Assembly: GCA_021234155.1 (NCBI GenBank)
Contig: JAJEKV010000002.1
Location: 41,653,203-41,717,202, forward strand
DNA length: 64,000 nt
From: Isoetes taiwanensis
Taxonomy: Eukaryota; Streptophyta; Lycopodiopsida; Isoetales; Isoetaceae
Direction of reading: 5' to 3'
Positions 1 to 64,000 of the stretch are shown piece after piece. A program made the translations under genes and the position numbers. Under the pieces are notes generated by a model. The model was given only the letters and a program-made list of their open reading frames with translations, searched no databases and was not told where the DNA came from. The stretch's first letter is position 1, and every line of letters begins with the position of its first letter.

Positions 1-20
1 ATTGTCCTTCCTTAAGCACT

Positions 21-653
21 GTGAAGTACTGGATCACCAAGACTCTCATGGTTCCTATTCTTTCCATTCTTAAACTGGACAATAAGACTTTTCAAATAAT
101 CTGTAAAGAGGAAAGGAATGTCCCTCAAATTCTTACCAGAAAAATCTCCCTCATCTCAGGATATCCAGTGTATATTATGAAATGGGATCCTTTCTATATA
201 CCAGGAGATTTCTCCACAATTGCTACTACCACTTGGATCTCATGCTTAAATCTGCCTATGGGTTGCTGGACAGTCTCTCATCTTAAAACCATTGCTAGTA
301 GCTTAGGGGAGAACATCCAAGTCTCTATCCCTCAAACCAATTTCCCCTCTGTTTGTATTCAGAAGAAGATCTTTTCTAATTGGGAGGACTGTATTCCTTG
401 CAAAATCCCTAACAGAGGCATATTTAATCTTAATATCTCCTACTCTAAAATGCCTCTGGCTAAGATTTCTCCTCCAAAAGAGTACAAGGAAATTAAGGTG
501 CAGAAAGATGTGGAAACACAGCAAAGCAAGCAGGTTTGGAGACCAAAAACTAAGCCCATGGAGGACAACCATATCAACAAGGCCGATTGCATCACCATCA
601 AAAGGGTTATTCAAGAAGAAAATCACCATACCAAGGTTGAATATAATGCATAA
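21..653 (+). CDS. LINE-A ORF1, DUF4283-like nucleic-acid-binding protein
   Basis: A 210-residue open frame that resembles the DUF4283 region of plant L1 ORF1 proteins, which bind the element RNA. The segment from about residue 45 to 100 has the typical pattern of hydrophobic strands with conserved tryptophans (KWDPFYIPGDF, then TTTWISCLNLP and GCWTVSHLKTIAS). The C-terminal third is basic and low in structure. The frame ends in TAA that overlaps the ATG of the next frame as TAATG (651-655). The true start may lie upstream of the window, because family ORF1 proteins are usually longer. No zinc knuckle is seen in this part. Family assignment is by pattern recognition. Confidence 0.72.
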   Translation: MKYWITKTLMVPILSILKLDNKTFQIICKEERNVPQILTRKISLISGYPVYIMKWDPFYIPGDFSTIATTTWISCLNLPMGCWTVSHLKTIASSLGENIQVSIPQTNFPSVCIQKKIFSNWEDCIPCKIPNRGIFNLNISYSKMPLAKISPPKEYKEIKVQKDVETQQSKQVWRPKTKPMEDNHINKADCITIKRVIQEENHHTKVEYNA

Positions 654-979
654 TGTATTTTCCTGATAGAGGTATTATATTCCAATTTCCCTCCAAAGTG
701 GTGATTAGAGTCGATCCTATGAATTTGAGCATCTCTACTTTGGATATTGGCATTTTAAATGATAATTTTGGCATTTGTGAGGAAACCAGGAAGGAAGACT
801 CGGAGGATGACTTTGACTTCCAGGTCAGTAGCAAGACTTCCACTCTGGAGGATGAGGCCTGGTCAACAGTCATCAATAGAAGGAAAAGAGGGAAGAAAAA
901 CTTCAAAGATTACACTTTGGGACCTCCAAGAAGATCCCCAAGAAAGATCCTCCCCCCATCCAATGGATATAAGTCTTAA
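653..979 (+). CDS. LINE-A second small frame, probable ORF1 C-terminal part
   Basis: A 108-residue frame that starts inside the stop of ORF1 (TAATG) and ends 17 nt beyond the start of the endonuclease frame (ATG at 963). It is acidic in the middle (EETRKEDSEDD) and ends in a basic stretch (NRRKRGKKNFK). No domain is recognised. It may be the C-terminal half of ORF1 split by a mutation, or a genuine separate frame reached by termination-reinitiation, which some LINEs use at UAAUG. The first explanation is simpler; the tidy overlaps at both ends keep the second open. Confidence 0.55.
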   Translation: MYFPDRGIIFQFPSKVVIRVDPMNLSISTLDIGILNDNFGICEETRKEDSEDDFDFQVSSKTSTLEDEAWSTVINRRKRGKKNFKDYTLGPPRRSPRKILPPSNGYKS

Positions 980-2030
980 AGGTATCACTTGGAATATCCA
1001 AGGCATCAATTCGAATCTCAAAAGAGGTAGATTAAAGGTTTGCCTGATTTTATTTTCTTTCAAGAGCATAAGATTCATGATGACAATATCAACTCTATAA
1101 TTAGAGATGTTCTACTTGCAAACTTCCAGCATTGGTCTCTCAAAGCTAACAATACTTCTGCAGGCATTACCATAGCTTGGAATAATAGACTCAACCTGGA
1201 TGATATCCAAATGATCAATGATAACAGCAGAAGATGGCAGATTATCCATGGAAAGGCTGGAGAAAAAAGGATTGCCTTCATAAATGTTTATGCTTACTAT
1301 CAGCCACCTGATAGAGTTAGCCTTTCGGATGTCATAAATAGGAGGTAGAGAGAATTCCATATGATGAGTGTATTTTAGCTGGTGACTTTTATATGGTTAC
1401 CCATAGCTATATGAGGAGCACCAAGGCCTTTGACTGACAATGAGTTCTCAAGCTGGAACTCTCTCCTCTATTCTCACCACCTCTCTCTGGCCAGGGTTAT
1501 TCCCCATTCTTATAGTTGGAGTGATCATAGAGATCAGCCAGTTTGCTGTCTCTATGACAGATTTTATCTTAGTGAAACCCTTTGGAGCAACAGCACTAGG
1601 GTAACTAATCTCACCAACTACACTCTCTCTGACCATTTTCCCCAGCTTATAAGTATATGTGGTAACAATCCTCAGAGGAAGAGGAATTTTTATTTTAAGC
1701 TGAACACTAATCTTCTTGAGCAGGATGACTTTTTGCATAACCTTCAGCAGATTATTTCTCAAGAGGATAAACCTATTGGTAACAGAGGATGGATGGATTG
1801 GTGGGTAAAGGTTTCCAAAAGAATCAAGAATTGGCTCAAGGTCTGGGGAAAAGAAGTCCATAGAAGCAACATTGCCCATTTATAGGACCTTAGATCCTAG
1901 TTAGGTCTGGCTCAGGGACAGCAAAAAGATGACATCAAAACTCAAATAGAAAGAGAGGAAATTAGAATTGCCAGCGGTTGGAAGATCAAGGCGAAGGTAA
2001 AGGAGCTAAAGGAAGATGAAAGGAGCAACT
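963..2030 (+). pseudogene. LINE-A ORF2 5' part: APE endonuclease
   Basis: The frame opens at ATG 963 with MDISLKGITWNIQGIN, the conserved N-terminal strand and asparagine of APE-type LINE endonucleases. It continues after a frameshift near 1035 with FFQEHKIHDDN (catalytic glutamate motif). A further break lies at about 1348-1430, where a GDF motif survives in another frame. The C-terminal part reads through SWSDHRDQP and YTLSDHFPQLI, the SDH motif with the catalytic histidine. The domain nicks target DNA to prime reverse transcription. The reading runs on to 2030, where the large DNA element interrupts it within the linker to the RT. Confidence 0.85.
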
Positions 2031-2049
2031 AAGCATGAATTCATTAATT
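2031..2049 (+). repeat. Left terminal inverted repeat of the DUF7869 element
   Basis: AAGCATGAATTCATTAATT. It matches the reverse complement of 12494-12512 at 18 of 19 bases. It is preceded by AACT (2027-2030), the target duplication. Confidence 0.9.
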
Positions 2050-2378
2050 AGAGAAATTTGGAATTCTCGTTTAGCATGAAATAGGTTAGCGGGTAGCCAT
2101 ATAGTGCAAAAACTACTACCAATTGAGTAAAAGTTGGCGTTTTTTTGCACAAATTCTGCAAAGGCTTCGGTCTTATTCGGAAATATAGTTTTTACTGCTA
2201 ATGCAAAGGTTCACTGCGAGTATAACGTAGTAGGAGGGAGTGTTAAAACTTCTACCATAAAGCCTTGAACGCGATGTTTAGCGGTGAAAAGGAGACAAAA
2301 TAATGTGCCTTTTATTAAAACCATATGAGAGCATTGTGTTAAAAGAAGGTACAGAGGAGCAAGGATATCACACAAAAT

Positions 2379-5300
2379 TCAGTATTTAAAGCCATATAAT
2401 TGCTTTCTGAGGAGGATCGCGATTATGATTATTTTTAGCATTAAACATATGGTAAAAGATATGGGTAAAGACAAAACCAAAGTTCCCGAAACAAAATTTC
2501 CATTGAAGGAAGTAATATACAACATAATTCTTGATTGAAGGAGATAATTATTCGATTGTGTTTGAGATACTTCATCGGGTATCACACCCATTTCATTGGC
2601 CATCACGATTGACATGCTCTCTACCCAATTCCATAGCTTGTGTTGTGTCCATCTCTGAATAACACGTGATCTGGGAACTACAACACCCATGGCCTTTGCG
2701 ATCTTGGCTGCAGATGTGAATCGGACTCCCATTCTTCATTTACCTGCTCCCCGCCTATAAGTTCGTTTTCGCGGTAGCTCCGTCACGATAGCATTACAAC
2801 GTGGATGAGAGAGCTTACGCTTCTTGTTGTGTACCTGATGCTCACGTGACCCAAGAACCTCATCTTGGTCAATCTCCATGTCTTTGCTTGATGCGCTTCC
2901 ATGTGTTCTCATGCGTATTCAAACTGATGTTCACTGTCAAGAAAGGCATGTACCCATCAAGCTTCTCATTAAGTGCACTCAATTTTTTTGAAAAGTGGGC
3001 TCTAGGGCTTCTATACCTTTTTCCGTCTCTTCAAGCAAGCGCTTTGTTTCTTGCATTCTCTCTTAAGTAGGACTTAGCATCGAGGTTTTCCAAAATGGAA
3101 TCCAACTTTGATAGATCGTGTTTTGGGTGATCTTGCGATGTCGGGTTGAGCTGGATCGGGCTCAACCCTCTACCTTTCGGCTCTTCCTCAAACCCATCGG
3201 CACTTGGATTGGCCATTTTATCAAAGCGTTTCAAAGAACGCCCTCGGGAAGCGGCACACTTTACCTGAACTTTGAAAAGCCGCTCTTTTTGCCTTGCATA
3301 AGAGCAACACGAGCGAAATCCCGGTAGAAAAAAAATCGAACACAACCATCGGTCGGCACCGGTTGTTCAACAATATGGTAGGCATAGGAGGTTTTCAGTG
3401 GCATTTCAATACAAGATCTCCTTCCATTGCCGCCCATTTGAATCTTGGTTTGCCTGTAAAAGAGTCGATATTTCTTTTTATCTTCTCGTCGGCATCCTCA
3501 TTACACATTAGCGGCATTGGAGGCAATGGTGTTGACTTAGGAGCCTTGCCGGTGTGGAGATAGGTGAAGCTCAACTCACGGTTGCCGGTGTTACCACGAA
3601 CATCACTCTGTTAATGCACATATGACTAATAAAATGCTTGATGTTCTTTCACCCTTCGTTTGCTCTCCCATCCCGTTTCTTCATAGGAACCTAAAGATAG
3701 GTAGCCACCGCTGAATTTGCTTCATTTGTACAAACAAGCAATTTGGCAAATTCAGCGGCGCATGATAATAACCAAGTGATAAACTTTGGCAATCGTCATG
3801 GTAGCTATCCTTGTAAATAGATCGTGTATTTCTTGCAATCCCATACCTTGTTCATCCCTCGGATGTCAATAAATATCAATGTCGCATTCTCGACACTTGG
3901 GAGGAAGTAGGGATGCCATCCTTTGTCCTTTGCTATGACAATATTTTTCTTTTCCTTTCTTTTTCTAGCCTCTTACGGCTTTAGAATATTCTGATTGGCT
4001 CGAGAAAGGCTACGGTGTAGGTTACCTAGTGTATGATCCTTGTTATAATTAGCCTTGGCGTACTACGTATGGGTTGTCGATATATCCGATTATTCTCTGT
4101 TCGGTCAAATCGGGAAAAGCTTTGAAAGCAATTCCTCCCGACTATCGAAATCCTTTTGCGATAAATTTGTGGCATAAGAAAAATTTTCGCCTCATAAAAG
4201 TGAGGGTTACGATGTCGGTTGCCCGTTGTTTGCAATCAAATCTCCGCTATAACTTTTGCACCTTTAAATCGTCTTGCCTTCTATAATCTCATCGGCGGTT
4301 TGTGACACCTCGCATTTCGACATACCTCGTAACAACGGGCCGGGTCTTGTTAAAGAAGTCTTTGGATGGCTTGTCCAGGAAACTCACCATGGTTAGATCA
4401 CTGAGTTTCTGACTCACCCACCAGACCGACAACTTCCATTAACTTCTTGAAAACCTTTTCATCCATAAAATGAATTGTTTTCATCCTTAAGCTCCTGCAC
4501 TTTCAAGGTGGTCGTTGCAATTTCATGGAAATCCTGAAGCAATTTCAAGGTCATCAAGATCGCGGACGCGAACTTGGCGATAGAAAACAAATAAATACCT
4601 TCAAAGCTGAAGTTTTAGCTGTCCCTATAGGTCCTTGTGGAGGGCAACCATAAGCCTTGTCTTTGATGGCGAAGTTGTTCTGATTTTTCAATCGGTGGCT
4701 CTCTGTACGGTGTTTTGCAATTACTTCGTTGCATTGAATACTCAACTCTATATATTCCTTGTGCGTAAGATTTCCGTTGAGCACCCTCGATCGTCTTCTA
4801 GCATATACTTTGGCAAATTCTCGTTCTTTGCTTTCGAACTTCGTAGACGACCAGAACAAAGGAGTTGTCTGGCGCAAATCGTGGTTGCCGAAATAATATA
4901 AAATTTCTTGCCCTTCAAATCTTACGGATTGCTCCATGTCACCCTCTTCACGAAAAGATAGACAACCGTCGGGTCAAATCTACATAACGAGTGTCAAAAG
5001 ATAAAGAATTAGTTACACAGTAATAGGGTCAAAGCGGAACGGCGTCGGCGGGGGTGAGGACCTCTGTCGGGTATGTCTTGAAGCTTTTAACGAGTTTGAA
5101 CATGGTCATTTGACCGCGTTACGTGTCAAGTTTGCTGGTGCGGGTTCACAATCAAAAATAGAAATCTTTGTAAACCAATTAACCCCTAAGGGGTAGAACC
5201 TTTTAACCTGTTCAAGCTTACGGTGGTTTGCTCTCTGCCATCTTGCGTTCCTCTTGAGGGATTGAACTTCAACTTCATTTGGAATGGCGGTCGCGTGGTG

Positions 5301-6310
5301 CCATGGCAATGCTAGTCTAGAGGAAGCATCCAAATGGCGAGGGGGTTTGTGAACTGGCGGGCTGCGGGCTATCTTGATGGGTGTCCAGTTCACGAGGCTA
5401 ATTTTGAAAGGAGGGAACTTTTTGGAATAAATCCACCGGATGTAGTGCTATCACGGGGCCTTCATAACAATAGGAAGAGTAGGGTTAACAATCCGGGAGG
5501 GGTTTATAGTGGATTGTGGTTCTTGAGCAATTTCTTTTTTGAGTGCTGATGTCTCTCCCAAAGCGACAATAGGCTTCACACTCTTTTTCTTGGCCCGCGG
5601 CTCTTAGCCAATTAGTGTCCATCACGGAGGGCATCTTCTCGTCGAACTGCTTTCAAGGCACATTTCGGAGGCTTCTTGTCGTAGACAAACCATTTACGCA
5701 TCTCTGCCGAACCCGAGCAATATGTCTCTGTTTCCCTTTATACGACAAAGAGAGAGATCATAGGATGGCAACAACCAGCCCATAACCCTTAGGCGGCGTG
5801 GGGGCGTTTTTCCACAATGGTGGCTTGTTCATTTTCTTTGGTTGTCATCATAGGCGGGTCATAATTGCGCCATTTCAAAATGTACTCGAAACTGCAATGC
5901 TTGTGTGTCCTCAATCTTGCATATGATAGCATCTTGCACATTGTTCTTAAGTGCCTTCCCACATTGCCACCACTATGCCAACTTGTTCAACGTCCTCGGC
6001 TTTTTTTTTCGTCCAGCGAAAGCGAGCCTGAGGTCCTTTCTGCGGTCACCCTTAATGTCGCGGTATAGCACATTGCAATCTCAATACACCATTTCCTTTC
6101 ATTGGAAGGGGTTATATCTGGTTTGGCTCGACATCGGTCCTCGGAAGAGAGCAAGTCTTTGTAAACAAAAGCACATGGTGAGTGCACGGTAGGCTGCATA
6201 ATGTGGTGCAAGGAAAAGGTAGAAACTCTTGTAGAAAAGCGCGGCCGCGATCTGCCGAAGCGACTAAAATAGAACTCCACACTATCAGCGGCCGCGCGGC
6301 GTTGTAACAC
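2379..6310 (-). pseudogene. Unassigned decayed coding region in the DUF7869 element
   Basis: Open stretches on the minus strand follow one another with small frame changes: 6310-5987, 5393-5106, 4937-4554, 4235-4026, 3345-3031 and 2732-2379. The composition is protein-like (charged, helix-forming, few low-complexity runs). The 3345-3031 piece is rich in K/R and E/D and includes KRFDKMANPSADGFEEEPK. The last piece has a possible helix-turn-helix (SAAKIAKAMGVVVPRSRVIQ). I do not recognise a family. It is divergent from the DUF7869 gene and could be an accessory transposition gene or captured host sequence. Introns and frameshifts cannot be told apart by eye. Confidence 0.4.
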
Positions 6311-6641
6311 TTAAGCACGGCAAGAAAACATCGCGATTCGCGAACCTAATGGCGTACTACACTGGTACTCATGAAACATATAAAGAAAGAAAATCTATAC
6401 TCAGCCAGACCGCGGCCGCGATCTTGTTGAGCAGCTACACTTATGAAGACCGCTGTCTAGAAATTACAAAACCTATCAAGCAAGACCGCGGCCGCGATCT
6501 TGTTGAGCAGCTACACTTATGAAGAACGCGGCTGTCTAGAAATTACAAAACCTATCAAACAAGACCAGCGTCACGATCTTCTTTGGCGATATACTTATGA
6601 AAACAATAGAAGCTCGAGTAGGCAAGATCGCGGCCGCGATC
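6239..6641. repeat. Array around the palindrome GATCGCGGCCGCGATC
   Basis: The perfect 16-bp palindrome is at 6626-6641. Close variants are at 6408-6423 and 6484-6499 (GACCGCGGCCGCGATC), a partial one at 6239-6252 and a decayed one at 6563-6578. The copies at 6408, 6484 and 6563 lie in repeats of about 76-79 bp that share a following TTGTTGAGCAGCTACACTTATGAAGA block. The array sits between the minus strand coding region and the + strand gene, where shared control or transposase-binding sites would be expected. It is CpG-dense. Confidence 0.75.
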
Positions 6642-8889
6642 TTGCTGAGCTGAAATGTTAGAAAATACCTTCTTTGAGGGAGTCCTTAGGTGCCATGGGA
6701 TCGCGGTATTTGGCTGAGTTAATCTGAGTCTTTTGGAGTGGCTCGAGAAGGCTCGGGCGAAAAGCTAAGCATTTGAGCAATCGCTGGAGTCGAAATTTGT
6801 TTTAAAGGTTTGAAGTTTCAATTTATAGAACGCGGCGCGGAAATTAATTGCCCGCCCCTCATAATTCTTGCGTGAAAAAAGCGTGCGGCCATAATGGCGT
6901 CGTCAGCGGCCGTGATAATAATTACCGCGGCCCGGCGGCCGTATTTATTCCACGACATAAATGCGGTCGTCGAATATACCCGTCCGAAAAAGGCAAGTAA
7001 TCCGTAGGAAAGGTCCTTATCCACTTGGGCGTCCAGCGTTCAAATTCGGTAATTTGGGACTGACACATTATGCGACCATAAATGCCCCAAAAAATCCGGT
7101 TCTGGACCCGGACGATGGCCCCGTAGAATTTGAAATCGAGAACAAACCAATTCGAAAAAGGGGAAAAGCCAATTCAAATTTCATTGTTTTGCAAGATCTT
7201 GGTATTTGGAGCTGCGCCTAAAATTTGGAACCAAGTTCGGGCAAGGATTTCTTTTTGAAATTCGCATCCATTGAAAGCGGCCCGGGCGATAATCCGCTTG
7301 CAATCCGCCACTACACATTGAGTTCTGCAACTGCATCGAATTCGGGGTTTGGGCGAGGTAAAAGGCCTATTCGATGCATATCCCTCAGCGAAGTGAACTC
7401 AACGTCTATGTTGCCTTTGAATTTTAATTATAACTACAACCTCAGAGTCTACGCACTAACATCACTATGTATTGCATGGATTGATAAGATACCTCGATAC
7501 TTTGTTGCAACTATGTAAAATAGATGTTCTAAGCAAAGCGTGCACTCTGGTGTGTTTATTATACAATGTAAACGTGTTTGGTATATGCTTTCTTTCTCCA
7601 TGTGGATGAAACTAAACAACGTTTTTTATGACAACTGCTGCTTACGGGGTACAAGTTGGCGTTGGCGGGCTACAAGTTGGCGTTGGCGCCACCGGCTACA
7701 AGTTGGCGTTGGCGCCACCGTGATACGTGAGGTATGAGTAATGCTTTATTACGTAAGTCGGTCGTTATAACTTTGGTGCTCCGCGAGATCGCGATCGCGA
7801 TACCTTCAACCGTCTACACTTGCTATTGACCAATGAACTCCCAGCTATCGACAACTTTGAGTTGAAACCACTAGCTAGCCTCGAAATGTGATTTGCACGA
7901 GTTCTTATCGAAACAGCTAGTGTGAATGCTTGCAAAAAAAGCGGCCAGCGTTCTTACCCATGCTTTCGATAAGATCGCGGTGGCGATAGTCCCGAGCATT
8001 TTTATTTTTCAGTTCCTATTTTTGTAGTGGTTTGTGATCCGCGGTGCTTTACGCTTCGAGGAGGATGGCGGCGCTATTCCGCGACCTCTTGTTTGCGGGG
8101 ATGGCTGATGTAATTCCATTTGTATCTGGCTGGGGAAAAAAGGTGGCGAAGGAAGAGTCCACAATTTGGCGCCATCACAATTCGGCCCGGGTCGGAGGGT
8201 ATGGTTGTCGTTTCAATTGTGAATGTTCTGGATGGATAGTTACCGCTACCAATTCCCGAAATGGAAATAGAAAAAATGGGTGAAGCTGTGGGGACTTTTG
8301 TGTTGTGGTACAAGAAGGACATTGCTGCTCAACTTGATAGAGATGAGGAAACATGCACCCCACCGGTCGGATAAAGCGCATAGGCTGGCGGGGCCGAGAG
8401 GGAATGAGGGTTAGCCGATGTGGGGCGAATCATGTGCAAGGGCTTTCTAGAGATGAGTTAGTTGAGAAAGCGTGCACACTCATGCATGAATCTTTGCTAC
8501 ATGGCTTATGCCTATGGTGTTATCGTTTTTGCCGATCAAACCATCTTTGTGTCGGCGTGAAGTTAGGGGAAGGCTCGATAGTTTGCTACTATCATGAACA
8601 TTTTTCAATGCACGAAAAAAAGATCTCTATCTTGTTGCCGGGCACGTGCGAAAATGCTAGCGCATGACCTTGTGAGATGGCCCATAGCCCTCGTGCTCAT
8701 TGATAACATTCCGGTTTCTACTCTTGTGGTTGCGGTGAAGGAGAAGGATGTGGAGAATGAACCTTACTCCATTAGACCCGAAATTGGCATCACCAAAAAG
8801 AGACCTTCTGACATGGTCAATCGGAGACCCGAGAACACGCCCGGCCACCAGAGTAAATGTGAAAGAAAAAACTAGTCTTGAGGCTATTC
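6642..8889 (+). other. Interior of the DUF7869 element, no assigned gene
   Basis: GC-richer than the flanking LINE. Short open frames exist (6961-7221, 7225-7518, 8044-8283, 8353-8667, 8594-8875) but none matches a family I know. A stretch at 8275-8350 reads GEAVGTFVLWYKKDIAAQL and looks protein-like. Part of this may be the N-terminal region or introns of the DUF7869 gene that follows. Confidence 0.35.
7650..7720 (+). repeat. Short minisatellite, unit about 21-26 bp
   Basis: Three tandem copies of CTACAAGTTGGCGTTGGCG, the last two extended by CCACCG. A related AAAAGTTGGCG piece occurs near the left end of the same element at about 2133. Confidence 0.8.
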
Positions 8890-11220
8890 TAGACTTCAGT
8901 CATCAACTGTCTTTGCATGAAGCGATCTTTGTGCAAATTTTACATCCCGGAGATAGCTTGCATGAGAACCTTTTCTTGGAACATGAAGTCCTCGGGCGCT
9001 AACTTTTGCATATAACATGCTAGATCTTTGCTCACGAAAATGGTGTAGTCCATAAATTGATGTTGAATAACAAGCGGTGTGTCGTGAAAGCATGGCATAA
9101 AGCCTATGGCATTCCCATTTCCACTTTTTACAAGTGGAAGAAGCTCTTCAATGATGGCCCGCAATTGCTTTGAGCCGCGAAAATCTTGGGTCTAAGAAGC
9201 CAAGGTCTCATACTTTGGTGGCAATCTTTGTGCTATCTATGTTCATAGATGAAAAGCGAGAGATGATGCCACACCGCTCGAAAATTACGGCGAGGGTAGC
9301 GAACAAAATGTTAAGAGGCTACCTTACGTCTTGACTAAGAAGGATATACACCAAGAAGAGATATTTCCGTTCTGAGAGATGACGAGGCAAAGCATATTTC
9401 TCCTTAAGTCATTTAAATGCGCTTGGAAAGAGAATCATTCGAGGTATCAATAGCTAAGAGGATAGCATTTTCCAAGTGTAACACCTGTATTGTCATAAAG
9501 GAAAAGCTTGCTAAGACCAGAGATCCAAACGAAAAGAAGGGTACTTGCAATAGAGAGGAAATCGCATATGACGGCCCCCGGATTTCTTGCGGGGGAGCCT
9601 TTCTTGGTCTGGAGAGCTTTGTCGCATAGATCTCTGAGCACGCTTTAACCATTATACATGATAAGATGGATCAGAATAAGACCATGGTCCCTCGTCTAGA
9701 GAAGCTAGCAAAGTCGTATGGAGGGGTGAGCGGTGAAGGTTAGTGTTACAGTGCTCTCATGCACGGCCATGGTATAGGTGCCTTGGGCCACTTCTCCTTT
9801 GGACCTCTGGCACGATGATTCTAATTTTCATGTGGGATCCTTGAATCATACCTTGAAGACACCGGAGAATAAATCGAGGATAATTGGGGCCATTTGAGAG
9901 ATCTTGATCGTCTGGCGGTAGGGGTGCGGCAATTTTAAACACTGATAACCTCGGGACAAAAATGATGAATGGCGGTAGAAATGATTTTATGCCTCCTATC
10001 AAAGGCCCCATGGTAGCAAACAAGTTGCCTAGGAGGCTTTACTTGCAGACTAGATAATTGCTTTCGGTCGAATAAGAATAGATATCTTTTCTCTTACTTG
10101 TCATACTTGGTTTGGTTAGGTGTATTTGATCAAGTGCAGCGGTGGGATTCATGATGGTTGGACACACCCACGATGACATAGATGCCCTATTTGGAAACTA
10201 CTCTACTCTAATGAGAAGATCAGATGCATTGACTATTCGAGCTTATGCAACTCTTGGCGGTGTAGTTCAAAGGCTCCTTCGCCTTACCTTGTGAGAGGGT
10301 TCTGATTGGAAGGAATTAGTGAAAGGTTTTATCCCCGATAAGAAGGACCGTTTATGTGGTCACTTGGAACCTCTACTCTTCAAGTTTTGCATGAAGGATG
10401 GATGGCCACTAATGTTCTACAAGATGAGGCGGGGGCATGAGGAGTGGCTCCACGAAAAGGGAATCGAGAATGTGGAAGGAGGATGCCCAAGGTTTACCTA
10501 TGATTCCGAGAGGGTCACCTAAGGTCCTGCAGACCATATGGGAGCTTGAAAGATATAGGTGCATTAAGAGCTTCTATTGCCAAGTACATGATGCCTTGGG
10601 CAGCTATTTCTAGAGTGGCGATAAGTCATGGTCCAACACATATATGAATGAAGTTATTGACTCTTGGTCCACCTTGTTCTGCGAGTGCTTGGCGGCGTGC
10701 AGCCCCGGTGAAACTCTCATTCAGATTTCGGCCCACCACCGGGCAAAGTGCATTGGAAGAACCGAAAAAGAGTGTTTGTGGATGAGCACATTGAAGCATC
10801 TCATTACGTTGGGCCTTTCTCGGGTAGACCCAAGAACCCGGTTGAAATATTGACCCCTACCAAGATGTCAAGAAGGGAATGCTCTTGCTAATCGGACCAC
10901 ATGATAACGCCCCGCATGGATGGGTTTTGCGAAGAGGACCCAATAGAGGACCCTAATCTCCCACATTACGAAGAGGTGTTTGTCTCTTGGTTTGAACCTA
11001 TTGCGAAAAGGGAACCTCATATGCAATGCGGTATAGGGATTCTTTGGAGCAAGAATTGGAGACCCAATCCTAATGACCCGCCGCTACCAACCTTTGAAAA
11101 CAATAGACTATGGTTGGGCCGTAGAGACCAGGCCATTGTCGGTGGTGATCCCCAGTAGTGTTAGGGGCTCGGTTGCAAGAATTAGTGGCTAAAGAAGCTA
11201 AGGGCGATGATGAGAACTCT
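8890..11220 (+). pseudogene. DUF7869-type protein gene, decayed
   Basis: Successive frames give a recognisable run of DUF7869-family landmarks. They are: a helix-rich DNA-binding-like segment near 9040-9165 (VKAWHKAYGIPISTFYKWKK); CPHRSK-like context and a cysteine pair FSKCNTC at about 9467-9487; HDKMDQNKTMVPRLEKLAKS at 9657-9716; LWHDDSNFHVGS at about 9805-9838; LDNCFRSNKNRYLFSYLSYL from 10050; VGFMMVGHTHDDIDALFG from 10142; and GHLEPLLFKF then DGWPLMFYK at 10357-10425. The order and spacing fit family proteins of land plants and other eukaryotes. The conserved D-N-x-x-R-x-N-K-N and GHTH-D-D-I-D blocks suggest a metal-dependent nuclease-like core, which is inference. At least six frame changes or stops disrupt it. 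Function in the family is, to my knowledge, not established; its position inside a TIR element argues for a transposase. Confidence 0.78.
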
Positions 11221-11358
11221 TGAGGTATGCAATGCTCTTTTACATAATTACTATATCATTCATAACATGAAAGTTACAATAGACTAGTTATTATTTGTTA
11301 CGCTGCGTTTTCCATCTCAACACAAGAGCTCTTACACTATACAATGCTAAGCAATGAT

Positions 11359-11598
11359 TCATTCATCTTCGGGATCTGTAGTAGTGATCCCCGATATCTC
11401 ATAGCTCATTAAAAACGGGAAGCCAAATCGATGGATCATTACACGAATTGACGAGAACCAACGAATCTCAGCCCCAAAGCTTTTCTTCGCGGTAGGGATC
11501 AAGAAGAAGATGCACATCTAGGCAACCAACAAGATCGAGTGGCTCATTGAGCACTTGATCGCCTCGATGTGGTGAATTGATGAAGGCAAATAATCCAT
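11359..11598 (-). pseudogene. Small gene A, paralogue of small gene B
   Basis: An 80-codon frame from ATG at 11598 to TGA at 11359, with one in-frame TAG after about 26 codons. The N-terminal part contains HHIEAIKCSMSHSI; the end reads MSYEISGITTTDPEDE. Both parts align with small gene B, and the shared promoter lies about 35 nt upstream. No known family is recognised. It sits close to the right TIR of the large element, on the strand opposite to the DUF7869 gene. Confidence 0.5.
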
Positions 11599-11630
11599 GG
11601 GAGAGGAATGAACTTTAGCCCCGTGAGAAG

Positions 11631-11669
11631 CTTTTATAGTGAGGTAGAATTATTGAGGTGAATTATTGG
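11631..11669 (-). promoter_or_regulatory. TATA promoter of small gene A
   Basis: On the minus strand a CCAATAATTCAC block is followed by CTCACTATAAAAGC. The TATA box lies 33-41 nt before the ATG at 11598. The same layout is kept before small gene B (12306-12267). Confidence 0.6.
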
Positions 11670-11938
11670 GGTAGACTTGGCCATTATTATTGCTCGTGTG
11701 TATAAGACCGTTGTATAAATACAAGTATAATACATCTTTAAGTATGGATATATGTATGCGTACTAATATCGTATGTTTCAAAACATGTTTGCTTGACCAA
11801 TTTAGCTATGATTGAATTCAATGACGGCTTTGCGAGAATAAGTGGAGGTGGGATAGCACATCGTTACAATATACTCGGTTAAGGTGCGTGATATTACATC
11901 CTTAATCGGAATGCTATTACATCCTTACTTAGTTATTA

Positions 11939-12232
11939 GGTACCCATGTCATTATTACATTATTAGCAGTGCTTGATTCACTTTCGTCATCAACATCAAA
12001 GCTCGTGATGCCATTCAGCTCATAGATCTCTCGATCGGGAAGCCATAAATATGGACTTTAACGCGAGTGAGCTTCCTGCAAGCACTAGCAGGTCCATCAG
12101 CTTTAGATAAGAGCCATGGATCAAGCTTAACGCTATTTCTAGCGCATTCGCCCAGATCGGATTCGCCCAGTTGTAGCTCAAGTAACACTTGAAAGAGCGG
12201 ATGTGCTCTGGACGAGGCATCGAGGAAGCCAT
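11939..12232 (-). pseudogene. Small gene B, paralogue of small gene A
   Basis: The open frame from ATG 12232 runs 70 codons to 12020 (starts MASSMPRPEHIRSFKCYLSY). The likely continuation in another frame reads IYELNGITSFDVDDESES and stops at 11939, matching the end of small gene A. This implies one frameshift near 12040. The segment IRSFKCYLSYNW corresponds to IEAIKCSMSHSI of gene A. No family is recognised. The A/B pair with its promoters forms a diverged tandem duplication of roughly 600 bp. Confidence 0.5.
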
Positions 12233-12266
12233 GGAAGATGAATGGCCTCTACCCCCTCGTGAAGCC

Positions 12267-12306
12267 GTTTTTATAGTGAAGTAAAATTATTGATGTGAAT
12301 TATTGG
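12267..12306 (-). promoter_or_regulatory. TATA promoter of small gene B
   Basis: Minus strand CCAATAATTCACATCAATAA followed by CTTCACTATAAAAAC, about 35-45 nt before the ATG at 12232. It is collinear with the promoter of small gene A. Confidence 0.6.
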
Positions 12307-12493
12307 CGTACAATGTAGGGCCATTATTGAGCTTATACGAGTGTCATGTACACGTACAAGTATAACACAAAATTTGTATGTATATGTGTATGTTAATTAC
12401 CTTATGTTTGTTGGGGTCGAGTACTAGGTGAAAGTATTCGTGCTTGAGCAAATAAGGTGTGCTCAAAATTCTCAAAATTGCGTTATTTTATCC

Positions 12494-12512
12494 AATTAAT
12501 GAAATCATGCTT
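12494..12512 (-). repeat. Right terminal inverted repeat of the DUF7869 element
   Basis: AATTAATGAAATCATGCTT, followed by the AACT target duplication at 12513-12516 and then the LINE reading. Confidence 0.9.
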
Positions 12513-12516
12513 AACT

Positions 12517-14383
12517 CAAAGTATTTTTTCATCAAGGCTAAGGGCAAAGTAAAGAGAAATCACATTTACAGTATTCTTTGGGATGGCAATAATATTGATA
12601 ATGACGCACAGCTTAAGTGTGCTGCCAAAACTCATTTCTCCAGGATTATGGGAACTGAGGAGAATATTAGAAGGGAAGACATTGAAAATTTTGTGTATAT
12701 CCAACAGAGAGTGACTGAGCATATGAATGACAGATTATCCAGACCTTTTACTTATGATGAAATGCTGAAGGTTCTTCAGGAGATGGAGAATGGTAAGACT
12801 CCAGGTCCTGATGGTCTCCCAGCTGAGTTCTTCAAGAAATCTTGGGAAATTCTAGGTAAGGATATTGTCTCCCTGGCTAATGAGTTCCTGATTACTAAGC
12901 AGCTGGATTGCAGGATTAATACAAGTTTAATTGCCCTTATCCCGAAGATTGAGCTCCCAATTACCTTCTCTGACTATAGACCTATATCTCTGACCAATGT
13001 GGTTTATAAGTTAATTACAGGTACCATTCAAACCTATCCTAGAGGAAGTTATCAGTAACACTCAAAGTGCCTACCTGAGAGGAAGGTATATTCTAGATAA
13101 TGTTGTTGCTGCATCTTTAGGTATCTCCTGGGCCAAAGACTCTAATCAGTCAATTGGCCTCCTCAAATTGGACATCACGAAGGCATTTGATACAGTAAGT
13201 TGGGCTTTTTTATTTTGGTGTTGTAAGAAACTTGGATTCTCTGACAATGTAATCTCAGTGTTCCAAGCTATTCTTAATAATTCTAGATTTGCTGTTCTTA
13301 TCAATGGTGAATGTAGTCCTTTTTTTGATATTAAAAGGGGGGTCAAGCAAGGCTGCCCCCTTGCTCCTTTCCTTTTCTTGATTGTGATGGAAGGATTAAA
13401 CAGCAACTTCAAGTGAGCAAAGGATCTTCATTTAATCAAGGGTCTCAGTCTTCCCTCTCAGGAGGAAAACGAGACTCTTAATGTCCACTTTGCAGATGAT
13501 ACCTTCTTATTTCTTCATTTGGAAGATCAATCCATTCAGAACACTCAAGCTATTTTGGAAGATTTTGGTAAGTGCTCGGGATGCAAAATCAATCCTATCA
13601 AGACCAAGTTAATCTCAAGACATCAAGTGGAGCGTGAGCATGCAGCTGCAAGCTTGGGATGTATGTATCTCTCCCCTAATACTAAAACGAAAATTCTAGG
13701 CATCCCTTATGCTATTAGGGTTAATGCTTGTGAGCTCTGGGAAGACTTAATTGATAAATTCTACAAAAAGGTTGACTCCCTCAACTCCAAATTCCTTTCA
13801 AAAAATGGGAGAGCCATTCTGGCAAACTCGGTTATTTCTTCTTCTCAGGTATACCAGTCCTCTATCATTATGGCCCCTAAAAAGGTTTTGGTTAAAATGC
13901 AAGGCATTATTGGTAGGTTCATAGCAGGTGGATCTAGTAGGAAATGCTGGATTCCTATCTCTATGGAGGAATGCTGCAAACATAAAAGGATGGGAGGTCT
14001 GGGAGTCATCAACATTGAGAAGCAGACCACTGCTTTGGCTGCAAAATACTTCTTCAGGGCCTGCAACAACCAGATTAACCACCCTGTGAGTACTCTCATT
14101 TCCCATTATATTAAAAAGTGCCACCCCTTTGGTTGGAGAAATCTTAAAATGCAGCTGCCTCATAGCATCTACTTTGATTTCACCATTCCTACCACCATGC
14201 CTTTGATTATCAAGAAATGGATTAGAGCATGGTTAAAGGTTAAGGGTATGTACACTTGGAAAGAAGGACTTTCACAGGATCAGCCTATTTTTTGGAGTCC
14301 CTCTCTTATTCTGGATGACCCCAACACATGTCTCGCCACTAATTTCCCTAAGTTAGCCAAGCAATGGACTAACAGTGGAATTA
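12517..14383 (+). pseudogene. LINE-A ORF2 reverse transcriptase
   Basis: Resumes the LINE protein directly after the DNA element. RT landmarks are in order: GKTPGPDGLPAEFFKKSW, LIPKIELPITFSDYRPISLT, LKLDITKAFDTVSW, GVKQGCPLAPFLFLIVMEGL, VHFADDTFLFLHLEDQ (catalytic A-D-D), TKTKILGIPYAIR and NGRAILANSVISSSQVYQSS. A frameshift lies near 13025 and a stop at 13414-13416, so the enzyme is inactive. From 13519 the frame stays open for 310 codons until it is cut by the Helitron at 14383 just after NSGI. Confidence 0.93.
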
Positions 14384-15465
14384 TCCTTTATTATAAAGTT
14401 TTAGTGTATGTCATGCATAAAACCCTAAAACTTTCGACGGTCCAGATTTGATGAAATCAATGGAAGAGATGACGCCACATAAGATTCTAGGGTTTTTTTT
14501 TGCTAGGGTTAGCGAGGGCACCTTCGAGCTAGGGCGGCAGTAGCACCTTTGAGCTGCTAGCTCCTCCTCCAGTAAGCAAAGCACGTATCTATAGATGCAA
14601 CAGCGTAAGAAAGAAAGAAGAAGCAGAGCCGCTTCCGGCTATGGCGGCATTCAGAAGAAACAAGAAGCTCTCTGGTCCGTGCTGGGTTCTCGGCTGCGAA
14701 GAATGGTGGATCACTTCTTATTTCTCTGATCTAAGTCATGGTGATCATCTGCAATGCTGCATTTCGGCCTCCTCCAGCACTGGAATCATGGCAGAGAAAT
14801 CCGAACAGGGGATCTGGCCTTGCATTTTATAATTTCTGACTTGGGCATTTCCTTGCTGGTTGGGCTCCGAGCCCTGTTGTGCCGGATCGTATGCATCCGT
14901 TCGTTTCCTAGGCATGCCAGAAATTCTGGCATGGCAAGCTGCATGTTTCGCCCTGTTTGCATGAGGTTATGCTGTGTATTAATAGAGTAGCCATTCCGGC
15001 GGAGCCCATTTTCATTTTACTTCTTCTTTTTCAGATTGGGTAGCTGTTGTTCTATTTCAGGAGGAGCTATTTGTGAAGAGCCATTCCGGTGGAGCCCATT
15101 TCCAGTGAGTATCTCCATCCCTTCTATTGCAGAGGATAGGGTCCCAATGATCGGCCCATTTTTCTGCCAGTTCTTCATTTCTTTTTTCAAGACCTCTATG
15201 CATTGTGGCTACTACACAGATCAGCTACTGCCACAAAAATCGATATTCTCATATGCCATTGATTGAAATCTGTAGCAAAATCCAAACATGTTGCATTAAC
15301 AACAGGCCATAGGCCATGCTCCAGTACGTAATGTAGGTTTCCAGTCTGCACAACCCTATTGCAAGCATATATAGTTCATTTAATTATTACTACAGTCTAT
15401 TAAATTTCAAGTTAGTGATATTTGGATGGTCTTTTACACCGCAAACATTGTTGAGCAATGTGATT

Positions 15466-15799
15466 GCAAGCACCACTTAATGAAAATGCCATTATTTCTT
15501 TTTGTTTTGCTCATTGTTACGGATCTTCTAAGTATTGTTGTTGCTGGAAGTCAGATTGAAGTGTTTGATCCTGTATTTTATCACAGGGATTAAATGCTGT
15601 GGAATCCTCCTATCATATTCTTCATCTTAGAATTTGATGTAGATGTATTGTGTAAGAATACGAGGCCCGGCAAGCACTACTTAATGAAAATGCCGTTATT
15701 TCTTTCTGCTTTGCTCATTGTTACAGATTTTCTAAGTACTGTTGTTGCTGGAAGTCATGCTGAAGTGTTTGATCCTGTATTTTACCACAGGGATTAAAT
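15466..15799 (+). repeat. 130-bp tandem duplication inside Helitron-1
   Basis: 15466-15595 and 15670-15799 are copies with a 204-bp offset. Both run from GCAAGCAC.ACTTAATGAAAATGCC to CACAGGGATTAAAT and differ at several bases. In the second copy a frame reads LIVTDFLSTVVAGSHAEVF. Confidence 0.85.
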
Positions 15800-16430
15800 A
15801 GTATTGGGAGACAGTTGTATGAATAGGCTAGGGTATAAGATTGCTGAAGTTTATGTTACAATAATGATAACTGAAGCCGCATCTGTAATATATTCCTTGA
15901 AGGCCATTTGGATGGATTCTCTGGCCTTTGTTAAAGTTGCCAAACAAGCACATCTACAAATTTTTTCTAAGGGAGCAGCTTTTTTTTCTAAGGGCGCAGC
16001 CGGCCACCCTTATGAGACCATGTATCACATCAGTGGAGCAAAGACAACAAAATGATAACAGGAGCGATCTATACCGGTATTGTGCTTTAAGTTTTCCTTC
16101 TGAATGAAAAGCTAAACCGGAGGCCTATCTGAGGGCCTATATATGAATTCATTTGTAAGGCATGCAATTTGCTCAACCTCCTGAACTGCCTAGGTGTTGT
16201 CTGAGGTAGGCAAGTTGTTATGCTCTTACGCACACAGAATTGGTAGGATGTATTGTGGAAGCTTTTGGAAATTAAATAGCTTTTTGCGAAAGGTAGGAAA
16301 AAGTAACAATTTTTTATATCATCTGTTTTATTAGCTAGAGTTAAATAATGCAATTAGAAGTAACTGGTGTTTAGATGATTTCTTTCTTTCAGGCTACCAT
16401 AGTCTCTAGAAGCAGTTTAAACTGTTGCAA

Positions 16431-16559
16431 ATGTCGACATCGAGGTCTGCTAGGAGACCATCATCATTGTCAATTCCATTGGCGGATCTAGGAGACTCCG
16501 TTGAGAAGAGCAGTGTAAACCCCAAAAAAATTGTTGTCATCAATGTTGGGGCCTATTGA
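16431..16559 (+). other. Exon-like captured gene piece in Helitron-1
   Basis: A 42-codon frame, MSTSRSARRPSSLSIPLADL and on to KKIVVINVGAY, opens shortly after a TTTCTTTCAG acceptor-like site at 16392. The Ser/Arg-rich start resembles the N-terminus of a plant protein, but I cannot name it. The piece may end at a lost splice donor instead of at the TGA. Confidence 0.35.
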
Positions 16560-17687
16560 TAAAGCATCTGATTGTTTGGCTTTAGTATCTCTACTGATAT
16601 TTCAAGTCAGATATTTTATTGGGGTGCAACTTCAAACCTTGATATGTTTTACATACATTTTAAAGTTAATACATATGTAATCTATTATCAACGTTGCAAG
16701 CACCATCAGCATGTTGGCATGATATGCATATGTAAGTAGCCTGTCAAGCACCTCAGGCACACTCAACAAAGATGTCCTCTACTTGAATTGGGAGGTGCTA
16801 ATCTCATTTTGGCAATCCGACATTGAGTGTATATTTTTTAAACAGATGTAGCTTTGTGGTTATTGTCAGTGAAGATATGATCGTCTCTATCATGTACATG
16901 ACAATGCATGCCCAACCAGTAGAACTTCATGTTTTCAACCAACCAGCGTCTTTTATATTGGATAACTTTTCTGTAGATATACATGTATTCTGGCACTTGC
17001 TATACTATCTAACATAAAATGATCCACACCATGTCTATGGTTCAATCTTCAGGAATGATTTATAAGATGAGTGGCAGGTAATAATGGGTACAATCATAGC
17101 ATCGACGGTTGGTAATGCATTGGTAAGTTGGTTTGGGAGCGACACGACAGTGCTAATCGACTCCGTTTCTCAAATCCACCCCGTTTATCAAATCCACCAT
17201 ATAGCAATGAATTTATTGAACAACGGCATGCAGCTTTCACATGTGTCTTGCTAACGAACTTAATTGTCAGTTGTTCCTATAAGAAATGTTTGCAAGCCTT
17301 AACGTTAATTATTGGCAGTTCATCATCTAGGGCAGTTCATCATCTAGAAAGCTCTACAATAAAAAGGATGATATGAACGGGTTCATCTATTGTGGCTATT
17401 AAGCAGTATCGTAAATATGATATGATTGGAATGCACATATTATACTCTCACTACAAGTGACAAAGCCCTTAAGAAAATGAAGAAAAATAAAAGGCACTAA
17501 TACTATATAAACTCGAATCGCATCATACTGTTCTGACGGCCACCATGAGGGTTTGTCTTATTTTTAGTGTACATCATAGTGGTTAGGTGGATCAAAAGGC
17601 CGATTTGAATATAGCTTGCCCAGATCTGACGGCCTATCATTTACAGGTTTTGAAACTATGCCCAGCAACGCTGGGCATCGTAACTAG

Positions 17688-18373
17688 TCTATATAAGGGA
17701 CATTATTGATGATTTTGTCTACCAAGAATCCAATCTAGCAGGATTGGGAGATGACTCCAGACAGCTTTTTACTAGTATCTCTCAGAGATTGGCATGTGGA
17801 GAATGGCATGATACTAATATTTTTTGGCATATTAATGGATTTTGTGGTTACAGAGTGAGCTTGGCCTACAGGTATCTCAACAGAAACCAAGAAATGTCCA
17901 TTCACATAAAATGGAATGTTGACCCTGACAGAGTACTCAAGAACCTGACATTCATGTGGAAAAGTTCAATTCATCCAAAAATCAAGGCTTTCATGTGGCA
18001 GCTTTGGCATAAAGCCCTTGCCACCAACAGGAAGAGATGGAAGCTTAATATGTCTAATTCTGACATTTGTGTTAGGTGCTTGCAGGATCAGGAAGATGAA
18101 GCACATCTATTTAAAAATTGCCTATGGGCAGAATGGACTTTGGAGCTAGCTGAAACTGAGTTGAATATTCCTGGCTTATCCAATATGCAAACTATAGAGC
18201 TCTTCTTCCCTGCTAACCCAGTCGAATGGAGGAGATATATTCTCCTTTGGAGAATGTGGAAGGGAAGAAATTCCTTGATATTCAAGGAGGAAGTCATCTG
18301 GCCCAATGCCATTATCAAGCAAGCCCAATATGATATAAATTGGGTTTTGGAAGTGTATGGGAATCAGAATTAA
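17688..18373 (+). pseudogene. LINE-A ORF2 C-terminal part with RVT zinc-binding domain
   Basis: Continues the LINE after the Helitron with YIRDIIDDFVYQESNLAGLG. The zinc-binding domain typical of plant L1 ORF2 follows: FMWKSSIHPKIKAFMWQLWH, then CVRCLQDQEDEAHLFKNC, with the C-x2-C and H-x4-C ligands visible. The end (RRYILLWRMWKGRNSLIFKE) is also standard for the family. The frame stops at 18371-18373, overlapping the start of the next frame. Confidence 0.9.
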
Positions 18374-18740
18374 GGTCCAAATCTACTCTCTAATGTTGGT
18401 TTTCTTTTTATTTACAGGTAATACTCTGATTATATTCAAAAGGCTGAGGTGGAAAAGGATGAATCTCCATGCGAATGCGCTATGGCTCACACAATTTGGA
18501 GTTGAAGTTCCTAACGAGCACGGTGAAGATTGTCATTGCAACTGTGCCTGTACCTCCTATTTTGATGAGAAAAGATACATCCTCTGCAATGCAAGAGACA
18601 AGAAGGACAGATTCAATCCAGGAAAGGCTCACCTATGCAAGTGCCCTTATTGCCTATTTATTGTAGCTAATAAGGGAATGGGAAGGAAAGACCATTCTAA
18701 GAGGAAGCCCAAGAAAAGAAGATTCTCGGGTGAACACTAA
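18357..18740 (+). CDS. LINE-A 3' frame with a cysteine cluster
   Basis: A 127-codon frame whose ATG (18357) lies 17 nt inside the end of ORF2, in another frame. The first 45 residues look unremarkable. The rest has a dense metal-ligand-like pattern: HGEDCHCNCACTSYF, then YILCN, then HLCKCPYCLFIVANKG, followed by a basic tail (KRKPKKRR). I know no such frame from canonical L1 ORF2. It could be a 3' ORF of this LINE lineage, the former C-terminus of ORF2 shifted in frame, or gag-like captured sequence. Confidence 0.55.
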   Translation: MGIRIKVQIYSLMLVFFLFTGNTLIIFKRLRWKRMNLHANALWLTQFGVEVPNEHGEDCHCNCACTSYFDEKRYILCNARDKKDRFNPGKAHLCKCPYCLFIVANKGMGRKDHSKRKPKKRRFSGEH

Positions 18741-19119
18741 TCACCTGGCTTATCCTGATATCAGCTGTTATTTTGGAACTGCCAAAAACTTTATGATTTC
18801 TCTGAATTTGGATAGTTTAGTTTTATCAGGGTCACTAACCTACCCTTTCCTAAAGGTTATTTTCTAAAAAGAGCTTTTAATAGCTCCCTATATACTTCTA
18901 CTATACGGATTTAATATATACTTAAGCCTTCAATTAAAAAAAAAAATATAAACCACCTGAATGCACTAAAGGAATTTTCTTACTAACACAAAAAAATACA
19001 TAATTATTCTTGGCATGATAAGATCTCTAACATGTATATATAGGATGAGCACGTGTTCAACACCATATTTTAGGCAGTACACCATTTTAGGTCGTTTGTA
19101 TCTATAGAGGCCCTCCACA
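18741..19119 (+). other. LINE-A 3' UTR, poly(A) and flank
   Basis: No frame of note. The LINE probably ends at the A run 18936-18946. The remaining 173 bp are AT-rich flank in which nothing is seen. Confidence 0.6.
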
Positions 19120-20217
19120 TCTTATCTTATATTATAATGTTATAGCATAAGTATGTAATGGACCAACCCCTAATTTCGTTGGCTAAGATTATGAGATTGC
19201 ATTCAAAGGTCGAGATTTATCGCACGCCTTCCCACCACCATAATTGGTCATGCTTTGATCTCTTAAAGGGAAAGGGAAAGGGAAAGGGAAAAGGGAGGAT
19301 GGAAGGGGAAAAGTGAAAGGCAAAAAAGCACAAAAAAAAGGAGAAGAGGGAAAGGGAAAAAGGGCATGGGAAAAAAGGGAAAAGGGAAAGGGTGAGAAAA
19401 GGGAAAAATGGTATAGAAAAAGGGAAAGAGAGGGAAAATAAAGAGGGGAGGGAGAAAAGAGAAGGGAAAAAAGGAAGAGGAAAAGGGTGGGTAAAGGTGG
19501 AAAAGAGAAGTGAAAAAGGAACGAGGAAAATGGAAAGGGAAATGGGGAAAAGGGAAAAGGCAAGGGAAAAATGGAGGAGGAAAAAAGGGGAGAGGGAAAT
19601 GGGAAGAGAGAAGGGAAAAAAGGCACTGGAAAAATGGGAAGAGAGAAAGGGTGAGGAAAGGGAAAAACAATAAGGAAAAAAGAGCATAGAAAAAGGGAAA
19701 AGAGAAAAGAAAAAGCGAGGGGGGATGGGCACGGGGAAAAGGAAAAGGGGCACACAAAAAAGATGGGAAAAAAGGAACAGAAAAAAGGCATGGAAAGAGA
19801 AAGAGAAATAGAATGGGAAAAGGAGAGGGAAAAAGCGCACGGAAAAAAAGGGAAGAGGGGGAAAGGATAAAAAAGGGAAGGGAAAAAGTCCGTCAAAAAA
19901 GAAGGGGAAGAGAAAAAGAGAAAGGAGAAAGGGGAGGGGAGGGGAAGGGAAGGGATTAAAAAACGAAAAATGGAAAAGGGGGAAAAAGAAAACATGTCGG
20001 GAAAATGAGAAAAGGGAAAAGTAAAAAGGAAGGTGTGTACGAAAGAGAGGAAAAAGGGAAACACAGGAAATAGAGCAAAAAGGCAAAGGGAAGGGGAGCG
20101 GGTGTCAAATGCACAACTGAGCTTGGTTTCTATTATATTAGATTTATAAAAAGGAGTCTAAGTTGAACAGTTTCGTCCACACAACTTATGCCCAGCAACG
20201 TTAGACACCATTACTAG
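19120..20217 (+). mobile_element. Helitron-2, non-autonomous, purine-filled
   Basis: It begins TCTTATCTTATATTATAATG after A (19119) and ends GCCCAGCAACGTTAGAC (decayed hairpin) then CTAG at 20214-20217 before T (20218). The hairpin-to-end distance is 11 nt, as in Helitron-1, and the last 30 nt align with Helitron-1. The first 150 bp match the reverse complement of 33149-33000 (Helitron-3). The middle is a purine tract. No protein is encoded; long open frames on either strand of the tract are low-complexity artefacts. Confidence 0.82.
19267..20095 (+). repeat. GGGAAA-rich purine tract
   Basis: About 830 bp almost wholly of A and G on the + strand, built of variable GGGAAA, GGGAAAA and GAGGGAAA units with rare single T or C bases. 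It lies inside Helitron-2. The complementary type of tract occurs in Helitron-3 (32812-32998). Confidence 0.95.
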
Positions 20218-21071
20218 TTTTCTTTCTATATCATGGCATGCAATTTAAAGAGGACCCATAGAGAAATGTTGATGTGGTGTGTGCATCTCATAGGCAAGAT
20301 GGTTTTTGAAGGATCTTCTCCTTCTCCTTCTTCTTCTTCTTACCTCCCCATCCCCCCAAAAGTACACGAGGGGGGTAGCCTCTTTTCCACATTGTGCAAA
20401 TTCTTCACCTTAGTATTATTAGAAATTTCAAACCTATATTGGCACGAACTACAGACAAGATGAATAGTGTTATGCCATCTTGGGTAAGCACTTCTACCCA
20501 CTACAAGAATATCAGATTCTTCGCCTAAAAAAATACGCTAGATCTTGCAGGAGTGTGAAACTTTATAACATCGCTTGCACAACGAAGAAAATGTAGACAC
20601 AGTTATGACAAACTTCTTCAAAGATATCACACGTCTTCATGATCTAAGAGATGTAAGTAGTAGAATAGAATAGATAAATAAATAGAACGACAAGAAGGAG
20701 AGCCATTATCATCCAATTCAGGGATGTGCAAGCTCAAAATCTGTTAATGCATATCCGATCAAATTTAAAATGGCAAAATATCTGGCTTGATGGCCCCAAC
20801 CCACAACTACCCCCCCTTTTTTTTAATGAAGAAAGGGAAGTTCTATTTATCATAAAAGAAAGTTAATGGGGTGAAGGGCATTAAGAACCTCTTCAATGGC
20901 AGCAGATATGGTCTTTGGCATGGGATAAGCTACTTCATCCTAAAATGGCAGTTGGCTAATTCCTAGATTTGTGTTAACGTGCTTGTCCACAAGTTTGACC
21001 TTAGAATATCAGATCAGTGTCCAATCTAAGACCATTAAGCATTGCTTTTTTTTATGTGTGACCACCCTTAG
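20218..21071. other. Unassigned intergenic DNA
   Basis: AT-rich, with short CTT and T-rich runs. No supported gene. The open frame at 20233-20463 has no recognisable features. Confidence 0.5.
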
Positions 21072-23508
21072 GCACTACCACCTTTCCCCGCAACAAGTGG
21101 TTTGATGATGAGTGTCGGGAGCTCAAACGCACACTCCGGCAAGTCACTGATCCCATCTCCCGCCCACAGGCCATCAGTCAATACCGCTCCTTTCTCAAGA
21201 ACAAGAAGGCCAGATACCTCGCAGAGCATCAGCAACAGATGTTTGGTCTTCGGACCGCACCCTGGACGATACGGAGAAGGGTCTTGAGCAAGCCTGCACA
21301 GCCCACATGGAACATCACCTCGGAGCAATGGGTACGATTACTTTGCAATGGTACATGCGACCCAGCTCGGGGCAGGCGCCGATCCCTCCACGATAGGCAT
21401 GGCTCGGGTTATCCACGAAGGGGATGTTATCATGGGCCTACAACGTCCTAGCTAATGGGAAGGCAGCAGATTTAGATGGCATGCGGTGTAACTTCAAATA
21501 GGGTTTGGGCCTCCACCGGTGCTGTCCTCCACGGCATTGTTCAATAAAGCATTGCGAGAAGGCTTCCCTCACGAATGGACCACTAGCGTAGTAGTGCCCA
21601 TATACAAAGCGGGGGACCCTCAATGCCCTACCAACTACCGTACTATTATGGTCAGCTCTCTTTTTGCAAAACTATTGGCTGGCATCCTTGAGCAACGGCT
21701 GACAATATGGGCAGAGGAAACGGAGGTGCGAGCTCTTACACAGGCAGTTTTCCGGCCCAGACATTCCACCATTGATCATATCTTCACTCTGCGCACATTG
21801 ATTGAGGATAGCGAGAATCGCCGCGAGAACACATGCTTGTTGTTTAGGCCGATTTTGCAAAAGCGTTCGACACAATACCCCGCAACAAGCTCGGGACAGA
21901 TTATGCGGTGGGGACCCCCGAACTTGCGAGAATGCGATTACATAGGTCGCGAGGCATGCTCAGCCGTATCACATCAAAGCAAAGACGTAATAATCGCAGC
22001 ATTGGAGTGCGTCAGGGTTGCCCCCTCTCCCCCACACTCTTTGGCCTATACATTGATCAGTTGGAAGATTGGCTCTCTGAGCATGGAGGCGCGGGCGCAC
22101 ATCTCATGCATCACACAATCCGGCAACTCATATATCCTGACGATGTCAACCTCATGGCCTATACTTCCGAGGACATGCAAAGATCACCGGATGCTCTTGA
22201 CACTTTCTCGCCAATTCACGGCATGCGAAGTTAACTTGGCCAAAACTAGGGTGTTTGCTAGTTGCATCGTCCCGTCGACCACGGCTTCCCACTTTCACTT
22301 ACCGGGCGGGAGGTAGAGGTGGCTCCGACCTACAAGTACTTGGGGATTGAGTTCTCAACTACCACCCATTGGGATCGCGCTATCGGGTTGCGGTCACGGC
22401 GGGTTGGAAAGCGCTATATGCCATGCGTAACAACAACCACAAGGCGAGTTGTGCGCAGGGGCCACCAAATACATTTGTTTCGGGCTTTGGTTGAGCCGGT
22501 CCTTTTGTATGGGGCAGAAGTGTGGGGTCCAGTGATATCCCTCAACACCGGAATGACCTCGGCGGTGCGAAGGCCTTCTTGGCACGGGCCCCGGGGTAAA
22601 GTCCACGCCCGCACCAGATCCTACTCCGAAACAAAGCTTTCTACCCCTTCACGGCCTTTGGAACACCATATCATTTACTTCCAAAAGGTGGTCGCTATGG
22701 CTGATACACGCTTGTCCCATCTTGCTTTGGCCATAGCGATGGGTCCCCAACGCCTGAAATCCTGCTGGAAAGACAAGCAAGCTCAGTGGTTCTCACGATG
22801 GGGCGCAGTCGCAGCAAAACGAATCGCGTCGTCGGGACAAAGAAAGATCGCGAGGCACTTAAACTGTACCTAGATGCTACTTTCCTTCGCGAAGCTCGGG
22901 ATGCGAGGCTCGGCGCGACGTTAAAGCTGGCCCACTATCAGCAGCAAGTCAATCCTAGGCTCAAAAGAGGCCCACACCAGTACTTGTACACCCAGCTGCC
23001 CATGAAGAAGCGCAGACTTATAGCTTCCATTCGCACGGGTGCACATTGCCTCCGCATTGAAACAGGGCGTTGGGCTCGGGAAGCACGAGAGCAAAGGCTT
23101 TGCCAGTGTTGCCACCAGGGCGCGATTGAGGATGAATGCCATACCCTCCAGATCTGCCCGGCATTTGCCCATATCCGAGAGAGATATATTCGACTACTAG
23201 TGCCTGGCCTGCCGTTGCATCCGTTATTGACTACGGCGTTAGTGGGTTTGTTGGGGTCATACCTCCAGGAGGTTATGGATGCACGGACTCGTTTGTGTCC
23301 TACGGGACGGTCTTGAACTGTCCTATGCAATTGTACAGTGTGCCAACATGCTTATTACTGCTAAGGTTTTTCCCTCGAAAACCCTTCGGGGCGGGGGTTT
23401 TTTAATCATGTCAGTAATACGCTTGCTGCTCTCTTTTTGTTTGGGTCCCATAGGCCAATTGGTCTCTGTGGACGCTAAAAAACCTATTCTATTCTATTCT
23501 ATTCTATT
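21072..23508 (+). mobile_element. LINE-B: non-L1 LINE, 5' truncated, (TATTC)n tail
   Basis: It starts within ORF2 (KWFDDECRELKRTLRQVTD). RT blocks follow: VVVPIYKAGDPQCPTNYRTI, then the A-motif FAKAFDT in another frame, GVRQGCPLSPTLFGLYIDQL, and LIYPDDVNLMAY (the usual A-D-D is here P-D-D). Then come PTYKYLGIEF and EPVLLYGAEVWG. The C-terminus has RRLIASIRTGAHCLRIETGR and a C-x2-C...H-x4-C zinc-binding part (LCQCCHQGAIEDECHTLQIC). The tail is CCTATTC repeats at 23483-23508. At least four frame changes. KYLG and YGAEVWG together with the simple-repeat tail point to an RTE/Jockey-like group instead of L1; the clade is not settled. Confidence 0.88.
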
Positions 23509-25976
23509 AGACAGGTACGTGATTGGTTGTTCTCTGGTTTTTAAGTTTCACTAATAAGTCAACAAGTGTTTTTGGCAATTTACCCAAGTACTTGTACATA
23601 ATTACAAAGCCAGGCTTTTCATCTTGTAGCAGAATGGTTGCTTTGAATTATCTAGAAAAGATGAAGACTGGTAATCTTCAAAAATGATATGGCAGATGAC
23701 TGTGTTCTTCAAGAAGCTCAAGGTCACGTTACTAAGTCGTATCATTGTTCTTCACTTGCTCTTTGTAAGAGGCGATTGATATTTGAAGAGTATTTGTTAT
23801 GCTTAGGCAGGTTGCTTCACTCGGTGGGTCTCTGCTTATCTGCAGAGATTTTATTCCTATCTTTGCACTTATACTTGTATTTGACTCTTTGATTAAATAC
23901 TGTCTGATGTCCTTCAACAAAAAGAAAGGGAAGAAGAAGAAAGGGGCATTAAGAGCCCTTACCTTTAGACTTACCTTCATTAAGAGAAGAAATGAAAACA
24001 TGGAAAAAAAGGTTTTATATAAATCATCCATCATGTTTGAACATGGAAGAGCATTGATAGCCGAAATAAAAGAACTGAAAGATTACGGGTAAAAATGTAG
24101 AGAGGGAGCCCGCTAAGAGAAGAGACTTGATTACTAGTAATTTGCGACTCACAGAGTTAGTATTTGTAATGTGAATTGTCTAATAAATTTTAAGGGGGTG
24201 GCTATCCATGATAAGATGTAGCAGCTGAATATCATAGTATTTCTAGAGACATGGGAATATGAGATGTCGGATGTTAGGTGAGATTGAAGGTTTGAAAGAG
24301 TAAAAAGCTTTTGGGAGGCTTAGCCTACTACATTAGATGATAATACATCAATTGAGTGTGCGCGCGATCAAGTCATGCTCATACAATCAATATATGTGGT
24401 TGCCTGTCAAAGACAAAAATTGCACATTTAGCAGTGCATTTCTTTTTTCATGAGTTGCTGGAGGAATACACAATTGTAAGGAACTCAATATTGGTGATCC
24501 ATTCATCCATCTTGAAATAGATGTTGCAATTTTGCAATTAGGGATAAATATTTCTAGTCGATAACTCCAGTAATAAAGTATGGATATTGGAGACTTAGAT
24601 AACATGTGACTATCTGCATATAAAATTGTATGGGAATGTACCTTGAATGGAATCAATTGCAAGAGTTCGCTAAACGATTTTGTGCTACATTGATCCTATC
24701 CTCGAGTTGAGCACCTAGGGTTTTTGCTGGAGATTGGGTCATGTTTTTCTTCATAACTTGAGCTGCTGGCCTACTATTTCAATGTTTCTTAGCTTGTAGA
24801 AAAAGCTCTGGGATTGCTACTTCATAGATATCGGGCTAAGAGTAATGACTTCCTGATAAATTTCAGCCCTTTTGGCGAAAATGGCTTCGAATTTTAAATT
24901 GCCTGCAAGATCTTTGGTGTCTAAGGGGCAAAATTGGCATTACATGTTAACCCCATGATTCTTAGCGAGGTTGTTATTTAGGAATATATCACAAACTTGA
25001 ATGAGATTTGCTCTTTTCAACAAGCCCTTAACGCAATTAATGGGGATATTGTCTTCAATCTAAGTGATTTTTCTGCATTGGCTTCCCAAATAAGACACGC
25101 ACTTTGACTGGTGGTGGTGCTACTATGACGCTTGCTATTAATCTAACAGAGGCCAAGCTTAATTGCTTCTTTTGAGGTCTTCAACTTATGCTAATATGGA
25201 GCGCTTTAGAGATTGGATAAATAACGACTTATCATTATCATCTTCTGGTGGTTGTGTCTCTTCTGTTGATGTGTTGATTCAAGTTGAGGGCAAAGGAGGC
25301 TCAATTGGAGTTTCAACTACAACCTGTGGAAGTTTTTTGCGAGACTAATATGTGGAACAGTGATGATTTTAGGGGCGAATTTTTGCAAATAAACGAAATT
25401 TTTGTGTTTTGAAAAAAAAAAGGGCACGATGGTGTAGTAGGTCCTGTTCATTAATTTTTTCTTTTTTTAGTCCAATTTCTTTGGAGGTCAGTTCCCATTC
25501 GTGCAATATTCGCCGATAGTCTTGAGTCCATGGAGGAATTTCTTTCTGATTTCCATTTGTTCGCCAGGTTAGAGATGCTTTCATTTCATAGCCATAGCAT
25601 GCCAATTCACGTTAACATTATTTTTTTCTATATCATTTTTGCAAATTTTCGACTGAAAGCATTTCTTGGACATTAATTTTATAGTTTTTGGGAATGCACT
25701 GGTCGAGGATGATCTGAGACTATTGTTTTGATTATCAGAGGAGACAATTTACTTAAATTTGTTTTGAGATTCAAGGCTTGTGTAGGTGAGAATTGTTATT
25801 TGGTTTTGAAATATCATAAAGTTCTGATTGCATGTTGTTTTTTTAATTTTTTGCAGGTCATCTCCCCAGCATATTGGTTGCAATCGAGTGTTGAAAGCTT
25901 ATATGTGATTCAAGTACCGAGTAATTAAATTATCTATTCTTTTACTCTTTATTATAGTAATGAACTATGGAGATGA
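23509..25976. other. Unassigned, mainly AT-rich DNA
   Basis: No recognised gene. Coding-like minus strand patches exist around 25605-25140 (for example KEIGLKKEKINEQDLLHH and STEETQPPEDDNDKSLF) and may be an old element or gene fragment, but no family is evident. Confidence 0.4.
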
Positions 25977-26297
25977 GGGTAAAAGCATGTTAGGGTGTAC
26001 CACTTTTGGAACCTGCAAAAGTACATACACTAGGTACTTCAGAACAGGGTACTTTCTCATTTTTCTTTTCATTAAAACTAGTACAAAAGTCCAAAATAAA
26101 AGTCAAGGACGTGTTAATATTTAAAGGTAAGATAAATATAATGCTATCTAAGCCCAAAATATATATAAAAGTTCTAAAATGTACCTTTTATTGACATATT
26201 ACACAGGTACCCAGTACCCAGTCCTGGGTACCTTTTTAGGTACTTTTTTAGTCACTAAATAATACTTTTTAAGGGACACCCTAACATGCTTTCACCC
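25977..26297. mobile_element. 321-bp MITE
   Basis: The ends are inverted: GGGTAAAAGCATGTTAGGGT on the left, and the reverse complement of the right end reads GGGTGAAAGCATGTTAGGGT. Similarity continues for a few more bases. A 4-bp ATGA is present on both sides (25973-25976 and 26298-26301) as a possible target duplication. The interior is AT-rich with several GGTAC-containing palindromes. No coding capacity. The superfamily is unknown. Confidence 0.78.
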
Positions 26298-27044
26298 ATG
26301 ACACTATTGCATTAGTAATTAACTATGGAGATGACACTACTGTCAAGCACCCTCCTGTTGCCTCACACTTTGCACTCCATAACCTGGTCTCTTTGAAACC
26401 AAGGTTGGTGGCCCTTGACATTATTCTGTAAGTGTCTTGTGCGAAATTGTATGGTGATAGGATCATTTAAGTCATTAACCTGAAATTCACCAATATCATA
26501 ATCTCTCCATCCGCCTTTGGCTGGCCTTATAGGGGTTAAGTTTGCATGTACAAGTTTTTGTATACTGTATATTAAGATTTGCAAAATACTATAAGGTTTG
26601 AGAGAATGTACTTAATGGTGTTAATTTTGTACGTGTATTGTAAATATATTTTTGGGGCTCTCGCTGCCCTACGTGACCCCCCGTGTGAATATGCACCCAA
26701 ACCAAAGGGGGTTTAAGGGGGATTTTAATTTAAATGTGTTAAATGCAATGGTTTATGTTAATAATGTTAATGGTAGTTGTGTGTTGATTGTTATATTAAA
26801 AAAAATTTTGGGCCCTTCGGGCCCTAACTAACGCAAACATAGATAAATGTTATGGGCCTAAATATTAATTACTAAAAATCACAATAACATCAAGACAAAC
26901 AAATTATTCCCATTGCAAACAACTATTACATTTTGTAATCTCAATTTCCTGCCAATTCAAAGAATTTGGAGCCTTATTCTAGCCCAGTATGCAGTATTTA
27001 ATGGTGAAACTATACACTAGTTCATTCCATAAGCAATTGTCATG
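26298..27044. other. Unassigned, with short hairpin
   Basis: AT-rich DNA. GGGCCC-TTC-GGGCCC (26810-26824) is a perfect short hairpin followed by TAACTAAC. A block at 26648-26709 recurs at 30944-30990. No supported gene. Confidence 0.5.
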
Positions 27045-27374
27045 CTAAACTGAAGTGTCCACTAGAGAGATAGTTGTGTCAACCACCACTAGAGAGATAG
27101 TTGTGTCAACCAAGCTGAGAAATGTGTACATCCCTATAAGAAGGGGGGCTTCCCACATCTTTGAAGCTGCATCTATCTTATAATCGTATCCGGGCACGCC
27201 AATCATCCTGTACTGGAATAAACTATCCACAGATGCCATGCTTAAATTGTTCAAGAGAAACAGAAGAAGAGCTACCTGAGTTCTTCCTTTCACCAAAGCA
27301 TATGCTCTAGACAGTGCCTCCACACCATAGCAGTCTTCTAATACAGATATTACAAGTGACAGATTGCACAACAA
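27045..27374 (-). pseudogene. Fragment of a plant multi-pass membrane protein gene
   Basis: A 109-codon frame with SLVISVLEDCYGVEALSRAY, ALVKGRTQVALLLFLLNN and a later hydrophobic segment (LLIGMYTFLSLVDTTISLVV). Plant families of unknown-function multi-pass membrane proteins share the pattern S-V-x-E-x-x-Y-G-x-x-A-x-x-x-x-x-x-L-x-K-G followed by membrane helices. The upstream exons are missing, so this is a fragment, possibly captured by an unseen element. A short repeat (CACTAGAGAGATAGTTGTGTCAACC type) occurs twice at its 3' end. Confidence 0.5.
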
Positions 27375-27729
27375 AGTTGCTGAAATGGGGCAACAATGCC
27401 CCTTCTTGCCTCAACCATCCAAGCGCAATTATGACGATGACATAATGAAGGCAAATTCTGAAATATCAGATTTCTGTAACATTCTTAAAACAATAATATT
27501 GATTGAGCAGTCCATGAAAGGTAACAGACAATAAGATAAAAAACTAACCAAAATGTGAGGTGATAGTTTCTTAAAACGAGAGCTGCATATATATAAAAAG
27601 AAAACAATGACTACAACATACCTCCTCTTCAGTCAAATTGGCTTCCATAACTTAATGAAATGCCATCAGTAGGCAAGCGGGCAGTTCTCATGATCATTTC
27701 CAACGCTGCCTTTGTATAGTTTTAGTTTT

Positions 27730-27890
27730 CCACTTGCTTTAGTTCATCTAAGGATATACTCTAGATGGAAAGAGAAGGGTCTATGCCAGCTGAAGGACAT
27801 TTGGTCAGAAGAAAGGGGAAAATGGAAAGCTTGGTCGTCAATCAAGCACGAAAACTTTCTGCCACTGGAGGCCGGAAACAAGCAAGGAGG
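27730..27890 (+). mobile_element. Small L1-like LINE ORF2 fragment
   Basis: The reading HLRIYSRWKEKGLCQLKDIW resembles HPRIYRKWMEKDIISLGDLW of LINE-F (34287 onward), the region just before the RVT zinc-binding domain. Nothing else of the LINE is adjacent. Confidence 0.6.
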
Positions 27891-28089
27891 TGAGACAGGG
27901 CCACCATAGCTCCGCGCCTTACCTTAGCCAGAGCTTCGAACACGGATTTACAAGTAAGTACAAGGCATGTTTAAAAAGGATCAACATACCAAGGCACATT
28001 TTTTCGCCCTTGCAAACTGCCTGCATGCTGCTGTCCATGTTAAATTCCTGTGCATGTTAGATTCATGCTTCAATGCTTTTGCAACAATA

Positions 28090-28692
28090 CTCTTTGATGG
28101 AGCAAGCAACTAAATCGGCGATTTCCGCAATATCAAATCTTTCAGCCATAGCCTTCATCACTGCAGCACACAATTTCTGGCTACGAAATCCAGAGCAAGC
28201 AATATATGGCATCCTGCCACAGATTTAACGAACAAGACAACAATGTATGGAATTTCACTTCGACCCATTTTAGATGCCGCGCTTCTCATCTGCCCATCCC
28301 TTAGCATAACCTCTAGCAACAGCTAAAGGAAATCCTTGTTTTGGCTGCCCATTGCCGCTTATGAAAGATAAAGCATCAGAAAGGGCCCGGATCCCTTTCA
28401 ATGCTTCAGTTGCTGCTGGTGCGGCTGTACATGATCCTGAGATCAACCCTGAGCCGTTGGTATTCAAACACATGCAGAGATGTTCTACTATTGCAAGTGA
28501 CTTTGCTTGACCAACAATCTGGGTCATCACCTGACTTTCTGCTTTTGCAGCACTGTTTAAACCTCCACTTGCATCATCCATCTTTTGAATCTCATTAGCA
28601 ACATGCACAAGCAGTTGCCCAACACAAGCAGTTGATTCATATAACACCCGTCCCGATGGGTCGTTTTGGTAGGTCACTGCCTGCAGCGTCAA
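28090..28692 (-). pseudogene. Two-exon 3' fragment of an unrecognised host gene
   Basis: Upstream piece 28692-28270: an alpha-helical, Ala-rich sequence (STACVGQLLVHVANEIQKMD, VGQAKSLAIVEHLCMCLNTN, ATEALKGIRALSDALSFISG). Downstream piece after a GTGGCAG acceptor at about 28214: RMPYIACSGFRSQKLCAAVM ... IADLVACSIKEYC, ending in a TGA near 28071. The helical repeats suggest an armadillo/HEAT-like region, but no family is identified. No upstream exons were found in the window. Confidence 0.45.
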
Positions 28693-30599
28693 ACAGAATG
28701 TAACGGATGAAATAAAATGAAAATATGCTTCTCTGATTTACCTGAGGATATAGGCGTAAAAGTGCAACACTATGATGCAAATAAGCACTGTCCATTTTTT
28801 AGCACCGACATCCATCATTTTGCATAACACGCTTAGTCCGTGTACACAAAATCATCTTTTAGATAAGAAAACCCTAGAAAACCCTAGAGATGGTTCACGT
28901 TTTGTTTTTCATGAGAAAAGGGCTTTCATTATAAGCCCTTGGATCTTTTTGAATTAACAGAGGGCTTCTTTGTAAGCCGTCTGATCTTAACCATTGAGGA
29001 GGATGAAACAAAAATTGCACAAATTGCATGCAAAAACTTGGTGCACTCTAGATGTACTGATTAGTATGTCTCGTGCAATACACCCATGAAATCATATGAA
29101 AACCATGTAAAACAGCGTATAAAATCACAAAAAAAACCCCCTGTTATAATGCTACATATTCATACTGTATTCAAAATGAATTTTATTAAGTTTGAATATT
29201 TGCTTTGGACCAGGTCAAAAACATATGCATGTTTCTGTTTCACATGCTGCATAAGAAATCCAGAAAAATTTCTCTGAAGCAGTGAAATTAGTAGAGCTAT
29301 CAGACTTCTATTGAGCCTTGGAGGAGATATGAATCGGCCGTGTAAAGCTTTCCAAGATGGCAGTGGAGCCACTTCCGAAAACTGTTCATGGGCTTTGCTA
29401 TGATTTTATTTCAAATGATAGGTTAAAAACATTGTCTAGGTATTCTTATCAAATTAAATAGTTACATTTGTTTTGTGGAGACTTAATAAACCTTGTCTAG
29501 GTATACTCGAAACTGTTTCGATATACTTCAATAAGTTCACCTTTTTTTTTTTTTTTTTTTTTTTTTTCAAATAAGTTCACCTTGTCTAGATAGTCCACGT
29601 TATGTCTTCGAAATTTGCCTTTTGGTTTGGTACTCACATTTAATAAATTCAAATAACGTTAATTTTGTTACATTTGGTGTGTTCGAAATAACACACCTTT
29701 TAAATTTGTATTTTATGGTACCTTTTAATTTGTATTTTATGGTACATCAAAGTTAGATGCCTTGATATAATAATACTTGCCTTATAGAAATTTCGCATTC
29801 GAGCATTATATAAATCCATTAAAAATAAAAAATTATCGCCATCTACATTATGTAAACCTTGCAATGGGTTAAACATATCGCCTTGTAAAAATTTATTAGT
29901 CCTAAAATAATCGCCAATATAAATATAACCAGAAGGCTATACAAGGTCACTAAAATCATCACTGGTGTGGAAGGATACACTTCAAGCATTGGGTACAACG
30001 TAGTTGAAATTGATCATGATTTGCACAAGAAATGTATTGATAACTTGATGTCGTTTAGTGTGTTTGCCCACTAGTCTAGATCATTTCTTGATTCTAGGAA
30101 GCTTAGCTAGTGGTTAACTCGCCATCTTTGAAGAATGACCTAAGCTCACACGTTCAACGACTTGTGTAAGGTTGGTGAAGAAGGACCTACTTCAGCCATA
30201 ATGGGGGCAGGACGCATCTAGGTGTGTTGTAGATTATCCCATAATTTACGACTTTCCACGAATTAAAATTATCCTATGCCCCCTTTATATATACACTTGG
30301 GAAAGCATATGTACATATATTGCTTGCCATATTTTTGCCATATTTCTATAACCCATTTGCCGTGGACCACTTCCCTGTGCTTGCTCCATATCAATCCATC
30401 CCTTCTCAAGATAGATCATCTGTAATCATCCAAGATACGCTCCTTTTCAATCCATCCCTTCTCGAGATGGATCACCCGCGACCATTGATAACCTGAAAGT
30501 TTCACAATCCCGTACAATCCGACAACACTGTTATAGATATCCGTGTACTTCTAAAGTACGTTATTGTCTTTTGTATCTCCAAGGTACAACTTGATGGTA
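28693..30599. other. Unassigned AT-rich DNA with a poly(T) insertion
   Basis: No supported gene. It contains the poly(T) insertion at 29530-29581, three CCTTGTCTAG(G/A)TA words (29433, 29494, 29580) and a near-duplicate of about 60 bp with the shared core CAATCCATCCCTTCTC at roughly 30391 and 30459. Confidence 0.5.
29530..29581 (-). repeat. Poly(A)-only retro-insertion with target duplication
   Basis: AATAAGTTCACC at 29530-29541 is repeated at 29570-29581. Between them are 26 T followed by CA, that is TG then 26 A on the minus strand. This is the expected footprint of LINE-driven target-primed reverse transcription that copied only a tail. Confidence 0.75.
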
Positions 30600-30961
30600 T
30601 CACCACGATCCTTTGATAATTTTTAAAAAGAACTCGATGTTATTCTTCTCATTCTTCAAAAAGCTGAAAGAATCATCAACATATTGCATTATAGTTAATT
30701 GAGTCATATTATCAGGAAGCCTTAAACCTCAATATTTTCAACCTGCTGGTGATGCTGAATTACTCTTGTTAGCATTTCAGCAACAATTATAAAAAGGTAA
30801 GGGGCTAAGGGGCAACCCTGTCTAACTCCATTGTTCAATGAGAAGAATCTGCTTGGAGAGCCATTGATTATAATCGAAGACTGAGATCTTAAGTTAAGGC
30901 CCATGATCGAGGAATAAAGGAAAGATATGCCCATCCAAGAGCTCTCGATGCCCAGAGTCAC
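30600..30961 (-). mobile_element. LINE RT fragment
   Basis: Minus strand frame 30961-30722 contains NNGVRQGCPLAPYLFIIVAE, the conserved RT block before the active site. It is followed in another frame by MQYVDDSFSFLKNEKNN, the Y/F-x-D-D box. Both flanks of the RT are absent. L1-like. Confidence 0.8.
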
Positions 30962-31363
30962 CCCACGTGTGAATATGCACCTAAACCAACAGATGCGCTC
31001 AACGCACTCAAATTCGACATTGATGCATGTTGAGCATGATCTAAAGAATTCTTGAAGCTCTTGTGTACTCCTCAGTTGGATTTATAGAGATTTGACTAAA
31101 AAAACACGTTCTTATATTATTTTATGTACCTTGAATGATCTTATGATGTCTTTGGAGGACTGATTACCTTCTACATAACCCTATTATGATTTGTATTACC
31201 TTCTCTTCAATGAAAATTGCCTACCAAGTTTTCCAAACCATCTCTAATATGATTTCTATTGTTTTGCCACTTCAAAAAATTCGACAGTAAAATATCCTTG
31301 TTCCAAATCCCTTTTTGACTAGTTGACATCTGTCCTTGCATCCATTAGCACCTGTGGGTCAAA

Positions 31364-31364
<1 letters not shown>
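30962..31364. other. Unassigned AT-rich DNA
   Basis: No frame or repeat of note apart from the GTGTGAATATGCACC block shared with 26680. Confidence 0.5.

Positions 31365-31440
<76 letters not shown>
31365..31440 (+). repeat. (TAA)23 microsatellite and A run
   Basis: Uninterrupted TAA units 31365-31433, then A to 31440. It directly precedes a LINE 3' fragment. Confidence 0.97.
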
Positions 31441-32810
31441 CAGTGTCTCCGCCCCCCGAGGATGGGGGCTTGGCCATTCTGGATTTGGCGTTGCATAGTA
31501 AGGTGTTGGTCTCCAAGTTTGTTTGGAGGACTCTGCAGGATGGAGCATCTGTTGTTGAAGTCTCTTCGCCATTGTGCGGCGTTTGGGAAGCCGTCTGTGC
31601 ATGTGGAATTGCCCTGGGCACTGTTGTATGGTCTCCGGCCTTTCCCACATGCATCCCCTTTTCTCACGGGGGTGTTGCGGGCTTGGGATCATGTGCATGT
31701 GCTCTTCCAGCTAGATTATGCCTCAGTTTATCACTACTCTTCTCCTTTCTTGTGGGTTTCTCTACCCCCCCAAGCACTTGCCCTTGGGCGCCATCACGCA
31801 TGCTTTCGACGCTAGGTCCCGTTGGAGGCGAGCTGCTGTGCTCACCTTGGAGGATCGGTATTGGGGTGGTCAACTAGCTTCGTGGGAGTTCTTTCGAGCT
31901 CGCTTTTCCTGAGGGGCGATGGACCTGCTATCACGGGAATAAGTGGCGGGGAGTATTCCGCTACATATACCTATAGTCCCTCAGGATGATGTGGTGGTGC
32001 AGGTTTGGAAGGTTCATTCGGATGTTGTGTCTTCTTGTTTTGTGCGGTCTTGTTACCGAGTGTTGGCTATTCATGACACTCGCCCCTTTCGGCAAGTGGT
32101 ACCGCAAGCCTCGGGTTCTCGATGGCTTCGGTTTGGGCGTGGACATGGAGCTCACTCCCCCCCCCCCTCCCCCGTGTTAGGGTGCTTCGCGGCAAGTGGT
32201 GCACCGCATGTATCGGTGAATGCCCTTGTGAGTCGGGCTTAGGCGGGTGTAAGCCCTCTCTGCCCTTGTTGTGGCCTTCATCGTTGAGGCTGTGGAGCAT
32301 TATGCGGTTTTTATGCCCTCACTTGCGAGGCTGCACGGGATTGGGTCGTGGCTCTGTTTGGTGAGATTGACTAGCCGCCATTCTTGCTGCTTCATGTGTA
32401 TCCTGGTGCTTGGCCGCTCTTGCGCCCGCCAAAGAAGCCTTGCATCCGTGTGTGGCTTGGTTGGTGTGGTTGATTTGGAAGCGGCGGCGGTTGTGGATCT
32501 TTCGGGATTGCAGACCCTCTGACCTCTCGATTCCTCGACTTCAGTACAAGCTATTTCAAAGCTTTCTGGTGTTCCCGGGATTAGTAGAGCGGAAGTTTGT
32601 CATTTGGCGGGACTTCTTGGGTGTTGTAGATGGTGATGGTCGGTTTGTACAGCATTAGAGTTGCAGTTTTTCTGTGAGTTTGTTGTGGAGTGTCGAGGTA
32701 TCGCTGTCTCTTTGGGGCAGTTCTCCTTCTTCCTCACTTGCTTTGTAACATTACTATTCTTTTAATATATTGATGACACAGTTCTTCAAAAAAAAAAAAC
32801 AAAAAAAAAC
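31441..32810 (+). mobile_element. LINE-E: GC-rich LINE 3' part with poly(A)
   Basis: Opens with PPEDGGLAILDLALHSKVLV, the standard motif after the RT thumb. Then, in shifting frames, come GIPLHIPIVPQDDVVVQVWK and a zinc-binding-like part (PCCGLH). It ends in an A-rich tail at about 32788-32810. Numerous frame changes. The GC content and the position in the protein (it begins about where LINE-H stops) suggest the same LINE lineage as LINE-H. Confidence 0.75.
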
Positions 32811-33149
32811 CTTTCCCCCTTCCCCTTTTTTGGTGTCTCTTTTCCCTTCCCTTTCTCCCTTCCTTTTCTGTTCCTTTTCCTTTACCATTTTGTACTGCCC
32901 TTTTCCCTTCCATTTTTCCCTTTCCCTTTTTCCTTTTCCCCATGCTTTTTTGCCTTTCACTTTTTTCTTTTCCCCCTCTCTTTTCCGTTTCTTTTTTCCT
33001 CTTAAGAGATCAAAGCATGACCATCATAGCGGTGGGAAATTGTGCAATAAATTTAACCTTCGAATGCAATCAAAAAATCTTAACCGTCTAAATTAGGGTT
33101 TGATGCATGACATCTTTACGCTATAACTTTATAATATAAGAAGATAAGA
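32811..33149 (-). mobile_element. Helitron-3, 3'-truncated
   Basis: Read on the minus strand it begins TCTTATCTTCTTATATTATA at 33149 after host A (T at 33150 on +). It matches the first part of Helitron-2 for about 150 bp, including the AAGCATGA..TCTTAA approach to the purine tract, here pyrimidine on the + strand (32812-32998). The hairpin and CTAG end are missing; the LINE-E tail abuts. Confidence 0.75.
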
Positions 33150-33499
33150 TACCTGATGGTATACTAGATGTGAATGCCTCTTGATAGATTGATAATTGTG
33201 TCTGCAACCCCGGGGGATGCACTCAGAAAAAACCATACAAAACATGTAAGTGTGAGGGAGGGACTTTGTTTTTAGCCAAAACCGTGCATTATATATGGGG
33301 GGATCTTTTTACTTGAATTCTGTATATATATAAAAGAAATTATGGTTGGGGTATATGTAATATGGTCTCCGTATAAGGGATAATTTCTCTTGACCCTACG
33401 CATGCACATGCCATATAGACTTTACATTAGGTGCATCCCTCAAGTCTGCAACACAATAGACCTGAACAAGAGTGTATAAGATGTATACTTTTGAAGATT
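33150..33499. other. Unassigned DNA
   Basis: No gene, repeat or element end recognised. Confidence 0.5.
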
Positions 33500-34737
33500 A
33501 GTAATTTTGATTGCAACACAATAGGCTTGACAAAAGTTGCATCTGTATCTTGGAGATACAGGCCTCTGGGATTTACCTCAATCTGAACAAATGCATCATC
33601 CTAGGAGAGTCCAATCAATTTGATATCCTTGGCATTAAATGCTTTGATTTCAGTCATTCAACCTCTCTTCTGGGTATGCCCCTTTCTCTGGACACAAGTG
33701 TTAAGAATCTCTGGTCTCCAATTGTCTCTAAGATCAGGAGAAAGCTGAACAATTATGGCAGTTGTCTCTCTTTAGCAGGAAGAACTATCATTGCAAACTC
33801 TGTCCTCTCTAGTTCCCATATTTATTTTTCATCTGCCCTTTTGGCCCCTAAATGTATTTATCAACAGATTGAGAGGATTGTTAGAAATTATATTTGGGGA
33901 AAAAACCATATGGTCAACTGGAATTATGTTACCCAAAGAAAAGATAAAGGGGGGCTAGATTGCAAGAATTTACTTCTTCAAGGTTATGCTTTAGCAGGTA
34001 AATATGTTTGGAAGTCATTGTATAATCATGGCAGTCCTGCTACTTCCTTCATCAAATACTGGCTTCAAAACAGCAAGTTCAAAGGGCACCCTTCTATTAA
34101 TCATCACTTGCCTCACTCTGCCTTTTTTGTATTTAAACCAGGTGCCAATACCTCTCCTTTAATGAGGAACTTAATACTAGCCTGGAACAAGGTTTCCAAA
34201 GCTTACTCTCATGATCAAATTCAAGAATCCTGTCACAATACCAGCATTTTCTGGAATCCTAACTTAGCTGCTCGAGATCAAAAGTGAAACATCCCAGAAT
34301 TTACAGAAAATGGATGGAAAAGGATATTATATCCTTAGGTGATTTATGGCAGGATAATAGATGGATATCTTGGACTAGACTCAAATCTAAAATTGCGGGC
34401 ACAACCTCTGATAGAATTCTTTTTGATCACATAATGAGAATTGTGAGGGTTATCAATCCTGACTCAAATATAATGTGCAATATTCAATGATCTTGCAGTG
34501 ATAAAAAAACTTATAAAGTCTCCAATATTTATGCTTACCTAACTCGAGATTTTCCTCAGTCTAAAGCTGGAAGATATTGGAATATAAACTCGGATCTTGA
34601 ATCTGTCCTTTTTAAAAATATTTGGAGATCTTATTGCCCACCAAAAGTTGCCTTCTTCACTTGGCTTCTAGCTAACAAAAGCATTCCATGTCTGGATCTT
34701 TTTCACAGGATTTATTCAATATGTGATCATCAATGAT
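33500..34737 (+). mobile_element. LINE-F: L1-like LINE ORF2 3' part
   Basis: A 258-codon frame (33511-34287) covers the RT thumb and connection: CIILGESNQFDILGIKCFDF, AGRTIIANSVLSSSHIYFSS, RNYIWGKNHMVNWNYVTQRK and KGGLDCKNLLLQGYALAGKY. The next frames lead to FFTWLLANKSIPCLDLFHRI, the zinc-binding domain entry. The similarity to LINE-A is strong in the same regions. It stops abruptly at about 34737, where a Copia fossil begins; no 3' UTR or poly(A). Confidence 0.88.
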
Positions 34738-36723
34738 CATCAAGAAAGGTTATGTGTCTCACAAGTTTCATGTTCTTCTGTGACTAACCATTCTAGCGGT
34801 TGGTTTTTAGATTCAGCATGCACTGCTCATATGACTCCACACCGTGATTCTTTTATCACATATCACAAGATGTGGGCAGACTGTTCTCTTAGGAGATGAT
34901 AGTCCCCTACGTATCAAAGGACAAGGCAATGTTTCAGTGCAAATGCTCGATGGATCGACCAAAACAATACATGATGTATCAAGATTCCTATGGACGCAAA
35001 CTTGCTCAAGGCGTACGCGAAGGAAGTCTCTATAGATTCCCGCTTTCTAATGTGCCTCAACACTCTGTCAATCCAGTGACCACCCCTCCCAATGATGTTT
35101 ATCAATGGCACTTACGATTGGGGCATGTTGGACTGCATGCCTTGAAGCAACTCCACTTCAAGAAGATGGTTCGAGATTTCAATATTTAGCCAAATACCAG
35201 TTTGCCCGTATGTGAAGCATGTTTAATTGGCAAGCATCATCGGTTACCTTTTCCCAAGGTCAGTTATTCAAGAGCCGAGCATCCACTTGGCTTGGTATAC
35301 ACTGATATTGGTGAGTCCGAAATACTTTCTGATAATGGCTGTAAATATTTCATCACATTTATTGATGATTATTCTAGATACACCACTGTGTATTTTCTTA
35401 AAAAGAAATCTACAGCTTTAGAAGCTTTCAAAGAATACAAAGCTCTAGCTGAAAACCAACTTGGAAGAACCATCAAATGTCTCAGATCTGATAATGGTGG
35501 TGAATATGTCTCCAAGGCGTTCACAAGTTTCTGTGCACAACATGGAATTGATAGAAATTTAACGGCTCCATACTCTCCACAACAAAATGGTGTAGCCGAG
35601 AGAAAGAATCGCACTCTTGCTGAAAGTGCAAGAAGTATGTTGCATTTGAGTCAACTTCCTCATTATTTTTGGGTTGAAGCTCTAGCAATATCTACCTATA
35701 TTCAAAATCGATTGCTCACACAAGCATTGCGAGAACAAACTCCATATGAAGCTTGGATTGATAAGCAACCAACATTATCTCATCTAAAAGTGTTTGGTTG
35801 TATTGGATATGTGCATGTACCTAAACAAAAACGAAGGAAATGGGAGGACCATAGTATCAAATGTATCTTTGTTGGCTACAGTATGTCTGCCAAGGCGTAT
35901 CGTATGTACAACCCCCTTACCAAGAAGGTTTTCATCTCCCGAGATGTTACATTTGTTGAAGATACCTTCTGGATTCTGAAAGACGTATCTCCTACTTCTT
36001 GGTGTCAAAGGCCCCTGGCAAGTCCTCTATCCTCCAATATCTCCTCTCACTCAGGATGATAACATGCAACCCAATCCTTCAATTAATCAAGCAGAACAAT
36101 AAGCTCCTGTTATAGTTCCAGAGGAAGCCCCAACAAATACAAACACTGAAGATCTTGCTCCTAAAATTATGCAAGATGAAGATGTTCAAGATGCCCAAGC
36201 AATCACCTCGAGTGACGATGCCCCTGATAATGTGCAACAATTTATGGATAGCCCACTTCCTCTAGTAGCATCCCCAAGTCCAAGTCGATATGGTCGAAAA
36301 CGTACTCCTTCTTTGAAGACTTTGGAGTCTTCCATGCAAACATTAAAGAAGCGTTTTGCTATGACCATAGTTGGTGATCCACTGACTCTTAAAAATGCTT
36401 TATCAGATCCAAATTCCAAAGAATGGCATGATGCTATGGCTTCTGAATATGACTCTCTCATGAAGAATCAAACATGGACCTTACAACCACTCCCACCAGG
36501 GCGTAAGGCAATTGGTTTTAAGTGGCTCTTTAAACGCAAATACAAACCTGATGGATCCATTGATCATTATAAAACAAGATTAGTAGCAAAAGGATATTCT
36601 CAAATTGAAGGGATCGATTACCTTGATACCTTCTCTCCTGTTGTCAAAATGACATCCATCAGAACTCTCCTTACACTTGCTGCTGCTCAAGATATGCACA
36701 TCGATCCATCAACTGGATGTTAA

Positions 36724-39390
36724 CACTAGACCTGTCCCTGGAACCATTCCTGATCCATGGACCAGAACTGGCCCACATGACCTCTGCCACTTAAACCCAT
36801 GTAACTCATAACAGAAATTTCGATTTTGAACTATACTGCCACCATTTGAGTCTTCACTTGTTTCTTAATGACTTCTGAGAATTTCAAGACCAATGGGGTC
36901 ACCTCTACCTTGTGGTGATTGCTCAAACATTAGAGAATTTGGCAGTTTCTGCACCAGTCCAGAACTGCCTTCTTCAATTTTTCTAGCATAAAGTGACCTA
37001 AACCTTGCTAAAGTTGGAGGTATTTGCCTGTTTATCATAGAACACATTGAGTTTTATGTTCCCATGTTTTCTTGCTATCATCTGACATTGGTGGAAGCCG
37101 CCAAACCCTATTTTGGTCAAAAAAACTGCTTGAGGTTCGAGAGTTATTTCTCTCTTATTATAACAAGTTTTAACTTAATTCTTGTGGCCATGAGTTGCTA
37201 ACTATACGAGCTATAGTCTCATGATTTTTTGGAGTGTTCATAAGTCATGTTAACCTCACAATTTACTAAAAGAATCTACGATACGTAATTCAGACACAAG
37301 TATATGTTAAAATGCTCAAATAACAACCATCCATAATACCATGAGGGTAATAAGTGATGCATTCTACTTATATCTACATAGAATATAACTCTTATCAACT
37401 TACATATAGGGTAACTAGAGTGTAGCCATGCAATTTTTGGGATTAAAACATGATGTACAGCTGCAGGATTAACACATTAGAGTATAAAAGTTGAGTTAAC
37501 TCCATAATTATAGCTCCAAAACTCCACAATGGTCATATTTAGTGATGTTTATTGATGAATTAAGTGAATGTTGTGAAGTTTAGCCATGACAATATGTAAT
37601 TAGACCATATGACATTATATGTATGGTTCTTTAGTTCATGGAAGAGACACTACCTTTCCCCATATAAGCCTATAAAATAGTTGAAAATGTGAACATTGAC
37701 TTATATGGAGATCTCTTATATAGGTTGTATGTCCTTATTGAAAAAAAAAATACAAAGAAATCTGTTTATTTCTTACTAGCATAAACTTTATATCTGTGTT
37801 GCTGCTATAAAGCATTGTCATCTAAGTAGAATAATGTTACATGTAGGTTATCTTTCATGTATATTATATTTTTCATGGATGCATACCTTTCTTGGCAATA
37901 TAAATCTCTAGTTGCATGTTAAAGTAGCATGTTATTTCTAAGATTTTAATTTATATAAGCATGCATCACCATTTATGGTCCATGAGACCAATTGTATAGA
38001 GCATATATCTCTCACTAGCCTTATCCATTTTGCCCCATAGAATGATACTATGGCTTTTTAGCTTCGATCACATGATTTTTGAAAGGTGTAAGTGGAGGTC
38101 CATGTAGGTTCAATTGGTCATAAGTACCTCATAAATTCTCAATTCTTTGTGCTTCAATCTTACCCTTAAATTACGCAAGCTCACATAGTCAACTAATTTT
38201 CTCCTACAGAGAATCATACAAGTAAACTATATGCGAAAGTTGAGATCAAAATTGATTAAAGTGATGCCATTATTGATTTTTAAACTTTCAATCATTTGGA
38301 CCAATGATGGTCTGCAACTGGACTGCAGATAGCAGTCTATCTTGATGTTTTATAGAAAAAGTTTTTCATATTTTTCCTTGGTTCTTTTTGCATTTGTTTC
38401 TTGATATGAGATACTTCGAGGATGTGATTTTGTAAAATCACACCTTTAAGGCACAAATCTAGAATAAACATGGAAGACATAATATAATTGATGCTATTTA
38501 TTTTAATACAATCCCCAAGATAATGACCAACAGATATTTTTTGTGAACAAAGTGGTTCAGGAGCTACTCATGTGAGTCATGTCTCAAAACTCAACGTAAG
38601 ATGGACTAACATAAGTATATTATTGATTTTTAAATGGACTATGGACCAGTAATGGGCAGGTACAGAAATCGTTTTTGATTTTTATTTACCATGTCTTTTA
38701 CTCTTTTCACGAGCTTGTTTTTGCATTGGTTTCATATTCTTATAAACTTTCATAATGTGATTTTTTGGAGGACAACCTAGAGTCATATGTATCAATGTTA
38801 CCCATTTGTATAAATTCCCTAAAATTAAAATTAGAAGTAAAAGTCAAAACATCAAATTCAAACTCAACAAACATTTTTCTAGGATGGAGGACCTCGTGAA
38901 CTACTTATATGCCAAATTTGAGCTCAAAATTTATCTCCTTCCAAAAGTTGTTGTTTTTATACCACAAGCGCTTTAAAGGAACCAAGATTGGTTCTCGAAA
39001 GCGTAAAACGGTCGACCACTGTCATGTTTGAATGGCTATATCTTCCTTCACAGACTTCGGATTGAGATGCAGTTTTTTGTGTCTTGCTCTATATCTCGTG
39101 TAGAAAAATCACATTATAGCCAAAAAAAATCAAAAAAATCTTTTCGTTAAGACAGTTTTACTTTGTGTGAACATGAAGCTTTTGGTACTTGACCCCCTTG
39201 GATTTGCTAGTGCATAACTCACAAGAACGGGAGCTGATATATTTTTGTGTATTTTTTATGTGAACCATAACTGCCATATATGAACTCCTAGAAAGGCTTT
39301 GGCCAGTCTTTGTGCCCTTGATTTTATATGATTTTTTTTTGTAAACCTTCAAAATGCCCTTTAATGGTCCATCATGGGACAGGTCTAGTG
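36724..39390. mobile_element. CACTA-like non-autonomous DNA transposon in Copia-1
   Basis: It begins CACTAGACCTGTCCC and ends with the exact inverse (15 bp perfect). The flanks are TTAA on both sides (36720-36723 and 39391-39394). Because TTAA is a palindrome the split between TIR and duplication is ambiguous: TTAA with CACTA ends, TTA or TAA (3 bp, usual for CACTA), or TA with ACACTA ends. The 2667-bp interior is AT-rich and has no transposase-like frame. Subterminal words such as TGGACCAG and TGGTCC(A) recur. The CACTA terminus favours the EnSpm/CACTA superfamily. Confidence 0.78.
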
Positions 39391-40632
39391 TTAAGACTGC
39401 ATTTCTCGATGGTAACTTGGAAGAAGATATCTTCATGAAACAACCTGAAGGTTATGTTCAACCTGGACAAGAGACTTTAGTATGCAAGTTACATAAGTCT
39501 TTATGTGGCCTCAAACAGTTTCCATGAGCATGGTATCAATGGATTGACACCTTTCTCAAGTCACATAGCTATGAGCAAGGGGGAGCAGACAGTAACATCT
39601 ATATCAAGAAGAAAAACTGTCATATTTTGCTCCTAGCTCTGTATGTGGATGATGCCATATTAATAAGCAACAACTTGAATTTTCTGAGCGAGAGTAAACA
39701 AATCCTTGCGAAAGAATTTCAAATGACTGATTATGGTGAAATTGCTTACTGCTTAGGAATCCAAGTCCTAAGAAATCGGAAAAAGAAGACAATTCATCTT
39801 AGTCAACAAAAATATATTGAAGACCTCTTGAAGAAATTTGAGATGGATAAGAGCAAGCCAATAAATACTCCAGTCGATATGAATATAAAATTGTCCAAAG
39901 ATATGTGTCCCCAAAATCCTCAAGAAGAAGAGATTATGAAGAACACACCCTATGCAAGTGCAGTAGGCAGTCTTATGTATGCTGCTATATGTACAAGACC
40001 CGACATTGCTCACGCAGTTAGTTTTGTGAGCCAATTCTTTAGTAATCCAGGACCTATGCACTGGGCTGCAGTGAAGAGAACTCTTTGCTATCTTTCTGGC
40101 ACCCCTAAATTTGGACTTACATTACAAGGTGGTTTGCTCACACTCACAAGATATAGTGATGCTTCTTATGCTAGTGATGTTGAAATTTGCAAGTCCACAA
40201 CTGGATATTGTTTTCAACTTGGAAAAAGCACCATCTCCTGGTGTAGTAAAAAGCAACCTACAATTTCCTTATCAAGTGCTGAAGCAGAATATATAGCTAT
40301 TTGCCGAGCAACAAAAGAAGCTATATGGCTTTGCAAATTACTTGAAGATATCATGATACCTTCACAAGGACCAGTGTTAATCAAGATTGATAGCACAAGT
40401 TGCATCAGCATGGCAATACAACCAAGAATCAATGCTAGATCAAAACATATTGGGATCCAGTACCACTTTGTACGAGAAAAGATTCTTGAGAAGAAGATTC
40501 AACTTCAATATTGTCCCACTGAACACATGGTAGCAGATTTTCTCACAAAACCTCTACCAAAAGACAAATTTATTCACTGCAGACAAAGCCTCAACATAGA
40601 AGACAGTCCGACAGGCATCGGCTAAGGGGGAG

Positions 40633-41000
40633 TGTTAACGGAATTGTATTCCGCAGGTTATCCGCTGCCTTCAAATCCAACGTACATCTTCGCCACGTCA
40701 TCCCCTAAGCCACATAGGCTTGTCCACCTCATTGATCCATACCTCTAATAGTCATACCTTTTCCAAAATCCATTTCCTTTCCCAAAAGACATGCCCTCAT
40801 GACCTTTCATATACCCTTTCACCTACTTACATAAACTGCCCTATTTTCCATATTCTCAATACATTCAACTCAAGCATTCCACAACTACAGGGGAGCCCTT
40901 CCAGTCTGCTACTGTCTCCCAAGACAGATATGTATTCTCAAATTCATACGTGAATATATGATTTCATTATCTATTCAATTTTGCATGAATATATAAGATT
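40633..41000 (+). repeat. 3' LTR of Copia-1 (end uncertain)
   Basis: Starts TGTTAACGGAATTGTATTCC directly after the PPT. No second copy exists to fix the end, so 41000 is nominal; a CA end could lie up to about 41070. Confidence 0.55.
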
Positions 41001-42189
41001 CTTGTTTTTCTGCCATATGCATTATATTTAATTTCAAGGTCCACCCTAGGTATCCTCGATATTGACAATGACACCCACCATCGGCCACAATCATAGCACA
41101 CTAAGCGAGGATCACTACCTCAGCCTAGGACTCGCCGAAACACTAATACTAAATCTCTCTTCAACTATCTAACACTATTAATGTTGTTGATGAAAAGGGT
41201 AGGCAACAAAAGTTCTATTTTCTATTTTTTTCTTTTATTTTTATTTTTAGCACACCAGCCCAACCAAGCCTACAGCCTTTCCTGCAATTCTAGCTTATCC
41301 ACGTTGCATTGCCACCTCAACTAAATCCTAGTTGGCATGGATCTTCACCCTTAATCTTCATTTACTTGCATCTAAGGTCACGAAAAAAAAAAAAAAAAAG
41401 GGGTGCTGCGCACAGAGGGTTGCCTTCCAGTTTATTGGGGGTAAAGTGGCCTAAATCAAACTGTGATTCATGTTTTCACAATCTATATTTAAATTAAAGC
41501 AGACCCCTACCATGTTCTTCATCTACAAGCCCCTCCAGAAGTGCCCCTCGATCGAATTGTATATGTAACTGAGTAATTGAGTGTTCTAAAAATGTTTGTA
41601 TGTAGACACAATGTCAGCACTTCCCAGTATTCACAATATTTTAAGCTATAGGTCTTCATCTGTAGCACTGTTAAATGAGTCGCACCACGTGGATGTATTA
41701 GATAAGGAAATAGATTTTTGATATGGCGCATTTCTATATGGTGTCTATAAAATACAAATTGTTTAACTACTATTATGATTGTGAAACGACGTACCTTCAC
41801 TTGGGTATTTGGATATATTCCATACATGTTTGAATTGGACCAAATTATTAGGGTCACAAATGGCATATAGCATATTATGCAAGTTGAAATTGCCTTAACA
41901 TGGATGATCCACAACATGGTGGGAAAGTTAGTTATATGAAGGTAAATGTTGTCCTTTTTCCAAGTATATTAAATATAATTATTGGTTGTTGCTGATACAA
42001 ACAATTCACTTAAAATGAGAGTTTGGTTTTTTTCGCAATACGAACAGGGCATTTAGCATGATGATCATAATAGTCACTAACAGTACCAAGGAAAGTCATG
42101 TAACAATATTCATGAAATTAAAGTTTTTAGCATGTGGAGGAGCCCAATCCAATTCGATTTAATTCATAACTTTTGAGTGTTCCATAGCC
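41001..42189. other. Unassigned DNA
   Basis: An A18 run lies near 41381-41399. No gene or element recognised. The minus strand frame 41917-41519 has no family features. Confidence 0.45.
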
Positions 42190-42620
42190 ATAGCTTCCTA
42201 CCAACAAGACATCAAAATGCTCTTTTTCTGCAGCATCACAGGTTCCCTCTCTTGCATTTTCGAAGACACACTGTCAATAATGCTCTGCTGCTGCTTCTTC
42301 ATCGCATTAATCATGTCTGGAATGACATAATATCCAACTGCAAAAGGTTCAACATTTAGGTCAGAAACATGGAAAAAAAATACAGAGAAGCAAATAGAAA
42401 CAAAAACAAAATTTGAGGAAAAAAAACCAACCATGCCAGGCAAACTAGGCCCGGCCACACCTGTATACACCTGACCTATAGATTCGGCATGGACAAGAAC
42501 AACTGTGGTATCGCGGGAATTGTAGTGATAAGGTTTTCGAGGGCCCAAAGAAGCGCATTTGTGCTATGTTCACTATCATCTACGGCAATCATAACAACGC
42601 TTTTTGGGTTGCCCTAATGG
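42190..42620 (-). pseudogene. Universal stress protein (UspA-like) remnant
   Basis: Minus strand, two exon-like parts. The first reads SVVMIAVDDSEHSTNALLWA and, after a frame change, VVLVHAESIGQVYTGVAGPS. It corresponds to the Usp N-terminal strand with the V-A-V-D-x-S-E motif and the LVHV strand. After an intron-like stretch with a TTTTGCAG acceptor (near 42350) comes YYVIPDMINAMKKQQQSIID, the usual long helix of plant USPs. The C-terminal ATP-binding G-x2-G-x9-G(S/T) is absent. The frame change plus truncation indicate a pseudogene. Confidence 0.72.
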
Positions 42621-43689
42621 TGAAAGGGCAACGAAGAAATTGAGAATGAGGAAGCCATATGGAACAACTTGTTACTTGAAGCGGATGTGATAGTTGTCTG
42701 GTCTAAGCATTCTTGAAATGAAATGGGCTATACGGCCAAGTCCGCCTATGGAAAAAGACAGCAAAACTTTTGATTAGATTTGAAGCAGAATGCGTAATAA
42801 AAATGCAAGAAACTTTAACACTCCTAAGTCATGGACCAAATGCTAGGATTGGCAACAAGATTCTTATGATTTTATGAACGATGACCATATTCATTCACAT
42901 CGTGCATTTTTCCCTTGTCACGATAAAGTGATTTCCTCTAGCAAATATCTTTCGATCCTATGAATCTAAAGAGATAATTACATGAGGATTTTTAAAGATT
43001 GATTCTTTTGCCATGCGGCATTAACTTTTAATCAATAAATGGGCTCTTGCACGACAAAGGCTAAAGAAAAGGATTCACCCCCCATTAGAGGAAGTGCAGT
43101 TTGAAACATTATGCTTCTTTGCTCATCAAATTGGAACCTCTCTCACGTTATAGCCCTAAAGTAGTAAACAAACATTTGCCCATTTTTATCAAATAAGGTG
43201 TAAATATAAGGAGTACATGAGGCTGTAACTGGAGAACACAATACTTTCGCTTCCTGAGATTCGTGTTCTTATTCATGAATACATGCAACATGTCAATAAT
43301 TTTTAATCTCGTGCATATGTATGTTATATTTTCTACATTTAAGTTCGCTATCATAATATACGACAAAAGATCCTAATAAACCATCATGCAAAGACCTTGT
43401 ACATAAATCAGCACTGGGAACCAAAATCCAATAATGCAGCTGCTCAATCCAATTATAGCTAGAAATGAATTCTATTTCAGCTCTTTTTAATTTTTTTGAT
43501 CATATTTTTACATGTAGAAACAGAAACATTTGTTGAGCTAGAACAGAAATGGAAACTCCCATAGGACTAAAGTAAACCATTCATTTTTAACCAAAACATC
43601 CACATAAGTCACAATATCACTCGTACGTGTTGAGAAACTTCCTACCCAATGAAATTGTTTGGTATTCTTGTAACAATAGTTTCCACTGT
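42621..43689. other. Unassigned DNA
   Basis: AT-rich. No recognisable gene or repeat ends. Confidence 0.5.
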
Positions 43690-44140
43690 ATTCTTGAAGG
43701 GACCAGGCAGACTTGTCAACAATCTTAGGTTGTTAGAGCGATTGTCCAGGCATTTACCTGGCTTACATCAACCAGCATATTAAAAGATTCTTGTAGCTTA
43801 TTGATGTGTTGTGAGCATGCAAATTTCCTCCTTCATTGAACTGCATCCAACTCGATCAAAAACTTGCAGGCACCTTTGTCAATCTCACCTTGAATAATTG
43901 CAACACATTCATTGATAAGCAGTCCTGCTTCCACACAAAAGCAAAGCCTTTTGTTGAGCCATATACTTGACATCAGCCTTCTCTGGTCTATCTACTGCCT
44001 CATAGACAAGTTCTGCTCTTAGGTAAAGCTTCACCATCTGTCTCCAGCGATCAAACCCTTTTCCATCAACCTCAGGGTGAGGGAAGCTGGATCTAATACC
44101 TGTCGTTGCATGACTTTGTGAATCAGATACCATGTAAATG
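43690..44140 (-). mobile_element. Ty1/Copia gag fossil fragment
   Basis: On the minus strand, GKGFDRWRQMVKLYLRAELV and AVDRPEKADVKYMAQQKALL resemble the N-terminal gag domain of plant Copia elements. Weaker gag-like reading continues to about 43690. No other part, LTR or duplication is seen. An old, broken fragment. Confidence 0.65.
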
Positions 44141-44642
44141 ATGCAACCCACATAACTGGCAAACAATGTATTACATGAACCATGTATATATGTACCGAAG
44201 ATAAAAAGTATCAAGCAGAGCCGCCTAAATAGCTATATTAAAGTATAGATGCATGTGAGAGTTGCTGCATGTGATGCTTGAACATATTAGCATCCATGTG
44301 GCAAGTCACCAGTTTCGTTACTGTTTCCTTAACTTTGGTTTGTTCTAATCCAATGCTAATTGTCCGTTTCTTTTTTATTCTGCTTATGTTGTAGGTTGAT
44401 TTTACTAGTACATATGCTGTCTTTGTTGCCACGACTTTCAAGTGTAAAACACCGGAATGAGATAGACGAAACACTCCAATATGCTTGAACAGTGCCCAAT
44501 GAAGAACATGCCTCATTGAAAACAGTGCAGATACCTGATTTTACATCTTAAGGTCCATTTTCTCGTGAATACGTGAGCATTCATAGTGCATGAGAAGTAT
44601 GAATTTCTTATCCTAGCAATTACTAATAACTTCTCTTCTCAG
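44141..44642. other. Unassigned, upstream of the NET-like gene
   Basis: May contain 5' exon or promoter remnants of the following gene, but none can be shown. Confidence 0.4.
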
Positions 44643-45950
44643 TTTGCTTTGAAGGATTACGGCACTATGGAAAATCTCTCTTCAAACAACTTTGCATGGT
44701 TAGAAAAAGATTTGCAAGGTAGCTCAGTCATACACTGCCATAGTTCTTTCATTTTGTAGCTCATTATGGCAAATACTAAATGCATTCCCTGTTTTCTCCC
44801 ATTTAGATATTGATTCCAAGATCAACTTTATGTCTAAACTCATGGGGATGTAGATCCTTCTCCCGAACAAGTCAAGATATGCAAATTAATTGACGAATTC
44901 TACAATTCTTACCAGTTAGTTGCACAACAGTATGGGAACTTGACTACTACTATTCACAAGAATATGCCGGAGCTTTGGGATGAGTCAAGTTCCATTGCAG
45001 AGGATACCATGCCACCCATGGAGCTACATGTGAGAATTAGACATACATCACCATCTGTTCGGACAGGGGTTTTGCCTGCCATCTCATCTAAGCAGAAAAA
45101 GAAAATGTCTCATACTCACGAGTCTTCAAGTTCTGACTCTGAGTCTAGCCCTAGCTCTTCTTCTGACTCTGATGCCAAAAATGAAGAAAAAGGAGATCCA
45201 CCGAAGTTGCAGGATGGGTTAGTAGATACCTTGCCCATCAACACTGATAAGGACACAATTTTGGATGCCAAAGTTCAATGTCGGCTTGATGTGTTGGAGG
45301 AAGAAAACCAGAACCTTCGAAATGAATTATCATCTGGGCACATAATGAAAAATATCCTCGAAGATAAGATTCTGAATCTGGAGAAGAAGAACAAGGAGGA
45401 AGTTTCTGCACTGATAGTGAAGAGCCTTCACTTGGCTAATGCTTTGTGGGAAGGATCCAACTGCTTAAAGGAATACGAGAAAAAAATTATTTGCCTAGAG
45501 ACGTCAATCCATGAAGAAAGAAAGGAAGTCTTGAATCTGAAAGAAGAAAACCGCAGATTGAAAAATGACCTAAAAATGCAACAAGAATCGGGTAGTCAGG
45601 TTGATAAGCTTCAAAATGAAATAAGTGAGATGATGACAAAAAATACACAGCTACAAAGTCTAGGACAAGAAACAGAGATAGAAATTCAGGTCAAGGTTGA
45701 TGAGATAAAAAGGCTAGAATCAGAAATCACCAGCATTAGGGTTCCTCTCAGCAATATGGGTGGATTGCAAGCATTGGCTGACGACTTAATGGAAGCAAAT
45801 AATGGACTGCAGGTTCAGCTTGAAGTGAAAAATTTGAGTTTATTAAAGCTTGAAAATGAGGTAAAAGAACTTCAAATATCAGTAAGCAGCTCCCAAGCAG
45901 AGTGTCAAATGCATATTGATGCAGAATATGCTTATTTAGACAGGATTAAT

Positions 45951-46558
45951 TGTTAGGATCTTTAAGCAAATGTCTAGCTATCAAATACTTTTAGATGCAA
46001 TACAATATTTAAATGTCTTAAAACAACATTAGAACCTTAGATAAAATAATCTTAGACAATGGATTGTATTGCACTAACTTAACCCCGAGAACTTGGGCAT
46101 TCACCTTTATTGATGAATCCGGCAGACTTACAATTACTATGCTATATAGGCTTCTGATTATACATCTTGTTTTATAGGATTCGGCACCAATCCTTTCGGA
46201 ATCGGCACCGAAAAGGCTCGACCGCTTCGCTTCATGCTAATTTGAAAGTTCGATCTTGTCAATCTGTTATTCGACCGAAATATCCCATATTTCTCAACCA
46301 TTGAACTTATGGTTTATAAAGCTTAAGGGTTCGACTATTAAAACTTAAATATCCAAGTAATATGGTTAACCTTTGATTTTTCTGCTTAGGTTAAGTTAAG
46401 AACTATAGCAATACCCTAGTGCCCTCTGTACAGATTCTGATGACTGCACATTATCTTTGATATATAGACCATTTGCTCTGATAAGCTTTCTGGCATCACT
46501 CCATGATATAGGTTCTCGGATCATGTAACCATATTATAATATGAACTAAACTTCAACA
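45951..46558 (-). repeat. Copia-2 3' LTR
   Basis: 608 bp, starting TGTTAGGATC and ending CTTCAACA on the + strand. Confidence 0.95.
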
Positions 46559-49500
46559 TTCTCCCTTCATATTATAATATCTGTAACCTATTATAATATG
46601 AACTGAAAGTCAACATCTCCTGTCATATTATAATGCCTGCAACCTATTAACCTTGTCAACACATTTTTCTCTGATGTGCTTCCTGATTTCACTGTATGAT
46701 AGCTGTTCTTAAATCATGAACACTTATTATAGCATGAACACAACTTCAGCAATTTATAATGCTTGCAGCCTGTCAACATTGTCAAGTGATTGGATTTGAA
46801 CTCAGCTAACATGAATTCAATCTTCTTCCTTCTCATTATAATCTCTGCAACTTATTAACCTTCTCAATTGACTAAACTTGGAATCTGACAATGGTTTTGT
46901 GAGGATGTCTGCTAGCTGCTGATCTGTATGAATATACTAAACTTGAATGATATTTTTGCTTACAAGATCTCTGATAAAATGTGCTTCCAATTCAATATGC
47001 TTGGTTCTCTCATGAAATATTGGATTTTTGGTCATGGCAATGCAACTTTGACTATCAGAATACAACTTCAATGGATCTTTTTGACACATTCCCAATTCAT
47101 TAAGTATTCTTCTGCTCCAGACTATCTCCTTTGCTGCAAGAGTGGTTGCTGAATATTCAGCTTCAGCAGATGATAGAGCTATGGCATTTTGCTTCTTACA
47201 TTTCCAAGAAATAGGTCCACCTCCCAACATTAAAATAAACCTTGATGTAGATTTCCTTTCATCAAGGTCACCTCCCCAGTCAGAATCAGAATATGATTCT
47301 AGGTTAAGGTTTTGAGAATTATACATAATGCCATGATTGATAGTTCCCTTCAAATATCTAACAACCCTTTTTGCTGCCTGCCAGTGCATCATGCCAAAGT
47401 TATTGTTGTACCTACTCAGCATATTAACAGCATAAGATATGTCAGGTCTGGTACAATTTGCCAAATAAAGTAAACAACCAACCAATTCTCTGTATGGTAA
47501 TTCTTCGACTTCTATTCTTTCTTTGTCATTTTGAGGGCAGTATTCCTTTGACAGTTTGTTGCCTGGTACCATAGGAGTTTTCACTGCTTTACAATCTTCC
47601 ATATTGAATCTTTTCAGTATCCCCATAATATTTTGACTTTGAGACAATGCCATAATTCTGTTTTCCCTGTCTCTATGAACTTCAATGCCCAAGAACCTTT
47701 TAAGTTCCCCTAAATCAGTCATTTTGAGCTTATTCTTTAATATATCTTTGCATTTTTGCAGTATGTCCATATTGCTGCTTATCATAACATTGTCATCAAT
47801 ATACAATGCTATGTAACAGAATTCTGATTTTTCTCTAAACACATATACATTCCCATCATCCTTGAGTTTAACAAAACCATGTTCTCTTAAGTATGTATCC
47901 ATACACAAATACCACTGTCTTGGAGATTGTTTCAATCCGTACACTGCTCTTTTTAATTTCCAAACCTTATTTTTCCCTTGTTCAAACCCAGGGGGCTGTT
48001 TCATATAAATATCCTCCTCCAATTTAGCATTAAGAAATGTTGTGGTTACATCCATGTGATGTGCCTCCAAATTTTTAGCATTTGCCATTGCTAACAACAT
48101 TCTAATGCTTGTCAATTTAACAATAGGAGAGAAAGTATCTTCATAATCAATCCCTGGTTTTTGTGAGAATCCTTGTGCCACAAGTCTGGCCTTATGCTTA
48201 ATAAAATTTCCTTCATTTCCTTGTTTTACCTTAAAAATCCATTTGCAGCCAACTGCATTTCTCCCTTTAGGTAGATCAGTTAGCTCAAAGGTTTCTGTTC
48301 TCTTGAATGCATTCAACTCCTCCTCCATTGCATTCATCCATTCTTTTGCATCTGTGCTATTTAATGCTTCCTCAAAGGTTTTTGGTACCTCAAAGTCAAT
48401 CATTGCCAGTATTTCTACAAGGTTTATTTCATTTGTATTGTGCCTTAGTCTTCTACTTCTCCATGCTGAGTCTCTACCAAATAATTCATTACTAACCTCA
48501 TTTGCTTCATCTTGTACAATTTGAGCATTGGTTCTCCTTGTGGTCTGAGTTTTGTCTTTGATTGTTTGCTCCTCCTTTTCATTGATCTCCTCATCTTCTT
48601 GTACTTGATTTTCCTGCAAATTATCAGTGTTATTTTCCTGCAATAACTTTGAGTCAATCATCATCATAAATATTTGATAATTTTTCTAGTTGCTCCAAAT
48701 TTTGGGCTGGTTCCCTTTTCTCTGTTTGTACAACAGATAGTTTCATATCTTTATAATGTTATCCTTCATCAAAAATGACATCTCTGCTGATCACTACCTT
48801 CCTTTTTGCAGGGTCAAACAATCTATAAGCCTTAGACTGCTCATCATATCCCACAAGATATGCAATTCTGGCTCTATCATCAAGTTTTTGCCTTTGTTCC
48901 TTAGGAACATGCACAAAACTTAGACATCCATAGCTTTTAAGCTTTTCAAGTTTAGGTTTCTTGCCTGACCAAAGCATTTCAGGTAAAGATCCATTTATGC
49001 TTGCTGATGGAATCATATTTTGTACCTCTACTGCAGTTCTAACTGCTTCTTCCCATAGGTAATTTGGTAGCCCCGTGTGTTTGAGCATTGCTCTCACAAC
49101 ATCCAATATTGTTCTGTTTTTTCTTTCTGCTACACCATTCTGTTGAGGAGAATGTGAACAAGTTAGTTGTCTCTTTATTCCTTTTATCCTGCAAAATGCT
49201 TTAAATCTTCCAGATAGATATTCCCCACCTCTGTCAGAACGTATGCATTTAACTTTATTTCCAGATTCAAGTTCAACTTCTGCTATGTATTCTTTGAGTG
49301 CTTCAAAAGCCTCATCCTTGGTTCTCAAGCATTTTACCTTTGTCCTTCGATTGAAGTCGTCTATAAAGGTAATAAAATATTTTTTCCCTGTGATTCCTCT
49401 TACATTAAGAGGCCCACATAAATCAGTATGCACACTTGTTTGATTTTTTGAATGGCAGTCTGGCAAGTTTTTCAACCATGCAACCATAACACATTTTGTG

Positions 49501-51034
49501 TTCACTATCCAGCTTATAATCTTCTATTAATCCCTGTTTTACCATGGCCTGAATATTCTTATTGCTGACATGGCATAATCTTTGATGCCATACATTAATA
49601 TCTGAAGCTATGATTGCATTAATACTTGGCAAATGATTATCTTCAAAACCAAAAAGGTTGCCAACTCTTTTCCCCAAAAATTTGACTTCATTATCCAAAG
49701 AAACAGTACATTTCAATCTGTCAAAGTTGACAGAATAACCCATGTCTACAAGTTGACTTATATATATTAAATTTCTCACTAGAGAAGGTACACACAAAAC
49801 ATCTTTCAAAATTACTGCCTTGCCCTGTAGGTCAAACAATTCAAGTATTCCAGAATATTGAACCCTTTGCAAATCCCCATTCCCTAATTTGATGTAACAT
49901 CCTTTCTCAGTTTTTCCATCTTTGAGTAACTTGGCTGAACCAGTTACTGTCTTTTCTGCTCCACTATCTAGGATCAGCAGATTATTTGCATCATTAGATT
50001 TCTTATTGGAAATATTCAAAATATCATTACATACCTCAGCATCTTCATCATCCTCACTGCTTTCTTCTTCAGTTTCTTGAATCAAGTTAACTGCTGCTTC
50101 TTGTCTGCCAGCACCTCTCCCTTGCCCTTGCTTTCCTCTTCCTCTGCTAGGTTTTCCCCTTTTTCCCCTGCTGCTAGAGCATCTATTTGCAAAGTGTCCT
50201 TTGCCACCACAGTTGAAACACTCCACATTCTTAAGTTTGGGACAGTCTGCTTTCAAGTGACCATGAGCCTTGCAATGATAACAGGGACCTATGTTCCCCT
50301 TTTGCTTTGAACTGCTGCCCTTATACTTGGATCGACCTGCATATAAAACTTCAACATTCTCATCATAATCATCAGTCAATATTTTATTTTGTTCAAACTC
50401 TGTCCTTATCATCTCTTCTGCCATTTCCCTTGTTCTAGCTACATTTCTTATAAGTGTAGCTAACTGCTTATTTTCTCCCACTGCTCTTGCTACATGCAAT
50501 AGCTTTTGCTGGTCTGTCATCATGACTCCAGCTCCCTCGAGATATGCTACAATGTTATCAAATCTAGAGATGAAATTAGTTAGATCATCCTCTTCTCTAA
50601 GCCTAAGTTTCCTCAATTCTTTATCCAAAATATCAATCTGTGATGAGCTTTTCTCCTCAAAATGCTTAAGAAGATATTTCCAGATTTCTTAGTTTTACCT
50701 CTTATTTTCAGAAGAATTGAGGCTCCCACTTTACTAGTCAAGATTGCATAAGCCTCCTTTGATTTTGCCTTATCAATTTTGCTAGTCACAACATTTTCCC
50801 CACTTGTTGCAGTAGCATCTAACTCTCCTGCTGCAGATGCTTCTCCAGAAGGGCTATTCTCCCTTCTTCCTGCAATCATGCTACTGGAACCATTAGTACT
50901 ACCAGAGATTTCATCTTCAAACAATTCCCACAAGTTTTCATTTTCAAGAACATTTTTCATTTGTTCCTTCCAAATTTGAAACCCTGGACCTCCCTCATAG
51001 ACCTTAATTCCACTAAGAAGAGCAGCTCCAAATC

Positions 51035-51645
51035 TGCTAGGATCTTTAAGCAAATGTCTAGCTATCAAATACTTTTAGATGCAATACAATATTTAAATGT
51101 CTTAAAACAACATTAGAACCTTAGATAAAATAATCTTAGACAATGGCTCTAAGTATTGCACTAACTTAACCCCGAGAACTCGGGCATTCACCTTTATTGA
51201 TGAATCCGGCAGACTTACAATTACTATGCTATACAGGCTTCTGATTATACATCTTGTTTTATAAGATTCGGCACCAATCCTTTCGGAATCGGCACCGAAA
51301 AGGCTCGACCGCTTCGCTTCATGCTAATTTGAAAGTTCGATCTTGTCAATCTGTTATTCGACCGAAATATCCCATATTTCTCAACCATTGAACTTATGGT
51401 TTATAAAGCTTAAGGGTTCGACCATTAAAAATTAAATATCCAAGTAATATAGTTAACCTTTAATTTTTCTGCTTAGGTTAAGTTAAGAACTATAGCAATA
51501 CCCTAGTGCCCTCTGTACAGATTCTGATGACTGCACATTATCTTTGATATATAGACCATTTGCTCTGATAAGCTTTCTGGCATCACTCCATGATATAGGT
51601 TCTCGGATCATGTAACCATATTATAATATGAACTAAACTTCAACA
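51035..51645 (-). repeat. Copia-2 5' LTR
   Basis: 611 bp, starting TGCTAGGATC and ending CTTCAACA on the + strand; near-identical to the 3' LTR. Confidence 0.95.
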
Positions 51646-52200
51646 TTAATGAGCTAGAGGAGTCTTTGGCTCAAAGTGCAAATAATAAATCATGAGGCTA
51701 TTATGGTGAAGACTCAAAAGAACAGGAAATTGAGAAGCTACATGAACTGTTAGAAGATTTGATGCTGTCCAAAGTACATGAAATTCAAAAGCTCCAAGAG
51801 TCAGCAGGAAGAATGCAAGATGAAAACAAAGCTCTGGAAGGACAAATTTTTGTGCTGGAGGCTCAGATAGCAGAAAAGGTACCCGGTGAACAAGTTCAAA
51901 GCAAGGAAGTGCAAATATTAGAAATGGGAAGAATTATCAGTGATCTGCATAGCCAGTTACAAAAATGTAAGGAAGACTACAAGACCTTAGAATCTATACA
52001 TGATAAGTGCAAGGACAGCAAATTATCCATCACAGAAGAGATGAATGCTCTGTATAAATGCCTGGAGCAACTCCAACTGAAATGCAATGGACTGGAGATA
52101 GAACGTCAGGCGAATCGGAGAAAATTCATAAATTACAAGATGAGATGAACTTGGATAATCACAGTATGAATCTTACACAAAAGATATAAGGGATCGAAGC

Positions 52201-54369
52201 TTGTTGATATCTTATCTCAGAGCATTTATATCATTCCCAGTTGAAACGTCCTCTGCAAGAAACAACCAAGAAATTAAACTTGGAAAGAAATGGAAGATTT
52301 ACAAAGTGGTCACAAAAATACGGGGGGCAGTATCTGAATCTGAGAAGGTAAACTAGTTACCCTTTCGTTTGCCATTTTTCTGCTCGCTTCAATCCATCTC
52401 CACAAACTTCCTGCTTCAGTCCGTATTCCCCACTTCGGCACCCATGAAAAAGCCACCAATAGACTCGCAGCCACAGCAGTTTGGAACCAAACTATCCGGG
52501 TTACAGCATTTTGGCAATAGGTCCAATAGATCCAATGTATCACTGCTACACTCTGCTTTGAAATAGATGCCAAATAGAACAAAGATAAGATTTAAAATGC
52601 AAATAAGCAATGCGATGACCTAATTAGCCAGATTGAAGCAATTAATCATCTTCAATGAGAGAATGATTTATCCTTACTCGATTTGTGCAAGTTCCCAATC
52701 CATAAGTAGCCATCAATATGCAGCTTAGGCGTGTGCCACGATGCCATGAATCCAAGCCCTATTGTTGAGACTGGTGCTTTTGTATATGAATGTGCGCAAT
52801 ATGGTAGAGTTCCTCCATCCATTTTACAACCCGCATACTTCATAAAGAGCAAGATGTCCAGCCTCAATGAAACATAATGAACAATATATCGGGCAGGCAG
52901 AAAGAAGGAACTTAGCATAGTGTTAAGCAATTCTACAACTGTCATGATTTAAGATATATCTTGTAAAGCAAAGCTGTAAAGAAATGGGAACCATTTCAGA
53001 AGAGAACCAAGAAGCAAAAAGGGGGTTTTTTTGGAAAGATTTTGACTTCTGGGATCAGCAGAGCTCAAATCCGTCTAATAAGACGGCGATCAAGTCTCAG
53101 AGTGTTCGAAATGGGTTTTCCACTGGTTCTTCAGTGCTAGAGTGGCAAAGCAGCGCCCCTTTGTGGCAACGAAGAAATATGGCCCCTGTTTCAGGTAGAT
53201 TCTAGCAGGTCAACATGAACAGAAGTGCCAGAGTCAGATCTGCAACTGCCATCGCCATGGCTGCAGCTGTGCAAGAAATCTATTTCTGAACAACCGGTTA
53301 GCCAGTTTCCAATTAGGCTGCTCAACAACAACGGTCACCGCCAGTTTACACCCTATAGCCAGTTTGGAGCAATCATTGGCATATTCTTGGCATATATTAG
53401 CATATATCTAGAATATGCCATAAACCCACATCAACAAGGGATTGCCCCCTAGGGGCAACCCAAAAAGCAAGAAAATTGGACACGGAGATTTATTGGGATG
53501 CTCTTGTGCGCTTCTTCCATTTCCTTCATTTTCTCCTCCGGATTGCAATTTTCGAAGATGAGTTCGAAATACAAAAGAAGACAAAATCGAACCTATTTTG
53601 AACGATAGAGGTTCCAAATTTGAACGGATTTGTATGCCCAGGATGTGGCTGGTTCTCTTTGTTTCTGATCTGCTATGTTTTGCTTCTGATTGTTTTATCT
53701 TCTCGGTTTTACACAGGAGCTTTATATGTAGGGTTTGACGAACAAAACTCTGCTGTCTTCTTCAACTGCATATCTTCAGATCTGATGCTAAGGGAGGTTC
53801 AATTGTCTTGCAGCGTCAAATTTGAATGCCATAAGTTTTACGAACTCCTATGGCAAAGGAGCTTTGGAAACCCCACTAGCATCTCAGGAAGCCCAGTTTC
53901 TGTCATTTCTCATGGGGCACAGAATATGGTTAGCTCCCTTGATTTTATCGAAATCATGTAATGCTTGCTGAATTCATCCATCTACAGTGTTAACTAGGCC
54001 AGTGTTAAAGTAGCTTGTAAGGGTTGAATATCATATATACGCTAGTGGTCTAATCCTTAAGCCATGACTTGGTTTGAACATGCAGAGCAGGGATGCAAAT
54101 ATCCTAGACTAGAGCCATGAAGCATAAACTTTCATACTATTTCCTTGCATAACTATGCAAGCTTGAGAGGTCTTGCACACACCATATGGAAGCAATTGTT
54201 TAGAGGTGGGTATATAGCGTATCCATGCACTGAAGCCTTGCTAGATGTGGCTACCTATTCTATCAAACTAGGGTACAAGTCTGAGAGCTTACTTTAATTA
54301 GAGTGAAGAAACAGTTGTATGTCCATGATCCCTTTGCATAACAGGTATGAACTACACATGCATGTTGAA
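52201..54369. other. Unassigned DNA between gene remnants
   Basis: Several short frames on both strands (for example 52945-52652 minus, 52984-53205 plus, 53617-53408 minus, 53620-53961 plus) without a recognised family. Some may be exons of a lost gene. A small palindromic cluster around GGCATATTCTTGGCATATAT lies at about 53379. Confidence 0.4.
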
Positions 54370-54480
54370 CTGAATGTCCCTTTTTAGTCCTTTTTTGCTT
54401 GATAAAATTTCTGGCATATTCACAAGTGCATGATGTATTTGAAGTGCACAACTTCTGGTTGCCAGCAAATGACTCCAGAT
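54370..54480 (-). repeat. Duplicated juxtamembrane piece of the receptor kinase
   Basis: The minus strand reads FAGNQKLCTSNTSCT then, in another frame, NMPEILSSKKGLKRDIQ. It repeats FASNQKLCISNTSCT and NMPKILSSKKGLKRGI of 55390-55260. About 900 bp separate the copies. Confidence 0.75.
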
Positions 54481-54599
54481 GAATCGATGCATGTGATTGG
54501 TACATTTTCTGACTAAAAACATACGGGAGTAATGGTTGTTCAAAAATGTTCGCATACTTATCCCTATGTTCCATTATCTGCAGCACAGATAGATCTCAC

Positions 54600-55545
54600 A
54601 ACATACAATTCATCAAGGAAAACTGAACAAGCTCTTAACTATTGTAGATATAGATAACCCATCTTTGTCAATCAATTTTTCTATTCCGGAGTCTGTGATG
54701 CAAGGCTCCATGTTAGAGTGTAACAGAATATGGTTGGATTTGATGTCGCGAAGAATGGGGATGAAAATCATGCTGCAGGTATGCCAAATTAGCATTGCCA
54801 ATCCATGTGCAGTGCCTAATGCAATGTTGTATCTTATTTTCCAATCAAGAGCAGGTGTCCTATGCAGACCATCGTAGATACATGTACTCATATATGATGT
54901 AACCAATTCCATTTTGGGCTGAGTACCCAATGATGTTTATTAGATTTCTATGTTGTAACTTACCTACAGTTTTTAACTTCCTTACAAATGTTGCTCCTGC
55001 TGTCTTTCTTGATACCTCTTGTTCCTTTACTGCAAGTTCTTGTCCAGATCTGCTAATGACTTCATATACTATTCCGTGTGCACCTTTTTCTACAATACTA
55101 TCATTAGTTAAGTTCTCTGTAGCATGCAATACTTCTGCTGCACACAGTTTCATGGAGCCATTGATAAAGAAGACTCTTGATTTGCCTTTCTGACACTAGA
55201 TAGTGCTTACACAAACAACTAAAAGACAAAGTGCAGTTGCTCCAAGAATTATCCCAGCAAGAATGCCCCTTTTTAGTCCCTTTTTGCTTGATAAAATTTT
55301 TGGCATATTTTTAAGTGCAGGATGTATTTGAAATGCACAACTTCTGGTTGCTAGCAAATGACAAAGGATAGGAAATTAGGAACCTTTTACATGACTGTGG
55401 AACATCTCCTGATAAATTGTTGTACGAGACATCTACATATATTACTTTTCTCATGTTATACAAGATGTCTGGAATGTGACCTAATTTGTTATGGGGCAAG
55501 TCCATTTGTTCAAGTGAAATCAGGATGCCTAGTTCAGCTGGCATT
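54600..55545 (-). pseudogene. LRR receptor-like kinase pseudogene
   Basis: Minus strand. The last leucine-rich repeats (LGILISLEQMDLPHNKLGHI, VIYVDVSYNNLSGDVP) lead to a CISNTSCT juxtamembrane part, then a membrane helix (GILAGIILGATALCLLVVCV) that runs into a stop. The kinase follows: HATENLTNDSIVEKGAHGIV (G-rich loop), ELAVKEQ (VAIK lysine), KLQHRNLINIIGYSAQNG and, after a frame change near 54870, PALDWKIRYNIALGTAHGLA, ILRDIKSNHILLHSNMEP (HRD degraded to LRD) and TDSGIEKLI (DFG degraded). The activation loop and C-lobe are missing. The ectodomain is nearly all lost. No subfamily assigned. Confidence 0.88.
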
Positions 55546-55679
55546 GATGTAACTTCTCAGCTGTTAATAGAGCTCTTGCTTTGAATAACAAGATCCACTT
55601 TCAATCTTGATTAGATAAATGCCTAGCCATTTTCTAATACACAAAAACCTTCCCAAAGCCTTCTGGTGTGCTTTTTGCT

Positions 55680-55970
55680 AGTTTTTATGGTCAAATACTC
55701 CACTTGAAGACAGGGTATGCAGAGCTTGTGATTCAGTGTAGAAGATGAGGCACATGTACTCCTGCATTGCACGGCTTACAACGAGATTAGGAAACAATTT
55801 GAAATCCAAGCGTCAGATCTTCAATCATTGTTTTCTATCTCTTGTTATGAGTTAGGATTATACTTGAAGGCGATAGATAGTCATCGTACTTTGATATTAA
55901 AAATATAATGTACTTTGCTGGTTTTTCAGTGCTCCATGGCCTCTCAAGGCCCTAAATGAGCAAGACCAAA

Positions 55971-56013
<43 letters not shown>

Positions 56014-56015
56014 AT
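55680..56015 (+). mobile_element. LINE-G: LINE 3' stub with (AAAT)n tail
   Basis: The last coding part reads VCRACDSV and EDEAHVLLHCTAYNEIRKQF, a C-x2-C...H-x4-C zinc-binding end like that of LINE-B, then YELGLYLKAIDSHRTLI and a stop. An about 100-bp 3' UTR and an (AAAT)n tail (55968-56015) follow. Severely 5' truncated. A non-L1 LINE. Confidence 0.78.
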
Positions 56016-56464
56016 ATTTGGCCAGATTACGGCTTCAATTCATCTGGGCTTCAATTCGTCTGCCATTAGGGAATTTAAACAACTGATTCTTGAGGGCTGA
56101 ATCATGTATAACGCCCTTCCAAAATTGAAGTGCAGGGCAAGCAAATTGATGCCATCCAGCTAGGATAAGCTTCCGTAGTAGATAGTTAAAAGACCAACGG
56201 ATCAGAGAGGTCCATAGGCCTGAAGACATGGCAGAGAAACTCGAGCATAGAGAATGACAAGAAAAATCTTGCTTTGCTTCGTGAATCTGGTGTCGTCTCC
56301 TTCACGAAAAGTGAATAGGCTTATGGCCAAGGATAGGTTCAATATTGCATACATTTTATACGTAATACATATTATTTATATGATATGGCATAATTTTGAA
56401 GTATAATACATAAAAAATACAGCAAAAAACATTTCCGGCACCGAAAATATTTTGCGTAAAACCT
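56016..56464. other. Unassigned DNA
   Basis: AT-rich lead-up to the hairpin. No gene seen. Confidence 0.5.
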
Positions 56465-56506
56465 CAGTTTCGCTTATGCGAAACAATTTTCGCATAAGCG
56501 AAACTG
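56465..56506. repeat. Perfect hairpin, 19-bp stem, with related words
   Basis: CAGTTTCGCTTATGCGAAA, a 4-nt CAAT loop and the exact inverse. Further CGCTTACGCGAAA, GTAAGCGAA and TTTCGCTTACG words continue to about 56585. The cluster resembles subterminal transposase-binding repeats and lies just before the BED/hAT reading. Confidence 0.85.
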
Positions 56507-56550
56507 GGATTTTGCTTACGCGAAATGCAAAAAGCTTCTTGTAAGCGAAT

Positions 56551-57407
56551 TTGGGTTTCGCTTACGGGAAAATAGTTTCGCTACCCGTAGTCATAGCACG
56601 TGGAAGAAGTATGCCTCAAAATGATGGTGGTCGAAGGAGAGGTCCAGAGTGGGGGTTTGTGAAGGAAATTGGTCAGAATGAGTATCAATGTGTGTTTTGT
56701 GGGTACGCGTCCATAAATGGATCTGTGACAAGAACCGGCGCTCATATTTTACGAGACACTAAAATTGGGGTGCAAATTTGTACTGGATCTGCAGACCTAT
56801 GACGAGATGCAATTGAAATGTTGTCTCGAAAAAAGAACATCGGTAGAAAAACACGGCCAAAGGACAGTCAAGGATCGTGCCAAGCAAAAGAGATCAATTA
56901 TACCACCTCTTCTGTTGCACCGATGCCGATGTACAAACCAGAATGTGGACTAGGGTCAATAGGTGTAAGCACGGGCAAAAAAAGAATGGCAGACACAATT
57001 GAAATAGTAGAAAGACAGACTAAGCAACATAGGGTTGATCCGTGTTTAACATCAGAGCAACTAAAGAAGATACAATTGAAGGTTGTAGAGGCATTCTTAT
57101 ATGTCAGATTGTCTCCATACGTCTTGGAACACAAAGCAATGAAAGAAGCCTCCCAAGAAGTTGCCAAAGCGAGGCTGGCTTTCAGGTTGCCTTCATACAA
57201 GCATGCCAATAACAAAATGATCGATGAAATACATGAGAAAATAGTCGAGAGGGTGCAGACGAAGTTGTGTCATATTACTGAAGCCAGGCCAGCTTCACTA
57301 GTGACTGATTGTTTGAGCAATGTAAATGAGGACCAACTTATAAACTTCATGATTATGTATCCAAGGGGCGAAGTAGTTTTGAAGACCGTGGAAACCAAAA
57401 CTAACTA
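56551..57407 (+). pseudogene. BED-finger / hAT-type transposase N-terminal part
   Basis: A BED zinc finger is readable at about 56650-56800: WGFVKEIGQNEYQCVFCGYA then TRTGAHILRDTKIGVQICTG (the C-x2-C plus H part of W-x-C-x2-C-H). After a frame change a basic linker leads to a helical part (KKIQLKVVEAFLYVRLSPYV) and the DUF659 start of plant hAT transposases (SLVTDCLSNVNEDQLINFMI, YPRGEVVLKTVET). The DDE core and C-terminal dimerisation region are missing; the Ty3-like fossil follows. It could be an element or a domesticated relative; the truncation makes it inactive. Confidence 0.8.
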
Positions 57408-59290
57408 GGTGACAGGGGATTGGATTTTCAAAAGACAAAGGCTGTGATAGAGAGCTTTAGACTAAATAGTTCCATGCGAATCTCCTCTTTCTTCAAAAAA
57501 CCTTGTAATCTCTTCTGCCCAATTCTGCTCCATAGGAATGTGAGTGATCTGCCATGAGGTAAAGATTACAAATATTCCCATAACTTGGTTCCTAAAGGTC
57601 TCCATGTTAGCATTCTTGGTCTAATATTCACCATAAACATGTTTGCACACTAACTGAGAATCACCATAAACATGTATGTTAGAAATATCCATAGCCTTAG
57701 ATTTCTAGAGACATGCAATTAGAGCTTTGTACTCAGCTTCGGGAAGTGATTTGAAGATACATCCTGCCTACTTTAGCCAAAAGTTTATTATAAGGATCTT
57801 TTAGTATAGCAGCAGATGATGCAACATTCAACTTTTTAATGATACCCCCATCAAATCATAAGAAACCTTCTTTACCTTGTTTGAGAGATGGTGCACACTC
57901 TATAACAAAAGGAATTATCAGCTCATATTTTCTTGGTTTTGCAGCTGCCAATCTATCCCAAAGGTTCTTCTACCAACAACTACTTGATGAAGTGTACTTC
58001 CTCACTCGAACTATACGAGCCATCCTGATTGTATATTATGGCAACTTGAGATCCATTTGAAATAGTACACCTTCCTAGCAAGAGGTTATAAATGTCTACA
58101 TCCTCTCCCACGTCCTTAAAGGCAACCACAATGAAGTTAGCAGCCACAATTATGCCAACCTTGATTACTATTCCCATAGGGGCTAGCTTAACATTATGGA
58201 AAGATTATGATAAGGCATAATATTCGAAGGGGATCCACCATTTAGTAGCACATTAGAAAAGGTGTAGCCTCCCAAGGTTGTTGAGCACATAAAATCTCCA
58301 GGGTCTTCTTTATTTTGAACCAACACAAGGTTAATAGCATCAGCAAGGTTCACACAAGCCATTGGCTCATTTCAAACAGTTTGTTGCAACAACTATGACT
58401 AGGTGCAATCTTTAGCAAGGTGAAGAGATCTACACTTACTTTGGAATTCCTAAGTAGGCATCAACCTCATCACAATCTTGGTCTTTCTTACCATACTTGT
58501 GATGAGAAAATGGAGCTATTTCTCGAGGGGATACTTCTGCACAAAACAGTTCCACTAGATTCGGCATGCTTATTGACTTCCTTCATGCTTCTGGTCTGCA
58601 CCACCATGACTTTTTTAGCCTTGGGAACATTTGTGGCCTGCAGAAATTTTATAGAGGCACTTAGTTCATCAAATCTCACAGACATATTTTTTTTTTCTTT
58701 TTCTTGTTTCGCAAAATACTCTTTAACTAGACATCTAATATCAATATGACCAATCTCTTTACAAAAAACACAAATAGGGCACACTTTTTCAAAGTGCCCT
58801 TCCTATTACACTTAAGCACACTTTCTAATAGAATATATGAGATGGATGTGTGTTTCTGTTACAATGAATGCAATTTGGGTGGAACTTACCTCCCCTAGAT
58901 GTTTTGAGTTCAACGTTTCTTAGTCACCTCTGTCAAAGCTTTAATAACTTTAGAAAAATCTGCTTTGACCTCTAAAGCATGAGGATTGGTCTCCTCTTCC
59001 TTAAATTTATTCTTGACCTTCTATATGGCATAAATAGGAATGGGAGGATGGTGATCATATCTAGCATCAGTAGCATCATGATAGAAAAGGATCATGGTGA
59101 AAAAATGTATGATGTTTATCAGATAATGTAGAAAGCATCTGGGTAAGATCAGTGGTCTTACAAAAACTTTATAAATAGAGTCAAAACCCTCAGCCGCTTG
59201 GATCTTAAACAACTTCCTTTGGATATCTGGCTTCCTTTCTAAGCCATTGATAAAAGCAGTGATCCTAACAACTGCCCCTTCATCATCCCC
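57408..59290 (-). mobile_element. Ty3-like retrotransposon fossil
   Basis: On the minus strand a gag-like part (AFINGLERKPDIQRKLFKIQ, later CPICVFCKEIGHIDIRC, a zinc knuckle) is followed by a protease-like patch (58177-57990) and an RNase H-like patch (IHVYGDSQLVCKHVYGEY type, about 57690). The RT between them is absent, and no LTR was found. Strongly decayed, with many breaks, and old. Ty3 is favoured over Ty1 by the order and the RNase H style; this is not certain. Confidence 0.55.
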
Positions 59291-60756
59291 ACCCCACACA
59301 AAATTTCGAACAATCTTATCCAAAGCCTGTATCTTACCCTCAGGAGCTAACATCGCACACATGAGTGCTACAAAGTACTGACTTGGCAATAGTGATCCTA
59401 CCTGCCATGGACAACTTGCTACCCTTCCACCAATTGAGGTGTTTCTGCAACCCCTGCAAAATCTGAACCTCCCCAAGGAAACATCCCCTCCAAAGGGAAT
59501 ACCCAACAGCTTAGTACACACGTTGCCTGGAAGCACCTTCCAAGGGAATAGAGCCAAACAAGGGGGAGGCGGAGTCAGCTGGGCCCATAATGCGGAGCAT
59601 TTACCCCAATTCAGAAGAATGCCCGAGGCCAAGGAGAAAGTATCCAACAAACCTTTCACATTCCGCAGATTCCTCTCTTCTGCTATCAAGAAGAGGAAAG
59701 TGTCATCGGCGAACTGGTTAATAATCTGCTGGCTACCATCCTGCATCTGAAGCCCATCCACCACCCTCTCCTCCACTGCAGCCAAAAACAACTGAGACAG
59801 TGCCTCTGCCACAATCGTAAACAAAAATGGCGCCAAAGGGCACCCCTGACGCACCCCTTTGCCTAAGGAGAAAAAGGCAGAGGGTTCACCTTGGCACACC
59901 ACCGTAGCCCGTGCTGACCTATGCAGCTTCATGACTGTCTCTGTAAAGCGTGGACCACAACCCAACGCTAACATCATGGTAGACAAGAACTCCCAACGGA
60001 CACTATCGTAAGCTTTGGCAAAGTCAAGCTTAAGATAGGCAATGCCTTGACCTGTTCTCCTGGCCCAATAAAGGCCCTCATAGGCTGCGACAACATTAGT
60101 CAAAATGTTCCTCCCAAGAACAAACCCAGACTGCACCTTACTAATGGAAGAAGTCAACATCGGCTTCAAATTCTCTGCCAGGGCTTTCGCAATAATCTTG
60201 TACACAGAGGACAACAAGGAGATAGGCCTCCAGTCATTAATGGTAGAAGGCTGCTTAACCTTAGGAATTAAGGAAATGCATGCGGTATTCAAGATCCTAT
60301 CCATTTGAGAAGACTGCAGCAACTCAAGATACACCTGGTACACAGACTCACCAGCCCACTCCCAATAAGTCTGAAAGAACTCCACAGGGATGCCATCCAA
60401 CCCAAGACATTTATCCTTGGCCATGCACATACATGCCTCCACTAAATCCTCTCTGGAGAGCTCCTCCTCCAAGCTCTCATGCTGGTGAGGCAGAATAGAT
60501 GACTTAACAACCCCAAAACAAGCTCCTCCATCTCCTGCTCATAGGGAAGAGTGCGTTGTGTGAAAAACCCTGAGAAATGAGCATGCACATACCGCTGCAA
60601 ATCAACGGGATCCTCCAAAGTCCGGCCATCAGGCAAAGCAAGGGACGCCATAGATGCTGCATATCGCCGCTGCCTAGCTGCTCTGAAGAACACCGACGAA
60701 CTTGTGTTCCCCTCCTTCAACCAGGTAAGGGCCGCCTTCACACGTGCCTCCTGCAC
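59291..60756 (-). pseudogene. LINE-H ORF2 reverse transcriptase
   Basis: Two frames. 60756-60442 covers the pre-RT linker (AALTWLKEGNTSSSVFFRAA). 60472 onward is open through the whole palm: KDKCLGLDGIPVEFFQTYWE, LIPKVKQPSTINDWRPISLL, YLKLDFAKAYDSVRWEFLST, GKGVRQGCPLAPFLFTIVAE and INQFADDTFLFLIAEERN (F-A-D-D active site), then TKLLGIPFGGDVSLGRF and KIVRNFVWGGDDEG. The palm is the best preserved RT in the window. The open frame continues without a stop into the Ty3-like fossil. Confidence 0.9.
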
Positions 60757-60762
60757 TTTAAC

Positions 60763-61860
60763 CTACTCCAGAGCAACAATACGCTGCAACACTGCATTCT
60801 CCCTAATGCCATCAGAAGGCTGCGCCCGAATCGTCTCCAACTCCTGATAGAGACCATGCAACTCCTGCCACTCCTGCTGCACACGCTGCCTACCAAAGAA
60901 CTTGGCAAAACGCTTCACCCTGGCCAACACAGTCACCATACCAGACATACACTTCAGAGATGAAAAGGTATCAAGCCACAACTCCTGGCACTGGGCCGAG
61001 AAATCCGCATCAGCCAGAAGCCGGGTGTTCAAACGGAACACCGTCCTAGAGGGCCGAGAGGCAACTGCACCCTGACTGGACAAAACCTGAGGGTAGTGAT
61101 CAGAAATGGAGGTAGACAGAATGTTACTCCGGCACAAAGGAGGCACACCATCCAGTGCGCATGGGGAAGCATAGCACCGGTCATGCCTAGCATACGCTCA
61201 ACCCGCACCAATCTGCCTACTACAATAGGTGAAAGACAAGTCCCCAGGAACCTCAACCAAGGCCAAATCCTACAACAAACGAGATCACTAGTCCCTTTCA
61301 AATCCATGCACAACCTGGGTTCCAGAACCAGAGCGATCCTCTACTCGCTCTACCATATTGAAGTCCCCTAACAGCAACCATGCAACCCACCAAGGGCTTG
61401 CAACTTATTCCGGACTGTGGCCCATAAAGCATCCCGCTGAGAAGGCTGATTAGGGGCATAAACATTAACAATCCCCCACTCTTGCCCTTTCTCCAACCAC
61501 TTAATTATTGCCCACCGACTAAACCTGTCTGTTGCAGAGTATGTGACCTGCACATCCATCCTCCAAGCAATAAGAGTACCCCCACTAGTCTGCCCAGAAG
61601 AAGAAGCAATAGAGACAAACTGCCTACCAACCATATTCATGAGCCTGGACATATCACCTCTGTGACACTTATGCTCCTGAATGCAAACAATATCGGGGCC
61701 TTAATCGCCGGTGCCAAAGAAACATGGGCCCTCTTACTACTAGAGGACCGCACCCCCCGCACATTCCAATTGAGGATCGACCTATTAATCCGGAGGAGAA
61801 GTGTCAAGCCCCACATGCCTACCCACCAGGCCATCAGCCAACTCCACAGAGTCATCATCT
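60763..61860 (-). pseudogene. LINE-H ORF2 APE endonuclease
   Basis: Read in several frames: ILNWNVRGVRSSSSKRAHVS (N-terminal motif), CIQEHKCHRGDMSRL (catalytic glutamate), SGGTLIAWRMDVQVTYSATD, WGIVNVYAPNQPSQRDALWA, and SISDHYPQVLSSQGAV (SDH motif), followed by FRLNTRLLADADFSAQCQEL. At least three frame changes. Confidence 0.85.
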
Positions 61861-61997
61861 AGAGCCAGAGGATTAATCACAGCAAAGTGACCCACAGCCA
61901 CTCTACGTGACACTCCACTTCCAACACGTGTTAGAAGTCCCCCAGGCACCTCCATAGAGTCATGGGCCACACTAGTCTCTACCTCCAACCGGGCGGC

Positions 61998-62444
61998 GTA
62001 GGATAGTCTTACCCTGGATTGGGGGATCCCGGAGGTGTGATCCCAGAGGACGGGATCCCCGAGGACGTGTGATCCCGGAGGACGGAATTCCCCTTACTGC
62101 GCAGTAACTGCACATATTTTTTGGCCCTTGAAAGGAAAAATGGGGCAGATTTTGTGTGGAATTTTCTCCCTTGATCCGCAACCAAATCGAATGGGGTCAG
62201 TTCGAGGATGGTCGGAATGGGCTGGATCAGAGGCTAAGTAGGAGCAAAGGAGGAATCGGCGGCGCCAATCATGTCAGCAAGCTTCAATCCGGCCGAAAAT
62301 CAGCCCTAAAGCTGGCGCGGTAACCCATTAGGCTGCTAGCTTGATTGGCTATGTAATCCCGGGAGGGCGAGATCTTTTCGATGGTGATCCCGGAGAACGG
62401 GATCACCACCTCCGGATCCCCAATCCAGGGTAAGACTATCCTAC
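61998..62444. mobile_element. 447-bp MITE in LINE-H
   Basis: The left end GTAGGATAGTCTTACCCTGG ATTGGGG continues to GGAGGTG, and the right end is its inverse with a few indels, giving TIRs of about 40 bp. Inside both ends lie repeated GATCCCGGAG(G/A)ACGGGATC palindromes. A possible duplication is CCGGGC (61989-61994 and 62446-62451), though the exact end is off by one base between sides. No coding capacity. Confidence 0.8.
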
Positions 62445-62599
62445 CGCCGGGCTGCTCCAGCCACCTCATGCTCAGCACATACCGCTACGGGACATCCCGG
62501 CCGGGATCACCAGCCCCTCCCGCGCCCTGTCCTCGGACCTAGCCACAACCAAATCATCATCCAGCCCCTCCCGAGAGTAAACACATCCCTAGCCCCGCC

Positions 62600-63968
62600 A
62601 TCCAATGGGCCCATTAGCAAGCTTTGCCCGGCCTGCGTCCCACACCACCTCTCCCAACCACACCGCCTGCTGTCCAACTCCACTCCAGCGCACCACGGAG
62701 TCCTCTGCCGGTTGCCTCAGGAACAGAGGAATCCCGGGCCCCTGCATAAGCACTCGCAACCCCTACCACATTACAAGCATCAGCAGGATCAACAACAGGG
62801 TCAGTTGGTAGCACAATAGATGGAAACATCTGCCAGATCTCAGAGCCATTCAAAAGCTTCAATCGGAAGAGAAAATGCCGGGGACCACTATGCCTTTGGA
62901 AGAGAAGTAGGCACGGTACGCAAAGCGTGCAGAGCAACATAGATCTTGGGGACCTGCACAATAGAATGAGCCAAATATACACCCAGGCCATTAGCCATAG
63001 AAACCAAGAAATCAGGAACCATCAGATCAGGAGGAAGATCACGAATGCGGAACCAACGGGATTTTAACCATGTCAAATAAGCGGTGGACATTCTTTGGAG
63101 TATATCTTGATACAACACATATGATTCACCCAAAGTATCCATCCCCGACCAACCTAGCCGCGACGGAAGACTCAACCTCAAACATGATTATGAAGAAATT
63201 ATTTGGTAGGAATTTGAGGAGGCGATACACAGGCAAACCAATCCGCCTCAGATGTTCGGCAAGCCAAGAGCTAAACCTCCTCGTGTCCAATATGTAACCC
63301 GTGAAGTAGCCCAATACCGCAAATGAAACTAGATTCTCAATGGTCTGAACATGTCTGGTATGATCAATATCTATCCATGGAGTCCCTGGAAGAGCTGCCT
63401 GCAGGTCAACAGAGTGATGATCCTCCACAAATTTCAGAGCCTCTTGAACACGGGCAAGTCCTACACTCTGGAGCCTTGCGCTTGATCCAATCTGAAAACC
63501 CCGGCCGAGTGATGTGAGCAACAATGTCATTGCTCTGCCAGGCCGGTTGCACAGGAGTTGGGGCTGCCGCTCTGGCACCCTGAGAGGTATCCAGGGGCAC
63601 CCCAGGAGGCACATCATCTACATGCACACCATGCCGCACCCTAGAAGAGGGCGCCTCACCAGCAAGTGATCCCTTCCCAAGCATAGGGGAAGAGGCATCA
63701 CAGATCCAGTTTCCAAAAGGGGCATGCTTGATGGAATCAAGACCGGAGTCTCCAAAACATAATCTACTGGGGTCTCAGAATTATACCGAGAGGAAGAGCA
63801 ATCCACATACCTCTCAACCGAAGGGGATTCCAAGAGCTCCCTCATCTCTGCCACTAATTGCGTGCCACTTCCTACAGTCCGTGCCTCTTCATGCATGCCG
63901 AGACCCACGCCCTTCCCCTTTACTGGAGGATTCTTTCTCCTCGCCATCTCCCTTGGCTTCAGCCCCAA
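62600..63968 (-). pseudogene. LINE-H ORF1 remnants
   Basis: Minus strand frames 63968-63618, 63617-63126, 63181-62888 and 62991-62614 overlap end to end. The second contains WLAEHLRRIGLPVYRLLKFL and FFIIMFEVESSVAARLVGDG, and the third YLTWLKSRWFRIRDLPPDLM, the pattern of a DUF4283-type ORF1 protein (strand-rich fold ending in a W-x-x-I-x-x-L-P motif). Upstream is a Pro/Ser-rich N-terminal part. The start is probably beyond the window or just inside its edge. Several frame changes. Confidence 0.7.
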
Positions 63969-64000
63969 GCCATGAGGCTCAATCGATCCCCCATCAGCCT

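Follow-up and report, generated by a model that had tools for sequence, protein, structure and literature searches.

A decayed DUF7869 gene inside an exactly bounded TIR transposon of Isoetes taiwanensis points to a probable transposase family

A transposon with terminal inverted repeats (TIRs), lodged in a LINE of Isoetes taiwanensis, carries a broken gene of the DUF7869 family (PF25273). A transposase role is the most economical reading of DUF7869 and a probable one. The element itself is likely to be a dead, non-autonomous copy from a cut-and-paste family in which DUF7869 serves as the transposase of the full-length members. The analysis covers a stretch of 64,000 nucleotides, here called the window, in which the element occupies positions 2031–12512 (10,482 bp, plus strand). 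The Pfam description of DUF7869 names no function, whereas the copy described here lies inside a mobile element with exact ends; the literature searched contained no paper that names DUF7869 or PF25273.

The boundaries of the element can be fixed to the base. The left TIR, AAGCATGAATTCATTAATT, spans 2031–2049 on the plus strand, and the right TIR, AAGCATGATTTCATTAATT, spans 12494–12512 on the minus strand; the two 19-bp repeats are identical at 18 of 19 positions, and their likeness drops off shortly inward. A motif scan allowing up to three mismatches finds these two sites alone in the whole window (0.09 expected). The 4-bp target site duplication (TSD) AACT flanks the element at 2027–2030 and 12513–12516. 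When the element is removed and a single AACT is left, the LINE flanks join as a 223-codon open frame across the site. Thus, the 19-bp TIRs, the AACT duplication and the base-exact ends that the earlier note had read from the interrupted LINE all hold, and the element has both the inverted repeats and the TSD with an uninterrupted empty site by which a TIR DNA transposon is recognized. The interrupted LINE is identified by a downstream RVT_1 match (E = 4.3e-6, slightly below the Pfam cut-off), and a zf-RVT match at 17.7 kb is taken to belong to it. A scan for inverted pairs (19 bp with at least 18 matches, the inner 10 bases exact, a spacing of 1–20 kb and identical flanking 4-mers) returns two pairs in the window, whereas 20 shuffled windows yield no pair at all. 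One of these is the DUF7869 element; the other, at 29543–32808, is a poly-T/poly-A pair. The CpG observed/expected ratio is 0.65–1.36 in six bins within the element, whereas the two LINE flanks have values of 0.09 and 0.14. No DNA resembling the element is found elsewhere in the window, and no RNA family reaches its gathering score there.

The single DUF7869 gene lies on the plus strand at about 8.7–11.2 kb of the window. An HMM search of the translated region, proposed in the earlier note, is positive: when the frames are pieced together and stops are written as X, the resulting reading matches PF25273 with E = 5.1e-31 (108.2 bits) and aligns to positions 17–188 of the 192-position model. Whole single frames, with no cross-frame joins, give E = 3.9e-11 (43.3 bits) and E = 8.1e-6 (26 bits, which is the curated Pfam cut-off for DUF7869), and in whole-frame Pfam scans of all six frames of the element no family but DUF7869 exceeds its cut-off. 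When the intact relative protein from locus L005 is compared with the window by tblastn, collinear matches fall within 9182–10532 (best E = 1e-15) and within residues 260–710 of that protein. The five family landmarks listed in the earlier note could all be located, in the expected order and spread over three frames; by hand count on the translated plus-strand frames they are HDKMDQNKT (9657–9683), LWHDDSN (9805–9825), LDNCFRSNKN (10050–10079), MVGHTHDDID (10154–10183) and DGWPLMFYK (10397–10423). From the frame reading, an N-terminal part at 8739–9170 is helix-turn-helix-like and has two in-frame stops (HTH_23, E = 0.0081, a weak match below the Pfam cut-off). A middle part in three frames (9182–9894; tblastn E = 7e-4, 0.001 and 4.0) holds a C-x-x-C motif and the HDKMD and LWHDDSN blocks. 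The DUF7869 core (10050–10519), with the LDNCFRSNKN and GHTHDDID blocks, contains the PF25273 matches on two separate frames and the tblastn match of 1e-15; the frame changes between the two blocks, and a stop lies at 10292. The C-terminal part (10464–11155) has several frame changes and is followed by tblastn up to 10532 and by eye beyond that point.

Acidic residues are retained in three blocks across three distant proteins, as [HS]D[KG]MD, [LMI]D[NG] and GHTH[DE]DID. In the intact L005 protein the blocks start at residues 419, 545 and 580; 122 residues separate the second D of HDKMD from the D of the LDN block, and the aspartates of GHTHDDID lie 39–42 residues beyond the latter. The longer pattern D-N-x-x-R-x-N-K-N, put forward in the earlier note as a possible catalytic part, is not conserved as a whole: the counterparts are DNCFRSNKN in the window, DNAVGDNKN in L005 and DGGSENAN in the second relative, L006, so that only the first D and N-x-N (with a one-residue gap) persist in the relatives. 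AlphaFold models built from inputs of four and six rows have mean pLDDT values of 38.6 and 41.6, and neither is usable. A fold search with the better of these low-confidence models, which counts neither for nor against a transposase, yields 323 matches up to E = 10, with a lowest value of 0.71; the best 50 of the 323 are all at noise level, are mostly methyltransferases with some actin-related chains and include no transposase, integrase or RNase H. Sequence comparison with solved structures reveals no useful similarity, and no other Pfam, NCBIfam or PHROG family scores above its cut-off.

The gene is heavily decayed. By our reading its 2.4 kb contain about 19 breaks, of which 8 are stops and 11 are frame changes, compared with 3 stops and 4 frame changes (7 breaks) in 3.0 kb of the older surrounding LINE, counted from about 963. 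The density of breaks is therefore about 3.4-fold higher in the gene by the read path and about 2-fold higher when the tblastn matches alone are used. Since the LINE is the older sequence and yet the less damaged one, the gene was probably broken before insertion and dead on arrival, and the element probably moved in trans. Thus, the enzyme that moved this copy probably came from another source, and a single copy of this kind cannot prove that DUF7869 moves the element. The transposase role suggested by the earlier note is partly supported, by the bounded element with its DUF7869 gene, by the three acidic blocks and by the repeat arrays of L005; the co-occurrence of gene and ends in one broken copy is weaker evidence than had been assumed, since that copy probably did not make its mover. 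A single bounded element was seen. In the mechanism we propose, a transposase from an intact relative would bind the 19-bp ends and perhaps also repeated internal sites, and its helix-turn-helix-like N-terminal part would contact DNA. The element would then be excised and inserted into the LINE at a cut staggered by 4 bp, and gap repair would produce the AACT/AACT duplication. In the candidate DDE/D-type site of such an enzyme, the D of the LDN block would act together with one D from HDKMD and one from GHTHDDID.

Other parts of the element include a minus-strand stretch at 2379–6310, where the ORF list has open pieces of up to 139 aa and where a second broken gene is possible. The three minus frames of this stretch have no Pfam match at E ≤ 1, and one single piece has a sub-threshold match (E = 0.068). 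Clear 3-base periodicity is absent over most of it, and the same test is likewise blank over most of the DUF7869 gene. A cluster of CAAGATCGCGGCCGCGATCTTG-type repeats, whose copy number comes partly from a 76-bp tandem repeat, occupies 6403–6671 and contains a perfect palindrome of 24 nt at 6622–6645. The word GATCGCG, picked after inspection and with part of its copies stemming from one tandem repeat, occurs 12 times in the element (mean 0.84 and maximum 4 in 200 shuffles); with no word picked, counts as high as those of the top 7-mer, 8-mer and 10-mer (12, 8 and 6) occur in 3, 2 and 0 of 100 shuffles. Beyond the TIRs, no motif is enriched at both ends of the element above 100 shuffles each, for ends of 500, 800, 1200 and 2000 bp and words of 6, 7 and 8.

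The intact relative at L005 is an ORF of 947 aa (2.84 kb), probably a eukaryotic contaminant of a cyanobacterial MAG. The motif AGCTAAA/TTTAGCT occurs five times to the left of this ORF, five times to its right and not at all inside it. A 7-mer present five times on both sides is seen in none of 200 shuffles; the result is weaker for 6-mers, where 5 of 200 shuffles equal the observation. Subterminal repeats that bind transposase show such a flanking layout in CACTA and Ac elements, and by analogy the L005 arrays may be putative transposase-binding sites. Unlike L005, the window element has no such motif at both ends beyond its TIRs. The longest perfect palindromes have 26 paired nt in L005 and 24 in the window element, each exceeding all of 100 shuffles. 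Neither a TIR nor a TSD is recognizable at L005, and the contig may end inside the element. Searching G002 with both L005 flanks returned L005 itself and one flank's own repeats, with no further copy. Searches with the PF25273 model matched 1 of 386 and 1 of 395 prokaryote genomes, both on contigs already known, and the intact protein had tblastn matches among 38 loci only in L005 and L006. Plasmids and phages gave no tblastn match, and protein-pattern searches of viral contigs gave no relative. Four DNA-motif scans of the viral contigs returned 4, 2, 23 and 0 stretches, the 23 being checked by tblastn only. The first six stretches in all were inspected: three long GHTHDDVD frames were taken for antisense reading, one ORF is metallophosphoesterase-like by eye, and the remaining ORFs are unrelated.

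Two readings would deny DUF7869 a part in the movement of the element. The DUF7869 gene could be cargo picked up by a TIR element, or could belong to an older element nested in it, with another transposase driving the movement. A gene probably broken prior to insertion is what cargo would look like, the element is long (10.5 kb) with the gene filling less than a quarter of it, and the actual transposase might lie in the minus-strand stretch. We regard this as improbable: scans of all six frames detect no further transposase family, a fossil transposase in an element is usually the element's own, and a one-off capture would not explain a DUF7869 gene lying between its own motif arrays in L005. 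It is very improbable that DUF7869 is instead a host or accessory protein with no role in movement, such as a regulator that binds DNA or a nuclease acting in a different pathway. The low-confidence fold models leave room for such a protein, whereas three conserved acidic blocks and a helix-turn-helix-like N-terminus suit a transposase, as do the two settings of the gene, inside a mobile element with exact ends in the window and flanked by repeat arrays at L005.

A DUF7869 transposase would have to be placed in a superfamily. CACTA (En/Spm) elements resemble the present one as plant TIR elements of several kb with internal repeats that possibly bind transposase. They have CACTA/G ends, 3-bp duplications and a Transposase_21 or related domain, and this assignment is not supported by the AAGCATG ends, the 4-bp duplication and the absence of a Transposase_21 match in six frames. 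We lean towards DUF7869 being the transposase of a catalogued superfamily under a DUF label, most likely Sola; this is a question of classification and is compatible with the transposase explanation. The 4-bp TSD, the three acidic blocks, the element size and the TIR length all fit Sola, although other superfamilies, such as Ginger and Chapaev, also yield 4-bp duplications. Sola elements are described as duplicating 4 bp of target and encoding a DDD transposase; most are 2–9 kb long, some exceed 15 kb, and their TIRs measure 11–1124 bp (PMC10741241). Physcomitrella and Capsicum are among the plants for which they are listed (PMC9033089), and there is a report of them from two ferns, Azolla and Salvinia (PMC6786969). 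By these descriptions, the two share a 4-bp TSD, a TIR length in range, a size compatible with about 10 kb, a candidate DDD-type enzyme and occurrence in land plants; conversely, Sola is said to seem uncommon in flowering plants (PMC10741241). A more doubtful proposal is that DUF7869 defines its own eukaryotic transposase superfamily, with 4-bp TSDs and, surrounding the transposase gene, arrays of a repeated, partly palindromic motif as binding sites; many DUF7869 genes at present without an assigned function would then be mobile elements. The window has a plant-like host, and at least two further sources look eukaryotic.

The exact ends of the element (AAGCATGAWTTCATTAATT) and its target duplication provide a handle for finding an active member of the family. 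Should the transposase role hold, DUF7869 genes would have to be masked as mobile elements, and the conserved acidic blocks would become testable active-site residues. If the family belongs to Sola, a functionless Pfam entry would be tied to a known plant transposon superfamily.

The element occupies positions 2031–12512 of the window (10,482 bp) and ends in 19-bp inverted repeats that are identical at 18 of 19 positions. This terminal sequence is matched twice in the whole window, where 0.09 matches are expected, and both matches are the element ends. AACT adjoins the element on the left and on the right, and rejoining the flanks with a single AACT restores an open frame of 223 codons that spans the site and reads as LINE protein. 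Thus, the ends proposed in the earlier note (19-bp TIRs and an AACT duplication within a LINE) are borne out by TIR matching and by the restored frame. A scan for bounded inverted pairs, in which the inner 10 bases had to be exact, returned the element and one poly-T/poly-A pair, rejected as an artefact; none was found in 20 shuffled windows. Downstream, an RVT_1 match supports the LINE at 27 bits, short of the 29.6-bit cut-off (E=4.3e-6); a further match, to zf-RVT at 17.7 kb, is taken for part of the same LINE. Base composition shifts at the element borders too: CpG observed/expected is 0.65–1.36 across six bins of the element, compared with 0.09 and 0.14 in the two flanks made of LINE sequence and 0.32–0.61 in five bins of the remaining window. 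A ratio near 1 over much of the element against 0.09–0.14 in the LINE makes an unusually sharp contrast for a heavily broken element.

Other features lie outside the element. The LINE appears to be broken a second time at 14400–17683, its reading stopping near 14.4 kb and the zf-RVT frame beginning at 17.68 kb; this insert holds two 130-bp direct repeats (15466 and 15670, 204 bp apart, 92% alike), and no repeat turned up when its two end regions were compared. At 19190–20160, a purine-rich GGGAAA-type repeat produces strong strand asymmetry (GC skew 0.61 and AT skew 0.57 at 19001–20000), and the long open frames on the opposite strand were rejected as gene evidence, being a by-product of the repeat. 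A probable Copia element at 45951–51452 carries minus-strand frames with Copia gag domains, as well as an integrase and a polymerase recognized by eye; it looks young because its end repeats (45951–46365 and 51035–51452) are 98–99% alike.

The DUF7869 sequence within the TIR element reads as one plus-strand gene at about 8.74–11.16 kb. The earlier note had called for an HMM search of the translated region, and this proved positive: when translated pieces from different frames were joined, stops being written as X, they matched PF25273 with 108.2 bits (E=5.1e-31). Because such piecing could bias the result, single whole frames were also scanned, and two of the three plus frames matched DUF7869 independently (E=3.9e-11 and 8.1e-6). 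No other Pfam family was listed at E<=1 among the six whole frames. Nine separate pieces gave three further matches, each under its own cut-off: HTH_23 (0.0081, a weak HTH match in the N-terminal part of the gene), HTH_28 (0.13) and YBR230W-A (0.068).

Scanning a prokaryote collection of 84,980 species for DNA encoding GHTH[DE]D[IVM]D-x-[FLIMV]-F yielded two stretches, both encoding DUF7869 relatives. L005 (CADCWO010000071.1, a MAG filed as a cyanobacterium) holds an intact relative of 947 aa, and L006 (CANJPX010000132.1, a MAG filed as Bacteroidetes) a broken or intron-bearing ORF near the contig end. Both contigs are probably eukaryotic contamination, since the Pfam model matched no further genome among 386 and 395 sampled from the two phyla and none of 14 control genomes. 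By tblastn, residues 260–710 of the L005 protein match 9182–10532 of the window collinearly (best E=1e-15). Aligning the two relatives with the window protein shows acidic positions kept in all three, in [HS]D[KG]MD, [LMI]D[NG] and GHTH[DE]DID, which begin at residues 419, 545 and 580 in L005. The D-N-x-x-R-x-N-K-N block, earlier suggested as possibly catalytic, keeps its first D and N-x-N in this three-protein alignment, but not the remainder. From spacing and conservation, the D-122-D-about 40-D layout would suit a DDE/D transposase. A fold search with the better of two predicted structures, neither of them usable, gave noise-level matches only. Of three sequence searches against proteins of solved structure, one returned a match at E=0.25, one returned nothing and one returned a match at E=0.56.

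The repeats around the L005 ORF may offer an independent hint of mobility. Five copies of the 7-mer AGCTAAA/TTTAGCT lie in the 889 bp to one side of this ORF, five more in the 594 bp to the other, and none within its 2,844 bp. Among 200 dinucleotide shuffles, not one contained a 7-mer with five copies on each side; the same test with 6-mers is weaker (5/200). Extended forms of the motif make a 27-nt palindrome at 4191–4217. The element in the window carries a repeated palindrome of its own, GCAAGATCGCGGCCGCGATCTTGC (6622–6645), with partial copies mainly at 6.2–8.0 kb, upstream of the DUF7869 gene. In each sequence, the longest palindrome exceeds those of all 100 shuffles. Against reading these repeats as signs of mobility, no motif other than the TIRs is enriched at both ends of the window element, and one tandem repeat accounts for part of its internal copies.

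Neither DUF7869, PF25273 nor the presumed InterPro number of the family appears in the literature searched, in which most subscription journals are not covered. Judged by published descriptions, the closest known kind is Sola, described as having 4-bp duplications, a DDD transposase, TIRs of 11–1124 bp and lengths mostly of 2–9 kb, with some over 15 kb (PMC10741241). Sola is listed for Physcomitrella and Capsicum (PMC9033089) and reported in ferns (PMC6786969), and a survey of the RNase H-like superfamily counts it as a member (PMC3985635). The balance tips modestly toward DUF7869 representing an already known superfamily that goes by a different name, and the window element is classified no further than as an additional member of the TIR transposons.

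The gene is more damaged than its host LINE. With the element removed, the LINE ORF2 reading (about 963–14451) has three stops (1883, 1898 and 13414) and four frame changes in about 3.0 kb, whereas a path picked by eye through the 2.4 kb of the DUF7869 gene meets eight stops and 11 frame changes. By tblastn matches alone, 9182–10532 contains three frame changes (four if a match at E=4.0 counts) and three stops, plus two in a stretch taken for out of frame. Introns could fit into the gaps at 9895–9973 and 10701–10741, but they are unable to explain most frame switches because most adjacent blocks abut. The LINE must have been in place before the element inserted, and the two have since decayed over the same time. 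The surplus damage should therefore have arisen before insertion, in which case this copy was moved by an enzyme produced elsewhere. Because the counts are small and differ by a factor of two to three, the gene is graded as probably dead on arrival. The earlier argument for a transposase role of DUF7869, from its co-occurrence in one element, keeps the presence of the gene inside but is weakened by its probable breakage before insertion. Of the changes made to the first reading, this probable dead-on-arrival state is the most important.
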